The notes under the pieces were generated by a model. The model made no database searches and was not told the origin of the DNA. It saw nothing but the letters and a program-made list of their open reading frames with translations. This document shows positions 1-64,000 of a stretch of DNA of 64,000 nucleotides, piece after piece. The stretch lies in NCBI GenBank assembly GCA_002049455.2, contig KV918937.1, forward strand, positions 92,348-156,347, given 5' to 3'. Numbering within the stretch: the stretch's first letter is position 1; each line of letters begins with the position of its first letter. Source of the stretch: Porphyra umbilicalis. Taxonomy: Eukaryota; Rhodophyta; Bangiophyceae; Bangiales; Bangiaceae. Made by a program: the position numbers and the translations under genes.

Positions 1-153
1 GGCGGGGCGTCCCGTTTCCCTTTGCGCGTTTTTTTTTTCGTTGAACTCGTCCGCTCTCGGGCCTGTGTCCGCACACCTGCTTGCTCACTGTGCGGTGCGG
101 CGGTGCCTCCGAGCAGCAAGAGGCGCAGTGCGCCCCCCCCCCTGCCTCTCGCT

Positions 154-3100
154 ATGGGGGTTCCGAAGTTCTATCGCTGGGTGTCTGAGCGGTATCCGTT
201 GATCAACACGCCGTTGAATGGCACCTGCCGTGCGCCGGCCATCGACAACCTGTACCTGGACATGAACGGCGTCGTGCACAACTGTGCTCGAGCGGCGGGC
301 GTTGACGATGGCGACGGGCGGTACGTGATGAGCGCATCGGCGGCGGCACCGACGCAAGACGAGATGCTTCTGGCTGTCTTCAAGTATATCGACATGCTCG
401 TCACGCTCGTCCGCCCCCGCGCGCTGCTCTACATGGCCATTGACGGCGTGGCGCCGCGTGCCAAGATGAATCAGCAGCGCTCCCGGCGCTTCCGGTCAGC
501 GCAGGAGCGGGCAGAGGAGTACGCCGCCGCGGCGGCGGCCGACCCGTACGCGGCCGCAGACGCGTCGCCGCCGTTTGACTCCAACTGCATCACCCCCGGG
601 ACGGTGTTCATGGCGCGCCTGACGCAGGTTCTCCAATACTTTGCACAGAAGAAGCTGGCCGAGGACGCTTCCTGGGCAGGCCTGTCGGTCGTGCTGTCGG
701 GCGCGGAGGTGCCGGGCGAGGGCGAACACAAAATCATGGAGTACATCCGTCAGCAGAAGCTGTCGGGGGAGCTCGGGCCTCACACCCGCCACTGCCTCTA
801 CGGCCTCGACGCTGACCTCATCATGCTCGGGTTAGTCACCCACGAGCGCCATTTTGTGTTGCTGCGGGAAAAGGTCGACTACACGGCGTTTGCGCGGAAG
901 CGGAGCAAGCCTCGGTCGGTGGCCAAGCTCGACACGACCACCTTTGGCGAGTTTGAGTTGCTGTCCATCGGCGTCCTCCGTGAGTATATCGACGTTGAGT
1001 TTAAGCAGGCGCTGTCCACTCTCCCCGAGTACAACTTGGAGCGCATTGTTGACGACTTTGTGTTCATGATGTTCCTGGTCGGCAATGACTTCCTGCCAAA
1101 TCTGCCAACGATGGACATCAAGGAGGGCGCCCTCAACGTGATGATCCAGCTGTACAAGGGGCTCATCCCGCGGCTTGGCGGGTACTTGTCGGACGCCGGT
1201 ACCATCAATCCGGCCCGCTTTGAGGTGTTCATCTCCAAGCTCGGGCAACTGGAGGCGGTCGTGCTCAAGCGCCGCAACGATGCCAACAAGAGGAATCGTG
1301 GCGGCGGCGGTCGCGGCGGCTCGAAGTCGACACTTGAGGGCGTCGCTTCGGACTTTGACGCGCTGTGGGGCTTCACGCCGCGCCACCTTGAGTCGGACAT
1401 TGACAGCTTCGAGGACGACGAGGTCGAGGAACCAGACGCGGGTGCGGCGGCTGGGGCAGGCGCTGCTACTGGCGGGGCGGTGCTCACGCGGCGTAGTAGG
1501 AAGCGCACGTTCGCGTGGGACGCGGTCGAGCTGTCGTCCGCCCTCGAGTCGGGGGTGGCCCGCTCCGATGCTGCCGCGCTGGCGCCCGTCAAGGAGAACT
1601 ACTACAAGGAAAAGATGGGCCTGCTTAAGAACGACGCGGAGGGGCACCATGCCCTCCGCAAGGCCTACATCGAGGGCCTCGTGTGGACGTTGCGCTACTA
1701 CTACCACGGGTGCGCATCGTGGCGGTGGTTTTATCCGTTCCACTACGCGCCGATGGCGTCGGACCTGATCAACCTGGCGGACCTGCTGCCGGCCGTGGCG
1801 TTTGAGCGCGGCGTACCGTTCTTCCCACAGGAGCAGTTGCTGAGTGTACTTCCCGCCTCGTCGGCGTGGTGCCTCCCCAAGCCGTACGCGGCGTTGATGA
1901 CGGACCCACGGTCACCAATTGCGCGCTTCTACCCGACCTCATTTGAGACGGACATGAACTCTAAGAAGAATGCGTGGGAGGCGGTCGTGCTGCTGCCGTT
2001 TGTGGATGAGGCAGCGCTGCTCAAGGCGATGGCCAGCGTGCCACCGGAGCAGCTGACGGCCGACGAGCGGCGGCGCAACACGTTTGGCGACGCGATCCTG
2101 TACACCGCCCCGCTGCCGGGCACACCGGAGCGAGAAGTTGCTTCCCCGTTCCCCGACTTGCTTCCGCCGTTGCGCACTGCGGGTGGTGTTGCGTCGCACG
2201 TACTACCGCCGCCGCCGCCGGGCGTGGGCTTTGTCGCGGAGCTGCCACGAGACAGCGGGCATGAGGCGTTTGTGGCAGGCGCTAGCTGGCCCGCCCTCCG
2301 CACCGTGCCGCACGTCAGTCGCGCGGGCAACGTGAGTGTCAACGTGTTTGGCATGCCCTCCCGCGGCGAGTCTCTGGTGGTCGTCGTCGGCGGCAAGGTG
2401 CGGCCGCCCAAGGACTTCATCTTCTTTGACGACGCGTCCGAGTCGGACGATGGCGGCGCGGCCACCAACGGCGGTGGGTCGACGGTTTCGAAGGGCACCG
2501 ACGGCTCCGCTGCCCCCGTGGTCTGCAAAACGGTCGAGGATGCTGTTTCTGCTGGCATGGGTGTCGGCAGCTACGTGCTGGTCGACTTCCCGTGGCGCTG
2601 CCCGGCATTGGTCGAGGTCATCATGGATGCCAACAAGACGCTGTCACTAAGCCCTGCGGAGCGGGCCATTGCCGACGCGTCGGGCGGGGTAGCGCCGCTG
2701 CCCCGCTCTGCGGCAACCGTCCAGACCAAGACAGACAAGGCGAAGTTCAGCCGCCTGGCCGGCACGGTGGCGGCTGAAGCCATGGAGCGTCGGGCGTTAG
2801 AGCTCGGCAACGTAGGGGTGATCATTCAGGCGCGTCCTGCCGTCGGGCGGGACCCGCTGACGGACGTGGTCAACACACTGGCGCCGACCGTCGGCTCATT
2901 CGCGGCTTCTGTTCTGCTGCCGTGCCCGTCGTCCTTGGCGCCGGCCGCGAATGGTAGGCGTGCGCCGCCACTGCGGGTCGGCTCCCGTGTGCTATACACG
3001 GGCGACGGCCCCTTCTTTGGCACCGCTGCAACGGTGATGAAGGTGGACAACGGGGGTGAGAAGCTGGAGCTCCGTTTCCCCTTCCCTATGGCTGCAGCCA

Positions 3101-5889
3101 AGGAGCCGGCATTTGGCTACCGCCTGATCACGGCTGAGCGACAGGCCAACTGGTTGCCACTGGCTAAGCTCGCGTCGAAGGCTGGAGTTCACCCTGCACT
3201 CGCTTCCCGTGCGGTCGGCTCGCTGCGTTTCTCCGTGCCGGGCCGCGGGCGGGAAGAGGTTGATCTCGGTCTTGGCGTCAAGTACACAGGCCGCGGATTG
3301 GTCATGCCCGGATACGCCCGCCAAGAAGGCGGCGCGTCTGGTCCATTTACCTACTCGCCCCGTTGTGCCGAGGTGCTGGGCGCCTACCGTGCTGCTTTCC
3401 CTGTACTCTTTGCGGCGTTGGCCAAGGCAGCCATTGAGACGCGCGGCACCGGCGGGGGGGAACCTATTTTTGACGGTGCCACCCTGCTCAAGTTGCCCGC
3501 CTCCCAGGCCGCCATTGTTATCAACGACGCGGTTGCGTGGCTTGGTGCCTCTGAGCTACCGCGCCTCCCGCTCGTGTCCATCTCAGCCGATGTGGTCGGC
3601 CGCGGCACGGTGCTCGCGTTGGAGCGGGAGGCCACAGTCGCGTCCCGCGTTCAGGCCGTCCGCGCCTCATCGGCGGGATCGGGTCCTGCCTCGTTGATTG
3701 CTCCGCGGTCGGCAGTGTTGCTCGGCACGGAGCCGCGCAACGTTGGTGCGGGTGGGGGTGCCGCTGCGGCGGCGGCCGCCGCCGCGACGGGTGCTCGAGC
3801 TTCGCCGGGGTGGGTGCCTCACGTAGATGCCAACGGGTCGGGCGTGCGCGTCGGCGACCGGGTCGTCAACCGTTCCATTACGGGTCCCGTGCCGCTCGGC
3901 CTGCGGGGGACCGTCGTTGGAAGTTTCCCGCCGCCGGCGGTCGCCAGCGCTGCGCTCGCGCCACTACCTGTGCTCGGCGGTGGTCCAGCTGGTCGCGGCC
4001 GCAGTGGGAGCTATGGAGGCGGCGGTGGTGATGGCCGCGGTGGTGGTGGTGGCAGCGGCGGCGCGGCGTCGTCCGAAGCGATGATGGAGGTGGTGTTTGA
4101 TGCGGGCTTTGTTGGTGGCGGCACCCTCCACGGCCGCTGCTCGTCGCAGCGCGGCAAGGCAATTGCCGCGTCCCAGCTGGTGCTGCTGCGGCCGGACAAG
4201 AGCGATCCAGTGTATCAGCGGCTATGGCCAACCGTGAATGCGAAAGTGCCCCCAGTCAAGGTGCCGTCCCCGCTGCCGCCGCCGGTGTCGCAGCGGGCTG
4301 CGCCGGGCGCCGCGGGCTCCGTGTCGTACATGGGCGCGACGGCGGCGGGGCTTAACTCGTCGGCGGGGCTCAACTCGGTTGCGCAGGCGCCCGCAGCGGC
4401 GGCTGGTGCGGCTGCGGCCACCCGCGCTGCCCGCTCGCGGGCGCCTGTCTTGGGTGCCGGCGGCGGTGGCGGCGGGGGTGGCCCCTCCTGGGTGGCCGCG
4501 GGAGTCGCTCATGCAGCTGCCGTTGCGCCGGCGGCGGGTGCTATTCGACCGCCCCTGCCGCCGGGGGCGGCCGGGGTGTGGAAACCCCTCTCGTGGGGGG
4601 AGTTGTCTCGCCGCGACGGTTCGGAGGGGAATGGCGCCACCTTCGCGGCCGCTCCCGCCCTTGTCCCGGAACAGAAGCCGTGGGCGATTCCCGCCCTGGC
4701 GGCGGGTCCGCCCGCGAGCGCCGCACTGGCCACCGCCGCGTCCTTCCGCTCTCGCGGGCGCGGCAGCGGTCGTGGCGGCGGTCGCGGCGGCGGTCGCGGC
4801 GGCGGTCGCGGTGGCGGCGGCGGTGGTGTTCCGGCCGGCCCGCCGCCGGGGACGCCGACCGCCCCGCCAGTGATTATGCCAGACCCAAGCCAGCTCCCGC
4901 TCCCGTCGTTTGCATCGAGCCGCGCGCCAGTCGTGCGCGTGCTCCCGCCGCGGGCGGCGGGGACGCCGCCGGCCGGTGCGCCAGTGGCGTCGATGGCTGC
5001 TCTACCGGCGGCGCCTTCAGCCGCGCCGCCCGCGCGGGACGGGAGCGGCGGCGTGCGGCGCGGTGGCCGCCCGCCGCGGCGCGGTGCCGAGGTCGGCCGC
5101 GGTGGCGCGGCGTCAGCATCTGGTGGCGGCGCGCCGCCGCCTGGCGGTGCTGGCGTCCCCGCCGCGGACGCGACGCCGCCCGCGGGTGTCGACGTGAGCG
5201 CGGCCCTCCAGTCGCTTCGGCTGCGGTCGGGCGCGCCCCAGTCGACGACGGCACGCCCCAAATCTGTCCTCCTCATGGGCGTGTCGGGTGCGCGGCACTC
5301 GGCGGGGGGGGCACTGGTGGAGGCGCCGCCACCCGCCGCCGCGCCTGCAGGGGCGGCCGGTGGCGTTGCCGCGGCGGCGACCATGGATTTGAAAAACATG
5401 CTCGGCTTGAGCGGGGGGGGGGGGGCACCTGCGGTGGCGTCGGCGTCTGCCGCGGCACCCGCGGCGGAGGCGCGGTCGCCCACGGCGGCGGGAATGCTGG
5501 ACGAGTCGGCTTATTGGGCGGCGTTGCAGCAAGAACATACGACCACGGGCGGAGCGCGCGGTCGTGGCGGTGGGGGTGGGGGTGGTGGTGGCGTCGGCGG
5601 CGGCGGCGGCAGCGGGGGTGCTGGTCAAGGGCGCCGTAGTGGCGGCGGCGGTGCCCCTCGCGGGAGTGGAGGTGGTGGCGGCGGAGTTGGTGACGCGGCC
5701 GCAGCCGCTCCAGGTGCGCCGGGCACGGGCCGCGTGCGGCGGCGTAACCGGCGGGGTGGAGGCGCCGGCGGCCGTCGTGGGGGTGGTGGTGGGGAGGATG
5801 GCGGTGCGGGGGGCGGGGGAAGCGCCGCACCGCCCGTGGCCAATGGCGCTGCCGCGGCGCCAGCGAGTGGCCCGGTGAGGAGTGCTTGA
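154..5889 (+). CDS. XRN1: XRN1-type 5'-3' exoribonuclease
   Basis: Predicted 5'-3' exoribonuclease that degrades 5'-monophosphorylated RNA. The protein has 1911 residues and no intron is needed. I chose the ATG at 154 because MGVPKFYRW is the canonical XRN N-terminus; the frame is open further upstream but without conserved sequence. Catalytic signatures are LYLDMNG (D36), GEGEHK (188-193), GLDADL (217-222) and GNDFLP (310-315). The helical region with YIEGL...YYYHG (from about 505) and the WFYPFHYAP segment is also classic. From about residue 1180 the protein becomes Ala/Gly/Pro-rich with many RGG-like runs, making it longer than typical XRN1. XRN1 (cytoplasmic) is favoured over XRN2/RAT1 because an SH3-like segment (GSRVLYTGDGPFFGT) follows the catalytic core; that choice is inference. 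The family assignment itself is very secure. Confidence 0.95.
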   Translation: MGVPKFYRWVSERYPLINTPLNGTCRAPAIDNLYLDMNGVVHNCARAAGVDDGDGRYVMSASAAAPTQDEMLLAVFKYIDMLVTLVRPRALLYMAIDGVAPRAKMNQQRSRRFRSAQERAEEYAAAAAADPYAAADASPPFDSNCITPGTVFMARLTQVLQYFAQKKLAEDASWAGLSVVLSGAEVPGEGEHKIMEYIRQQKLSGELGPHTRHCLYGLDADLIMLGLVTHERHFVLLREKVDYTAFARKRSKPRSVAKLDTTTFGEFELLSIGVLREYIDVEFKQALSTLPEYNLERIVDDFVFMMFLVGNDFLPNLPTMDIKEGALNVMIQLYKGLIPRLGGYLSDAGTINPARFEVFISKLGQLEAVVLKRRNDANKRNRGGGGRGGSKSTLEGVASDFDALWGFTPRHLESDIDSFEDDEVEEPDAGAAAGAGAATGGAVLTRRSRKRTFAWDAVELSSALESGVARSDAAALAPVKENYYKEKMGLLKNDAEGHHALRKAYIEGLVWTLRYYYHGCASWRWFYPFHYAPMASDLINLADLLPAVAFERGVPFFPQEQLLSVLPASSAWCLPKPYAALMTDPRSPIARFYPTSFETDMNSKKNAWEAVVLLPFVDEAALLKAMASVPPEQLTADERRRNTFGDAILYTAPLPGTPEREVASPFPDLLPPLRTAGGVASHVLPPPPPGVGFVAELPRDSGHEAFVAGASWPALRTVPHVSRAGNVSVNVFGMPSRGESLVVVVGGKVRPPKDFIFFDDASESDDGGAATNGGGSTVSKGTDGSAAPVVCKTVEDAVSAGMGVGSYVLVDFPWRCPALVEVIMDANKTLSLSPAERAIADASGGVAPLPRSAATVQTKTDKAKFSRLAGTVAAEAMERRALELGNVGVIIQARPAVGRDPLTDVVNTLAPTVGSFAASVLLPCPSSLAPAANGRRAPPLRVGSRVLYTGDGPFFGTAATVMKVDNGGEKLELRFPFPMAAAKEPAFGYRLITAERQANWLPLAKLASKAGVHPALASRAVGSLRFSVPGRGREEVDLGLGVKYTGRGLVMPGYARQEGGASGPFTYSPRCAEVLGAYRAAFPVLFAALAKAAIETRGTGGGEPIFDGATLLKLPASQAAIVINDAVAWLGASELPRLPLVSISADVVGRGTVLALEREATVASRVQAVRASSAGSGPASLIAPRSAVLLGTEPRNVGAGGGAAAAAAAAATGARASPGWVPHVDANGSGVRVGDRVVNRSITGPVPLGLRGTVVGSFPPPAVASAALAPLPVLGGGPAGRGRSGSYGGGGGDGRGGGGGSGGAASSEAMMEVVFDAGFVGGGTLHGRCSSQRGKAIAASQLVLLRPDKSDPVYQRLWPTVNAKVPPVKVPSPLPPPVSQRAAPGAAGSVSYMGATAAGLNSSAGLNSVAQAPAAAAGAAAATRAARSRAPVLGAGGGGGGGGPSWVAAGVAHAAAVAPAAGAIRPPLPPGAAGVWKPLSWGELSRRDGSEGNGATFAAAPALVPEQKPWAIPALAAGPPASAALATAASFRSRGRGSGRGGGRGGGRGGGRGGGGGGVPAGPPPGTPTAPPVIMPDPSQLPLPSFASSRAPVVRVLPPRAAGTPPAGAPVASMAALPAAPSAAPPARDGSGGVRRGGRPPRRGAEVGRGGAASASGGGAPPPGGAGVPAADATPPAGVDVSAALQSLRLRSGAPQSTTARPKSVLLMGVSGARHSAGGALVEAPPPAAAPAGAAGGVAAAATMDLKNMLGLSGGGGAPAVASASAAAPAAEARSPTAAGMLDESAYWAALQQEHTTTGGARGRGGGGGGGGGVGGGGGSGGAGQGRRSGGGGAPRGSGGGGGGVGDAAAAAPGAPGTGRVRRRNRRGGGAGGRRGGGGGEDGGAGGGGSAAPPVANGAAAAPASGPVRSA

Positions 5890-6431
5890 ACCTGTGGTGA
5901 GGGGGGGCGTGCGGTGCAGTTGCGGGAAGAGCAGGCAGCAGCAAGCTACAGTGTGAGCACACGCAGCCGACCAGTTTGTCGCATGGCTGGTAGGGGCGTG
6001 AGGTGGCTCGACGAGCACGGCTGACGAAACAAAAAGAAGAGGCAGAGAGCCTGACGGAAAACGCTCGTGTCTGTGCACTTGCTCCAGTGAGCAGGCTCGC
6101 TGAGCGGTGCCCAACGTCGGCATTCACAGCCGTCCCCCAGACATCCACAAACCGCACGCTGCCCGTCGGGCAAGCGAGAGCAGCATTGACGCAAGTGACC
6201 GCGCCATGTGCACGTTTCCAGCCGCTGGCTGCGGCCGCCCCCGCTCTATTGGGTTGTCCCTGCTTGCCCCCGATCCTTGTTGCGCAAGCCCTGCGCCACT
6301 GATGGCCCCGGCCTGCGCGCACGACGCGACGCGCACACCAGCCACGATGCGTCTCTCATCCGCCACGGAGCACGCGCAGCCGCAGCGCGCACACCGACGC
6401 CAACCGCACCTCCCCTCTGCGGCACACGCCC
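5890..6431. other. Intergenic, convergent 3' ends
   Basis: About 540 bp between the 3' ends of the XRN1 gene (+) and the small membrane-protein gene (-). I see no further gene, repeat or RNA here; it presumably holds both 3' UTRs. Confidence 0.5.
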
Positions 6432-6958
6432 TCACCGCGGGGGTGGCGCCGGCGGCGCGGCTCCGCCCTCCCCACCCCCGTCCCGTTGCGCCGCCGCCGC
6501 CGCCTCGGCCGCCGCCCCCCGCGCGTCGGCCTCCCGCCGCATGCGATCCGTCTCGGCGGCGGCAGCGCGGCGGGCAGCGGGCCCGCCCTTGCCCAGCCGG
6601 TCGGCCGTCGAATCGAGGACGATGGGCGGGCGCTTGGCGGCGTCCCGGGCGGCCTTGTCGGGCACGTAGACAAACTGGTAAAACAGGGCAGCGGCGGCGC
6701 CCCACACTAAGACCTGCGGGAGAAAAGGGGGCAAGACGGGGAAAGGCAGAGAACGCAGGGGAGTGGGGCAAAGGGGAACCGCGTAAGTCTGGGGTGCATG
6801 AAACGGAGACCGCCGCCGCAGCGACGTGCCCACCAGCCGCGCGTCCTCCGCTGCACCCACAACAACACAGAACGAGTCGCCATCAACAGCGGGGAAAGAG
6901 TGTAGAGAAGCACAGGGTCCATACGTACTCCATTCTTCACGCGCGCCTTAGTCGACAT
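6432..6958 (-). CDS. Small single-pass membrane protein, two exons
   Basis: Exon 1 is 6958-6929 and exon 2 is 6713-6432. The intron at 6928-6714 has donor GTACGT and acceptor CTCCCGCAG and is phase 0. The spliced protein has about 103 residues and starts MSTKARVKNG. A hydrophobic stretch (about residues 11-27, VLVWGAAAALFYQFVYV) looks like one transmembrane helix. It is followed by a charged, Ala-rich tail that could form a coiled coil, then a Gly/Pro end. I do not recognise the family. The layout (short N-tail, one helix, charged tail) resembles small organelle or ER membrane proteins. Without splicing the open frame lacks this N-terminus, and the clean splice sites are the main reason to believe the gene. 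Confidence 0.6.
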
Positions 6959-8455
6959 GGTGGCGTAGGGGACAAGGCCGACCGTGGGCCTGGCCGCTCG
7001 CCAAAAAGGGGCCAAGGCCACGAAGCCTGCAGGCCCAATGCTACACGAACCAAATGGGCTTGAAGCGGGACGGCGTAGCGGCTTCTTGTCTGTTGACCTG
7101 GCTCGCGGGTACAACCCGAAGCGGTGGGGGTGGGCGGCGTCAGGCATAGAGGACGGTCTTAAACGTCTGCGCAACAGGACAGAGGAGGCTGAAGAAGGGC
7201 GTTCAGTCGAACGAAACGTACGAATCTGTCAATTGAGGAACAAGTTGATGGATGAAACAAGACAACCAATTGAAATCACCGGCGTCGATTGAGACAACCT
7301 GAGTGCCCTTCGTCAGACACTCGCACACCGCAGCGGCACTTGCGTCACGGGGCCACACAAACTCTAGCAGACGGCGCTCGCCTGTGACGGTCCTGATACG
7401 CTGCAGCCTCTTGGCTGATTGGTCCACCTCTTGTCTGCCTGGGTGTGCAGAGCCTGCTCTCGCAGTCGCGCGGCGGTTTGCTTCGATGTCATCGTATCCA
7501 TCTCGAGTGGGGGCTCCGCCGCAACGATGGCGAGTGAAACCCTTAAAGTGATTGCCCGACGTACAAGCGGACCGCCAGCGTAGTGTCGGCCGCTCTGCCC
7601 GAGTCCACCACATGTGTTGTGTTCTGAGGTGTTTGTGGCCTTACGATTTATGCAACCTCCCTGCATCTCGTGTGTGCTTGCCGTGGGCGTTGACACCACG
7701 GCCTGCAAGATGCGCTCCCCCCGCGTACATGCAAACAGAGAAACACCGCTGGTACCAATATCCAACCGAGGACGGAACGAGGCGGCGGTCGACCGATGTG
7801 CAAATCCGCCCCAGGCCCGCCGCCGATAGCGTAACAAGGAAACCTGTCCATCGCTCGTCTTCACAAATGCTCGAACGAGCACGGCGGACTGTGCGGCAGG
7901 CTCCTCGAGCGGTTCCCATCTTCAAGGCGCACAACATCTCCAGACGCTGCCTGAGGCGCCTCCCTGCTGCCAGCTGTGCCTCAGAGCCGTACTTTCAGTG
8001 GCGGGGAGCGGCTGGATTTGAGCCATCAGCCGCCGGAGAAATCGACACCGAACCGTCTCTGTCGCAGGCACCTGCCGCGGGTCTTGACGGCCGGGCAGGT
8101 GGCGAAATCGATCGAGATCGTGCTGGCTTGGCAACTGGACAGCTTGGCTGAGTGGCCAGCCCCCCCCCCGTGCCACCGCTACCCTCCTGGGCACGGCAAG
8201 CACCGGCCGTTGCACGGTCCTTATCCACGCGAGCGCAGTTGGGCATCGTGGTGTTTCCACACGCGTCGCGGAGCAGGCCTCTGTGGGTGCACGCAAGGGG
8301 GCGGGTCGCTGTTGTGTGCGCAGGGGGTTGGCAGGCCGGTGCGCGGAGGAGGCAGGCTGGGGCGAGCCTTTATCAGCGCATGCACAAGTGGCGGTGGCAC
8401 GCATGCGTGCATCGACAAGCAGAGAGGGTGAGCGCCTGCTGCCGTGGCTGACGAG
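6959..8455. other. Divergent intergenic region
   Basis: About 1.5 kb between two divergently oriented genes, so it presumably contains both promoters. Short open frames occur on both strands but none shows a domain, repeat or convincing splice sites. Confidence 0.5.
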
Positions 8456-11400
8456 ATGAGAAGGGACGGTGATGGTCCGTCGTGTAGCGCCCACGACGTC
8501 AATGCCCTTGATGATTGTGACGGCGTCGCAGCGGACGCTGAAGGGAGCAGCGGCAGCGACAGCGGCAATGGTGGCGGCGGTGAAGGCGGCGATCGTGGCG
8601 GCAACGGCAGCGATGGTGCCTCTCAGAGTGGCACCAAGTGTGATGGAGACACAACGTCAGAGATGACGGCGCGCGCGCGAGCGCTCGTCGCCGCCGCCCG
8701 CTGCCGCCCCGACTCGTCAGCGGTGGCCGGGCTGGCCGACGCGTACGTGGCGGCGAGCGGCCCCGTCGGGTCGTGGTTGTTTGGCTCTGCTGCCGACCGC
8801 CCGCCGACCGCCGGCTTGGCCGACGCCGGCCTCGTCTGCACAACGGCGATGGAGGATGCCACGTCGGGCCTGCTGCTGAGCTCCTCTGAGGTGGTTGTCG
8901 CCCAAGTCAAGTGGCCGCCCTTTGTCCTCGGCTCCATTGTCGACTTGCTCGCATCCCACCCGTACGCGGCGGTCGGGTCGAGCCTGACGGGCGTCTCGTT
9001 TGGCGGTGTGACCAAGCGCCGCCGTTTTGCCATTGACCTCTCCTCGCCGGTCGTCGAGTGCGTCGAGGTGGCGGCCACCGCCGACGGGCGGCTCATCATC
9101 CACGAGCGGCGGATTATGTCGACGGACGGAGCGCCGGACCTCCACGAGGCCATCCGCTGGTACGCCGATGAGGGCGGTGGAGCGCGCCCGCCGGCCATCG
9201 ACGCGTGCCTCCTCCAAGTGCTCGTCCGCCCGTGGGCGCGCGCGCAGCAGTGCGCGGCGTGTGACCCGGCGGGACGGACGGTCGAGCAGCCGTGCACGCA
9301 TGCCGTACGGCGGGTGCGGGGGCAGCGGCTCGGCTCGTTTGGTTTGTGGTGCCGCGGGCTATCGACGTACGCGCTCGTTGGCCCAACGTCGTTGGAAGTG
9401 CAGGTGTACGCGGTGGCCGATGCCCTGGGCGGGCGCAACGTCCTTATGCCGCCGCCAGCAGACAAGGCGGGGCCATCGCCGGCGAGTGCAGGCGTTGTCG
9501 CAGCGCTCCGACCGGTTGGCTACAGCTACTCCTTCACGCAGTCGGATGCGGCGGTGCTACACTTTACAGATGCCGCTCGTCGACTGATGCTCGGTGGTGG
9601 GGACCAGCCGCTGGCGGACGTGTCGCGGCTCAGCTTTCCTGTCTTGCTGCGCCCGACGGGGGGGGGGACAGCCGCTGGGCCTCCGGCAATGCCGCGCGCC
9701 GATACGGAACTTGCTATGAGTGCCGGCGTCCTCGGTTGGCCCGTCGCCCTCCGTGGCGCCCATCCGATCCCTCGCGACCCGGGGGGCACTGCTGCGGAAC
9801 TCAACGCCAAGTGGGAAGGCTCGGCGAGCTCAGAGCAGCTGCAACCTGACGCCAAGCGACAACCCACGCTCGCCGCTCTTCTCGATTGGGCGGGCGGCTC
9901 GGAAGGGGACAGCAGCGACGGAGCTGCATCCAAGTTTGAGACCCCTGATGGGGATGACATGCTTGACGTGCTCGACCTGTCCAACGCCGGTGATGGGGAT
10001 GCTACTGGGCTTCCCGATCCGAGTACGAGCACACCCGACGTCGGCTCAAGCGGCCTGACGGTCAAGGAGCAATGGGACGGTGACACAGGCGCGGCCATGT
10101 ACGGTGGCGCGGCGGCTGCCACTGCCCCAATGAACGCGCGCCTCTTTTCCACAAGCGTCATCGCCGGCGCTCCTCGCATGGCGGCGCTCCCCGCCCCCCC
10201 AAGTGTCGGCCGCTGTAGCCACTACAACCTCGTTCCCACAACCGTCTCGCGGCCGCGGTGCGTGGCGACGGAGCATGGCTCTGTCGCGGCCAGCTGCTGC
10301 TCGGCAGTCGGCCACGGGGATTGGTCAGTCACCCCTTCTGTGCCAACGGCGGTACTGCCGCGTGTGGGGGGCGACCAAGCGACTGCAGCTTGCGACCCGA
10401 CCGCAAGTGTGGATGCACCAGCCCTGCGGGCGGCGCTGCTCACCATGGCCGCTGCCGCCCGGGAGCGGCTCATGCGGAGCCCGCAGCCGCGCGAGCCGGT
10501 GATGGGGTGCGCGTTGCGGCGAGACACTTCGGCTGGCGGCGGCGCGCGTGTTGAAGGCAGCGACGAGCAGCTGCCGACGACGGCATCCTTCCCCAACCGT
10601 TGGTCAACTGCTGGCGGCGGGGCAATGCCATGCAGCGCCGTGGGCAGCGTGCACGGCAGTGGGAGTGGGAGCACCATCGGCAGCGGTAGCGTCGGCACCA
10701 GTGTGCATGGAAGCGGCGGCGGTGACTCACCGCCGTCGGCCGGACGCTCGTCGGGGACACCGACGCCGTCGCCGTCGCACGGCGACGTGGCGATGTCCAA
10801 ATGGGAGGACCCCCCCCCGTGCCGCTGCTCCTCCCCCAGAGCGCGCCGTCTGTGTTTATCAAGAAGTCTGCTGCTCCCGCGGCGCCTCCGCCTCCCGCTT
10901 CCTCGGCTACCGGCGCAGCCGCCGGTGCCGGCGCAGCCGCCGGCACCGGCGCTGGCGGCGCCTCGGCCCCGCCTCGGCGCCAGCAGCCTCGCCCCCACGG
11001 GTGCCTTTTATGCAGCGCGGCCTTTGTGTCGGCGTCGGACCTCCGCCGCCACGTCAATGCCGTCCACGACCGCCGCCGCGACTGGCCGTGCACCCAGTGC
11101 GCCTTTGTCGGCCTCCAACGCGCGCACCTGACGACACACGTGGCGGCGCGACACGGCGGCGCCCGCCGCTACGTGTGCACGCAGTGCGTCGGAGGGGTCG
11201 GCCGTCCGCCGTACCGGTCGATCACACGCTCCGCGGTCGAGCGCCACGTGCGGCGGGTGCACGAGCGGCTGCGACCCTACGCGTGTCCGCATGGGTGCGG
11301 GATGGCGTTTGCGGCGCGGTCGGACCTGACGCGCCACATTGGGCGGCAGCATTCAGGCGGGGCGGAGGGGGGGAGGGGGGGGGCGCTCGCTGTGGCATCG

Positions 11401-11532
11401 CCGGTACGAGCGTCGGGGGAGGCGGGGCGGCGGGCTTCGTTGGATGAAGGCCGCCCGCCGCAGCCGGGCAGTGACGGGGGTGGACCGCCGGTCGCAGAGA
11501 CGGTCGCTTGGGGCTTCCAGCGGATGGACTGA
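8456..11532 (+). CDS. C2H2 zinc-finger protein, frame broken at a C9 tract
   Basis: Starts at ATG 8456 (MRRDGDG). A long first frame runs to the C9 tract at 10810-10818; coding then continues in another frame to the stop at 11530-11532. The switch equals one missing C in the tract. After it come four C2H2 fingers between 11002 and about 11353: CLLC...HVNAVH, CTQC...HVAARH, CTQC...HVRRVH with a longer loop, and CPHGC...HIGRQH. The restored product is about 1025 residues with a Gly/Ser/Asp-rich N-terminus, an unassigned middle and a Gly/Pro tail. It is likely a nucleic-acid-binding protein, possibly a transcription factor. In the first frame alone the fingers are lost and replaced by an Arg/Pro-rich tail, so that frame's end at 11131 is probably not the true C-terminus. 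The N-terminal 600 residues match no family I know. Confidence 0.75.
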
Positions 11533-11791
11533 CGAGCGGTCCGAGCCGTTAGGCAGTGTCGTGTCGTCAGAGAAAGGTAAGGACCCCGTCAATAGAGTGC
11601 ACTATGCTCTGGTCATGCAGCTGTCGCTGCCTGGGACTGATGCGGTTGGAACATGATGCGTGCCATAGGTTGAAAGATATGCGCTATGGTCGGCTCTGTG
11701 CCCTTTCCCGCAGCTCGCTTTCGCTTGTCAACGGGCCGGCCTCTCCCCTCTTTCCTCCCTCCCCATACCACCATTGCCTCTTTGCCTGACC

Positions 11792-12399
11792 ATGCGCCGG
11801 CTGCCCGCCATTGCCCCCCCCTGCTCCGGTGCACGATGGCCGCCACCCCCGGCGCCAACTGCTGGCGCCGCCTTCGCATCGCCCGACGGCCACCTGCGGT
11901 TGGATGTGGCGTTGCCCATCGGGCAGGCCTACCGCTGGCGGCGCACGCCCGCCGTCATCCCGTGGATTCCCCTCCTCCCCCCTCCGCCCCCATCGTCGAC
12001 GGTCTTCCCCCCCCCGTAGCACGGCGGCGTCGCCCAATTCGGCCGCCGCCGCCGCAGCCGACGAGCCCCTCGTGTACGAGGATTGGGCGGGGGCCATCGA
12101 AGCGTGCCTCATTGTGTTGCGTCAACTGGCGCAGCTGCCGCGGGCGGTGCACGTCGGCAACCGAGACCTGCCCGTCTACTACCGGTTGGCCGCGTCGCTG
12201 CCGCCCGACGCGGACGCTGCCGCCGCCGACAATGCCATTCACGGCTACTTCCACGCGGCCGTCGACACGGACGTGCTCATAACCCGCTTTGCGGCCGCCG
12301 ACGGCCGCTTTGCCGCCGTGACCGCCGCCGCCCCTGCATTCCGCGGCTCTCGCGTCCGCCGCACCCCCCCCCCCCGAAGCGCTGTACCCCTACCTGTGA
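11792..12399 (+). CDS. Unassigned protein, frames broken at poly-C tracts
   Basis: A coding-like segment spread over two or three frames, each change falling at a C run (near 12007-12015 and 12364-12375). It begins with a sequence containing ASPDGHLRLDVALPIGQAY, continues with EPLVYEDWAGAIEACL and HGYFHAAVDTDVLITRF, and would end EALYPYL with a stop at 12397-12399. GC-rich third positions and ordinary composition between the C runs suggest real coding. The start could be ATG 11792 or ATG 11836. A faint resemblance of the middle to TRAPP small subunits is too weak to name it. Confidence 0.35.
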
Positions 12400-13113
12400 A
12401 CACCCCAGCGCCAGGTACCGCGCACGTCGACGATGGTGCACCAGGCTGTGTCTTGACGGCGCGAGCACGTCCACGTGTTTGGGTCCGAATAGGATATGGG
12501 TATAAGTCCGTCGCGCACGCGTGATTCGACCACCGCTCACGCCTAGTTATCCTTGCGGGGAAATCGGACTTGGCCACAGGGGAAGCGCGCATTCAAATCC
12601 CACCAAGACTAGAAGCAAGTCTCATGCTTAGCGAGATCGACCGGAGCGATGGGGCGAGTGACTGTCAGCACCGTGACCGGATATACGTTTCAATCGAGGG
12701 GATCGATATCAAGCGGCCTCTGCCGCGCACATGCGAGGGACAGGTGGCTGCCATTTGATCCAGACTCGATCGCACGTCGACCTGCACCTTGTACCCTGGC
12801 ATCTTGCGTGCTTTGAGGGTCAGTGAGGGGTGCGCGATAGCGTCGTTTCCCCCGCACAATGTTGTGTTTCCTGCGGCCGATAACCGTGACTGGAAACGGT
12901 TACTTGCCAGGGGAAACACCACATAAGCTTCAGGAAACACAAGGTTGAGATGTGCACCAGACATCAGAAAGGGCGATCACTGCTAGCCGTACGCGATTGT
13001 CACAAGGTGGATACCGCATCTATCATTGCGATCCGCAAGCCATGACTTATATCGAGCGCAAGGCCGGCACAGAGTGACGCGCATTCTTCTTCCGCCTCAG
13101 GCGCCACGGATTC
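12400..13113. other. Intergenic, no gene seen
   Basis: About 700 bp of mixed composition with only short open frames. I found no RNA gene, domain or repeat until the 181-bp array begins. Confidence 0.5.
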
Positions 13114-13735
13114 TTGGCCGGTAGGCGCCGTCCATGGTAAGCTACTTTGCCTCTTTTTTTGCCATAGCGGCGCTCTTACGGCATACGTGGGCCGCGAGCG
13201 CGGGCTTAGCCGTTCACCAGTAGTGGTTGTGCACGACGTCGCTGTCTTGGAATGCGCACGCTTACGCGGGACCGCCGTAGCGCAGCTCTTTTTTACTGCC
13301 GGCAGGCGTCGTCTATGGTACGCTGCTTTGCCTCGTTTGTTGCCGTTGCGGTGCTCTTAGGGCACATGTGGGCCGCGAGCGCGGGCTCAGCCGTGCACCA
13401 GGGGTAGGTGCGCAGGACGTGGCTCTCTTCGGATGCGCACGCGTACGCAGGACCGCCGTAGCGCAGCTCTTTTTTACTGCCGGCAGGCGTCGTCTATGGT
13501 ACGCTGCTTTGCCTCGTTTGTTGCCGTTGCGGTGCTCTTAGGGCACATGTGGGCCGTGAGCGCGGGCTCAGCCGTGCACCAGGGGTAGGTGCGCAGGACG
13601 TGGCTCTCTTCGGATGCGCACGCGTACGCAGGACCGCCGCAGCGCAGCTCTTTTTTACTGCCGGCAGGCGTCGTCTATGGTACGCTACTTTGCCTCGTTT
13701 CTTGCCGTTGTGGCGCTCTCAGGGCTCTTGTGAGC
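13114..13735. repeat. 181-bp tandem repeat, about 3.4 copies
   Basis: Units start near 13114, 13295, 13476 and 13657 (last one partial), giving a constant 181-bp period. Each begins around CCGGCAGGCGTCGTCTATGG and ends with a T-rich tract. Units 2 and 3 are nearly identical; unit 1 is more diverged. Short open frames crossing the units are by-products of the repetition. Confidence 0.95.
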
Positions 13736-14169
13736 GGGTGCAGTGACCCCCGGAGAGTACTCCGGGGAAGTCTTGATGTGGGCCTGTGTATGGTGGCTAT
13801 ATTTAGTTTGGTGTTCCATCGTCGATCCTCGCTTCGCTTGGTCGTGCAGCACATCGATATTGCTCGGGGCTTCGCGCCGACAGGGAGAAGAGTGTCGTGC
13901 TGCAGTGGCAAATATTGTGACCAATATTATCATTGACGGCATTTATTATAATCTCGTACGTATCACAAAGTTTGTGACAAGCTTGGCTATTATCGCTTGC
14001 AACATTTGACAGCAGTAGCACCCCTTCTATCGCCGCGTCGACTTTCCCGTCTGCCCTTCCGCTGCTCCAGGACTGCCATTGATGATGGTCGCGCGCCCAT
14101 TTCCAGGGGCCCCATGCGCGCCACACTCCGGCGGGCTCCGCTCCGCCATGTCCACCAACTGCGGCGGCC

Positions 14170-15090
14170 AACGGCAGTCTCGGCGAGAAGAGCCGCGCGC
14201 CCGTGCTGAAGTGGGCCGAAGTGCTGCTGCCTGTGGAGGCCGCGCTGGGCGTGTGCCCGCTGGCGGCGGTGGGTGCGTTTCCGGCCGCTGCTGCCGCAAG
14301 GTCGGTCGCTGTGGCGGGGGCGGAGGACGTCGTGCCGCCCGTGGTGGCGGTTCTGGGCTTGCGGCCGCTAGCGGATGGGGGCGTGCTACCCGCTGCCGCC
14401 GCCGCCAAGTCGGTCGTTGCGGCACACGGCGGTGGGCGTGATGCCGGCCGCTGCCCCCGCCAGGTTGGCGGTTGTGGCGGGAGCGGGGCAGACGTGTTGC
14501 CGCGCGCGGGGGCGGTGATGGGCTTGCTGCCGCGGGCGACGGGTCGAAGGCGTGTTGTTGGCTGCCGACGTCGCCACGTCGGACTTTTTGGCGCGGGGGG
14601 GGGCGCATGTGGTCCTGCGCGCGGGGGCGGCGCTGAGCTGTCGGCCGCCGGCGTCTGGGGGGGGCCTTGCTGCCGGCTGCCGACGTCGCCACGTCGGTCG
14701 CACTAGCGTGGGGGAGGTGGACGTGATGCCGCGCGCGGGGGCGGTGCTAGGCGTGCTGCCGCCGCCGGCCGAGGGCGCTTTGTCGGCTGCCGCGGTCTCC
14801 AAGTCAGTCATTCTGGCGGGGGCGGGGAGGGGAGTGGACGTGGCGGACGTGGTGTCGCGCGGGGGGGGGGCGGACGTGGCGGACGTGGTGTCGCGCGCGA
14901 GGGTGGTGCTGGGATTGTTGTCGTAGACGGGGGGGGGCCTGCTGCCGGTCGCTGGGCCGCCAAGTTGGCGGCTGTGTCGGGGAAGGCCGACGTTGTGCCG
15001 TGCGCGAGAAGGGTGCTGTGCTTTCTCCCGCCAGTGGCGGCAGGCGTGTTGCCGGCTGCCGCCGCCGTCGAGTCTGTCCTGGGGGCGCAG
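14170..15090. repeat. Degenerate ~110-bp minisatellite, possibly coding on the minus strand
   Basis: A landmark of the type AAGTCGGTCG recurs at about 14301, 14409, 14464, 14579, 14693, 14803, 14963 and 15072, usually 108-115 bp apart. On the minus strand the units translate to a recurring pattern of about 36 residues (DLAAAAAGxxPxAA...GxTSxxP), but frame breaks at G runs split it. A non-repetitive minus-strand lead-in starting at ATG 15353 could be the N-terminus of a repeat protein. Whether it is expressed cannot be told from sequence. Confidence 0.75.
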
Positions 15091-15628
15091 GGGGCAGCCG
15101 TGCTGCCGCGCAACACGACGAGGACGAGGCGCTCGGCGGGGTGCGTGGCTGTGGGGACGAGTCGAAAGGTGGCATTGCCAGCATGTGCATGAATAAAACA
15201 ACGCACGACGACAAGAACACCGTCCCAATGGTCAATGGCATTCGGCCAGATTACCAGCTTGTTATGTCTTGTACTGAGATACATTGGTCCCTCCAGCCTC
15301 ATGTGTACCAAAGCACACCGTGACAGCGGGACGCCTGATGCGGCTGTCCCCACAGCCTCAAATGTGCCCTACGAGCAGCAGCATCTTAGGCGAATGTGCC
15401 ACTTGTGACGTGGCGCGAGGCGCAAGGTGCAATGGTGCAATATGGCGACAGTGAGCGACGAATATCATAGCGACTGGACAAGGCAGGCAGCATGAAATGA
15501 ACACGTAAAGAACCCTGCCGCCCCAAAGCAAATCCCACGATGCAAACGACCCTTCTCCAGGCTCCGAGTCAGTGAGCCTATGACACCTCGCCACACGCCC
15601 ACCAAACGCGTCAAGTCAGCCGACCGGC
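15091..15628. other. Intergenic between minisatellite and protease gene
   Basis: About 540 bp. It holds the possible non-repetitive minus-strand lead-in (ATG at 15353) described for the minisatellite and the region 3' of the protease gene. An AATAAA lies on the + strand near 15191 but has no obvious + strand gene. Confidence 0.4.
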
Positions 15629-17461
15629 TCAACAACACGCGTCATCCGGCATGGGGCGTTGATGAAAACGATAAGCAGCTCGCAACACCGTGTGCACTTG
15701 AGACAGGAGCATGAGAGACGCCCCCGCGCCGCGACGCATGCCGCACTTGGCAGACGCCTCTAGTATGGCGGCGGCAAACCAAGGGGCCAGTCGATGACGG
15801 CTTGCAGGAGGGTGCCACTGGGCGACGCCCGTGGCAAAGAGGTTGACAAAAGCCGGCGTAAAGCCATCCGTCTTGTCGAAGACGGAGCAGAGGGTGCGCG
15901 CCACCACCAGCTCCATCGGCAAATCCCACCGGCGGAAGTCAGCCATCCATCGGGCCGCGTGAGCATCTGTCTCGTCCTCCCGCGCCCGCTTTCGCTTCCT
16001 TGACATACTCCCAGATGGTGGAAGGTCGGCCGCAAGAGAGATGTTGGTTGAAGAGGCGGGCAAGATGCCCAGGAGAAAGTCCATCTCGCCAGCGTTGCCG
16101 TCTTCTGCGACAGTCGCGGCAGTCGCGGCTGTATGTGCCTTGGCGGTGACCGGGGGTCCCTTGGAAGCGCCACCGAGTCGAGCCGCGCCCCCCGGTGCTT
16201 GGCCGGCAGGATTGACATCCGCGAGCGTCGCAGCGACCTTCGCGTCCCCGGTCGTCGACTTCGGGTTCCCAACCGCCGGGATGGAGGGCCCCAGGCCGGT
16301 ATAACGCGTCTGCTCCAGCGGTCCGTACGCCGCAGACGGCTGCCCCCCCTCGCTCGGCCCCACAGACGGCTGCCCCCCCTCGCTCGGTCCCGCAGACAGC
16401 CGTCCCCCCTCGCTCGGTCCCGCCGACGGCTGCCCCCCCTCGCTCGGCCTCGCCGACGGCTGCCTTCCCTCGCTCGGTCGCGCAGACGGCTTCCCCCCCT
16501 CGCTCGGCCCCGCACCAGCTCTCGTCGAGCGCAAGCGACGCCGCCGCTTCGGTCGCGCGTCGACCAGCTCACCCTTGGCGTCAGGCTCCCGCTCCGTCAG
16601 CGTCTTGCAAAGATTGCGCATGGTGGCGCGCGTTAGTAGATTGAAGTTCTTCGCCCACGCCCTTGTGCCCACGCCGTCCGCGCGCAACAGCGAGGAGCGC
16701 TCACCAGCGGGGCATGCAAAGAACGACCGTAAGAACGACAGCGCAAACAGACCACAGTCGTGAAAGTTGGGTTGCTGGGGCACATCCGGCGAGGTGACGG
16801 CGAGGCAAGACAGCGACCATCCTTGCCGAAGTCCTCCATCGTTAGCTCCAACAACGCCACGCCGCATGCACTCGTGCTCCAACCACTCAATAACAGAGCT
16901 AGACGCACGTCCGGCGATCGATACCGAGCCCAACGAGTTTAAGAAAGCGAGAGTAGCCGTCGGCGACCCCGTGTGCGCGGCACCACCAGCGGCTGTCATG
17001 CCCAAAGCCCTGTGCAAACGTTGAACCCCCGAAAGCACAGCAATCCACCAATGATTGCCCTCACAGAAAAATAACACCCAGGTAGAGAAAGAAAAGATAT
17101 CTACAGACCGAGTCATAGCGGTCACACGAGACGCCCCCCCCCCCACGTCTCGCAAAAGCTTGTTCCAAATACTACAAAACACCAGGCAGTCGGCAGAGTC
17201 CTCCGGGGAGAGCTCCTCTTCCCAGATGTACCGGGCGATGGCGTCCACGACGCCGTCGCGCAAGTCCGTCCCGTCCTCGAGGCTCATGCAGTCCGCCCGG
17301 TTGACGGTGATCGGGCCACCTCGGCCTCGGGCGTACGTGAAGATGACGTCATGGGGCTGCGCACGGACGCCACGCGACGCCCCGGTCCAGGTATTGTCGT
17401 CATTGCTACCGTCTGGGGGCGCAGGCGCCGGTTGCAAGTCACGACCGCTGCGAGTCCGCAT
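15629..17461 (-). CDS. Ulp1-like (C48) cysteine protease with repeat linker
   Basis: 610 residues from ATG 17461. The N-terminal 250 residues look like a Ulp1/SENP-type peptidase: GNHWWIAVL gives the catalytic His (about H137), and QQPNFHDCGLFAL gives the oxyanion Gln and nucleophile Cys (about C236). The usual acidic triad position, Asp in a DSL motif, reads NSLG here (about N175), so the triad would be Cys-His-Asn. Residues 325-385 are a 10-residue repeat (PSEGGQPSAG type). The C-terminal 150 residues contain a basic KRKR cluster and an unassigned helical domain. Ulp1 domains process SUMO-like modifiers, but many are carried by DNA transposons. The isolated position near other mobile-element genes makes an element-borne protease plausible; that is inference. 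Confidence 0.7.
   Translation of the reverse strand: MRTRSGRDLQPAPAPPDGSNDDNTWTGASRGVRAQPHDVIFTYARGRGGPITVNRADCMSLEDGTDLRDGVVDAIARYIWEEELSPEDSADCLVFCSIWNKLLRDVGGGASRVTAMTRSVDIFSFSTWVLFFCEGNHWWIAVLSGVQRLHRALGMTAAGGAAHTGSPTATLAFLNSLGSVSIAGRASSSVIEWLEHECMRRGVVGANDGGLRQGWSLSCLAVTSPDVPQQPNFHDCGLFALSFLRSFFACPAGERSSLLRADGVGTRAWAKNFNLLTRATMRNLCKTLTEREPDAKGELVDARPKRRRRLRSTRAGAGPSEGGKPSARPSEGRQPSARPSEGGQPSAGPSEGGRLSAGPSEGGQPSVGPSEGGQPSAAYGPLEQTRYTGLGPSIPAVGNPKSTTGDAKVAATLADVNPAGQAPGGAARLGGASKGPPVTAKAHTAATAATVAEDGNAGEMDFLLGILPASSTNISLAADLPPSGSMSRKRKRAREDETDAHAARWMADFRRWDLPMELVVARTLCSVFDKTDGFTPAFVNLFATGVAQWHPPASRHRLAPWFAAAILEASAKCGMRRGAGASLMLLSQVHTVLRAAYRFHQRPMPDDACC
16331..16514. repeat. 30-bp in-frame tandem repeat, about 6 copies
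   Basis: The 30-bp period is exact; each unit is built around CGCTCGG...GACGGCTGCCCCCCCT. Because 30 is a multiple of three, copy number can change without breaking the protease frame. It encodes the PSEGGQPSAG linker. Confidence 0.95.
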
Positions 17462-18930
17462 GGTGAGCTGCACGTCGCTCGCGGGCCAACAAACAGCGCC
17501 AAGACGCTGCGTGGCTGGTGCTGCGGCTCAAGACAGCGCAGCGAAAGGAAATCACGTTGGGAGCACGGCGAGGACGCCACGCGCCTGACAAGCTGCATCT
17601 CGAAGCACAGTGTAAATGCCGCATCGAACCTTGTATGCAATTTATCAATCGTGTATGCACTTGTTATCGCGTACTCTGATAACATTCTAGTCCAGCAGTT
17701 TGATAGTACGTCCTAATGGAGGACCGCTGCCCCTCCCTGCTACCGCACACGGCCTCCGCCCCCGCCTGTGGCCCTTGCCCACACCTGCTGCCAACACACC
17801 AAACCCGCCGCCCCCGCCCACGCGCCCGCCCATTGCCCACGTCCGCGCCCGCTGCCCCCGCCCGCGCGGGCTGCCACCGTCACTGGGTGATACTCTCGCC
17901 CCCGCCCTGTGCCCGCGCCGCTGGCCGTCACTATCGACGCTCGTCACCGCCTTTTCGACGATGGTGGCCGCCCCCACTACGGTGACTAGAATGGTTTTTC
18001 ACTTGTTGCAGTGTTTCTTGCTTCAAGAAGGTAATATATGTATTAGGCGGTCCATAGGTATAGTGGTAGGGTTGTGGCAGCGCCAGCAGTCTCGAACTGG
18101 TGGCGCGTTGCCTGTCCAGAAAAGCATGAAGAACAGGATTCTGTGTCAAACGACGCATACGGCAGGCAAGTACGTTTGAGGTATCTCGATAAACCCGATG
18201 GAAACTGCTCCAGGCGGGTTGCGAAGCGCAGCCGAGTGACGCACTGTACCGTGCAGTGTCAGCCGAGCCTCCCATGCAAGACCATGTTGCTCTGTGAGAT
18301 CGGAACATCAGACCTGACACTGGCCGTGACTGCCAATCTCCGGATCTTGCGGGCCAGGACCGCGCATCCCTGTGACGCCTGCGGAGTTGCAGCCGCTTGG
18401 TCTCATGTCAGACGAAGAATCGAATTACAGTACTCTTCGCTTCCGTCGCGTCAGTGTTGCGCGCGCGGTCGACCAACGGCGAGTTGAATGCAGCCTGAAA
18501 ACGAGAAACTCTCGCAAGACACCGCGTGCGTATCGAGCTCCTCTGCCTATCGCATTCCTGGCGCTCATGCAGTCTGGCAAGCCGACTCCTAGACTGACGT
18601 CTGACGTGCAGCACGCACTGCTTTGTCTCCGTTCCTGGAAAAATAGCCGTCTTCCACGGAAAGGTTCGCGGTGTCAGCGGTCAACAATTGTCTCGGGCTT
18701 GAAGACGCATGACATGCATGACAATGCCGTCCACGGTAGCGTGACACGCACCAATTTGCATGTCAGCAGCACAGCCTCGACGCAAAGTCAGATGTCCGAC
18801 TCGCGTCCAAGGTGACAGACCACGTGGCGGCGCACGCGTTGAGCGCTCCCCCCACCGCGCTTTTACGCCGGCGTTTTCCGGACAGGAATGTCCTCTGCAT
18901 TTATCAGTCATCGCAAGTGGGAAAATACCA
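17462..18930. other. Intergenic, no convincing gene
   Basis: About 1.5 kb. 17.7-17.95 kb is C-rich, proline-coding low complexity. At 18050-18120 lies a sequence with a tRNA-like A box (TATAGTGGTAGG) and a T-loop-like TCTCGAA, but with too little room between them for a tRNA. Short frames near 18.4-18.8 kb show no domain. Confidence 0.4.
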
Positions 18931-18961
18931 GCCTTCGGATCCGGCAGCCAGATCCGAAGGC
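18931..18961. repeat. Perfect 11-bp stem hairpin
   Basis: GCCTTCGGATC (18931-18941) and GATCCGAAGGC (18951-18961) are exact reverse complements around a 9-base spacer. No gene is adjacent that would make it an obvious terminator. Confidence 0.9.
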
Positions 18962-19206
18962 TCAGAATCGAACCCCCCCTCACACAGGCCTGCACGCAGC
19001 AGCTTCCCAGTCAGCCTGGGCATGGCATTCACTGCCATTACAGACAGTGCTGACAGCATCGCACTATCAGGCCTGTGGACTTCAAATTCTTGTACAGCCA
19101 TTGATGCTGTCGCCAATGCTTCCGTCCACAGCATTTTTCCCAGGTTGTTCTTTTCGCCGCCTTTGCGTGCAAATTCTGTGAGTGCCCAACCTTTTTCGTA
19201 TGAGCG
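18962..19206. other. Intergenic
   Basis: Unremarkable sequence between the hairpin and the 24-bp repeat. No feature seen. Confidence 0.4.
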
Positions 19207-19278
19207 GCTCCGCGGTGCTTTGTGACAGCAGCTCCGCGTTGCTTTGTGACAGCAGCTCCGCGGAGCTCTGTGACCGTG
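19207..19278. repeat. 24-bp tandem repeat, 3 copies
   Basis: GCTCCGCG..GCTTTGTGAC repeats with a 24-bp period starting at 19207, 19231 and 19255; the third copy is diverged. Confidence 0.85.
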
Positions 19279-20656
19279 CTGCTCAATCCGCACTGTGCAC
19301 TGATCCCACTGATCCCACCGCCACGCACGCAGATTCCTCCGCAGTTGCACACGGCGCTTCCGCGATTATCGCAGATTCGCGCTTCTTCATAGCTGCGCTC
19401 AGCTGCCCGGCTGAGCACCGCGCTTGCTTGGGACGCTCGATCTGATACCCAGAAGAAGCTACTGGTCAGAGGGGGGCCCGCCAGGGCAGGGCTGCGGCCG
19501 CGCGGGAGGGATGGGCGGGGGGTGCTTTGCGGGCGCAGGGGTGCAGGGGGTGCGGTGCGGAAGTCGCGGGGCGCAGGATACGACCTTCAGCCTTGAGTGC
19601 GGATTCGAAGGCGTCGGGGGGGAGGGAAAGGGCCGGGGGGGGAGGGAAAGGGCCGGGGGGGGAGGCGGGTGGCCATGCCAGGCGGTCGGGGGGGGGGGTG
19701 GCCACGTGGCCCTCTCCGCTGGCCGCCGCCGGCCGGCAGGCAGGAAGGGCTGGCGATGGGGCGGGGCGACGTGCCGCCACTGACAGGTGGGCGGGCGGGG
19801 ATGGGGTAAGGGCGCGGGGTGCGGCCCTACGGCCCGTGCGGGACGGCGACGCTCGGAGGAGGGCAGGTCAGTCGGAAGGGGGTAGGTGGTGGTCGGCGTG
19901 AGAGCGCCTGGCCCCGACGGCTCGCGCACCGCCGAGCCCCTTGAAGCACCCCCCCTGCCGAGCCCCGATTCACCCGCCACGGGCGGGCGAGCGGCCGCCG
20001 TCAGGCGCGCAGCTTGATGCAGATGCATGGCCTATGCCTCTTGATGGGTGCGTGGCGTGTTCATGCTCAAATTGAGGGGCCGATCACAGCCTTGCGGGCG
20101 GGCCACACAGAGGAGCGCCGTGACTCGTGACACCTCCGGCGGGCGCCGCACGTCGCTCGTGGCGGCAGCGGCTCGCCTCGCTCACAGTGCGTTGCAACCC
20201 CTTGCAAGGCCCCTGCGGCCACGCCCACGCACGGCCTTTCCACGCCTCGGCACACAGACCCGTTGACCACGAGGCTGGACTAGAGCTACGCTCCGTTCCT
20301 CACGCAGACCGCACCTGGGCAGGCCCTGCCCGACAGTACTGTAATACATTGCTACATGAGGCGACTTGTGGCCACGGAACGCCACGCAGAGGCTGCCGAC
20401 GAGGTGCGACTGGCCGCTGAGAAAGAGCGGTCAGCTGTTGCTGACAGAAGTGCACTGCTGTAACCCGCATCGGTTGTCAGCCCCGCGCCCCCCCCCATTT
20501 CCAGGCTCACTTCCATCCTTCCATGCAAACGCACACAACGTAGACAACGGCGCACACGCACACGTCCCGCCCCTCTGATGGAAGCTCCTGGGCGGTGGCC
20601 TGGCGGCTGGCGGGATCCCACCCCTCTGATGGACGCTACTGGGGGGTGTCCTGGCC
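19279..20656. other. GC-rich low-complexity intergenic DNA
   Basis: About 1.4 kb with long G runs at 19.6-19.7 kb (including a short repeat of GGGAAAGGGCCGGGGGGGGA). Open frames here are Pro-, Gly- or Arg-rich and exist on both strands because stops are rare. I cannot support a gene. Confidence 0.45.
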
Positions 20657-20935
20657 GGTGCTCCCCCGTCGCTGCCGGGCCCTCCCCGGTTGGACACGCT
20701 CCCCCGTCGGTTGCCGCCGGTTGCTCCTCCGTCGCCGCCGGTTGCTATTCCGTCGCCGCCGGTTGCTCATCCGTTCCCGCCGGGTGCTCCTCCGTCGCCG
20801 CAGGGTGCTCCCCCATCCCCGGCCGGGTGCTCCTTCGTCGCCGCTGCGCGCTCCCCCGTCGCCTCCGATTGCTCCTACATCGCCGTCGGGTGCTCCCCCA
20901 TCGACGCCGGGTGCTCCCCCATCGCCGTCGGGTGA
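20657..20935. repeat. 21-bp minisatellite, about 12 units
   Basis: Units such as GGTGCTCCTCCGTCGCCGCCG recur every 21 bp. The array is regular from about 20720 to 20935, with degenerate copies to the left. Twenty-one is a multiple of three, so the minus-strand frame entering from the helicase fragment stays open through it as a 7-residue repeat. Confidence 0.9.
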
Positions 20936-21856
20936 CCGCGACGTTGGTGCCACGCACCTGCGTGTGCTTGTCCCAGATGTCGTTGGACACGCCCACCGAC
21001 GTCTCGTTCAGCAACGCAATGTCCGCATCGGTCTGGTCCCCCACGCGGACCCGGCGCAGCACGTGCAGCAGCTGCAAGTCGCGCGCCTGGCGGTGCGCGC
21101 CTGCAAGCACGTGAATTGTACCCCACGCCCCGCACACCGTCTGCCGCCATGTCAGCGTCTCAAACATGAAGGGCTCCGTGTCCGTCTCCTTTTGGCCGAT
21201 CGCCGCAAGCTTGCATGGATCGCCGGCTACTGTATTCATGCAGTGCAACCACGCCAAAACAGGACAGCCGGCCGAAACAGAAAACAGGCAGATAGCAGAC
21301 AATGCAATGTGAGTTGGAACCCAACTGGAAAGTCAGAACAGAGGGGTAGGCAAAGCTATGGAAAAGCGAGAAACCACACCGACAGCCGACAATGGAGGAA
21401 CGTAAACGTACAGATTACTTGGCGTCCGCCCTAGGGCTCTCCTTGCATGTGGGTGGGCGACAGCGAGCGCAGCACGAACTCCAGTAGAGAAAAATGCCGG
21501 GCGGGAAACGTCGGCGCCTCGTCAATGAAAACGACGTGCGACCGCTCCAAAATGCCGCGGATGCGGGGCTTGCTCATCACCATCTCCAGCGTCCTCTCCT
21601 TCGAAAGCTCTACCGGCGACGCACCGATGTGCGAGTGGTACGCTTGCCCGTCAATCAGCCGCGCGGCCGCCCAGGTCCACGACATGACCAGCACGGCCGC
21701 GTCGCCGTGGTCTCGCCGAGCCGCGGCGATACACGGCTGCAACACCCGGGACTTCCCACAGCCCGCCGGACCCAGGACAGCCACGTTCGTGCCACTCAAA
21801 AAGGACGCCCACACAGCCCGCTGCCCCTGGTCAAAGGAAGCCACAATGGGGTCCAT
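20936..21856 (-). pseudogene. PIF1-like helicase, truncated
   Basis: The first segment starts at ATG 21856 (MDPIVASFDQGQRAVWASF) and has Walker A GPAGCGKS, a motif I segment (WTWAAARLIDG) and Walker B VVFIDEAPTFP. It ends near 21431. A second segment on the same strand (about 21230-20936) continues exactly as PIF1 helicases do: VAGDPCKLAAIG (motif III), HRQARDLQLLHVLRRVRVG, then DADIALLNET and RGTNVAV. An intron of about 200 bp should join them, but I cannot fix its borders. The frame then runs into the 21-bp minisatellite, and the C-terminal helicase domain (the usual HxSQG region) is nowhere in the window. It is therefore truncated or replaced by the repeat. PIF1 helicases are telomere/mitochondrial proteins in hosts and are also carried by Helitron-type elements; the fragment cannot decide between these. 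Confidence 0.75.
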
Positions 21857-22198
21857 GGTCGTTGATGGTGTGGGGGAAGGCAAAAAAAAAGAACAGGATG
21901 GCGACGCACGCGGCCTCCGGGCAGGGGCATGGCGGTGATCTGGGCCGTTGGCGGACGAGGTGCGCCCCAACGACACGCCGGAGAGAACACGCGCTGGATC
22001 AGAATCCACCGTCTCTGTGCCAGTGCTTTGCGGGCGGGCCCGCCCGCCGACCGCCTCCGCGTCCCCCCCCTCGGCGACACGGCACGAACCGCGAGGTGGC
22101 GGCCTCCCCCCCCTTCCCCCCCCTTCCCCTTCCCCCCCCCCCACCCCTTTTCGCTCCCTTTCTACGCACCCACCCCCAGACGAATCCCCAGCTTTTGA

Positions 22199-24292
22199 AT
22201 GGTCCCCCACCCCCCCGCCCGAGCCATTGTCGGCACCGGCGCCGATGCCACCGACAGCCCACCGTCGCGTCGGCAGCGCGGCCGCCGCGGCCACCGGTCG
22301 GCGTCGCGCGACGCTGCTGTCGCAGCCGCCTACCACGTTTCCAGCGCCGCCGCCGCCGCCGCGGACGCCGCTGCCGCCGCCGCCGCCGACGCCCCCCCGC
22401 CGCCGCCGCCGCGGCGTCCGACGCCATCCCCGCCGCCGCCACCGCCCCGCCGCCATCGCCGCCAGCCGCCCGCGCGCCGTCACAGACACGCCGCTGCCGC
22501 CACCGCCGACGTCGCGGGCGGTCGGCGGGCGGGGGCGGCGCGCCTCTGCCCATCGGGGGCGGCCGAGACGCTGCGGCATCGGCCGCCCCGATGGCTCCTC
22601 TGCCCGCGGCGGCCGCCGCCGCGGCCGCCACCGGCGCCGCGGCAGGCGGTGCCACCCCCCCCACCGCCCCCCCCTCCGGGGGTGCCTGAAGCTCCCCCCT
22701 CTCGTCGCCGCCGCGTCGACAACCGCCGGGCGGCCGCCCGCGGCGGTGTCGACGGGGCCATGGGGGTCGGCGGACGGCGGCAGACCGCCGCCCGCCGCCG
22801 CCGCCACCACCACCGCCGCCGCCTCCGCCCCGACGCCGCCCACGTCAGCAAGGCCAACTTCGACGGCGCGGCCGCGCAGCGGCAGTACGCCGCCACCGCG
22901 GCCGCCGTCGCGGCGCGGCAGGTTGAGGCCCCGCCCGTCGCGGGGGCGCCCCCCAATACGGCCGCCCCGCCGAAGCCGCGTCGCCTGGTTTCCGGCCGAC
23001 GCGGAGCCGGATTTTGGGGCGGCGGTGGTGGCGGCCGGCACCGCCGCCGCCGCCGCCGCCGTGCGCCACGGCACCGGCGACGGCGGCGGGGGTGTGGTCG
23101 GCGGCGACGGCGGCAACGGCGGCGATGGGGGCGGCGGGGCTCCCCCCCCCCCCCCCCCGGCGGCGGCGTGGGTGGCCTTTACGACCGCAGCGCCCGCGGC
23201 CAAGCGGATCCGCGCGGCGCCCCTCAGCACCGCCCTCGTCCTCGAGCGCGACTGCGCTATCCGCGACGCGGAGCGGTCGGCGGGCGGGCGTAAGACGGCC
23301 ACCGCCTGGGCGGCCCTGTGGCGCGAGACGTGGGGCATCGACGACCCCGACGGGCCGCCGTCGACGTCGAAGAAAGCCGCCCCGGCCGCCGCGGAGGTCG
23401 GCGTTGGGCACCACCAGACGCCCTCCCAAGCGTCTGGCCGGCGGGGCGTGCCGGCGGCGCCGCCCGTCGGCGCCCTCTCCGCCGCGCGGTCGCCGCCGCG
23501 GCGGCGGACGGAGGAGGGCGTCGGCCCGCCGCGGCGGGTGGGGGGGGGGGGGGGGTGGGGGGGCGGGGGGGGGGGTGCGGGGGCGACGGCTGCACCCGCC
23601 GGTGCGCGCCACGGCGGCGACACGTCGTCTGCGTCGGATGCGTGCTGGTCGACGAGCGGCTGCGCGGGGGACGAGGAGGCGTCGGATGGCGGAAGGGTGG
23701 GGGGGGACCTCGGCGCCGCCCTCGGCTTGTCGTCGCTGCGAGCGGTGGCGGCGGGGGTCGCGGTGGTCGGCGGCGGTGCCGGCGCGCCGGCTGTAGGCCC
23801 GTCACCGTCGTTGCGTGGCGCCGCCACTTCTGCCGCTGCCGCCGTTGCAGCTGCCGCTGCAACCGCCGCCGCCCCGCCTTCCGCTGCCGACGCACCTGCC
23901 GCCGCCGCCCCTGCCGACGCCCTGACCTGCCGTCGTCTGCGGCACCACGTGCGCACTGACGACGTGCAGGCGCTGACGCGCGTCTCGAAGGCGGCAACGC
24001 GAGCGCCGAGTCGGACGCCGACGCGCACGGGCCCGGGGTGGGCGCCTTCCAGGCCGACCGGCCGCCCGCGGGGGGGGCAGCACCGGCGCCAACGGCGGGC
24101 GTGGCGGCCGCAGCCGCTTTCCCGACCGCCGCCGCCGCTGCCGCTGCCGCCCCTACTTGCTGTCGTATCCCCCGTGGGAGAAGGCACTACGACGCTTCGC
24201 GGCATTGCCGCGGCGGAGGCCACGGTGCGGCTGCCACTCCTCCCAGCCGGCTGCTTGCCACGACCATCGTGGGAGGCGGTGCGGTCGTGTGA
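22199..24292 (+). CDS. Possible very GC-rich low-complexity protein, broken frames
   Basis: About 2 kb of extreme GC content with poly-Ala, poly-Pro and poly-Gly tracts. Between the G/C runs, + strand segments look like ordinary protein: AHVSKANFDGAAAQRQYAA (near 22.84 kb), AWFPADAEPDFGAAVV (near 23.0 kb), LVLERDCAIRDAERS followed by TAWAALWRETWGIDDPD (23.24-23.35 kb), and YLLSYPPWEKALRRFAALP (near 24.16 kb). They lie in different frames separated by homopolymers such as 23143-23158 and 23540-23575. No domain is recognised and start and stop are not defined. The long minus-strand open frame over the same DNA is probably a shadow. Confidence 0.3.
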
Positions 24293-25130
24293 GGGGGGGC
24301 GGGGTGGCGGTCGGCGAGACGCGCTGACGGTCTGGACGGCTGGTGCGCTCCGCATGACCGACTGCTTGGCCAAGCTCTTCGTGCGAGTGTACGGGCGGTC
24401 TGAGCAAGACGTGCATCTCTGCTCCAGTGATCGGGCGGCGGGCGGTGCCCGCGTTCGCAGCCCATGTATGCCACCGATTCTTTTCGCCGCCGTCAGCGAC
24501 GGGCCCGTCGGCCACAGCCGCGACGGGCGAGGCCAGGCCGGATGGGGGCCTCGCGAAGAGTCAGCCGTTCTCCCGAGAGGCGCGCCAAGCAGTGCGATAG
24601 CGGTGGTGGCCCGACCGCAGCTGCTCGATGCGCCGGTGATCCCGCCGTGGTCGTCACGTGGGAGCGCATGCCTGGCGGGGGGGGACGTTTGTAGTGGGTC
24701 GGGGGGGTGCCCCACGAGAACGGGGCGGGTGGGGGAGCCGCCGCCTCGCGTGGATAGCGGCGCGGCCGCACGTGACGGGGGCGGCGCAGCGGCCGGGGTT
24801 TGGTCCTAGTACATTTGGCTGGCCGGATGCTCTGCTTTGGAACAGCTGCTGCGCACGTGCGCGGTGTCTGTCGTGCTGTTGCTACTGGCTTCTATTTTAT
24901 TTTTTTGGTGGCGCTCGCCTGGCCCGACATGCGCGCGGAGAACGCCCTCAGGCTGTTCTTTGTGCCTTGCGCCTTCTTTGACGGACAATCCGCAAAAAGA
25001 TAAGTGTCTTGTGTGCTCGTCGTCGAGTCACACAAAAGGGGCAGCGATGATGACGCATAAAGACCAACCATCTTACCGACGAACAAAAGGAGCGTTCACA
25101 TCTCCTCTTCCCGTCGGTGGTCCGACAGGA
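24293..25130. other. Intergenic
   Basis: About 840 bp; GC-rich on the left, becoming AT-richer after 24.8 kb. One short frame has a hydrophobic stretch near 24.85-24.91 kb but no ATG or context supports it. Confidence 0.4.
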
Positions 25131-25266
25131 TGCGAGACGTGGATCGCTATTGCAGCGCTACGCTGGTCGCTGCCCAAGTGGCGCTGACCCGTCTCTGATG
25201 CAAGACACGGATCGCTGTTTCAGCGCTGCACTAGCTGCCCAAGTGGCACTGGCCTGTCTCACGCAA
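25131..25266. repeat. 68-bp tandem duplication
   Basis: Two diverged copies, starting at 25131 (TGCGAGACGTGGATCGCT) and 25199 (TGCAAGACACGGATCGCT), each containing GCTGCCCAAGTGGC. Confidence 0.8.
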
Positions 25267-25821
25267 GGGGGGGCAGATTTCTGTTGTTCAGATAGTGCAG
25301 CGGCAGCGCACCTGTTGCGCTCCCAGGTTGCAATATATTCACATGTTTTTGTTTCAAGCAAAGTCTCGGACGGATCCGCTGCTCCAATACCGAGGCACCT
25401 GCAGGAGCTCAGATGCCCTTAATAAGTACAAGGCTTCTTCTCGCGCTGCTCTGCGTTCAGCTGCTGCCAGTCGCCGCCGCAATCTCTGTGACAATCTACG
25501 GTGACACTCTCCCCCTCACCCACCGCTCCTCCCGCACACGCCTCTCTCTTCTCTGTACGGTGTGACCACCCACCAGGCGGCCTGAAGGGGTTTGGGAGTG
25601 AGTTGTGTGATGGACCTTCCATGGGACGACTACAACATTGACGGACGCCAGGACGCCGTTTCTGACTCTTCCCGTCTCCGCAAGAAGCAGAGAAGAGGCG
25701 GCGGCAACCGGGCAACTTCTGCCGCATCAACGACACACTCAACCCCCTCCTTTTAATCTGGGGGGGGTCAAGGGGGAGCAGCCCCCTGCCCTTAAAGATA
25801 GCCACTCTCCCGCTCCGCGTC
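25267..25821. other. Intergenic, 3' of the repeat-protein gene
   Basis: No gene or RNA seen; it likely contains the 3' UTR of the minus-strand gene at 25822-28776. Confidence 0.4.
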
Positions 25822-28776
25822 TTAGACACCACTCTGTTGTTCGTTCTCGCCAACTCCCTGCTCCCCGCGCTCGCCTCCGCCATCCCCTCTACGCCCACCA
25901 CCACCTCGCTTGTCACCGACGTCGGCGCCCACGCCCGGCGGCGCAGGCACATCGTCTGTGCGACGATTGCTTCGGTTGGCGGCGGTCGCAGCCTTGTTAG
26001 CGCGGATTTTGTCCAGCTCTGGGACAAAGGCAAGCAGCTCGTCCAGCCACAGCTGCCACGGCACGCGTACAGACGGCTTTTTCTTGCCAGACGCGGTCGT
26101 CGTGACCTCCCGCTTGGCCTCCTTGTCCTTCCAGTCGAGGTCCGCCCACGCAACGTCCCACAGGCGCAGGAAGTACACGCGTGCCTTCTCCTTGTTGTCG
26201 ACGCCGGGTTTGCCCATGGCCACTTGGCGTAGCTTGTCGTAAACCCGGTCCTCCGGCTTACCGTACCCCCCCCAGCGAAAGGAAGACAGCATTATACGCA
26301 ACGACTCCGCGCTGATGTTCTTTTTCGTCTCGGAGATGACATCGGGGCGGATGTTGTCCACGTCGGACCAGATGTCCTGCTCCGCGTCGTACTCCTCCAT
26401 GAGGATGCGCGCGGCGACCATCATCCGCTTCCAGGTAGGGTATTGCTTGTTCGGGTAGACCTTGTTGACGACTGCCTCCTTCTTGGCGCCGCTGCCTTGA
26501 CGAACGCTTTTCCGGGGTGAGCGCACCGCGGCGATGCCGCCTCCTCCCCCCTTAAGAGTAGGGGCAGCCGGCGTGCTTGGTGGTGGCGCGACCTGGCTTT
26601 CCGAGGACGGTGTGACCGTCAAGGCGGTCTTGAAGCTCGCCGCCCCAGGGACCGCAGATGGCGACGACTTGGCGACGCCCAGCAGACCTACAACGGTAGC
26701 ATCAGGAGCCGCCGAGTCCGGCAGCTCATGGTTGAACTTGGCGTACAGGAGGTGGATGACGGTGAGCAAGTTGGAGATGAGGAACGGACCCACCTGTCGG
26801 ATCTCCCCGTTGATGCCCGCCGGCAGCGCGTCACGCAAAACGTCCAGGAACCACGGCTCCAGCCCCCTCTTGGTCGCCGGTGGCGAGTGGACCAAGCGAC
26901 CAGCCGCAAAGCTGATCAAGTAGTACGGCCACACGTCGGCCTTGACGAGGACGGAGATCAGTTGGTAGCGGGGAGTGGCGTCGAAGACGGCACCCACAAA
27001 AGCAAACAGCCGAGCCCATCTGCTTCCCGGAGTCTCGGAGACAGGAGCGATGACAGGGATAGCCGGGGGGGTCGCCCAGGCTGCAGCGCCCGCCCCTCCG
27101 CCCACAGGCAAATCGCTGCCGGCAGCCGCGTGAAGTGGCGGCGGCGGTGACAGCGCTGCAGTAGCGTCCGAAGAGGCCCCGTAGCGGGACCAAGGCAGCT
27201 CGGATTGGGGGCCACAGCCAGCTTGCGGGTGCCAGGCACTGCCGTCAGGGACCGCCGGCGGCCCACTAGGTGCGCCGCTCCAGACCGTTTGACCAGCTTT
27301 TCGGGCGGCCGCGCTGAGCTCAGCAGCGGCCGCGTCGTCCGCCTCCGACCACTGTGGGTGCACGGCCGCTGCCTTCTCTTCTTCCGCGGCCAGACGCTCG
27401 GCCGCCGCTGTTAGCGCGAGCGCCGCCGCCGCCACCTGCTCGTCGGCGGCCTTACGGTCGACGGCGGCCTTGCGCGCGAGCGCCGCCGCCACCTGTTGCT
27501 CTTCGGAGGCCTTGCGGTCGATTGCGGCCTCGCGCGCGAGCGCCGCCACCGCCTCCTGGTCGTCGGCGGCCTTGCGGTCGGCGGCGGCCTCCTGTTCCAG
27601 CGCCGCCGCCGCCTCCTGGTCGTCGGCGGCCTTGCGGTCGGCGGCGGCCTTGCGCGCGAGCGCCGCCGCCGCCTCCTGCTTGTCGGCGGCTTCGCGGTCG
27701 GCGGCGGCCTTGTACTCACGCGCCGCCGCCGCCTCCTGGTCGTCGGCGGCCTTGCGGTCGGCGGCGGCCTTGTACTCACGCGCCGCCGCCGCCTCCTGGT
27801 CGTCGGCGGCCTTGCTGTCGGCGGCGGCCTTGCGCACAAGCGCCGCCGCCGCCTCCTGCTCGTCAGCGGCCTTGCGGTCGGCGGCGGCCTTGTGCTCCAG
27901 CGCCGCCGCCGCCTCCTGCTCGTCGGCGGTCTTGCGGTCGGCGGCGGCCTTGTGCTCCAGCGCCGCCGCCGCCTCCTGCTCGTCAGCGGCCTTGCGGTCG
28001 GCGGCGGCCTTGTGCTTCAGCGCCGCCGCCGCCTCCTGGTCGTCGGCGGCCTTTCTTTCGGCGGCGGCCTTGTGCTCCTGCGCCGCCGCCGCCTCCTGGT
28101 CGTCGGCGGTCTTGTTGTCGGCGGCGGCCTCGCGCTCCAGCGCCGCCGTCGCCTCCTGCTCGTCGGCGGTCTTGCGGTTGGCGGCGGCCTTGCGCTTGAG
28201 CGCCGCCGCCGACTCGTGCTTGTCGGTGGGCTTGCGCGCGGCCGCGGCGCCGCGCACAACCACCTCTGTCGCCTCCTGGTCGTCCGCGGCCTTGCCGCAG
28301 GCCGGAGCTTCACGCTCGCGCTTCTTCCCGGCTACGGCCTTGTCGGTGCTCTCCTTCACGGCGCTTGCTGCTTCGTTGGCGGTTTGGCGGCGCCGCTCCT
28401 TCTTCGCTAGCCGTCGCGAGGGCTGCCTGTCGCCCGCGACGGCTAGGAGCTTGTCTTTTCCAGCGGCCAAGCGTCGCTCGAGGTCGGCGTTGTCCTCCGC
28501 AACTGTCGCCTCAGCCGCGGCGATGGCCTTGTGCATGGGGCTGAGGGCAGGCGCCGAGGGCTGGGAGGCAGCCCGAGTCCCAGCGCTGCTGTTTTGCGGT
28601 GAGGCCCGTTCGTTGGCGGTAGCGCCGCCAGGGCGTCCGTTCGACGCCAATTTGGCCAGCCTGGAGCGCTTGGAGCGCGGAGAGGATGGGACATTGGAAG
28701 AACCTGTAGCCGGTGCGCAGTCGCCGGCGTTGTCGACGGTGCGCTTAGTGCGCGGCTTGCGCTTGTTGCCGCCCAT
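25822..28776 (-). CDS. Large protein with fourteen 20-residue Ala/Lys/Asp repeats
   Basis: 984 residues, ATG 28776, uninterrupted. The N-terminus is basic (MGGNKRKPRTKRT), consistent with nuclear localisation. Residues ~170-450 are a 20-residue repeat (core AADRKAADEQEAAAALEHKA), highly charged, heptad-compatible and probably helical or coiled-coil. A Pro/Ala linker follows, then two non-repetitive regions. One (~580-690) contains SRWARLFAFVGAVFD; the other (~790-930) contains YPTWKRMMVAARILMEEY and PWQLWLDELLAFVPELDKI. The tail is Gly/Arg-rich. I recognise no family. The two Trp-rich helical parts could be DNA- or protein-binding modules of a mobile-element protein, but nothing proves that. 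The open frames on the opposite strand across the repeat are shadows of the 60-bp periodicity. Confidence 0.75.
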   Translation of the reverse strand: MGGNKRKPRTKRTVDNAGDCAPATGSSNVPSSPRSKRSRLAKLASNGRPGGATANERASPQNSSAGTRAASQPSAPALSPMHKAIAAAEATVAEDNADLERRLAAGKDKLLAVAGDRQPSRRLAKKERRRQTANEAASAVKESTDKAVAGKKREREAPACGKAADDQEATEVVVRGAAAARKPTDKHESAAALKRKAAANRKTADEQEATAALEREAAADNKTADDQEAAAAQEHKAAAERKAADDQEAAAALKHKAAADRKAADEQEAAAALEHKAAADRKTADEQEAAAALEHKAAADRKAADEQEAAAALVRKAAADSKAADDQEAAAAREYKAAADRKAADDQEAAAAREYKAAADREAADKQEAAAALARKAAADRKAADDQEAAAALEQEAAADRKAADDQEAVAALAREAAIDRKASEEQQVAAALARKAAVDRKAADEQVAAAALALTAAAERLAAEEEKAAAVHPQWSEADDAAAAELSAAARKAGQTVWSGAPSGPPAVPDGSAWHPQAGCGPQSELPWSRYGASSDATAALSPPPPLHAAAGSDLPVGGGAGAAAWATPPAIPVIAPVSETPGSRWARLFAFVGAVFDATPRYQLISVLVKADVWPYYLISFAAGRLVHSPPATKRGLEPWFLDVLRDALPAGINGEIRQVGPFLISNLLTVIHLLYAKFNHELPDSAAPDATVVGLLGVAKSSPSAVPGAASFKTALTVTPSSESQVAPPPSTPAAPTLKGGGGGIAAVRSPRKSVRQGSGAKKEAVVNKVYPNKQYPTWKRMMVAARILMEEYDAEQDIWSDVDNIRPDVISETKKNISAESLRIMLSSFRWGGYGKPEDRVYDKLRQVAMGKPGVDNKEKARVYFLRLWDVAWADLDWKDKEAKREVTTTASGKKKPSVRVPWQLWLDELLAFVPELDKIRANKAATAANRSNRRTDDVPAPPGVGADVGDKRGGGGRRGDGGGERGEQGVGENEQQSGV
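27421..28260. repeat. 60-bp in-frame tandem repeat, 14 units
   Basis: Exact 60-bp period, each unit starting CGCCGCCGCC. Central units differ by a few bases and the outermost are more diverged (28201-28260 most of all). It encodes the 20-residue helical repeat. Confidence 0.97.
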
Positions 28777-29511
28777 CTACGAAGAAAAGGCCAATGCAGT
28801 CGCACAATCGGTGTTGCACACGAAAAAACAGCAAAAAGAAAGGGAATTTCAACGTTAGGCTACAGTGCTCCGCGTACCTTGACGCCGATCAAGAGTATGC
28901 CTCTGCCCCTCGTGTACCAAACCAGACAATACCACCAACACGCGAATAACCAAGTCACAAGATCGAGGTACATCCGTACCGCTGGTAAAGAGAACCACGC
29001 AGCCCGGCATGTAGCCAGAGCGTGGCAATAGAGCAGCGACCAGCTCTGCCCCACTGCGAGTAGTGACGGCAGCCGACCTTGGCACTGCGCCCAGCGCACC
29101 AACACGGGCAGAGGTCCAGCGCAACTGTGAAGGATGCACAGACACTGACAGCAACAAAGACAGACGCGATTGCCTCCCAGACGCGAACGGAGGTCGATGC
29201 GTGCGAGATGAATGCGCCATGCCTTGTCGGGTGTGTGGCCAACTTCGTGACAGCATGCGGTGCGCAATCGAATCGTTACCATGTGATCGGGCTCCCAATG
29301 TTTGTAATGATGACGACACCTGACGTAGAGACATCTGTCAAATGATGCGGCTAGATTTAGTCGAAGTTGCACGACATATAATGATCTAGTTACTGGATGA
29401 TATTGCTGCTTACCATATCAGAAAATTACCGTCTCTCACATTTTGACTCTTAGCTCGGGTCGTATCTGACGCAGGGGCCAACTTATTCGACCGTCACGTG
29501 CACCGTGAACA
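28777..29511. other. Intergenic, upstream of two divergent genes
   Basis: About 730 bp including an AT-richer stretch at 29340-29470. It would contain the promoter of the repeat-protein gene. No feature recognised. Confidence 0.4.
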
Positions 29512-30414
29512 ATGAAACTTGCGTGTGCATTTGGTAAGGATGGGGCGGCTGTGGACGGCGCCATGTGGACACATCGGTGCGGCCACCCGCGACGCTGGGG
29601 CGGATCGGGGGGTCATCGGAAGTGGCGGACCGCGGCGTGCCGGGTCTGGGCGGGGAACGTCGCCGCCGCCGCCTCGACAGCGGGCACGCGTCTCTGTGTG
29701 GGGTGGAATGGTCGGTGGCAGTGCCCTCTGTGGCGCGAGCGGGCTGGATATGAAGGCGGCCGTGGCAGCGCCGGAACGGTCCGGCGGACAGCCGCGAGCC
29801 ATAGCCACATTAGCCACCAGGTGGAGCGGTCGGCTGCAGCCTGGCGGCTGCCGTGGTCCGCGAACCTCGCTGGCGCACCCTCGCTGCTGCCGCCACCGCC
29901 GCTGTCAATGCACACTGTCGACCATTCCGCTCTGCACGGACACCTCGACGACTGGCGGCTGCTCGGCGAATGCGACCGGCCGGTGGCGTGGGGCGGCTGT
30001 CGCGTGGGGCCACCGTTTTCATCCGACGCCTTTCGTGCAATTTTGTGTAGTAGGCTGGTGGGGGGCGGCACGGGTGCGGCGGCTGCGGTGTGGCGTCCGC
30101 CGGCAGCGCGAATCGCCCACCTGAGTGGTGTATGTGCCTCTTACGAAGTATTGGCGGGTTGCTTCGTTGGGTGTGGTTGGGCGCAGGGCCGGGCTGAGGG
30201 CGGTGTGCCTCCATGCCGCCCGTTTGCAGGCGACGGGTGGCAGCTGCGTCTGCGGCTGCGCTGGCCGCCTGTGCTTGCTTTTGTGGCCCATGTTTGTTCT
30301 GCGGGCCGCTCGAGCGCTGAGCGCGTGTCGGACGGACGCCTAGAATCGAGTTGGTGCTCAGGAAGCTCTTTTCATGCCCCGCAGAGTTGCGATTCATCAC
30401 TCACAAGTAAATGA
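29512..30414 (+). CDS. Hypothetical protein (300-residue open frame)
   Basis: An uninterrupted frame from ATG 29512 (MKLACAFGKDG) to a stop at 30414. Composition is Trp-, Gly- and Arg-rich, as expected for a chance open frame in GC-rich DNA. No domain, signal peptide or clear membrane segment is seen, and a minus-strand frame also stays open over part of it. Confidence 0.25.
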   Translation: MKLACAFGKDGAAVDGAMWTHRCGHPRRWGGSGGHRKWRTAACRVWAGNVAAAASTAGTRLCVGWNGRWQCPLWRERAGYEGGRGSAGTVRRTAASHSHISHQVERSAAAWRLPWSANLAGAPSLLPPPPLSMHTVDHSALHGHLDDWRLLGECDRPVAWGGCRVGPPFSSDAFRAILCSRLVGGGTGAAAAVWRPPAARIAHLSGVCASYEVLAGCFVGCGWAQGRAEGGVPPCRPFAGDGWQLRLRLRWPPVLAFVAHVCSAGRSSAERVSDGRLESSWCSGSSFHAPQSCDSSLTSK

Positions 30415-30433
30415 GCCCGTCTGTTCTTTGTAT

Positions 30434-31408
30434 CTACGATCCACGCGACATGACAGAGCAAAACGTGTGCATCTTGTTATATCCAAACCGCTGTCCTCGC
30501 CCAGCCCGCTTCACGCGCTCCACGCGAAGCTGGTCACGGAGTGCTGCCCACCCACCGGCTCTGCTCGCTGCCTTGACAATTGCTCGGCGCTTGGCGAGCA
30601 TGGAAGAAGATGCCCGTCCAAAATGCTGCTTCTTGTCCAGCTCGCGTCGTTCAGGCTGGCCCTGTTGAAGCTTTTTGAGCGCGATGGTGGAACCAACACC
30701 TTCTTCCCAAGACCGCTCGACGACATCCATCATGAGCTCCCAGTCACGGGGAAGCCGCTCCATTGCAATTGGCTTAACACCGATCTGCAGGGCAGCGGAT
30801 GAGCTCTGCTTACGAGGATGAACGCTGCAAGTGCACGAAGAACAACCGCTAGCACTGGTGACCATAGACGGTGGCAAGTTCCCTGCGGGCAGCGCGCTTG
30901 ACCGCATCGGCTGGGACCTTGCCGCCTCGAGAATCGGTTGCCCAAAAGAAGCACTGGCAAGAACCGAGGCCGACTGAACGAACTGGGCGGCCAAACCCAC
31001 GGAGGCAGCGCCTCGGCGATGGGCTGCTTTGATGTTCTTGAGCCGAGCCTCGATGGAGTTGCAAAGCGCGCGGACCGGCGCAGATATTTGTTGCTGCCGT
31101 CGACCAGCCACGAGAGCGTGCGCGAGACGCAAATGACCGTCAATGTTGTCAGGAAGAGGACGCGGTACAAAAGCACGGTTCAACGGGTTCACGGCAGCAG
31201 CAATCCCCACGACGAGCTTGTCTTGGGTTGGATGAGCCATCAGACGACGCGGAATTCTGACTTGCTCACGACAGAGACTGCTCGTGACACGTCCGAGGTT
31301 GGCGAGGCAACGCAAGATGCCGGTCCCGTCCTGCGGGCCAAGGAAACCCCCGATAAGGGACGAGTTTTGCTTCCATATGGTCCGAGCCGTTATGGTCAGA
31401 AACCGCAT
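30434..31408 (-). CDS. Unassigned 324-residue protein, possible GCR1_C-like segment
   Basis: ATG 31408 (MRFLTITARTIWKQN), uninterrupted. The N-terminal half has moderate composition with helical segments (VRALCNSIEARLKNIKAAH). Near residues 215-290 the pattern LPRDWELMMDVVERSWEEGV, then IALKKLQ, an Arg/Lys-rich loop and HFGRASSSMLAKRRAIVKA resembles the layout of GCR1_C DNA-binding domains: Trp-x-E followed by Gly, a short helix, then a basic helix. GCR1_C domains occur in fungal Crypton-type recombinases. The resemblance is by eye only and weak. The gene is divergent from the tyrosine recombinase 1.6 kb away, and the two could belong to one element. Composition is less GC-extreme than the host block. 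Confidence 0.5.
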   Translation of the reverse strand: MRFLTITARTIWKQNSSLIGGFLGPQDGTGILRCLANLGRVTSSLCREQVRIPRRLMAHPTQDKLVVGIAAAVNPLNRAFVPRPLPDNIDGHLRLAHALVAGRRQQQISAPVRALCNSIEARLKNIKAAHRRGAASVGLAAQFVQSASVLASASFGQPILEAARSQPMRSSALPAGNLPPSMVTSASGCSSCTCSVHPRKQSSSAALQIGVKPIAMERLPRDWELMMDVVERSWEEGVGSTIALKKLQQGQPERRELDKKQHFGRASSSMLAKRRAIVKAASRAGGWAALRDQLRVERVKRAGRGQRFGYNKMHTFCSVMSRGS

Positions 31409-32973
31409 GTGGACGGGCGTCGCAATTGTGGCCCACTGATGTCAGATTGCACGCCTGTCGTGATTATCGAGGGAGAGAAATACATCGCCTTTTCAATCTC
31501 TTAAGCAAATTGAGAATCCGGTACGGGATAACGCCATCCCGTCACCGAATTGCAGACGTAATCGGGTAGGTAATTGTATTTGTCTGGGCGTATCTTGTCT
31601 GTCGCGCACAACGCGTCCCGACGGCCAATCGGATCAGCGCAGCAACAGCCCGCTGAGAGTGGCTGATCCGGTGGCCCGATCCAGTCCCTGGTTTGTCGGC
31701 CCGGTGGGCCAGGCTGCCGCAGTCGACGCTTGTCGAACGCCAATCCGAGCTCCTGACGCGCCCACCTTTGGAGTCAGCCGCCCCAACTCGTGTCTCATCA
31801 TCGTTTTTGTTTTTCTCTGCTTACATACACACACTGTGCCTCACTGTCCGGCCCCCTGAAGTGTACTGGAGATTGATTCTCTACGACGTGAACAGCCTGG
31901 TCGTCAGCAGCCGCGGGGACTCGTCTTTGCGACCAGTCGCTTTCGAGGAGCTGTACATATTTTGGTTTTTCTATCGTGGCGCACTCTCCTCATACCTCAT
32001 GGTCTCGTCCCTGCTGACCAATCCTGCCCCACAGGCGTCCCCTCCATTTGATGTATCTGCGCCCCGTGATGGCAACGCAGTCGAGAAGGCGGACGAATCG
32101 GCGCGGACTGCTCCATCCGTGTTGCGCGTTGTGAGCGGATACGCTGTACGGGCCCATCCTCCGCAATCATGTAGTGCGCTTTTGGCAGCTTGTACGCGAC
32201 GAGGTGCCGGGGCCCTGCTCAGAGAACAAGGGGAAGCAACCGATTCTTGCTTATGACGCTGTTCCTCGAAGTCATCCCTGCTACTTGTAGTCCTGTTTTT
32301 CATCTGCGTGCGCGACTTGGCTGTTGAAGAGCTGGCTCACACTAAGTATGTGCTATCGTTCTTGTTGCTTTGTCAGTGGAGATTTTTTTCTTCGTGCGCT
32401 GTGAGCTTGTGCCTGGTCTTATGCTGATCAGACATGGGATGCGGTATTTTCTTCGAGCTTCGCTGCTGTCAACAGGGCCTCCTTGCAACCCGGCAACAGG
32501 GCGTCCGTGCAACCCGACGTACGACAGGGGTACCGCATTCTTATCCAACGAAAGAGACGTTTTAACATGGTGATGCAACGTTCGAGAAGGCCCCAACGCA
32601 TTGATGTTGCGAAGTTCTTTGGAGCTGGCGATTCTCGAGCCACGTTGTTCGTCAATGCCACAGACAGGCGGGAAGAGTACATCGCTTGTTTTTCCGTACG
32701 TAAACGATATTCGAGTACAACACAAAAGATCCAGTCACAAGGTTCGTAAATACATACGACAGCAAAGCGAAACCTCGTAGGTCATTCGCCAAGATTTTCG
32801 AAGAGGCTGCATGCGGATAATTTGTCAGCTCGCGCACGAATCACGTTCCCACGTCATGGTGCGAGGTGTCTTGATTATGGCGATCATATCCTCTCGCTGC
32901 GGCGTGCACTCTCGCTGCACGCACGCTCTCATCTGGCAGGCAGGCCCGCGCTTCGACATCGGCTGTGAGCAGA
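31409..32973. other. Divergent intergenic region upstream of the recombinase
   Basis: About 1.56 kb of moderate GC. It contains a short duplicated motif at 32473-32518 (CAACAGGGC.TCC.TGCAACCCG twice). No domain-bearing frame. It may hold the promoters of both flanking genes and possibly the left end or recombination site of the proposed element. Confidence 0.4.
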
Positions 32974-34400
32974 ATGTCATCTGCGGCTTCCGTGGATCGC
33001 GGTTCGTCGCGGCTTTCCGGCTTACAAGATGGCCGCACGAGCGCAGCGCGGAGCGTAGCGTGGTTAAGTCTTGCACACTCGGCCAACACGTATGATCCTG
33101 TGGCTTCTACAGCGGCCGTTGTTGAGACGGCTCGCTCACAAAGCAGCTCCGAAGTACACAAGCGCACCCGGGAGGAATACCTCGAGTATTGCGCAAAGGT
33201 CGGCGTTGATCCGTTCAAGGTGAACGCAACCTCTGCGGCGCACGTCGCCACGTTCTACAAGGCGCGCACCAAGAACTTCGAGCTCGGTACGTCGACTTCC
33301 AAGCATGTGTCTGCCTAGATGACATTGTTTTTTACTGAGCTAGGTTGCACCGGTCGTTGGACGACGGGCGAGATCGACGGAAAGGCGTTTGTCAACGGCA
33401 ACCCGAACGACAGCAAGGCTGTCGAGGACATGAAGCGAGCTCATAAGGTCAAGCTCGCTCGCGATGGACGCGTGACACTTCCAATGGACCCGCTGGAGTA
33501 CGGGCACATCTGTGCCTACTACGATCACTTCATTTTCGACGAAGACAACGTCTCCCCGCGGATTTTGTCGCAGTTTGCCGCCATGATGACGGCCACCTTT
33601 CTTCTTATGCGCTTTGACGACGTGACCAAGATCAAGTACGTAGATGAGAGTTCACGCCGAGTGCGCGAATAATCCATCTTTGCGCCTGTCCGAACCGAGG
33701 CCTGGTCCTTTGTACTCGGCTTGTCTCGATCTGATCTTCAGGGGCACTGATACTAACCAGCTTGAGCTCATCTGTCCGAATGCGGTTCTTGTTTGGAGCG
33801 TATTGTATACACGGCGCTTTGTGACGCAGGCGAGAAGACGTCCTGCAGACGGAGGACGTGCGAGGTAACCTGGTGTTTCGCATCAACATCCTCGACGGAA
33901 CGAAGACGTCAACGTCAGGCCGACGGTACTACCTTGAAGGTGGGCCTGGTTTGGTGGGCGACCCCCGCGTAGATCCTGTTCTGGCTTTGGCCATGTACCT
34001 GATGGTGCGTGGAGATGCCGACGGCTTCTTGTTCTGCCCATTTCCCGCCCTGCCGTCTGTGGGTTGGGAGATGTCGGTGCACATCAAGCTCAAGGACAAC
34101 GTCTTTGTCGAGTCCTTGCGCCATTCGCTTGATGGAGCTGGTGTGGACTCGTACAAGTTCTTGGGGACCCATTCCTGCAAGCGTGGAGGTGTCCAGCTTT
34201 ATCGTCTTCTGGGTGTGGCCGATACGGAGATTAAGGAACGCGGTGGTTGGCATACCATGGCCGCGTACTGGGCCTACGTCCAAGCATCTAATCGGCTTGA
34301 AAAGCGCTTTACGTACACATCACCGGCGGCGGCGCTGGCAGATGTGATTGTCAATGGGGGAGAGGTGCCCGAGTGCGTGCATCGGAGTTCGGAGATGTGA
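32974..34400 (+). CDS. Tyrosine recombinase (Crypton-like), three exons
   Basis: Site-specific recombinase of the tyrosine (phage-integrase) fold. Exons are 32974-33286, 33344-33635 and 33830-34400. The introns start GTACGT and GTACGTAG and end CTAG and CGCAG. Phases match and give 391 residues, joining FEL/GCTGRW and TKI/KREDV without a break. The first catalytic Arg is in LLMRFDDVTKIK (R194). The HxxR box reads THSCKRGG, with H316, K319 where Arg is usual, and R320 beside it. GGWH gives the late W/H position (W342, H343), and AAYWAYVQ supplies the Tyr nucleophile (Y348 or Y351). The N-terminal 180 residues look like a core-binding helical domain (REEYLEYCAKVGV). I chose ATG 32974 because it is the only ATG in that open frame. 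Intron-containing recombinases of this sort in eukaryotes are typically Crypton or DIRS-like. There is no reverse transcriptase nearby, which favours Crypton. Its closest neighbour, 435 bp downstream in the same direction, is the RecQ-like helicase. Confidence 0.85.
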
Positions 34401-34834
34401 GGAGCTAGTCACAACGCCCGGTTCAGCATGATTGCCTACTGCCAAGAAATGGTGACGATCTTCTCTTTGCTTTGTACGATGATTCTTGTTCGAACAGCAT
34501 CGTGTGATGGTAGAACATTGGTTGCGACATGGTCATCATGCCTTCTCTATTTCCTTGTGCATACTTTCCAGTCGTGAGATGGTCACGCGCTCTGATGCGC
34601 GCTGAAAATTCATGTAGGCATGTATACGTGATTTTGAACTGGTACGGTACGCTGTTTTGTGGTAACCAAATCAGGCCAGAACGTAACGCGATTATCGCGT
34701 TCAAAGAGAGGGCTCGCGCGGATGCCAAATTCGTCAGCTGGGGCCTTCGTAAAGAGACTTGAGAAGCGGCGCCGTGCGGCCGCGGCCAGCTCCGAACGTC
34801 GTGCACGTGCTCGGCGACACGCTCGTGCGTAGCC
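34401..34834. other. Spacer between recombinase and helicase genes
   Basis: 434 bp. A short frame (ATG 34719 to TAG 34830-34832, 37 codons, Ala/Arg-rich, ending RRARARRHARA) stops 2 bases before the helicase ATG in a different frame. It could be a regulatory upstream frame or chance. Confidence 0.4.
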
Positions 34835-37115
34835 ATGGAGCGATCCTATATCGAGGCAGCCGCTTTGGACACCCTCGACCATAAGTTTGGCCATGCAAAC
34901 TTTCGGGCTGGACAGCTTGAAGCTATCATTCCACTTCTCGAACAGGACCGTGATGGGGCGGACGTCCTGTCTGTGATTGCCACGGCATCGGGCAAGGTAC
35001 GCTACATCTCGTCTTTGGGCGGAGGTCGTGCTACTCGTTCTGGTTCCCGTTCAGCGTGTGTGGCATGTGCGGCAGCGACCTTCGCATTTATTTTTCTTTT
35101 TGTCAGTGCGCTGATAAGATTGATTCTGCTCGCTATTGCCGTCGTTTTCCTGCTCCATCTGTAGACGACTATCTTTGGTGTTGCTGCTACCCTCCTCTAT
35201 GAGCGAAGCAAGGCTTTAAGCGTTATGCTGGTCCCTCTGAAGGGCCTTGGCCGTCAGCACGCGGACATGATGACAAAGGCTGGCGTGTCGGCATTGGCAC
35301 TTTCTTCTTCTAGCACGACGGCGGAGTGGGCGCGCTGCAAAACGATGATCATCGAGAAGGCTCTGTGCGCGCTCTTCATCTCTCCAGAGGTGTTGTCCCA
35401 CAACTCGAGCTTCGCCAAGCTGTTGAACGAGCACAACATCGCTCTTCTTTGCTTCGACGAAGCTCATCTTTACAACGACTGGTACCTTTGGAGGCCCACC
35501 ATGTCAATGGCGGCATCCTTGGTGAGCGCTCAACGCCGCCTGGGTCTGACGGCCACCATGCGTCGTCGGGACCAGCAGCTTGTCGTTAGGCGCACGGGGA
35601 TGTCTACCCCCATCGTGCAGCGTGGACGCTTCCTCCGGTCAAATCTGCTTCTTCAATTCCTCAAGCGGCCGGCTGCCCTGACCTTTGGCCGGGCGTCAGT
35701 GGCGGACCGACTTTCGGCGGCCACTGAGGCCAAATGGCGGATTGCACGCACTCTTCGTATGGCCATCAAGGCTCGGTCACTCCAAGGGAACACCATCGTT
35801 TACGTTCCTTCACGTGCACAGGCCGAGACAGTTTGCAAGCAGCTGGTGCAGGCAGCTAAGGACCAGAAGTTGGTTGCTGTAGGGGCGGCGCTCAAATTTC
35901 GCCCTTATCATGCAGGCCGTACGGACCGCTCCGAGGTCGAACAGCTGTTCTTGTCCCAGCGCGGAGTCGTCGTGGTCGCGACAATTGCGTTTGGTCTTGG
36001 CGTAGACTGCGCCCACGTCCGCGTGATCATCCATTTCGTACGTTGTTGGTACTTTGCTCACCTGTTTTGGTCACCATGTTCTATACTTGTAACCATCTTA
36101 GCCGGATTTCTCGTGCTTCGCACTGGCAGCCAGCTTGATGTCCGGTCTTGAACAGCGACGTGGACAGCTCGAGCTCACCATCTTTTTTGTTATACGCGTG
36201 CGCTTTTCTTGGCGTATCTTCTTTTCTCTCTTGTTTGTTTTTCACACGTGGCCTCTATGTACGTCTGATTCAGTCAGGGGCGAGGTCCTTGGCTGAGTAC
36301 GCTCAGCAAGTCGGCCGCGGCGGACGTGACGGTGAAGACGCGTACTGCTTGTGCTTCTACAATCCAAGCGACAGCCAAGGGATCCGGCGCAGCATCGAGT
36401 CGGCGGTTTTGACGACGTCGACGACGACTGCCCTCATGCGCAAGGTAGCAGAGCGCACAACCGAACGCGGCCCAGCTTCATTTTAACATTGGGCCGACTT
36501 CCACAGGGCTGGCATCGACGACGACAACACGGATGCCGTCTTAGCCGCGCTCTGCCGCACAGGCTTGGCGCTAGCAGGTAAGCGACAACCCGCGCGCATC
36601 TCGGCAATGAAGGGCTCAAAGTGGACCTTCAGCCGCTCCCCGCGTTGTCCAGGTTTGCTCTAGCGCTGTGGCAGGATCGCTTTCAGGCCGCGTTCGCTTC
36701 GGGCAAGCTCAATGTGGCTGTTCGAGGTGATGTGCGAGACGTGTGCACGGTGCCACCCTTCCTGGAGATGGGCGCAGGTGGGCCCACGGTGGTTCACGAC
36801 GCGCTGGAGGACCTGGCTGCTGCAAAACTCGTCGACATCGACTATAGTGATGATTACCCGTTGGTTCAACCCCTGGCAGTGCTCGATCGCCAAGATGCGC
36901 GAGCTGCCGGGCGGCTGCTTTCCAAGTCCATGAAGTCGGCTGCGGCGCAGCAGCTCGCTGTGCTTGACGAAGCCCTCGACTTCATGGAAGCTGATGGGTG
37001 CCTTCAACGTCGGCTTTGTGACGTTTTCGGTGCACCTGATGATTTGGACGCTCCTGTTGAGTCCTGTCGTTGCGGTATGTGCGAGCCCGCGACGATTGGA
37101 GCCGGTTTTGCTTGA
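34835..37115 (+). CDS. RecQ-like DNA helicase, about five exons
   Basis: Superfamily 2 helicase expected to unwind DNA 3'-5' using ATP. Proposed exons are 34835-34996, 35165-36037, 36274-36444, 36507-36577 and 36653-37115, giving about 579 residues. Introns start GTACGC, GTACGT, GTAGCA and GTAAGC. The first splice completes Walker A across the junction (ATASGK/TTIFG). Motif II is CFDEAHLYNDW (D152-H155) and motif III is LGLTATM. Motifs V and VI read ATIAFGLGVDCAHVRVIIHF (from about 326) and then, after an intron, EYAQQVGRGGRDG. These are diagnostic of RecQ, though RecQ normally has CxSxW where this protein has LYNDW. The canonical zinc-binding RQC cysteines are absent; a CRCGMC cluster lies near the C-terminus. 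Exon 4 is the weakest: its splice phases fit the neighbours, but another frame there (AGIDDDNTDAVLAALC) looks more protein-like. Sharing strand and spacing with the recombinase suggests a functional pair. Confidence 0.85.
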
Positions 37116-37350
37116 CCTCTGGGTTGCTTCATGAGACGTGACCTTCGCGTGTGCCCGCGCGATGTGGGCGCCACCTCTTTCTTGAGTCTGTCGGTGCTGA
37201 GAGGAACCCTGCGGGTGTTTTGCGGCAACGTGTTTTAGATACTTGTAGGTGCTACAGCAACCTTGGTTTTTTGTCCCATCGGCATGAGCAATGTCTCAAA
37301 TGAGCTGTGCGTGTGTTCTTGCTTTGTTTTGCTTCGTGCCATTTTGTTTC

Positions 37351-37690
37351 AGGGTCCACATGCATGCGCGAGATGTTACTTCTTGCGATTTATGGGTACC
37401 AAAGTAGGACGTGCATGATTCATCAAACTGGGTATGTGTGGTCACGGAATTCCAGTTTGATTACGGTATAACAGGTCTCTTATATTGTCACATGTCGCTT
37501 GACAGTTTCAGAGAGATGTTTCCCCACCGTGTTTGTCAACACGGTGCTGCGATCCGGCCGCTCTCTTCGTGCACATCCCGCCTTTTTCTTCGTTGCGCAC
37601 TACTCGTGTACAGGTCCTTTTAGACGCTTCAGTTGTTCCGCAAGCAAAAGTTTGCTGAGACAGGCGCCAAGATCGTGCCTTGTACTTTGG
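37351..37690. repeat. Direct repeat copy 1 downstream of the helicase
   Basis: Begins AGGGTCCACATGCATGC just after a pyrimidine-rich TTTGTTTCAG. It shares ordered blocks with copy 2 at 38350: CTTCTTG, an AAACTG.GTA block, TCACATG..GCTTG, and AGAGAG.TGTTT. Identity is roughly two-thirds by eye. Confidence 0.75.
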
Positions 37691-38349
37691 AACACCCTAG
37701 AGGTCGTCATAACCCGCGTCAGTGACCATGTCATCACCGATGCGAGCTTCAGCGAAGACGAAGAACAGATGCCAGCTTCAGCGGAGACGACGCAAAAACA
37801 TTGTGAGCCCGGAAATAGCTCTTCGGCTTCAGCATGCCGCATAACACTCTCTTTCTTTCGTGTACTTACATGTCAAGGGAGGCGGACGTGGTGTAGAGGC
37901 TGAGGGGTTGTGCGCATGCCGGCTACAAACTATGGCTTACTGACCAACTGTCACGGTGGAAGCGCCACGTTGCTAGTGAATGCCTTGCGGGCGAGAACCC
38001 TGCGCTGATTACTTCACTTCGTGTTGGATGACTTTGGCATGCGACAACGCGCGTGCTTGTGAGCACGCAGACACCAGGGAAAGCACGTTTTGGTGCTCCC
38101 GTTGAGCCCAGCACTCAGCCCCCCAGAAGGCAAGCTGTTCCGAATGAGAAAAAGAGGCGTTCGCCCAGCCCTAGTGAGACACCCGCATACGCGAATCGCG
38201 CAGCGGGCGCAAGGCTGAGCGCGGATGAGCTTGCTGTGGCGACGCGTTTATTTTATTGTGTCTTTTTTCCTGGCGTTTGCCCGCCAGATGTGGCTGTAAC
38301 CTCTTGCTTTAATCTGTCTGTGCTGTGCCATCGACAAGAATGTTGTTGC
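37691..38349. other. Region between the direct repeats, two exon-like stretches
   Basis: Two + strand stretches have ordinary coding-like composition: about 37700-37840 (DASFSEDEEQMPASAE) and about 38053-38245 (KARFGAPVEPSTQPPRRQ and LSADELAVATRLF). Both flank intron-like AT-rich sequence. They could be exons of an additional gene, but I cannot connect them or identify a product. Confidence 0.3.
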
Positions 38350-38690
38350 AGGGTCCGCATGCATGCCCCCGACGGTGCTTCTTGTTTTTCAAGGCTACTA
38401 GATTATGATGGACAGGATTGATAAAACTGTGTACGTCTAGTCCTTTTAATCATGTACCATATGACGGGTCTTTTCTCACATGTTGCTTGGTAGCCTAAGA
38501 GAGCTGTTTTGTTGTCTTGTTTGCCGAGACGCCGCTAGAACACCGCCGCTCGTCTCATGCGTGTCTCGTCTTGGCCTCTGTTTCGCACCAGTCGTGCAGA
38601 GGATTTTTTGAACGCTTTCGTCTCTGTGCATGCGAAGCAATGCTCAGACAGTCCTCAAGAACGCGCCATGGACATTGCATCCCACTTATG
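38350..38690. repeat. Direct repeat copy 2
   Basis: Begins AGGGTCCGCATGCATGC after GTTGTTGC; homologous in the same orientation to copy 1, 999 bp away. The similarity fades after the CAGACAGTCC-like block near 38660. Confidence 0.75.
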
Positions 38691-39619
38691 GCCGTTGCGC
38701 CCCTAAATCGGGCGACAGCTACCGGGCCCAGCGCGGTCGAGCCTATCGGTGAGACGCCATTTTTCAACGCCCTCGGTAGAGCGACCGAGACCACCGTGCG
38801 CGCGCGCGCTTCCACACGGCCGCAAGAACACAACAGCACAGTACCACGTCTGTGTGGTGCTGGTCCGCTCAGGAACGAATGCCAGCGTGCGTGCCTGCGG
38901 CGGCAGGCCCCGCCGCCCCGCCAGCGTCGACGCGGCGGAGGCCGCCCCCCCCCCCCACTGGCCGGACGGGGGCCACGTACGGCTGCCGTTAAGAGCAAAT
39001 AGGGGGGTGGCCGCCCGTGTCTGCGCACGCGTGCACCCCGATGGGTGCGCGTCGCGCGTGTGTGTAGGGCGCCGCCGCCATGTTGAGAGGCAAGGCGCCG
39101 GCGGCGCGTTTTACGCGGGAGGTCGGCCGGCCAGTGCGGGCAGCGTGCTTTCAACGCACACGTGCCATGCTCGGAACACCAATTGCAGCCGCGCGACATA
39201 TGTTTTCAAGCTCCGCACGTGAAGTCAAGTCATGAATAATTCCGAAAGAAGTGCACGAGCACCGCTCCAATGGGCCGCGTATCCGGCGAGCTGGCTGCCT
39301 AATACATGCGATCGACTGATCCGACTGAGCGATTACGTGCGATCAAGCTGGTTAAGAGGTCGATCACATGCCTGGTAATCCGCGATCGGCCAGATTGACG
39401 CCGCCACGGCATCCCCTCCGGGAAACGCAATCGGGAGCCTGAAAGCCGATTCGCGCTTCCTGAACGCCTCTAACCCCCAGTTAAGGCCCAGTGTTCCGGC
39501 TCTTCTGGGTTTTTAGAGGAATCGCTGCACATGGTTGGCTCTCACATCCAAATGCGACCCCTCATTGGTAGAAGACCCTGATGTCAGCTCTGTTCCGCCA
39601 TCTATCGGAAATGCGCCTC
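38691..39619. other. Intergenic
   Basis: GC-rich to about 39.2 kb, then mixed. Short frames only; no domain or RNA recognised. Confidence 0.4.
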
Positions 39620-39659
39620 GGTGGCCCGTCAAGACAGCGCGCTGTCTTGACGGGCCACC
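39620..39659. repeat. Perfect 40-bp palindrome, no spacer
   Basis: Two exact 20-base arms meet with no spacer between 39639 and 39640. The left arm begins GGTGGCCCGTCAAGACAGC. It could form a cruciform or hairpin. It looks like two transposon ends joined head to head, but no matching single end is present elsewhere in the window. Confidence 0.97.
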
Positions 39660-39877
39660 AAAACTGTTCCCTGGCCTTTAGGACAGGGTGCTCTCAAAGG
39701 AGGGTTGTCAGCGTTTGGTTTGGTTTGCCAAACATGAACGGAATTCAACCTGATTCACTTGAACGCTGGAGCGTTCAGGTTGAACGCAACATGTCAAAGG
39801 GCGTACTTGTTCCGCGTAATACTTAGTGTGCCACGTTTAATGTAGTTGAGATTGTGTTTGGGGAAGTCGGGTTGTCT

Positions 39878-39903
39878 GACTCGAGCTCCATCGAGCTTGA
39901 GTC
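39878..39903. repeat. Hairpin, 11-bp stem with one mismatch
   Basis: GACTCGAGCTC and GAGCTTGAGTC flank a 4-base loop (CATC), with one mismatched pair. Confidence 0.85.
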
Positions 39904-40189
39904 GCTCAGCCGATGGAGCGTGTGCATAGCAGGCGTGCTGCAGTCCCAGTGACAGAGCCCTGCTTGCCTACCCCACCACCGGGACACAATCCAAACGACT
40001 GGTACGGGCCGACACCGGGGCGACGACGTTGACAACCGCCTGGTCCTCTGCGCAGTAACGGAGACGGGGGGCCCAAACAGAAAGGACCAAACACCGATAC
40101 GTGTAGACGGGGCGTTGAGGGCGAGTGGATGCCCCGATGTCCGAGAAGCAGCTTGCTGCACTCCACGCAATCCTGGGTGCGACCACCGT

Positions 40190-40220
40190 GGATGGATGGG
40201 TCGTGACGACCCATCCATCC
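40190..40220. repeat. Near-perfect palindrome, 15-bp arms
   Basis: GGATGGATGGGTCGT and its exact reverse complement are separated by a single G at 40205. Confidence 0.97.
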
Positions 40221-40543
40221 TCCAGCAAAAAAGGCTATGATTCACGCACACGTTGACAGCAGATGAATCGGTCTACGTACTCAGCAGCTAGGGTGCTACA
40301 CAGCCGATTGGCAACAGTTGACATGAAGGAGGGTCTGGGAGCAGAACTCTCAGCGCGACTGACCTGCAGGGGGTATGGCAACGAGGCAGTCAGAGCGGCC
40401 GCACAGCGCCGAACCACCTGTCTGATCACTTTGAAGTGGTCAACGAAAGCTCCTCTCTGCCCGGACAATTAAACATAAATACAACCAAGTCGTTTGTCGT
40501 TTGGTTTGGTTCGTTTCTTGAAATCAACCTGATTCATCGAACC

Positions 40544-41439
40544 ATCTGTAGATTCAACATGAACTCACAACCCTGTCTCAAAGTGTAGTGATGCACACAT
40601 ATACTTAGATCGTGGGACTTTTTCTCCGGTTCAGAGGTGACAGTCTGCATTCGTGTCCTCAGGGATCAGAGGTCGTGTCAGAGTTGGAAGGGTCGCGATG
40701 ACGCTAAAAGCGAATAGAGTTACGTGGCTCAGAAGGACTGTCCTGCCACAGGGGTCACGGGGCGCCTGCCCCCCTGCCCCCCCCCACCGTCCCGAGTTGC
40801 GCGAGGCGACCGACTTCCGGGGTTCGAAGCGCCCACGATGACCCGCGTGTGATCGTGCCTGCGCGCCGGCTTCTGTAGCGGCGGCGCGTCGGCGGTTGCT
40901 GACACCATCTACCGGTTGCGGTTAGAGCCGCTTCGTCGCGCAGTGGTCGATCCCATCCGCCCGCCCGTGCGCCGTGTCGGCCGCGCGCAGGTGCGCTGCG
41001 CGGCGGTGTGATGGCCCCGCCCGTAGGCGTTGCACCACACCGGCGGGCCGCTGCCGCTGCGGCGGCGGCGGCGGCACCCCTTTCCCCGCCCCACGCCCCC
41101 CCGCCATGGCAACGTGGCTTCTCCTATCCATTCAAACAAAGTCACCACAAAAAGAAAGTTAACCCAATGCATACTGTCGTGTCGCCTCAACAAAATCATG
41201 ACCAGGGCCCATCCGTCCGTGTAATGAAACGAAGCAGACTGAGGGTCGCGCGCAGCAACAGCATAGTTCACAAAGGTAGCCCCGCGCGGTCGGTTGGCCG
41301 ATGGCAAGTGCCGGCTCCTCGGAGCCGTCGACTGGACAGCCGGTATTGACTCTCCTGGGCGTCCGCCACCACGGAGAGACGCGTTGTGGACAGTTGAACC
41401 ACAGCCATTCATAGACGCCGAGACGGTCACCACGTCGCC
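40544..41439. other. Intergenic
   Basis: Mixed then GC-rich. A minus-strand open frame covers much of it but is low complexity. No gene supported. Confidence 0.4.
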
Positions 41440-41760
41440 TCCGCTGGTCATCCCAGCGGCCGTTGCTGCCACCCCCCCGCCGTCACGAGCCGCGGCGGTT
41501 GCTCTCCACCCCCCGCACGAAGGCGCCACGGTGGTTGCACCCTGCCCCCCGCCAGTTGACGTGGCGGCATTTGCCCCCGGCCCATTGATACACAGCGGTG
41601 TGGTTGCCCCGCGGGCATCGGTGTGTTGCGCGGACGTTGACCTTAACCCGTCGGTACAAACAGCAGTGGTTACCCCCCCTCCCACGGCGGTCAACTAAGC
41701 GGTTGTTGCCCCCCCCCGGCTGTCGACGTCGCGGCAGGTAGCGCCCCGGTCGGGCCGGTC
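41440..41760. repeat. Degenerate 40-50 bp minisatellite
   Basis: The + strand motif GGTTGTTGCCCC / GTGGTTGCACCC / GTGGTTACCCCC recurs at roughly 40-50 bp spacing, giving xATVVAPxPPPxD-like peptides. It lies just 3' of the decayed gene at 41774. Confidence 0.55.
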
Positions 41761-41773
41761 GACGCCGGTCCAC

Positions 41774-43463
41774 TCACCCCCCCGCAGCTGATGATGTACT
41801 CGCAGCACCACCCAGCGAGTCAGACGACAGGAGTCCCTCAATTAGATGGTCCACGGCCGGCGCCGGCTGCCGTCCACGGAGCTTGATGAGCATCGCCAAA
41901 GTACGGTTGGTCTCCCTTAGCTTCTCTGCTTGGGCCTGGTCCGCCGCGCGCTGCTCATCCAGGCGAATTCGACGCAGCTCCAACTCATGCTGCCTCGCGG
42001 CGACTACCTCCGCTGCAGTGGCCTGCGCCTCCCTGATCGACTGCGCTAGCTCCAGCCCTTGCTGCAATACTTTGGCCACTGGATCGCCGAAGCGTAAAGC
42101 TACTGCTCCTGCCTCGTCGGCTCGCGAGGCGCGCCGAGAGCGCTCGTTAGCGCCACCAGGTACGAGTGCAGGAGAGAACTACCGCGCCGTCACATCCCCC
42201 GCTGCAGCAGAGCCGCGCACAGCGTTCAGCGCAGGCGAGGAAACTGCAGCAGATGCCGCACTGTCGCCTTGAGCAGAACGACGACGGGTAGAGCTCGAAA
42301 ATGGACGCGCAAATGAAACGCTTGCAAGGTGCGCGCCATCGGTCGGCGGCGCAGCTGTGGTCTCAGCGGCGCGTGGAGGCGTCAACGCCACGGCAAGGCG
42401 AGGAATGACAGCAGGGGGCAATTGTCCGGCAGCATCGGAGTCGAAACTGTCGCTCAGTGACAAGTCCCCATCGGAACGGGTGCCCCTTGGCGCCCCGCCT
42501 GATGAATTGGATTGGCTTTGGCTGCATGTCCCGGCACGACCAGAGGCACTCGCTGCTCCTCGCCCGCGCCTTCCCGTGGAGCATGGCGACCCACCCTCCG
42601 GTTGCCGCACCGAGCCGACCGTGACGGGACGCGCCTTCTTGGTTCCGCCCACGTACTGCATGACTTTCTTGGCAATCTTGACGAGCTCCACCATGCCCTC
42701 TTCGCTGATTCGCCACACTTTGGCCTGGTTGGCGTCGAGGTCGTCGCGGTTGAACTCGACATCGGTCGGCCCCTTGCCGGTCGTCGAGTGATTCTTACGG
42801 TGCTCTATATACTGTTTCGTGCCCTCCATGAGGCGCTTGATGGATTCCACAGTCAAGTCAGACCCCGACTCGGATACCTCCTGCCGCACAGCCACCCAGG
42901 CTGCCGCATTTGCGGTCGCGAGGCGCAAGGACCGACCCGGCTTGTTAAATTGGTGGGCAATGTACGCCCACCATTGAGAGACGACGAGCATGCGGACATT
43001 GGCCCCCCAAATGTTACCGTGCTTGCCGTGGGCCTGGCGGTCGCTGACGCGAGTAGGACACCTTGCGGGTCTTGGACGGGGGGCGCGACGAGCGCCGGTT
43101 GCTGTCGCGCATATTGCCGCCCCGCGCACGCCGATGCCGCAACCTACCGCGAGCCGCCGCCTCATCCTCCTCGTTGTCAGCTCAAGAGTCGTCAGACACA
43201 CCCGGTGTCAGAGGGTGGCGAGCGCCGTGCAGGCGCGAGCCACTGCAGGACGAGCTCGTCGAGGGGCGAACGCAGTGGCCAGGCGAGGGATCCCCACCGC
43301 CGTCGTCGTCGTCAGAGTTGGGCGAAGCTCCGTCCGACATGAAAATGGTCGCCCCTCCGGACGGGTATCCGATAAACGGCTCGTCTGCTTGATTGACCAC
43401 CACGTCACCCGAGCCTGGAGCGTACGAAATGGATGGCAAGTGCGGGGGCGGGGGCTCCGACAT
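41774..43463 (-). pseudogene. Decayed gene, possible Myb/SANT-like DNA-binding protein with coiled coil
   Basis: ATG 43463 (MSEPPPPHLPSISY) opens an acidic N-terminus (DDDDGGG). The frame is interrupted by TGA at 43182-43184 but continues in frame (ADNEEDEAAARGR...KTRKVSYSRQR). It then shifts near 43.0-43.05 kb into the frame holding VVSQWWAYIAHQFNK, VESIKRLMEGTKQYIEHRK and EFNRDDLDANQAKVWRI. That pattern resembles Myb/SANT-like transposon proteins, by eye only. A Ser/Pro linker is followed by in-frame TAG at 42179-42181. The same frame runs on into a coiled coil (AQSIREAQATAAEVVAARQ...LRETNRTLAML) and stops at 41774. Two in-frame stops and one shift mean it is probably a pseudogene. Alternatively introns remove the stops, but I see no good splice sites around them. 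Confidence 0.6.
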
Positions 43464-45521
43464 CCTTGCTCGCCTAGCGAAACAAATCGCGCAGAAACGC
43501 TAGCATTCAGTTACGCAAATGGATATGAGGGCGGCATAAGAAGATCATCAAAGACCACACACAAGACAGAACAGCCTGTCAGTCGGCTTCCCAAGCCAAG
43601 CAAGCATCCACGGAACACGGGAAACAACTGAAATAAAAGCAGAACGTTTGCAAGAGTGTAAGACGAAACGCATTATGCGGCAGGACCAGACGATGTCGCT
43701 TGGGCTCTGGAACCTAGAAATGGGCGGGACGCCAGAACTATACATGTATTCACGGGTTGACGTACAGAATCAACCGAGACGTCGTCCATGCTAGCGCGCA
43801 CACCGACCACCGTACGAAGGGCATGATGTCAGAAATTGCATCGATGATCCATTGAAGACCCAACAGATCCGTGACAAGGAACCAAATACGTGCGGTCGTG
43901 AGGGTGGAGAGAGCATGACGTGGGGCTATGGTTCATTGAAATCAGCAGGCAGGATACCGTATGCAGTGGCGGTGGCGAATCAATCCCACAGTGAACTCAC
44001 CGTGCCTGTTCGTATGATGCGTCGGAGCACCACAAAAGCGCCGGGGGCAACCCGATGGGGACAGGCAGAACTTCCGAGTCTCGCGCGCAGCGCGTCCGAC
44101 GCGCGCACGTGAAGGAAGAAACACCGAGTCACCGGTGGTGCATGCGAACGCCCTGAAGAGGGGAGCCTCACACTTGTATGGGACTGCACCAGCCATACAG
44201 GCCCCGAAAACGCGTCAGGAGTGGGGGTCGTGTGTTGAAGGACCCAAGAAACACGCGCTGGCCGCCCCAGGTCGTCGGCTCAGGTCCAATGCTAGGAGCA
44301 GCGGTGACGTCAGGCCCTGTCAGAGTCATTGGGATGGGGCTGGTCACGGCCGTAGCGTGGCGTGCTGAATGAGGCGACGAAGGGCGGTGCTTGCGTGTGC
44401 CCCAGCGCTGTCTGAACGAATCAGGAGGGGTGGCGGGGCAACCAAAAACGCCGGTGGAAGGCTGACGCGAAAGGGGGTACGCACAGAAATGCCGTTGGAG
44501 GGCCTTCTGGGTGTGGCCGGGGTGGGCAACAACGTGTCGCGCTGGGTGCGCGGCAGCGGTTGGCAAGCGGTGGCCCAGTAGCCGTTGAAGCGGACACGGA
44601 TCTGAGCAGCGAAGCAGCGAATCCGAGCCACTTGAGTTTGCGCTATGACTTCGGGCCGTCACATGTCAGAAACTCGTAATTTCGTTGTCAGGCTGTCTCC
44701 GCCGGTCAGAGATTGTCGGGAGACCTTGGCTTTGTGAACCTGCCTAGTGTCCCACCTTGACGCAGGGATGTCACCTCGCTCGCTATCCGTATAATAGAAC
44801 CCGAGCTACTACCCCGTCACTCGGTCATGGGCTCACCCAGAAAAGAAGACCATGCAGGGTCATCATGGGCCCAACATGGTCCGGTCTGCAATGAGCGTTA
44901 TGGCGATCCGGCTTGCTCCAGATCGACGCGATTCGCATGGTTCAGCAGGTAGACTTTCGATTTGTCGCATATTGGCAAAAACACGTGTGCCGTGAAAGCC
45001 CCGAGACGCCCTGATGCGCCTGCCATCAGCTACAGTTGGGCCACGACGTCAGAAAGCTCGCTGCAACCGCTGGACCAGTCTGACTGCTACCAATCTGGCC
45101 AATGAATGGCCGGAAATCCCAATGTCCGACTCAGGGGTATCTTAACTGGGTGCGCTGGTAAGGTACCCTGCTTTGTAACTGGGCGCAACTCGATCACTCC
45201 AGTGCTGGGCCCACCGTACTCGATGACACTTGAAGTGATGATCCACAGCTGGTCTGCGATCGAGTAATCCGTTGCCTCAAGTCTGCCAGAGTTTGCCTAC
45301 CTTCCCCCCAGGAACACCTTGTGAAGAACGAGGTACGAGTCTTATAACGCCCTTCCGTGTCTGAATGTACCATTTATGATTCGAATACACGATTGAGCGT
45401 CATGAGCGCCTGGAGTGATGGTCGTTTCGGATCAGATTGTCCAATCAGCTGTAAGTTATCACGTGGACTACAAGGTGCTCAACCCTGTTTTACAAGCGCA
45501 CAATGACTGTACAACGTCATA
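43464..45521. other. Intergenic, AT-richer
   Basis: About 2 kb with no recognised domain. A minus-strand frame at 44168-44662 is uninterrupted but Ser/Pro/Arg-rich and unconvincing. From 44.7 kb the sequence resembles transposon-derived DNA, without identifiable termini. Confidence 0.4.
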
Positions 45522-45921
45522 TTGCTGCTTGCCCAATTCTGTCATGGTGGACTGAGACTGGGACTGACTGCGAATAAGGGCCTACAATTGGCTTAGAAGC
45601 GCTGTCAGATGCGACTTCCGCCAATAAAACGTGCGGGTTCGTGACGAGGGCCTTGCACAGACGAGAAGTCACTGTTTTCCTACCCTGCAAGCGGATCATC
45701 TCCGCTCCGAGTCCAGATCGTGCCGTGATCCGGAGAATTCTCACTGTTTGCCCTAGAGATATGCAAAACTGCTGAGATGCCGATGTGCGATTCCAATGCG
45801 TATGAGCACATCGGTGCTGTGAGAAGGACAGAGTCGGTCCCAGGGGGTCACCTGATTGGTGGAACACAGTCAGTCCCAGTCCCAGTCCCAGTCCCCCAGG
45901 ACAAGAATGGGCAACCAGCAA
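45522..45921. mobile_element. MITE A (TTGCTG family), 400 bp
   Basis: Inverted ends: left TTGCTGCTTGCCCAATTCTG, right reverse complement TTGCTGGTTGCCCATTCTTG. Each side is flanked by TA (45520-45521 and 45922-45923). Subterminal GGGACTG/CAGTCCC blocks strengthen the inverted pairing. Non-coding, so it would depend on a transposase in trans, possibly Tc1/mariner-like from the TA target. Confidence 0.8.
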
Positions 45922-45923
45922 TA

Positions 45924-46322
45924 TTGCTAATTCCCGAAGTTTGTCCTGGGGGACAAAGACTGACTTGCGGACCGACTCTCTCCACCAATCAGATACACCC
46001 CTGGGACTGACTTGGTGATCCTGATTGCTTACATGCGCCCGCACAGCCTGGAAATCAACATCAGCTTGCCTTCTTTTCTGCACTTCTGGCAAGGAGAGAG
46101 TAGAAAATCTCAAGATCGCGCGTGGGCAGCTTGCTCCGTACCAAGAAAAGCGGATCAAGCGGCAACAAGCAGTGAGTTCTGCTGGATGCAAGGTCCTGGC
46201 AGCGAATGCGGGCTTTCTATTGGCTTCAATGCCTTCTTACTGTCCTTTTAAACCAATAGAGTGCTCTTATTCAGACTCAGTCTCTGTCTCTGTCCCCCAC
46301 GACAAAATTCGGGGATCAGCAA
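45924..46322. mobile_element. MITE B (TTGCTG family), 399 bp, adjacent to MITE A
   Basis: Left end TTGCTAATTCCCGAAGTTTG, right end reverse complement TTGCTGATCCCCGAATTTTG, with TA at 45922-45923 (shared with MITE A) and 46323-46324. The ends match those of the MITE inside the CACTA transposase at 57645. Confidence 0.8.
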
Positions 46323-46416
46323 TACTAAGCGAGGCTGGAAATGCGAACGAGCCTGACTGGCCGAAGGATGAATGCCCAAGGCAGACCATTGGTCCATTGG
46401 CCAACTTCGTGCACTA

Positions 46417-46592
46417 TATTGCTGCCTTCCCAATTTTTGCCAATACTGTCGATGTCAAGAGGGCACAGTAACTGAGTGAACCTGTTTCTCAGCCATCCAT
46501 TCAGCCGGATGAATTTGTTCGACCAATGGGCAGTTGACCATGACCCTGTCTTGACTTCGACCACATCAGCCAAAATTGGGATGACAGCATTG
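46417..46592. mobile_element. Short related MITE, 176 bp, possible 8-bp duplication
   Basis: Left end TATTGCTGCCTTCCCAATTT, right end reverse complement CAATGCTGTCATCCCAATTT. GTGCACTA flanks both sides (46409-46416 and 46593-46600). The ends resemble the TTGCTG family, but an 8-bp duplication would point to an hAT-type transposase. Confidence 0.6.
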
Positions 46593-46600
46593 GTGCACTA

Positions 46601-48128
46601 TCCGTCATGTGCCAGTTCGCGACAACTGTGCGAGTTCGTGAAAACTCGGGATTGTGTGGCAAATCAGTAGTGTTTACTCATAAGATCGGGTTCGGCGGTG
46701 ACAGAAAAGAGGGTGAAGCGCCAATATACCAGTTTTTCAAAAAAGAACTAACACAAGCAGGGAAACATGTTGCACACAATGGAACGCGCGAAGTTGTGAG
46801 ATCGCCTTCGGTGTGAAGCGCGCGCAAAAGATACCAAGTGGGACCGACCAGCACGCCGAGAGGAAAAGAAGGGCGCACTCTCGAAAATAAATTTGATGCC
46901 TAACTACCTGCTCTGAGGACACCGTGGTCTCACATTCTGTTGACTATGACGTTTTCACACTTGCAGATGCCCGCGTCTTCTTCCCTCCGACCTTCCGCAT
47001 CCGGCGAGTTACCTCTCGGCGCTACGTGCCCCACACTAAGCGCACTTGCCACACTCTCACAGACTGATAATACCATTGTCCCCACCCCCCCCCTCCGAGA
47101 GACGCGCAATGCCATCGCGGCGGCGACGTGCCACAGCGGATGGTGATGCTGCAAGTCATCAGACCATGTTTGCGGGCCTGCTTCTCGCGCGCACCGGGGA
47201 GCTGAGTACCAATGCCTTTGGCAAGTGATTCGGGCACATCTAAGCCCAGGCGCGCCGCTTCATCATTCCTAGACGAACCCTGCACAGACCCGGTCCACCA
47301 CTCTTCTTCTTCCAGGACGAGGAGTACCTGCTGGCTCTTCCGAGAGAAGCGCGCCAAGTTGCCGATTCTGAAAGCTTTGCGCTCCCCATAGCGTGCTACA
47401 AATCGTTTCGCACAAGAAAAAAACCAACTGTGGCATAGTTTCTCTTTCGACGGGAGTCTCTCACGTGATGGCTGATGATATAGCGGGGAGGGGGAAGGAG
47501 GGAGAGTCTTGCAGTGCGGGTAGGGCTGGAGTGTCTCTGGCCAACGTCTGTGCGCCGAGAAGGGCGGGCGTGGCAAAGTGCATGAGGAGTGCCGCGTTAT
47601 TGTGGCGGGGGGGGGGGGGCGCGGGCCTGCAGGCGAACCGTATAGGCTGTTGACGCAGCAGGGACTGGGAATGGGGCCGAACGGAACGACGGAAATCATG
47701 TCACAGCTTGGCAGTCGCTTCACCACAGTGTCCCTATTGGTCGCGCAGGCAAGAATCTTGGGCGATCTAGATCGAATTGTTCATTCCTCGGTAAGTTTTT
47801 CCAACTGTATTGTGCGATTCCAGGTAGTTCTCACACAATCAGTCATTGTGCCACGCACTGGTACCAGGGGTATTTCGACCTCATTTTCTAACAAATAAAC
47901 GGAAGCGTCCCATCAGAAACGGAAAACAGTGCCGACCACGTTGGAGACTGTTGAAGCCGGTCATATGTCTATTTTTCGCTGGGCATGAGTTTAAGCCAGA
48001 TTGCTGGAGCAGTTGTCACGAACTCGGGCGTGCCGGATATCCTGGCGTGCCATTGGTGCTGCCGATCGCCAGGACTCCCAACCCATGGCGGCGTGGCCTT
48101 GCTGACGCGCTTTTGAGTTGGGGCGCTC
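46601..48128. other. Intergenic with one exon-like minus-strand stretch
   Basis: About 1.5 kb. On the minus strand near 47180-47430, a stretch (KRFVARYGERKAFRIGNLARF, then QQVLLVLEEEEWWTGSVQ) looks like coding sequence inside a longer open frame (47726-47022). I cannot find its start or a homologous family. A G11 run is at 47608-47618. Confidence 0.35.
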
Positions 48129-48151
48129 GGGTTGTGTTGTGCAACACGCCC
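48129..48151. repeat. Isolated Harbinger-like terminal sequence
   Basis: GGGTTGTG...GTGCAACACGCCC followed by a C/T tract matches the left end of the element at 51205 and the inverted right end at 52201. A clear partner end for this copy was not found. Confidence 0.6.
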
Positions 48152-48443
48152 CTTTTTTGAAGGGGGTGCGGTCGTGACACGTTCATACACGCCCTAAACA
48201 CGCCCTTAAACATTAAACACGCCCAACACGCCATGAAGTAACACCAACACGAACTCCAAGTAGCACCTACCAATGCTGTGCCTAAATCGCTCCATTTGAC
48301 ACACAATCTTGGTACTGGCCTGACCCCACGTCGTGTCAAGCACATTCTTAAGCAGCACGCTGATCTGACGAGGACCGCGGCCGCTGCCTGCAGCGCTCCA
48401 TTGCCCCATCCAGCGCCGCAGCGACACCCTGCGTGCCGACACT

Positions 48444-48812
48444 TCACGCCACGTAAGCCTCGTAGATGCTCACAAAATCAGACTCTCGGAGACGAGGCGG
48501 CTGGCTGGCGCCGTTGCCTTCCGACGCTTCGTCGTTTGCTGGCGCCTCTCCCCGCTCGCGGCACGCCTGGGACTCCTCCTCCAACCCTCGCTGCATGCTT
48601 TTGGCGTCGGATGCCAAACCTGCGACCGCACCCGCGTCAGCGTCGTTCTCGTTGTCGGCAGCGGCGGTGGGGCTCCACTCGTCCTCATGGTCATCATCGG
48701 GGTCCACCATTCCGCCGGCATCTTGGCCACAATCGCCCATGCGAGATCCCGGTGACACCGTCTGGCGCGGCGCCGCCTGTTTGACCAGCGCAGCTCGCAT
48801 TTGCAGCACCAT
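48444..48812 (-). CDS. Small acidic protein, unassigned
   Basis: 122 residues from ATG 48812 (MVLQMRAALVKQ). Acidic centre (DPDDDHEDEW), Glu-rich helical stretch (MQRGLEEESQACRER), ending SIYEAYVA. It lies just inside the Harbinger-like end at 48129, so it may be a remnant of an element's accessory gene. No family recognised. Confidence 0.35.
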   Translation of the reverse strand: MVLQMRAALVKQAAPRQTVSPGSRMGDCGQDAGGMVDPDDDHEDEWSPTAAADNENDADAGAVAGLASDAKSMQRGLEEESQACRERGEAPANDEASEGNGASQPPRLRESDFVSIYEAYVA

Positions 48813-50861
48813 CTTGGTTATTTATGTCGGTCAATCGCTCGGTGTCGATTCAGTTGAAATCCTTACACGACCACTTCACTGCATCCAGCCTAATAAGTGC
48901 ACATGAACACAGAATTAAAACATGACCTAAAACACGTCCCATGTTAGGGCAGGCGTACTGGCTTGACAAGCCAGAAAAACGCGGTAAAATACGCCCTGCG
49001 CATTGCACCTCGTTGCTGGATCCACCACGAGCACGTTCTTCCCCCAAATCGCTCGTAAACGCTCGTTGAATACGGGCTCCTGCTCGCACGCTGGGAGTGT
49101 TTGCTCGTATCCCGTCCAAAAAACTCGTTGTGTCTTCGTGGCGACGAGATCAGGGCGTGATTGAGAGCTCCATGAGGTCCGCTCAAGTTTTTACAAGTGC
49201 GACTTGATACACTAAACAGGTGCGGTGCTCAGTACCGGATACGTGCCGAGTAGGGCAAGAACTACGTACAAGGACACCATCGTGCAGCCCACGAGCAGAG
49301 GATGGTTGCGCCGACTCCGGGGCGGCGAGTGGGAAGAGAGCAGGCAGTTTTCGAAGCCTGAGAGCATTGTCAACAACTCAGGCTATCTCTATCGGCTATT
49401 CCATCCTAGAACCAAGTCCGCGTTCTTAGAAAGCCACGTGTACGTCAGCGGTTGGCTGCTTCGCTGTCATCAGCCTAAGTACCTGCAGGATCCCTTACGC
49501 CACGTCCTTTCTTGGCCCGATCAAGACGATATTTTCCGCCAGGACTTGATTCACTGCAGCGGCAGTTGACAACTGTGATGAGCTGCCGTATCAACCATAT
49601 CGAAGGCTCAGAGAGCGCTCGTCGGCAGACGGACAAAGAAACAGGTCAAAATGTGCAGCACTTGATGACGTCCACGCCTAGAAGGGCGTCGCTGTAGGAC
49701 CATTGCCATTTACGACAACTCATGCGGACGTTCCGGAACGGCGACCATCACTGCCCAGAAGGAACGGGCAGTCAATCCTGCAGACGAGGCGCACGCGTTT
49801 CAGCCACGTGCTACTATTTGCTGTAAAACGGGTCGTTGATCCATTACATGGGCCAATCAGAGGCTCTCGTGAGATAGCCTCGGCTATCCTAAAAGCTATT
49901 CCGACTCGAAATAGAAAAGCGATAGCCGCACAGCTATTCTTGGTCAACGGAAGCCAGAATCAAGTAGGTAGTTCGAATTCCGTGGCCCGAACAAAAAAGG
50001 TCTTCTTCATCTAAAAAGTGGTGTTACATCGGACTTCAGGTGCTTAATGGGACACGTTGTGCAACGTGGCGTGAATATGGCGATAGCATCACAAAGTTTA
50101 ACAATGCTCTGACGCCTCTCTACCGGCGTTACCCGCTCTGGCCGCCGCCGCAGCCGACAGCCTCTCGCGGCCTCCTCTGCCTGCGGGGGCACGCAAGCAC
50201 CCATCTCTCGTACGAATAGAGGAAATGGGAAGTGGCCTCGCAAGCGAGGTTGCAGCCCGGGCTCACTCCTTTCCTGCACTTCCCTGGGCTGGTGTCGCCA
50301 ATGGGGCCGGTGGGGGGGGGTGGGCAGCTTGGGGGGGGGGCAGCGGCAGGGGGGGGTGGGCAGCGGCGGGGGGAGGGGGGGGCAGTCATTTCTGACGATT
50401 GTGCTGTGGTCCGACGGAGTCATGCCAAAGGGACGAGATGTTGGGGCTCCCTTCCGACGTCACACCCGTGGCAGCCGAACCGGGGAATAGCGGCCGGTGG
50501 CGGCCGCGGCGGATAGGGATGCAGCGGGTGGAAGAGGAGTACAGAGCTGCGTGGCTACCACTGGAAACGGATGAGGCAGGCGCCTCAGTTATAGAGGGCG
50601 CGTGTGCCCGATGTGTAGCGGAGAGGAAGTGGTGGCGCCAGGCAGGCGAACGCCAGCAGCGACCAAAACCGGGCAACCACGCCAAGTCAGCGGACCCGTG
50701 GATCGATGCGGATCGCGCCGTAACCTCCGCGGCTTTGTGGCCGCCGGGAAGCCTCTTTTCCGCTCGGGATGTACCGTTCGTTGGCACTCGTCGAAGAACT
50801 AAATGGAATGGGAATTCTCATTTTCCCAGCCATTGCCGATCGACGTTTGTGGAAGGGCAGA
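48813..50861. other. Intergenic, repeat-derived in part
   Basis: 48.96-49.05 kb shares GTTGCTGGATCCACCACGAG with the inverse strand at 59.36 kb, so it is a dispersed repeat. A + strand frame at 49225-49569 has ordinary composition (YLYRLFHPRTKSAFLES) but no ATG; it may be a gene fragment. GATAGCC/GGCTATC at about 49872-49887 is a small hairpin. 50.3-50.4 kb has long G runs. Confidence 0.4.
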
Positions 50862-50998
50862 TCGTCGTGGCCCGCCGACCGCCCATCCAAACCCATCGCG
50901 GATGGGCTTCGGACGGGGTCCGCTAGGCTGCGCGATGGGGATTGATGGGGCCCCAAAGCCCATCCAAACACGTCGCGGATGGGACGGATGGGCTTTTT
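50862..50998. mobile_element. GCCCATCC-family MITE, copy 1
   Basis: About 137 bp beginning ATCGTCGTGGCCCGCCGAC and ending GGATGGGCTTTTT, with internal AAACCCATCGCGGATGGG-like palindromes. The ends match copy 2 at 53549 in inverted orientation; the middle differs. Confidence 0.65.
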
Positions 50999-51204
50999 CT
51001 TTCTTTTGGATGTGCACTTTCAGGCAACGGCGTGATCCCAGTTCCTCCCGTGAGAGTGCTAACTCGCAAGGCCCACCGCACAGACAGCGTGTGATCCTCG
51101 ACAGGCTAGGTCGTTTCATATAAAGAAACCTGGTATTGAGACCATGCGACCACACCATTGGGTCTCGCACATGGGTCTTAGAGCGCGAGCAGCAGTGTCA
51201 GTAA

Positions 51205-52201
51205 GCGTTGTGCATCACGCCCCTTTTTGGGTGGCGGGGTGGGCGATGCACGCCTAATCACGCCCTTCTGCATGCCCCCAAAATTGGCACACCCCTCTCC
51301 ACGCCCCTAATGTAGCCCCCATTTTTTGACACATACTTGATAGGCGATTCAAAGTACCCAAAGTTCTTGCAATTTGGATGGTTCAAAGGACCACAAAAAT
51401 GCCAGAAAATATAGAGGAAATAGCTGCATGCGATACACTCTCTTGGCCTCTGCCACTCTGCGTCAAAGATGCTTTGCAGCATCCCGGGACGTCGGCTCGC
51501 CTGGCCTCCACCGGCCGCCCCACCGCCCGCAGTCCCACCCATCTCACCGCGCACAAAGCCCGAGCAGATGGTCATGAAATCATTCTCGGCCATGGCCGCG
51601 GGGGCGTCCTCGTCGCCGGGAAGACCAAAGACATTTCGAGAGACTCCGGCGCCAGCCGTGGCGTATCGGACGACCTCCTCGTTCAGGAGGCGCGTAGCTC
51701 GTCGCCGGCGCCCCCTCCATCATTGCCGTCGGCCTGGCCCTTGCCGGCGCACGATGCGTCGTATTCAACGTCCTCATTGGCGCCCGTGTCGAGGAGCACC
51801 TCTGCGTCCTTCCTGTCTGATCAATGCAAGTGGCTGTTGTTGTGCCCATGCCGCACAGATGGCGCCCGCGCATCATGGCGTCGACCACCTTGTTCGTGGG
51901 CACACGACGGAAAAATGGTCCCCACGCCTCATAGCGTCGAGCACCTTCCTGGTGGACGCTCGATGGAGCAGTAAGACACCGCGCCCTGAAAACGTGACGA
52001 AGGTGTCAGACACGGAATTGCACCGAAACATATTCGGACTGGCGCCCCAAGAGCGCATTTGAAATGATGTACTTTTTTGCCAAGCACGCCCCAATCACGC
52101 CCCAAAACTTCTGGGCGTGCAGGGTGTGACGCGCCCAAAACACGTGAAATTACCCGCCCCAGGCGTGCAATTAAGCACGCCCCGGGCGTGTTGCACAACC
52201 C
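51205..52201. mobile_element. PIF/Harbinger-like non-autonomous element, 997 bp, TAA duplication
   Basis: Inverted ends: left GCGTTGTGCATCACGCCC, right (reverse complement) GGGTTGTGCAACACGCCC. TAA occurs directly outside both ends (51202-51204 and 52202-52204), the 3-bp target duplication typical of PIF/Harbinger. Inside are minus-strand frames broken several times, with no recognisable DDE transposase. Subterminal GCACGCC motifs are abundant at both ends. Confidence 0.75.
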
Positions 52202-53548
52202 TAAAGGTCGATTTCACGCATTAAGGCGCATGAGCGCGACTCATATTGGCGCGCACAGAACTCGGCAATGGAGCAAGCGTTGACGCTCCGCATGGACGCA
52301 TCCTGGAGCCTACTTGATCAGCTGTTTTATGACCCACTTTCAGGCGGCTACGACATTAGGCTTGAGAGACAGACGTTTTTCCTTGCATCCCACCGTTGTC
52401 TTGAACGCCTATTTGTTGAATAAATGGCCCGCTGATCACGCTGCAGGCGGTAACTCGACGTGGCTAGGCAACAAAATGCGTGTCATCGGTGCTGCGGGGA
52501 AGTCTGGACGACATGGGTGGCCGTTGGTCAACATGGGCGGTGGTGGTGGGGGGCACGTGATGCTCGTAGCCGGCCGAGAGAAAGTGCATTTCCATGGGAT
52601 GCCAGATCGGATCAATACGTGTCTTGCATGAGAAATTGGTCAGAGCCAGTTCTGGATCGGCAGAGACAAAGAAAACGGCGCGATTCTGGAGGGGCAGAGA
52701 AACACAGAGGTGTATCTCAGCGCTACAAGATCCTTTGAGCGCCTAGTCTTTTTTCCTTGAGTACCCATGCCACGGAGACCAGTTCTATTTACTTCTCATG
52801 GTTAAAAGAAGTCTAGAACAGCAGAGAAAACCCTTTCGTCATGCGCCCAAATGCATGGAATAGACCTTTAGTGTCCGTTCTGGCCAATTCTTCAGCCTCT
52901 GATTTAAGTACCTCCCCAAACTCCATGCTAGCGGTTACATTCCAAGCCACCGTCGTCGGTGCTAGCCGCCAGTCGCTGGACGTCGTGCTGTTTCCACGAT
53001 CGTGGTCGGCCGAACTCAGGGAAAGGCCTGCATTGGGCTGCGCAGCGAGCTGGCCTTCGCGTGACCTGAGGCCATCAGTTACTGAGGCACTATGCTTTTG
53101 ACGGATTTTTTGCGTTATCGAAGTGATTTGCCCATTTCTACGAGGAGCACGGCATTTTGCTACCTTGTTGACTGCACGGGTTTTTGATGACCGAGTCAGA
53201 TCGTGCCAGCGCCAATAAGCGCTAAGAAGACGGTCGCCGCCCCGATCGCGACGACGACGAGGTGGAAACAATCAATCTGTACAAATACTACCAAAACGGT
53301 AAGTCTTGTTGGAGGATATCCAGGATCCGAGGTCATCCCGCCGCCGTCACCGCGCATGGCGTGCCACCCCGCCGCGCATGGCGAGCCACGCTCGATAGGA
53401 AAGGGGGCTACAGTTAGCAAGTCTTGCGCTATGTAAAGAGACGATGCTGCCCCAATCACACCTTGAATAACCTCCGCTGTCTCGAGCGAGCATGAAAGAA
53501 ACGGCCGCGCCGGACTCGATGGCCGCGTGTCACCAGCTCGCTCCGAAC
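52202..53548. other. Intergenic with one weak open frame
   Basis: On the minus strand, 53271-52813 encodes a coding-like C-terminus (EFGEVLKSEAEELARTDTKG then LFHAFGRMTKGF) but has no ATG and no known domain. It may be a last exon. The rest shows nothing. Confidence 0.3.
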
Positions 53549-53688
53549 TCAAAAGCCCATCCAAGCCCATCGCTGCTGGGAAATGGGAGGGCGCCCACAG
53601 CGCCCATAAATGCCCATCCCCGATGGGATTGGATGGGGGATAGGGATGAAGGGGGGTGGATCGGGCAGTCGGCGGGCCACGACGATGT
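53549..53688. mobile_element. GCCCATCC-family MITE, copy 2 (inverted)
   Basis: About 140 bp beginning AAAAGCCCATCCAAGCCCATC and ending GGCGGGCCACGACGAT, the inverse of copy 1 at 50862. Confidence 0.65.
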
Positions 53689-54097
53689 TGCTCCTGCGGC
53701 TGGAAGTAAGTGTGACAAAGTCGGGCAGATCGGCAGATAACTGTGGCAAAATGGTACTCTTCCAGCACCTCCAGACCCCGCCCTCGACTTGATACGCACC
53801 CCTTGAACATGGCCCTATGGGAACAGATGCAGGATAAAACCCGGATCACCGGCGTAATCATATACCCATTGGGCCGCGATCGGAACCCGGATAAAACCCG
53901 GATCGATGGCACTTTGATTGGCTCACAATCGCCCTCACGGACAGCCGAGGGCTGAAGAGTGACCTGCTGGGATCTAGGCCATTACAGCAGTACCCAGCTC
54001 ATAGCTGCGTGCTTTTGCGTGTTACTGTAGTGGCGTGCTAGCTAGCGTTGTTATTTTTTCTTGCTGCATGCTTTTCATTCTTCTACCGACCTACCCC

Positions 54098-55138
54098 TCA
54101 CCCATCAAGCCGTGAGAAATAGTCCCGCTGCATCTGCACGAGCTGCTCCTCCCCCGTCCCTCGTGCGGGGAGGGCGCCGCCACCCCCCGTCCCGGCGCCG
54201 TCCCCGGCACCCACTGCCGCGGCTGCTTGCACGGCACCCGCCGCGGGTGCGACCCCCCCCCGCCGCTTCCGAGGACGACGATTGTCCACCGCGCGCGACA
54301 GGAGGGCACATGCCCCCAAGCCCGACTCACACACAGACAGGCGTGGCTCCCGCTTCTCTATAAACTCAACAGCGCTTCGCAGCTTCGCCTCGTCATGGTC
54401 ACAAAATGGCTCGACCCCGCCAAGGATGTGCTTGATAGCGAAGGCAACGGCCTTCTTAAAGCGTTGTTGGTCGCCCTTGTCCAGCCCAAGGCCACCTCCG
54501 TCCTCGGTTAACACGTTAATCTTGGCTATGATCCCCTTGGGGGGGGCCACCGACCGATCACCTTCCATGAAGAGGCCGCCCCGCCCACTTGTGCAGCGAC
54601 CGACGCTCGGTCCACCACGGCGCCCCGTAGAACGGCGCCGACGACGGAGGTGGGGCGAGGGGGAGGGTGCAGAGGGGTGACTAGTAGATCGGGGGGGGGA
54701 AGGGGGCTCCGGCGATCCGGTCGTCGACGGCGGCGGGGGGGGGGGGGGAAAGGGAGCGTCTCGACCACTGGTAGGGGTACCCCCGGCAGGGCCCCCAAGA
54801 GAAACTGCCACCTGTGCCGCGGCGGCCATGCAAGCAATGTCTGAGCAGCCAAAAAGTGGGGAACATGGCTCAAAGGCGATCCGGAAGAAGGTCAGGCACT
54901 GCACAAAAAGATACAGCACGGAGGACAAAATGGGAAAGGAACAGCCTCCGTGCCACACACAGCCAAAAGCACACACATCATAACTCGTCGATCCGAACAT
55001 ACCATTGTGCCTACTCCTCCCTGTAGCCGGATCTGAACGTGGTCGTCGACGTGGGGGCATGGCCGGTGGTGGGGGGGGAGGGAGCGGGGAGACTTGATCA
55101 CCGACGCAGCTCCCACACGTGTAGCGACCTACAGCCAT
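54098..55138 (-). CDS. Second gene of the CACTA-like element
   Basis: Minus-strand gene downstream of the transposase, ending LVQMQRDYFSRLDG at 54098. A probable intron (55002-54899, donor GTATGT, acceptor TTTTTGTGCAG) joins a short, poorly defined first exon to GTM/CLTFFRIAFEPCS. After Pro-rich tracts broken by C runs comes a helical domain (KGIIAKINVLTEDGGGLGLD, then RFKKAVAFAIKHILGGVEPF and KLRSAVEFIEKREPRLSVCE), then a basic RRPRKRRGG cluster and a Gly/Ala linker. No family recognised. By position it could be the TnpA-like partner that binds subterminal repeats. The start is uncertain: the ATG at 55138 is upstream of a poly-C stretch and may be in the wrong frame. Confidence 0.55.
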   Translation of the reverse strand: MAVGRYTCGSCVGDQVSPLPPPPPPAMPPRRRPRSDPATGRSRHNGMFGSTSYDVCAFGCVWHGGCSFPILSSVLYLFVQCLTFFRIAFEPCSPLFGCSDIACMAAAAQVAVSLGGPAGGTPTSGRDAPFPPPPPPPSTTGSPEPPSPPRSTSHPSAPSPSPHLRRRRRSTGRRGGPSVGRCTSGRGGLFMEGDRSVAPPKGIIAKINVLTEDGGGLGLDKGDQQRFKKAVAFAIKHILGGVEPFCDHDEAKLRSAVEFIEKREPRLSVCESGLGACALLSRAVDNRRPRKRRGGVAPAAGAVQAAAAVGAGDGAGTGGGGALPARGTGEEQLVQMQRDYFSRLDG

Positions 55139-55482
55139 ACGGGCGAAGACGGCATGACACCGGCGACGGCGTGATACCGGGGACAGCGACGGCGTGGCAC
55201 CGGCGACGGCCAGCGTCTTGACACCAACAAAAGTAGAAAGGACGAGTTAACAAAATACAATTGTTCTTGCACAAGTGGATCAAAGTCGAGGTCAATTGCA
55301 CACTTCCCTGCTGCGGCTTCTCAACTCCGGCTCTTCGCGCCCCACCACGGCCAACGTTGCACGGGCACTTTCCTTCCAGTTCCCTCGTGCTTGACCCTTC
55401 CCTTGGCTACATGCGAGTATGAATAGTACAGTGACATGGAAGGAGAGCAATACTCGACAGAGGCGAGAAGAACAAACAGTGT

Positions 55483-58400
55483 TTACTGGGCACTAAATAC
55501 TGCCCGAGAATACGTCACAACGTGCCTCGCTCTCACAAACAGAGTCCCCACGACAGCGTCAATCGCAATCGCGTTAACGTAGCGCATTCGACCCCCGAGA
55601 CTCGTAAAACACTCGCTGTCGCGCCGCTTTTCAGGGAGCCCTGACACGCCGTCCCGGTCTGCCGAGGATTGGACGCACTCAATAAATACAAACGCCATAG
55701 GCCTGCCATCGATCAGGACGACGGCGAAGTGGTGCACGGCCCCGTACACGTTGACCGCAGCGCGCATCTCTCCTCGGCCCCGCCTCCCCGCCTTTCGCAC
55801 GTGCGAGCGCACGCGCACCAGGTGGTCTCGCCGGCGCTCGCCTGGCTCCTCCGATGACGACACGGTCCCAGCAATTTGGCCATTTGCGAGCCGCGTGCGG
55901 CAGTACTTCTTGGCAAGTATCGTTCGTGGCACTTGGGATGCTAGTTCCAGCGCCAGGACTGCTTGCATGCTTGACAGCTCCTGGCCAATCAGAGCAGCCG
56001 CAGCTCGGAGTGGCGGGAGAAGATCCACAGTTTGGGCTCCTTTGAAAGCAAAAACGTGCCGGTGGGATCTTGATTTTCGCGCCGCACAGGCTTGCCCGTT
56101 GCATCCGACCACTCGTCCGGCACGTGCGCCTTGGCGAAACTTGTGACCAACTCTGCGGAATACTTGGCCGAAACCGCAGTCGTCAGTGCCGCGTACGGAA
56201 AACGCCGTGACCAAATGAGTCGAGACAGAGTGCCCAGGAGGCGCTCCGCCGCAAACTGCCAAAACGACCAGGCAGGGCCACACGATGGAAGGGTGGTAGT
56301 GACATCGAGCAGGGCTACTTCCGTTGGTCGGTACACCCGAAGCCGCTCCTCCTTCCCGGCGTAGACATACTTGTAAAAGCCATAGCAAAAGCGCTTGATA
56401 AGCTTGCCCGCCTGGCGTAGTTCGGCTTTCGTGATGAAACCTGGCTTGAAAATAAGTCGGCCGGCCTGACACAGGTGCATGAACATCTGGAAACATTCCT
56501 CAGGAATTCGATCTGCCAGGACGACTCTGCCGGTGCTCAGGAGGAAGTACAGCCAATCGACCGCTTTGTATGAGCCCGAATGCTTGTTGATATCACGCAA
56601 AGAGCGTGCTTGGTTGAGGGGCACGGTCTTGCGGCCCGCCTTGATCTCTCGGCCGATCACCTCACGGGTGGCCTTAGGAATGACCCAGGGCTGTTCATCC
56701 CCGAGCTTGTCATTCTCTCCTGCAAATAACTCCCACAGCCGCGGGACGACATTGCACAAAAATAGGTGCATCGTGTCGTAGGGCACCAGCGATAGCGCTA
56801 TTCCCCAGAGATACATCAGGGCCGGGTAGCGCGTCTTGTCCTCGGGACTTGGGCAGCAGAAGAGTGAGTAGCCCTTGAAACCCTCCTTCTGTGCGAGAGC
56901 GCTGACCGCAGCCTTACTCTGCTCCGCCCTGCGTGCGTCTTCCACCTTTTTTACGCTCGCCGCGATGCTCGCAGCCGTCCGACGCGGGGTGGTGTTGCCC
57001 ATGACGTCAAATCTACGGCGCTTAGAAGGGGGGGGGTCGTCGGGGTCATGTGGGGGATAGTAGTATCGGTGCTTGTGTCGAACCCCGGAGAAAATTCTGA
57101 ATCTGCCCGGGTTCTCGCCATTTCCCCCGATGGCGTTCATCAGCTTGTCGCCGGCGGGCATGTCCGTTGTGAACTGAATGACGAAAGCGCGCACGACCTG
57201 CGACTCTTCGTAGCCAGCCACGGTCACTCCAGCGACGCCCACCGCGAGCGCATTGAGCTCCTCCGCGATAGGGTGGAAGAACGACTCCAAATCAGCAGGT
57301 TGACCGGGTCCTGGGGTAATTCCTAGGATTATTTGCGACACCACTTGTACTCGTGAGGTCGGATCGATATTCAGTACCGTCGCGATAATCGGCCATCCTT
57401 CGAAACCTCGCTGCCGCCATGCTTGAAAACTGTCGGTTGAAATACTCAGGGCGATGCATGTGTTGCTTGAAAAGTAGCCCTGCGCCACCAGCTTGCGGAA
57501 AACTTTGCCGTCAAACCAGTCACGAAGGTCTTCGGGAGAGCTGGCCGCAGCTGCTTCTCGCGCTTGGTTCATTGCCTGGACCATGCCTGACCCTATGTCA
57601 GGGTCTGCGAACATCATCTTCAGCCATGGTAAGAGAGGCCAGTATTGCTGATCCCCCAATTCTGTCCTCGTCGACCAGGAACGGTTCCTGGCGGTACGGT
57701 TCTTGTGGAACTGGCCATCTATTGGTTAAACGCAGCCGTAAACAGCTGCTCAGCACGAATCTGAGGCGTCCTATTGGCTCTCCCTCCGCCACTTCCGTGC
57801 AGAACCGAGATCCTTCTTTTTGTTGAGATTTTCTTCCGATCCCTTCCGTGTCAAGGGAGCAACCGGCCCGCAATCGTTGGGATATCGAGATTTTCTGGGA
57901 GATACGCAGAAAAGTGCAGAAAAACGAAGGCGTCGATTGTGCGATTGGGGGCCGTACGGGCACATTCTGTAAAGATCCAGCCGGACATGCACTGCTGTCG
58001 GACTGCTCGACCAATGAGAGATCTGCATTCATTGCCGTTCCACTACCGTTCCGGGGCCATGAGGACAGAATTGGGGGATCAGCAATAGGTCGCCTGCATG
58101 CGCGGCTTTCCATCGGCCCGGAACCGAGGGGCCTTGCACACGTCACAGGCCGTGAGAATTGCGCGACCTGCCGTAAACGCCACACAGCCAGCCTTGCAGC
58201 AATCGACCTTTTTTGACTTGAGGTCAACGCTGGACTCGACCATGACATTGACGGCGTGCGGACTACGGTAGGCACCTGCCGAGCGCCGCTGTCGCAAGTA
58301 GTCATCAGAGGCTTCTCGAGAAAGACAATGTTGTACGACAAAGTTGTAGGCCAGAAAGTCGTCAATGTTTTCTTGAAAGACCTTGGGGGAGATACAGACA

Positions 58401-58700
58401 CCGTTTGGCCGCTCCGCGTTCGGCTCGGGGGGCGACGCAGGTGCGTTCGCGTCCTGACGGTTCTCATCTCTGGTATCATCTGCCCCCCCGCCCCCCGCGC
58501 CATCGGCAGCAGCCGCTTGCCCAGTTGGTGCACCTGCACTCCTGGGGCGCGGGGGGCGTCCACTCCGTAGCCTCCGGTGATGAACCACGTGCGGCGCGGC
58601 ACCAGGGATGTGCCGCCCGGCACCCCCCCGCTGCACAGCGGGCAGTTGCACGCCCGCAGACCTAAGAGGTCGGCAGGGGGGGGGGGGAGGGCATCCGAAA
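55483..58700 (-). pseudogene. CACTA (tnp2-type) transposase, interrupted
   Basis: The N-terminal part (about 58.70-58.09 kb) has CNCPLCSGG and then KVDCCKAGCVAF...CDVCKAPRF, the cysteine-rich start of tnp2-type transposases. G/C runs near 58680 and 58490 shift the frame. At 58086 it is cut by a 441-bp MITE. It resumes at 57643 with YWPLLPWLKMMFADPDIG and carries the tnp2 core: LSISTDSFQAW, WPIIATVLNIDP, ILGITPGPGQPADLESFFHP, VPYDTMHLFLCNVVPRLWELF and YKAVDWLYFLLSTG. Near 56.0 kb the frame shifts again; the C-terminus (IGQELSSMQAVLALELASQVP, FAVVLIDGRPMAFVFIECV) runs to the stop at 55483. The element is therefore probably no longer autonomous, unless the MITE is excised or the small shifts are sequencing errors. 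Confidence 0.88.
57645..58085. mobile_element. MITE nested in the CACTA transposase gene, 441 bp
   Basis: Perfect 25-bp inverted ends starting TTGCTGATCCCCCAATTCTG, with TA on both sides (57643-57644, 58086-58087). Removing the MITE and one TA restores an uninterrupted transposase frame reading QATY/WPLLPW across the site. This proves a young insertion into a once-intact gene. Same family as the MITEs at 45522 and 45924. Confidence 0.95.
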
Positions 58701-58833
58701 GGAGCCGAGTAAGGCGACGGGGTGGGATGGGGTGCGGGGAGGAGGGGGTGTGGGGAGGCAGGCTATGGGCGGGAGGGAGAGGTCGGCCCCACCCGCACAC
58801 AACTGGGGGCTTAAATAACCTGGCGAGCGGATG

Positions 58834-58900
58834 CCGAAGCGGCTGAAGCTGTCGTTTTGGAGCACACGAAGCGGCTTAACCTGTCGTTATGGAGCCACAC
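58834..58900. repeat. Subterminal ~33-bp duplication of the CACTA-like element
   Basis: GAAGCGGCT.AA.CTGTCGTT.TGGAGC..CACG occurs twice in a row. Subterminal repeats of this sort are transposase-binding sites in known CACTA elements; the role here is inference. Confidence 0.7.
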
Positions 58901-59126
58901 GTCACCTGATTGGATGCTTCTAGACGATTCGTGGGGCTTCCACAAGCTTCTTTGTGAATCCTCAGGATGGCCAATCAGATAGCCCCTACGATCCGCACGG
59001 CCTGCTGACAGCGGATCAAAGGGCCTGGAAGCCTGGAACGCCGCGGGGGCACGCCAGGATGCAGGTTTCAGGGGGGAGGTGGTCCGATTATCCGGGTTTT
59101 ATCCTGCATCTGTTCCCATAGGGTGG

Positions 59127-59590
59127 TGTCGTAATGAAGCGTGCAAGAAAATTGAAAACACCTCGCTGGAAGGATGGGAGCGCTCGCACGCACTTGTTGA
59201 GCATATGTGTACGTTTTCACATCCGCATTTTTACCATGTCGCTCAAGACCATTGGAAGCGGCTCTCAGAGAGGCTTCTGGTGCATCCAAGAAGTCATTGA
59301 AGAATGCATTCATGCAAATGTATGCATGTTTCACGATGTGGGGGGAAACGGGGCTCGTGGTGGATCCAGCAACGTGTTGCACTGCGCTGGGCGTGTCCGT
59401 GAACACGCCTCGGGCGCGTATTGCACAACCCTACGTTCGAGGCTCACGACGCCTAAGAGACATCGTAAAGATGCCCTTTAAGACGCCCTGAGCAACGCCC
59501 TGGACGTTCTGGCCAACCCTAATCCCCTGGCCTTTAGGACAGGGTACTATCCAACATGCGCATAGGGGCTCCCATTCTAATTTTTTTCAG
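59127..59590. other. Intergenic, contains a dispersed repeat and a Harbinger-like end
   Basis: 59.34-59.40 kb shares GGATCCAGCAACG-type sequence inversely with 48.98 kb. CGGGCGCGTATTGCACAACCC at 59411-59431 is another inverted Harbinger-like end. CCTGGCCTTTAGGACAGG at about 59528 is also present near 39671. Confidence 0.5.
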
Positions 59591-59877
59591 AGCTAGTGCA
59601 CGTTGCGGGAGTACTTGCGAAAAAGCGGGGTGGCCGCGGAAAGACCTCGCACGGCTCAGGCGGACGTCGCCGTAAGGTGAGTCCGATATGGTTAGAAGCG
59701 TCACTCTGCAACGTATCTCTGCATGTGTTTTGGCAGCATGGCCGTACGTTGGGCGTTTGTGAGGTCCAACTACGTGACGGAAGGATTGTTTTCTCGTTAG
59801 ATGGCTTGAAACGGGGGGTCTGTGCTTCAGACGAGCTGGAAACGAGGATGCGAGCTGCATATGATCGCTTCGGGTAA
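59591..59877 (+). CDS. 3' part of a multi-exon gene, unassigned
   Basis: A polypyrimidine tract ending TTTTTTTCAG (to 59590) is an acceptor. The exon 59591-59676 ends GGRRRK before a strong donor GTGAGT; the intron 59677-59736 ends TTTTGGCAG. The last exon 59737-59877 encodes HGRTLGVCEVQLRDGRIVF then SLDGLKRGVCASDELETRM and ends YDRFG. Upstream exons are not found: 5' of here lies repeat DNA and, beyond 59126, the CACTA-like element. The host gene may thus have been separated from its 5' part by transposon insertions. Family unknown. Confidence 0.5.
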
Positions 59878-60118
59878 GGAACTGAGGGCGTAATTGGTGG
59901 AACCTCCTCTGAGATGCTCAAGACGGCGTTTTTGTTCTTCAACATATTGAACGCACAGGAGAGGGCCAAGATCAGGGACAGCCGAGACGCGTGGAATGTG
60001 GTGTGACCGTGGTGCGCAGTGACTGAGGCGGGCAGTCGCGAGTCGCGTGACTCAGCTGCCCGCGTGTTGCTGTGCGCGGGCCTGTGACGAGGAGAGGGCG
60101 GCGCCTTGCGTGTGGCCC

Positions 60119-60511
60119 ATGCGAGGGGGTGGTGGTAACGCGGTGGCGAAACTGGCCGTGCGGGATGTCGCGCAGGTGACCGCGAGGTACGTCGTGGGGG
60201 GAGGAGGCCGGACAGGGGGATACGTTCGGGAAGTTGTGGAGGGGTGGAGGGGCCGTGGGGCTGGAGGGGGAGGGGGTGAAGACGCCGCTGACTTGCCGGT
60301 GGCAGCCCCTACGGCGGCCCCTGCGCCCGCGCCCCCTGCTGCGATAGGCTTGCTGCTGGCAACAAACCTAGCCACCATGGTCGAGGGTGCGGGAGTGGCG
60401 TGGCGTTTGCCCCAGGGAGAGGGTGGGCTGCGCGGTAGCGGCGGTGAAGGCGGATGTAGGTGTGAGGCCGGAGGGCTGGGGGGGGTGAGGCTGTCGGCGA
60501 GCCGTGCGTGA
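60119..60511 (+). CDS. Hypothetical Gly/Ala-rich protein
   Basis: ATG 60119 (MRGGGGNAVAKLAVRD), 130 codons. The first 60 residues (VAQVTARYVVGGGGRTGGYV, EVVEGW) look moderately protein-like, followed by Ala/Pro and a hydrophobic IGLLLATNLATM. A minus-strand Pro/Ser-rich frame overlaps it. Could be either or neither. Confidence 0.25.
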   Translation: MRGGGGNAVAKLAVRDVAQVTARYVVGGGGRTGGYVREVVEGWRGRGAGGGGGEDAADLPVAAPTAAPAPAPPAAIGLLLATNLATMVEGAGVAWRLPQGEGGLRGSGGEGGCRCEAGGLGGVRLSASRA

Positions 60512-61890
60512 CTTGGGGCTGTCGCAAGCACGGCGTCGCCTGGGTGGGCGGCCGGCGAGCTCCGGGGCGGACGGCTCGGGCGCGCGCGCCTGCCCGTGGA
60601 CGTCCGCAGGGACATGGAAATAAAAACCAATGCAGTGCATGAAACGTATAGCCACGTGCCAAGTGAAGCGCGACGCGGCATGTTTCAAGTCTAAATAATG
60701 CTTCGGGACTTATACAAATAGATGGTCTTCGATCACAGCACAACTCCAGGCCAGGGTGTCTTCGCGTACGCGCTTTCAGTCCCGACTTCCCAGACGCAGT
60801 CCCCGCTGTCGGCGTCAATTGATCCACGAGTACCCGTGACCCGTGCGCCACGCGTTTGGTTTGCTCGCCCCGTGCCCACGCCTAGTTAAGACCCCCCTGA
60901 GCGGCTCTTTTGGATTATGGCCATCTCATTGGGTCAGATTTCAAATGGAGAAGTTCTATTGGCTGCAAAGACCGCTGTCGGCCAAAGCCGATCATACAGC
61001 TCTTTCTCTGGCGGAATAGCTGTCGGAGCCAATGAACGTGCGGCACAAGAACGAGAGACATTCGCGGCCTGAAACCCGCTTCTGATTGTTTCACCTGAAG
61101 GACCAATGAGAGCGCAACAAACGAACAAGGCACTTCTGTTGCATGGATTGACTGCTGAATGATCTTGATCGTAATCACACGGTCAGTGCTCGTGGGGAGT
61201 GGTTGGCTTCACTGTCGTTTTCTGACCAAGGTAGTATCGGTTGCATGGGGACTCTTCACACTGTTCGAACCGGCTCTGAGTGGGGATCACAGCCGTGTGC
61301 TCAGACGCAGGGGAACATGTGTTCTCGTCAAACGCCCCACGGGTAATTGACAACGTGCACAAGTGGCTCAGAGCACTCCTACTGTCCTCTGCCACCGGAC
61401 AACCTGGCTCATGAGCACCGTCGCTGCACCAGGGTGTTGGGCCAACCAGGTATCACGTCCTTGCAGGTGTGTGCGAGGAGGGGGTGGTGGGAGGGCGACC
61501 ATGCGGTGGCAGACATGACGAAGGACCCCGAATGCGGCGATCTTGCAACAGGTCGGCGTGCCGGCGAGCAAGACGACTTCGCAATTTGTCACTTCCACCT
61601 CGAGTGGCCGTGACAGCCTCCCAGGCGCGCACAGGATTCGCAGGGCTTGAATACAATTTGTGTAAAGATGCTACAGCTTTCAAATCCAAAAGAGCCACCT
61701 TAACTAGGCGTGTGCCCGCCCCGTGGCATGCGGAGCTGGCTGCTGCCCACGACGCGCCCGTCGCCCGTATGGATGTGGATTCATACCCCGCGGGGTCCAC
61801 ACTGGACGGCACGTGACCCCCCCTCCCTCTGTTGCTGCTTTTCCCCCACCACCCTCGTTCCCCCCCCCACCCCCCCCCCCCCCCCCGGCT
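60512..61890. other. Upstream region of the VPS13-like gene
   Basis: About 1.4 kb; 60.9-61.2 kb is AT-richer with CCAATG/CATTGG motifs and may be an old MITE without clear ends. A long C tract (61861-61886) lies directly 5' of the VPS13 ATG. No other gene is supported. Confidence 0.4.
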
Positions 61891-62973
61891 ATGCAGGCCG
61901 TCACTGGTGCCCTCTCCCGCGTCCTCGGCACCCTCGCCGCGTCGGTCGACCGCGAGTCGGCGCGGCGCGGCTTCCGCCCGTGGCCCGCGGCGGCGCTCCA
62001 ATCCCTCCTCGCCGACGTCCTCTCCCGCGTCCTCGGCTCGGTTGTGGCGGGCCTCGACCGGGAGTCGGTGCGGCTGGCGCTGTGGTCGGGGCGCCTGACG
62101 CTCTCGCGGCTCGCCGTCAAGCCCGAGGCGCTCTCCGTGCTCCTCGACGCGGCGGGCGTCGACGTGCCCGTCACCGTCACCGCCGGCGTCGTGCGGATCC
62201 TCACCGTCACCGTGCCGTGGGGGCGCCTCAGCAGCGCCCCGTTTCGCCTCGTCTTGGACGGGGTGACCGTGTCGGCCGCGCCCCTGACGGCGCCGCCGAC
62301 CGCCGCGCGCGCGGCGCGCCTCCGCACCGCCCGCCTCACCAATGACGACTCTGTGCGGGCGGCGGCGTGGGCGGCGGCGGCCGCCGCGGCGGCCAGCGAT
62401 GGCGCGTCGGGGGGGGGGGCGGGGGCGGCAGGGGGCGGGGGGGGGGGGGGGGGGGGGGGGGAGCCCCCGCCGGCGCCAAGAGCCCCTCGTGGTCCTCCCG
62501 CCTCCTCACCCGCGCGATTGCCAACGTGCAAGTCGACATCCGCAACGTTGTCATCCAGTACGTGGACGTGGCCGACGGCGGGGGGGTGCCCCACGCGCTG
62601 ACGCTCGGCTTGGCGTCGTTGCAGGTGGTGAGTACGGGGCCCGAGTGGTCCCCGGCGTTTGTCGACGCCGCCGAGCCCGTCATCCGCAAGGCGGTCAACC
62701 TCGAGGGGCTCGCCGCCCGGTGGGAGCCCCACGCCACCGCGCCCGAGCCAGAGGCGTTTGCCGAGTGGAACCGGCGGCAGGCGGCGGCGGCGGCGGCGAC
62801 CGCCGCCGCCGCCGCTGCCGCCGCCGCTGCCGCCGCGGCGGGGCGGCCCCGCGGGCGGGGCGCCCCCCCCCCCCCACCCCCCCCACCAAACCCCCCCCCG
62901 GCACCATCCTCGCCCCCGTCTCTGCGCAGCTGCGCTTGACCATCCGCAAAGACGGGGGCGGCGGCGGCGGCGA

Positions 62974-63004
<31 letters not shown>

Positions 63005-63652
63005 CCCCCCCCCGCGTCGCCGTCGACGTGGAGCTCCCCGACGTGTCCCTCTCCCTGGACGAGGCGCAGGTTGGGGCGCTCCGCGCGACGGCGGGGCGCC
63101 TCGGGCGCCCGCGGGGCGCCGACGACCCCGCCGCGCCGCTGCCGGCGGCGCCGCAGAGCCCCCGCGGCCGCTGGCGGTGGGCGGCGGCGGCGGTGGTGCC
63201 GCCCCCCGCCCTCCGCCGGTGGCGTGAGTGGCGCGCGCTCGCCGACCCGTCTGCGGCGGCGGCGCGGACGGCGCTCGCGCGCGCCTACACCGCCGCCCGC
63301 GTCGCCGCCGTGGAGGCCGTGCGCGCGAGTGGCGACGCCGCCGCGGCCGACCCGGCGGCGGGGCGGGTGCTCGCCGCCATTGAGGCGGCGCGGGCGGGGG
63401 TGGGGTGGCATCCGCCGCATATCCCCACGCTCGTCGCGGCGGTGGAGGGGGCGGCGGGGGGGGAGGGGGGGGGGACGGGGGGGGGGGGGGGGGGCGCAAG
63501 ACGGGGGGGGGGGGGGGGGGGGCTACCTCCTCACCGTCGAGCAGCTGCTCATCTACCGGGACGCGGCGGACCGGCGGGCGCGGGGGGGGGTCGTCGACCC
63601 GTCGGCGGCGGCCGACGACCCCGACGGTGTCGGCGGCGGCAGCGTCAGCGTC

Positions 63653-63691
<39 letters not shown>

Positions 63692-64000
63692 AGCCACCCC
63701 GTCAATGGCAGCGGCGGCCACGGCGGCGGCGGCGCCCCCCCCCCCCCCCCTCCCTCCGCGTCGCGGCGGTGCTCGGGCGGGCGACGCTGCACCTCGCGTC
63801 GGGGGGCGGGCGGGGGCGGCGGCGGGCGCCGCTCGCGCGCCTGCGCCTCCTCGAAGCGCGCTTCACCGCGACCGTGTCGGGCGGGGAGCGGGGCTCGGCG
63901 TTTGTCGTTGCCACCACCCTCCGCTCCTTTGCGCTCGTCAACCTCCGCACCGGCCGCTCGCTGCTGCGGCCGCGGGGGGGGCGGGGGGGGGGGGGGGGGG
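61891..64000 (+). CDS. VPS13: VPS13-like lipid-transfer protein, N-terminal part
   Basis: VPS13-family proteins are bridge-like lipid transporters at membrane contact sites. Starting at ATG 61891, ALSRVLGTLAASVDRESARR, then VVAGLDRESVRLALWSGRLTL and KPEALSVLLDAAGVDVPVTV followed by VPWGRL form a chorein N-terminal domain. At the G run 62440-62460 the frame changes and the same protein continues: SRLLTRAIANVQVDIRNVVI, then VVSTGPEWSPAF and KAVNLEGLAARWEPHA. After the C/G runs at 62865-62900 and 62985-63018 it continues VELPDVSLSLDEAQVGALR and then RGRWRWAAAAVVPPPALRRWREW, the typical W-rich VPS13 segment. Further homopolymers interrupt it before the window ends in a G run. The gene continues past 64000. 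VPS13 is preferred over ATG2 for the overall pattern, but a paralogue cannot be chosen. Confidence 0.85.

Follow-up and report, generated by a model that had tools for sequence, protein, structure and literature searches.

Two adjacent genes on the plus strand form the core of the locus within the analysed stretch of Porphyra umbilicalis DNA (64,000 nucleotides on contig C177, hereafter the window). A tyrosine recombinase (YR) gene is located at 32974-34400 and is followed on the same strand by a RecQ-like helicase gene which starts at 34835, 434 bp past the YR stop codon. Both genes had been proposed in an earlier sequence-only reading, and we found the YR residues R194, H316, W342 and Tyr351 (in the numbering of that reading, which matches a splice model with a first intron at 33287-33343) as well as RecQ matches for the helicase. 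The YR gene is, however, not the complete three-exon gene described there. The supposed first intron is coding, since it aligns ungapped to other copies with 75% identity to subfamily B (68% to the C387 copy), and it carries an in-frame stop in the window's copy (codon 115, 33316-33318). The stretch 33636-33829 remains as the only intron-like part of the gene because it shows just 47-51% identity between copies, with gaps. The gene thus consists of exon 1 (32974-33635), which contains the stop, and exon 2 (33830-34400), which encodes the His, a Lys at the usual Arg position, the Trp and the Tyr. The YR frame has no internal stops in nine of the 14 copies examined (C383, C75b, C355, C119, C108, C84, C41, C275 and C48) and is interrupted in the other five (C177, C429, C75a, C181 and C387).

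The catalytic Arg, His, Trp and Tyr are conserved in the YR alignment. Three residues after the catalytic His (H316 in the window), 15 of the 16 aligned members (alignment A2) have Lys in place of the Arg of Cre. A predicted YR structure matches Cre. The mean pLDDT was 46 for the first YR model (20 alignment rows) and 53 for the second (29 rows). Pfam contained no YR family that matched the protein, a profile built from the first YR alignment found nothing credible among PDB sequences, and a viral structure library gave a single match under 0.001, an unnamed protein. The YR has a relative, P0009, in Pyropia yezoensis (42% identity over 93% of the query).

The helicase gene is composed of exon 1 (34835-34996), exon 2 (35165-36037), encoding the DEAD and Helicase_C domains, and exon 3 (36274-37115). 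Our first splice model contained four introns, of which the comparison of copies kept the first two; the last two were rejected, being open coding sequence in other copies. The core is of the RecQ type (match to E. coli RecQ, 4.9e-35); the TIGR01389 match (1.2e-27) lies under the equivalog cut-off of that family, and the match to the RecQ zinc-binding domain is weak (0.13). Exon 3 of the window's copy is interrupted by a stop (36484-36486) and shifted in frame by a length difference of 1 bp near 36627, so that with the stop at YR codon 115 both genes are broken there. Exon 2 is free of stops in five of the 13 places in subfamilies A and B where the full exon is present (C177, C429, C108, C41 and C84) and contains stops in the remaining eight. 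Many copies are decaying and the window's copy has decayed; others keep open frames.

DNA self-comparison of the genome showed that similarity to other copies runs far past the gene pair, to 12545 on the left and 39480 on the right. The whole element of the window therefore measures 26,936 bp, of which the sequence-only reading had covered about 4.1 kb. The YR-helicase pair sits near the right end, and the YR gene reads towards that nearer end. The left end reads AGTTATCC; the left terminus at 12545-12573 is AGTTATCCTTGCGGGG..., found in 14 places genome-wide. Of 12 left-junction rows, 11 have the start 12545 in common. They represent 10 distinct flanks, one of them belonging to both C355 and C429. 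The first bases differ in C145, and the C31 row is unaligned. The right terminus CTAACCCCCAG (39470-39480) also occurs in 14 places, and it is followed by nine distinct flanks, with small differences in C119 and C176. The element ends there in CCCCCAG, and TTA or something similar follows in the flank: T at +1 in six, T at +2 in all and A at +3 in eight of the nine distinct flanks. The ends of the window's copy consequently lie in a direct repeat AGTTA (12545-12549 and 39479-39483), with AG in the right copy belonging to the element and TTA to the flank; variants of the repeat were found in some flanks. Inside the ends of the window's copy we detected one 12-bp inverted match with one mismatch and in C84 none, i.e. 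no terminal inverted repeat.

The empty site, whose comparison with filled sites had been proposed in the sequence-only reading, is represented by other copies of the host repeat. Once joined, the flanks of the window's copy gave matches at 14 other places that span the junction and include 7 bp or more to its left (mostly 7-8 bp, 18 bp in C88 and 38 bp in C10). The C10 empty site, read directly, is CACGCCTAGTTCAGG, with a single AGTT and small gaps further left. In C119, the element interrupts a similar sequence at the identical position (CACGCCT-AG-TTCAGG), which hints at a site preference. Directly adjoining the window's element on the left is a repeat of about 95 bp (12442-12537), for which at least 20 matches with 87-90% identity were found and which matched no Rfam family. 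An RNA gene was considered as the left-flank target and rejected: Rfam gave nothing and ARAGORN gave nothing in four settings, the marginal calls at a lowered threshold being disregarded. Long plus-strand frames lie further left at 8432-11532 and include a C2H2 zinc-finger-like stretch, and high-copy repeats are located to the right of the element at 39701-40575 (89-94% identity) and 40576-41119 (80-94%).

Both ends were found in the right orientation on nine contigs, where the elements measure 26-45 kb: 26,936 bp in C177, 26,210 in C429, 36,147 in C41, 36,171 in C108, 41,213 in C383, 43,554 in C84, 43,880 in C355, 44,402 in C75 and 44,701 in C119. C355, C429 and C439 have to be counted as one insertion because their flanks are shared. 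Single or wrongly oriented ends were found in C145, C176, C31, C77, C439, C70, C275 and C48. Subfamilies A and B have both ends in common at about 72-75% identity. The terminal searches, which apart from these two subfamilies reached only C176, C31 and a single left end on C77, did not find the ends of subfamily C (C77, C1, C411 and C110). In the subfamily B copies C41 and C108, element parts are present twice, 9.6-9.8 kb apart.

The element contains further open frames on the minus strand. A frame of 632 aa at 15629-17527 encodes a C48 (Ulp1-like) peptidase (Pfam PF02902, 5.6e-6, above the cut-off). This gene lies upstream of the YR gene and is a further conserved part of the element. Relative to the YR gene, its strand is opposite in subfamilies A and B but identical in C77, C1 and C46. 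A 984-aa frame at 25822-28776 contains 60-bp tandem repeats (27419-28295) and a conserved C-terminal half; its DNA is 72-73% identical to subfamily B over about 26000-27022. The protein matched no Pfam family and has four homologous proteins. The ends of the C48 protein resemble part of it (32% over 88 residues, E 3e-6). Another tandem repeat, with a 181-bp unit, occupies 13117-13732. A 335-aa frame at 30434-31441, a putative gene without a matching Pfam family, is partly conserved: portions of 30457-31228 match the DNA of C84, C41 and C108 with 67-73% identity. The middle segment (18914-25778), which contains a PIF1-like helicase fragment on the minus strand (21431-21862), is not common to most other copies. 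C429 and C75 have another middle of about 5 kb in common, with breakpoints at most 2 bp from the same positions. Judged from these alignments, the difference in the middle segment resembles cargo variation, or it could stem from separate rearrangements.

The recurrence of the pair was examined in the whole genome (83.8 Mb), which yielded 117 YR and 45 helicase matches. We sorted the YR matches manually into 27 close loci, whose best segments are at least about 50% identical, and 27 distant ones (25-40%). The sequence-only reading had asked whether the pair recurs at other loci with the same spacing, and it does: at 21 of the 27 close loci, a helicase match lies less than 1 kb downstream on the same strand, although copies inside one subfamily are not independent and two of the 21 (C233 and C264) rest on weak helicase matches with 28-29% identity. 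A helicase lies further off at three more loci (C123, 2.7 kb; C119, 12.3 kb; C10, 13.3 kb, the last a weak match), so that 24 of the 27 have one within 13.3 kb; no helicase match was found at C387, C29 and C2. The spacing from the YR end to helicase exon 2 is 768-771 bp in subfamily A, 671 bp in B and 918-921 bp in C, and the pair keeps its order even in subfamilies with helicases that share only 38-43% identity with the window's copy. C75 holds two YR-helicase modules. In the predicted protein P0008 from a metagenome contig, YR and helicase segments are found in one frame, and the linkage is thus present in another assembly, too. Among the distant YR loci, 24 of the 27 had no helicase match within 30 kb downstream (the others are C281 at 2.8 kb and two loci at 14.6 and 25.1 kb), which makes the pairing a property of one YR clade.

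The two findings named beforehand as arguments against a two-enzyme element, separate occurrence of YR and helicase genes with no co-occurrence and a single-copy host RECQ orthologue, did not hold. The helicase is linked to the YR gene and is multi-copy, and a host RECQ orthologue was ruled out as the origin of the element helicases on these grounds. The long-frame helicase matches on C104, C278, C21, C332 and C318 look like better host RECQ candidates. Related helicase genes without an adjoining close YR match were found on C11, C7, C103, C505, C146 and C40; these could belong to elements that have diverged further.

Between subfamilies A and B, the dN/dS ratios were 0.043-0.058 for the YR gene (four pairs) and 0.082-0.094 for helicase exon 2 (three pairs), values that are rough because dS between the subfamilies is near saturation. 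In comparison with C46, the ratios were 0.19 and 0.30, and inside subfamilies they were 0.17-0.56, as expected of decaying copies. Both core genes are under purifying selection between subfamilies A and B.

The YR, RecQ-like helicase and C48 genes are found together at numerous loci, within units that have fixed ends, AGTTA-like repeats and an empty site. We therefore interpret the element as a giant (26-45 kb) YR-type DNA transposon, built like a Crypton, with a probability of roughly 0.85. The proposal of a mobile two-enzyme element was hence supported in its essence; its size (26-45 kb) and gene content (at least one further conserved gene) had been underestimated. According to the mechanism that we propose, the Cre-like YR would recombine both AGTTA repeats, so that a closed circle leaves and the target is restored, and the circle would re-enter at another AGTTA-like site. 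The helicase might act on joint molecules (Holliday junctions) or help to copy the large circle before insertion, a role suggested by RecQ biology. Still more speculatively, the C48 peptidase could remove SUMO marks or mature an element protein.

It is also conceivable, but rather unlikely, that the YR element is real and moves without the involvement of the helicase, which would be a passenger (cargo) gene. The helicase went undetected at three of the 27 close and 24 of the 27 distant YR loci, and the six helicase places without a close YR match point in the same direction. On the other hand, order, strand and near-constant spacing are kept across subfamilies despite a helicase identity of only 38-43% to the window's copy, and the helicase is under purifying selection, whereas the middle segment varies between copies. 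We consider it highly improbable that a Crypton-like unit only a few kb in size lies beside a captured helicase and that the 27-kb span arose from nested insertions and duplications. The size of the elements (26-45 kb), the large insertions in C119 and C70 and the internal duplications in C75, C41 and C108 would fit such a history, but nine contigs each carry a unit delimited by the same two ends, correctly oriented, both ends are common to subfamilies A and B at about 72-75% identity, and genome self-comparisons revealed no clean short YR-helicase units between other fixed ends. Polinton-like viruses can carry a YR, and the size range, the YR and the cysteine peptidase might recall a decayed integrated virus of this kind, but this is the least probable explanation of all, as domains of a capsid, a packaging ATPase or a DNA polymerase were absent from the Pfam-scanned frames and one scan of viral contigs gave no relative of P0009 (diverged or spliced genes could escape both scans).

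More tentatively, at somewhat below even odds, the transposon may represent a separate red-algal superfamily of giant YR elements, a counterpart of the Starships, with a RecQ helicase dedicated to the transposition machinery, a circle of 26-45 kb that is copied or resolved, and a YR with Lys in place of the second catalytic Arg. The conserved helicase beside the recombinase bears on how YR transposons such as Cryptons multiply and how very large YR circles would be handled in eukaryotic nuclei, as it makes testable whether movement needs the helicase. In addition, a giant YR family outside fungi is now available with its ends and target mapped.

Other large elements have been described in protists, e.g. 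Polinton-like viruses of 14-40 kb (PMC12220804), and PMC12477816 notes giant EnSpm elements in red algae. Among the scanned frames (small or spliced frames lying outside the scan) there was no reverse transcriptase, which would be a DIRS-like mark. RecQ helicases as accessory proteins of transposons are known from KolobokH of fungi, with one from a rhodophyte (PMC9587614), and from Academ (PMC3627910); these elements use a DDE transposase where a YR is found here. Taken with Kolobok and Academ, the element described here would mean that unrelated transposition chemistries have repeatedly recruited the same repair enzyme. The multi-copy RecQ-like genes are reminiscent of the fungal telomere-linked RecQ helicases (PMC4522978), but here the copies adjoin a YR within elements of defined ends.

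With the Starships, the element shares the giant YR-borne form, short direct repeats and variable contents (PMC12134995). Starship captains are DUF3435 proteins that lead from the 5' end; the YR gene of our element lies near one end and reads towards it, and no match to DUF3435 (PF11917) was found in the window's YR, P0009 or P0012. Cryptons, for which excision of a circle and re-integration have been proposed, are closer: some CryptonS and oomycete CryptonF members carry a Ulp1-related C48 peptidase (PMC3212892). CryptonS and CryptonF resemble the present element in the YR, the short direct repeats at their termini (4-6 bp in the Crypton superfamily and 5-6 bp in CryptonS), the lack of terminal inverted repeats and the C48 peptidase, and they differ from it in that here a RecQ-like helicase lies beside the YR, the size is 26-45 kb, the repeat is AGTTA and not TATGG, and the host is a red alga. 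We recognised no paper describing a YR element with RecQ in our searches of an open-licence library (Repbase and subscription papers were outside its scope). By gene content and ends, the nearest known design is that of the CryptonS and oomycete CryptonF members which carry a C48 peptidase; new in comparison with Crypton-type elements are the size and the pairing of YR with RecQ.
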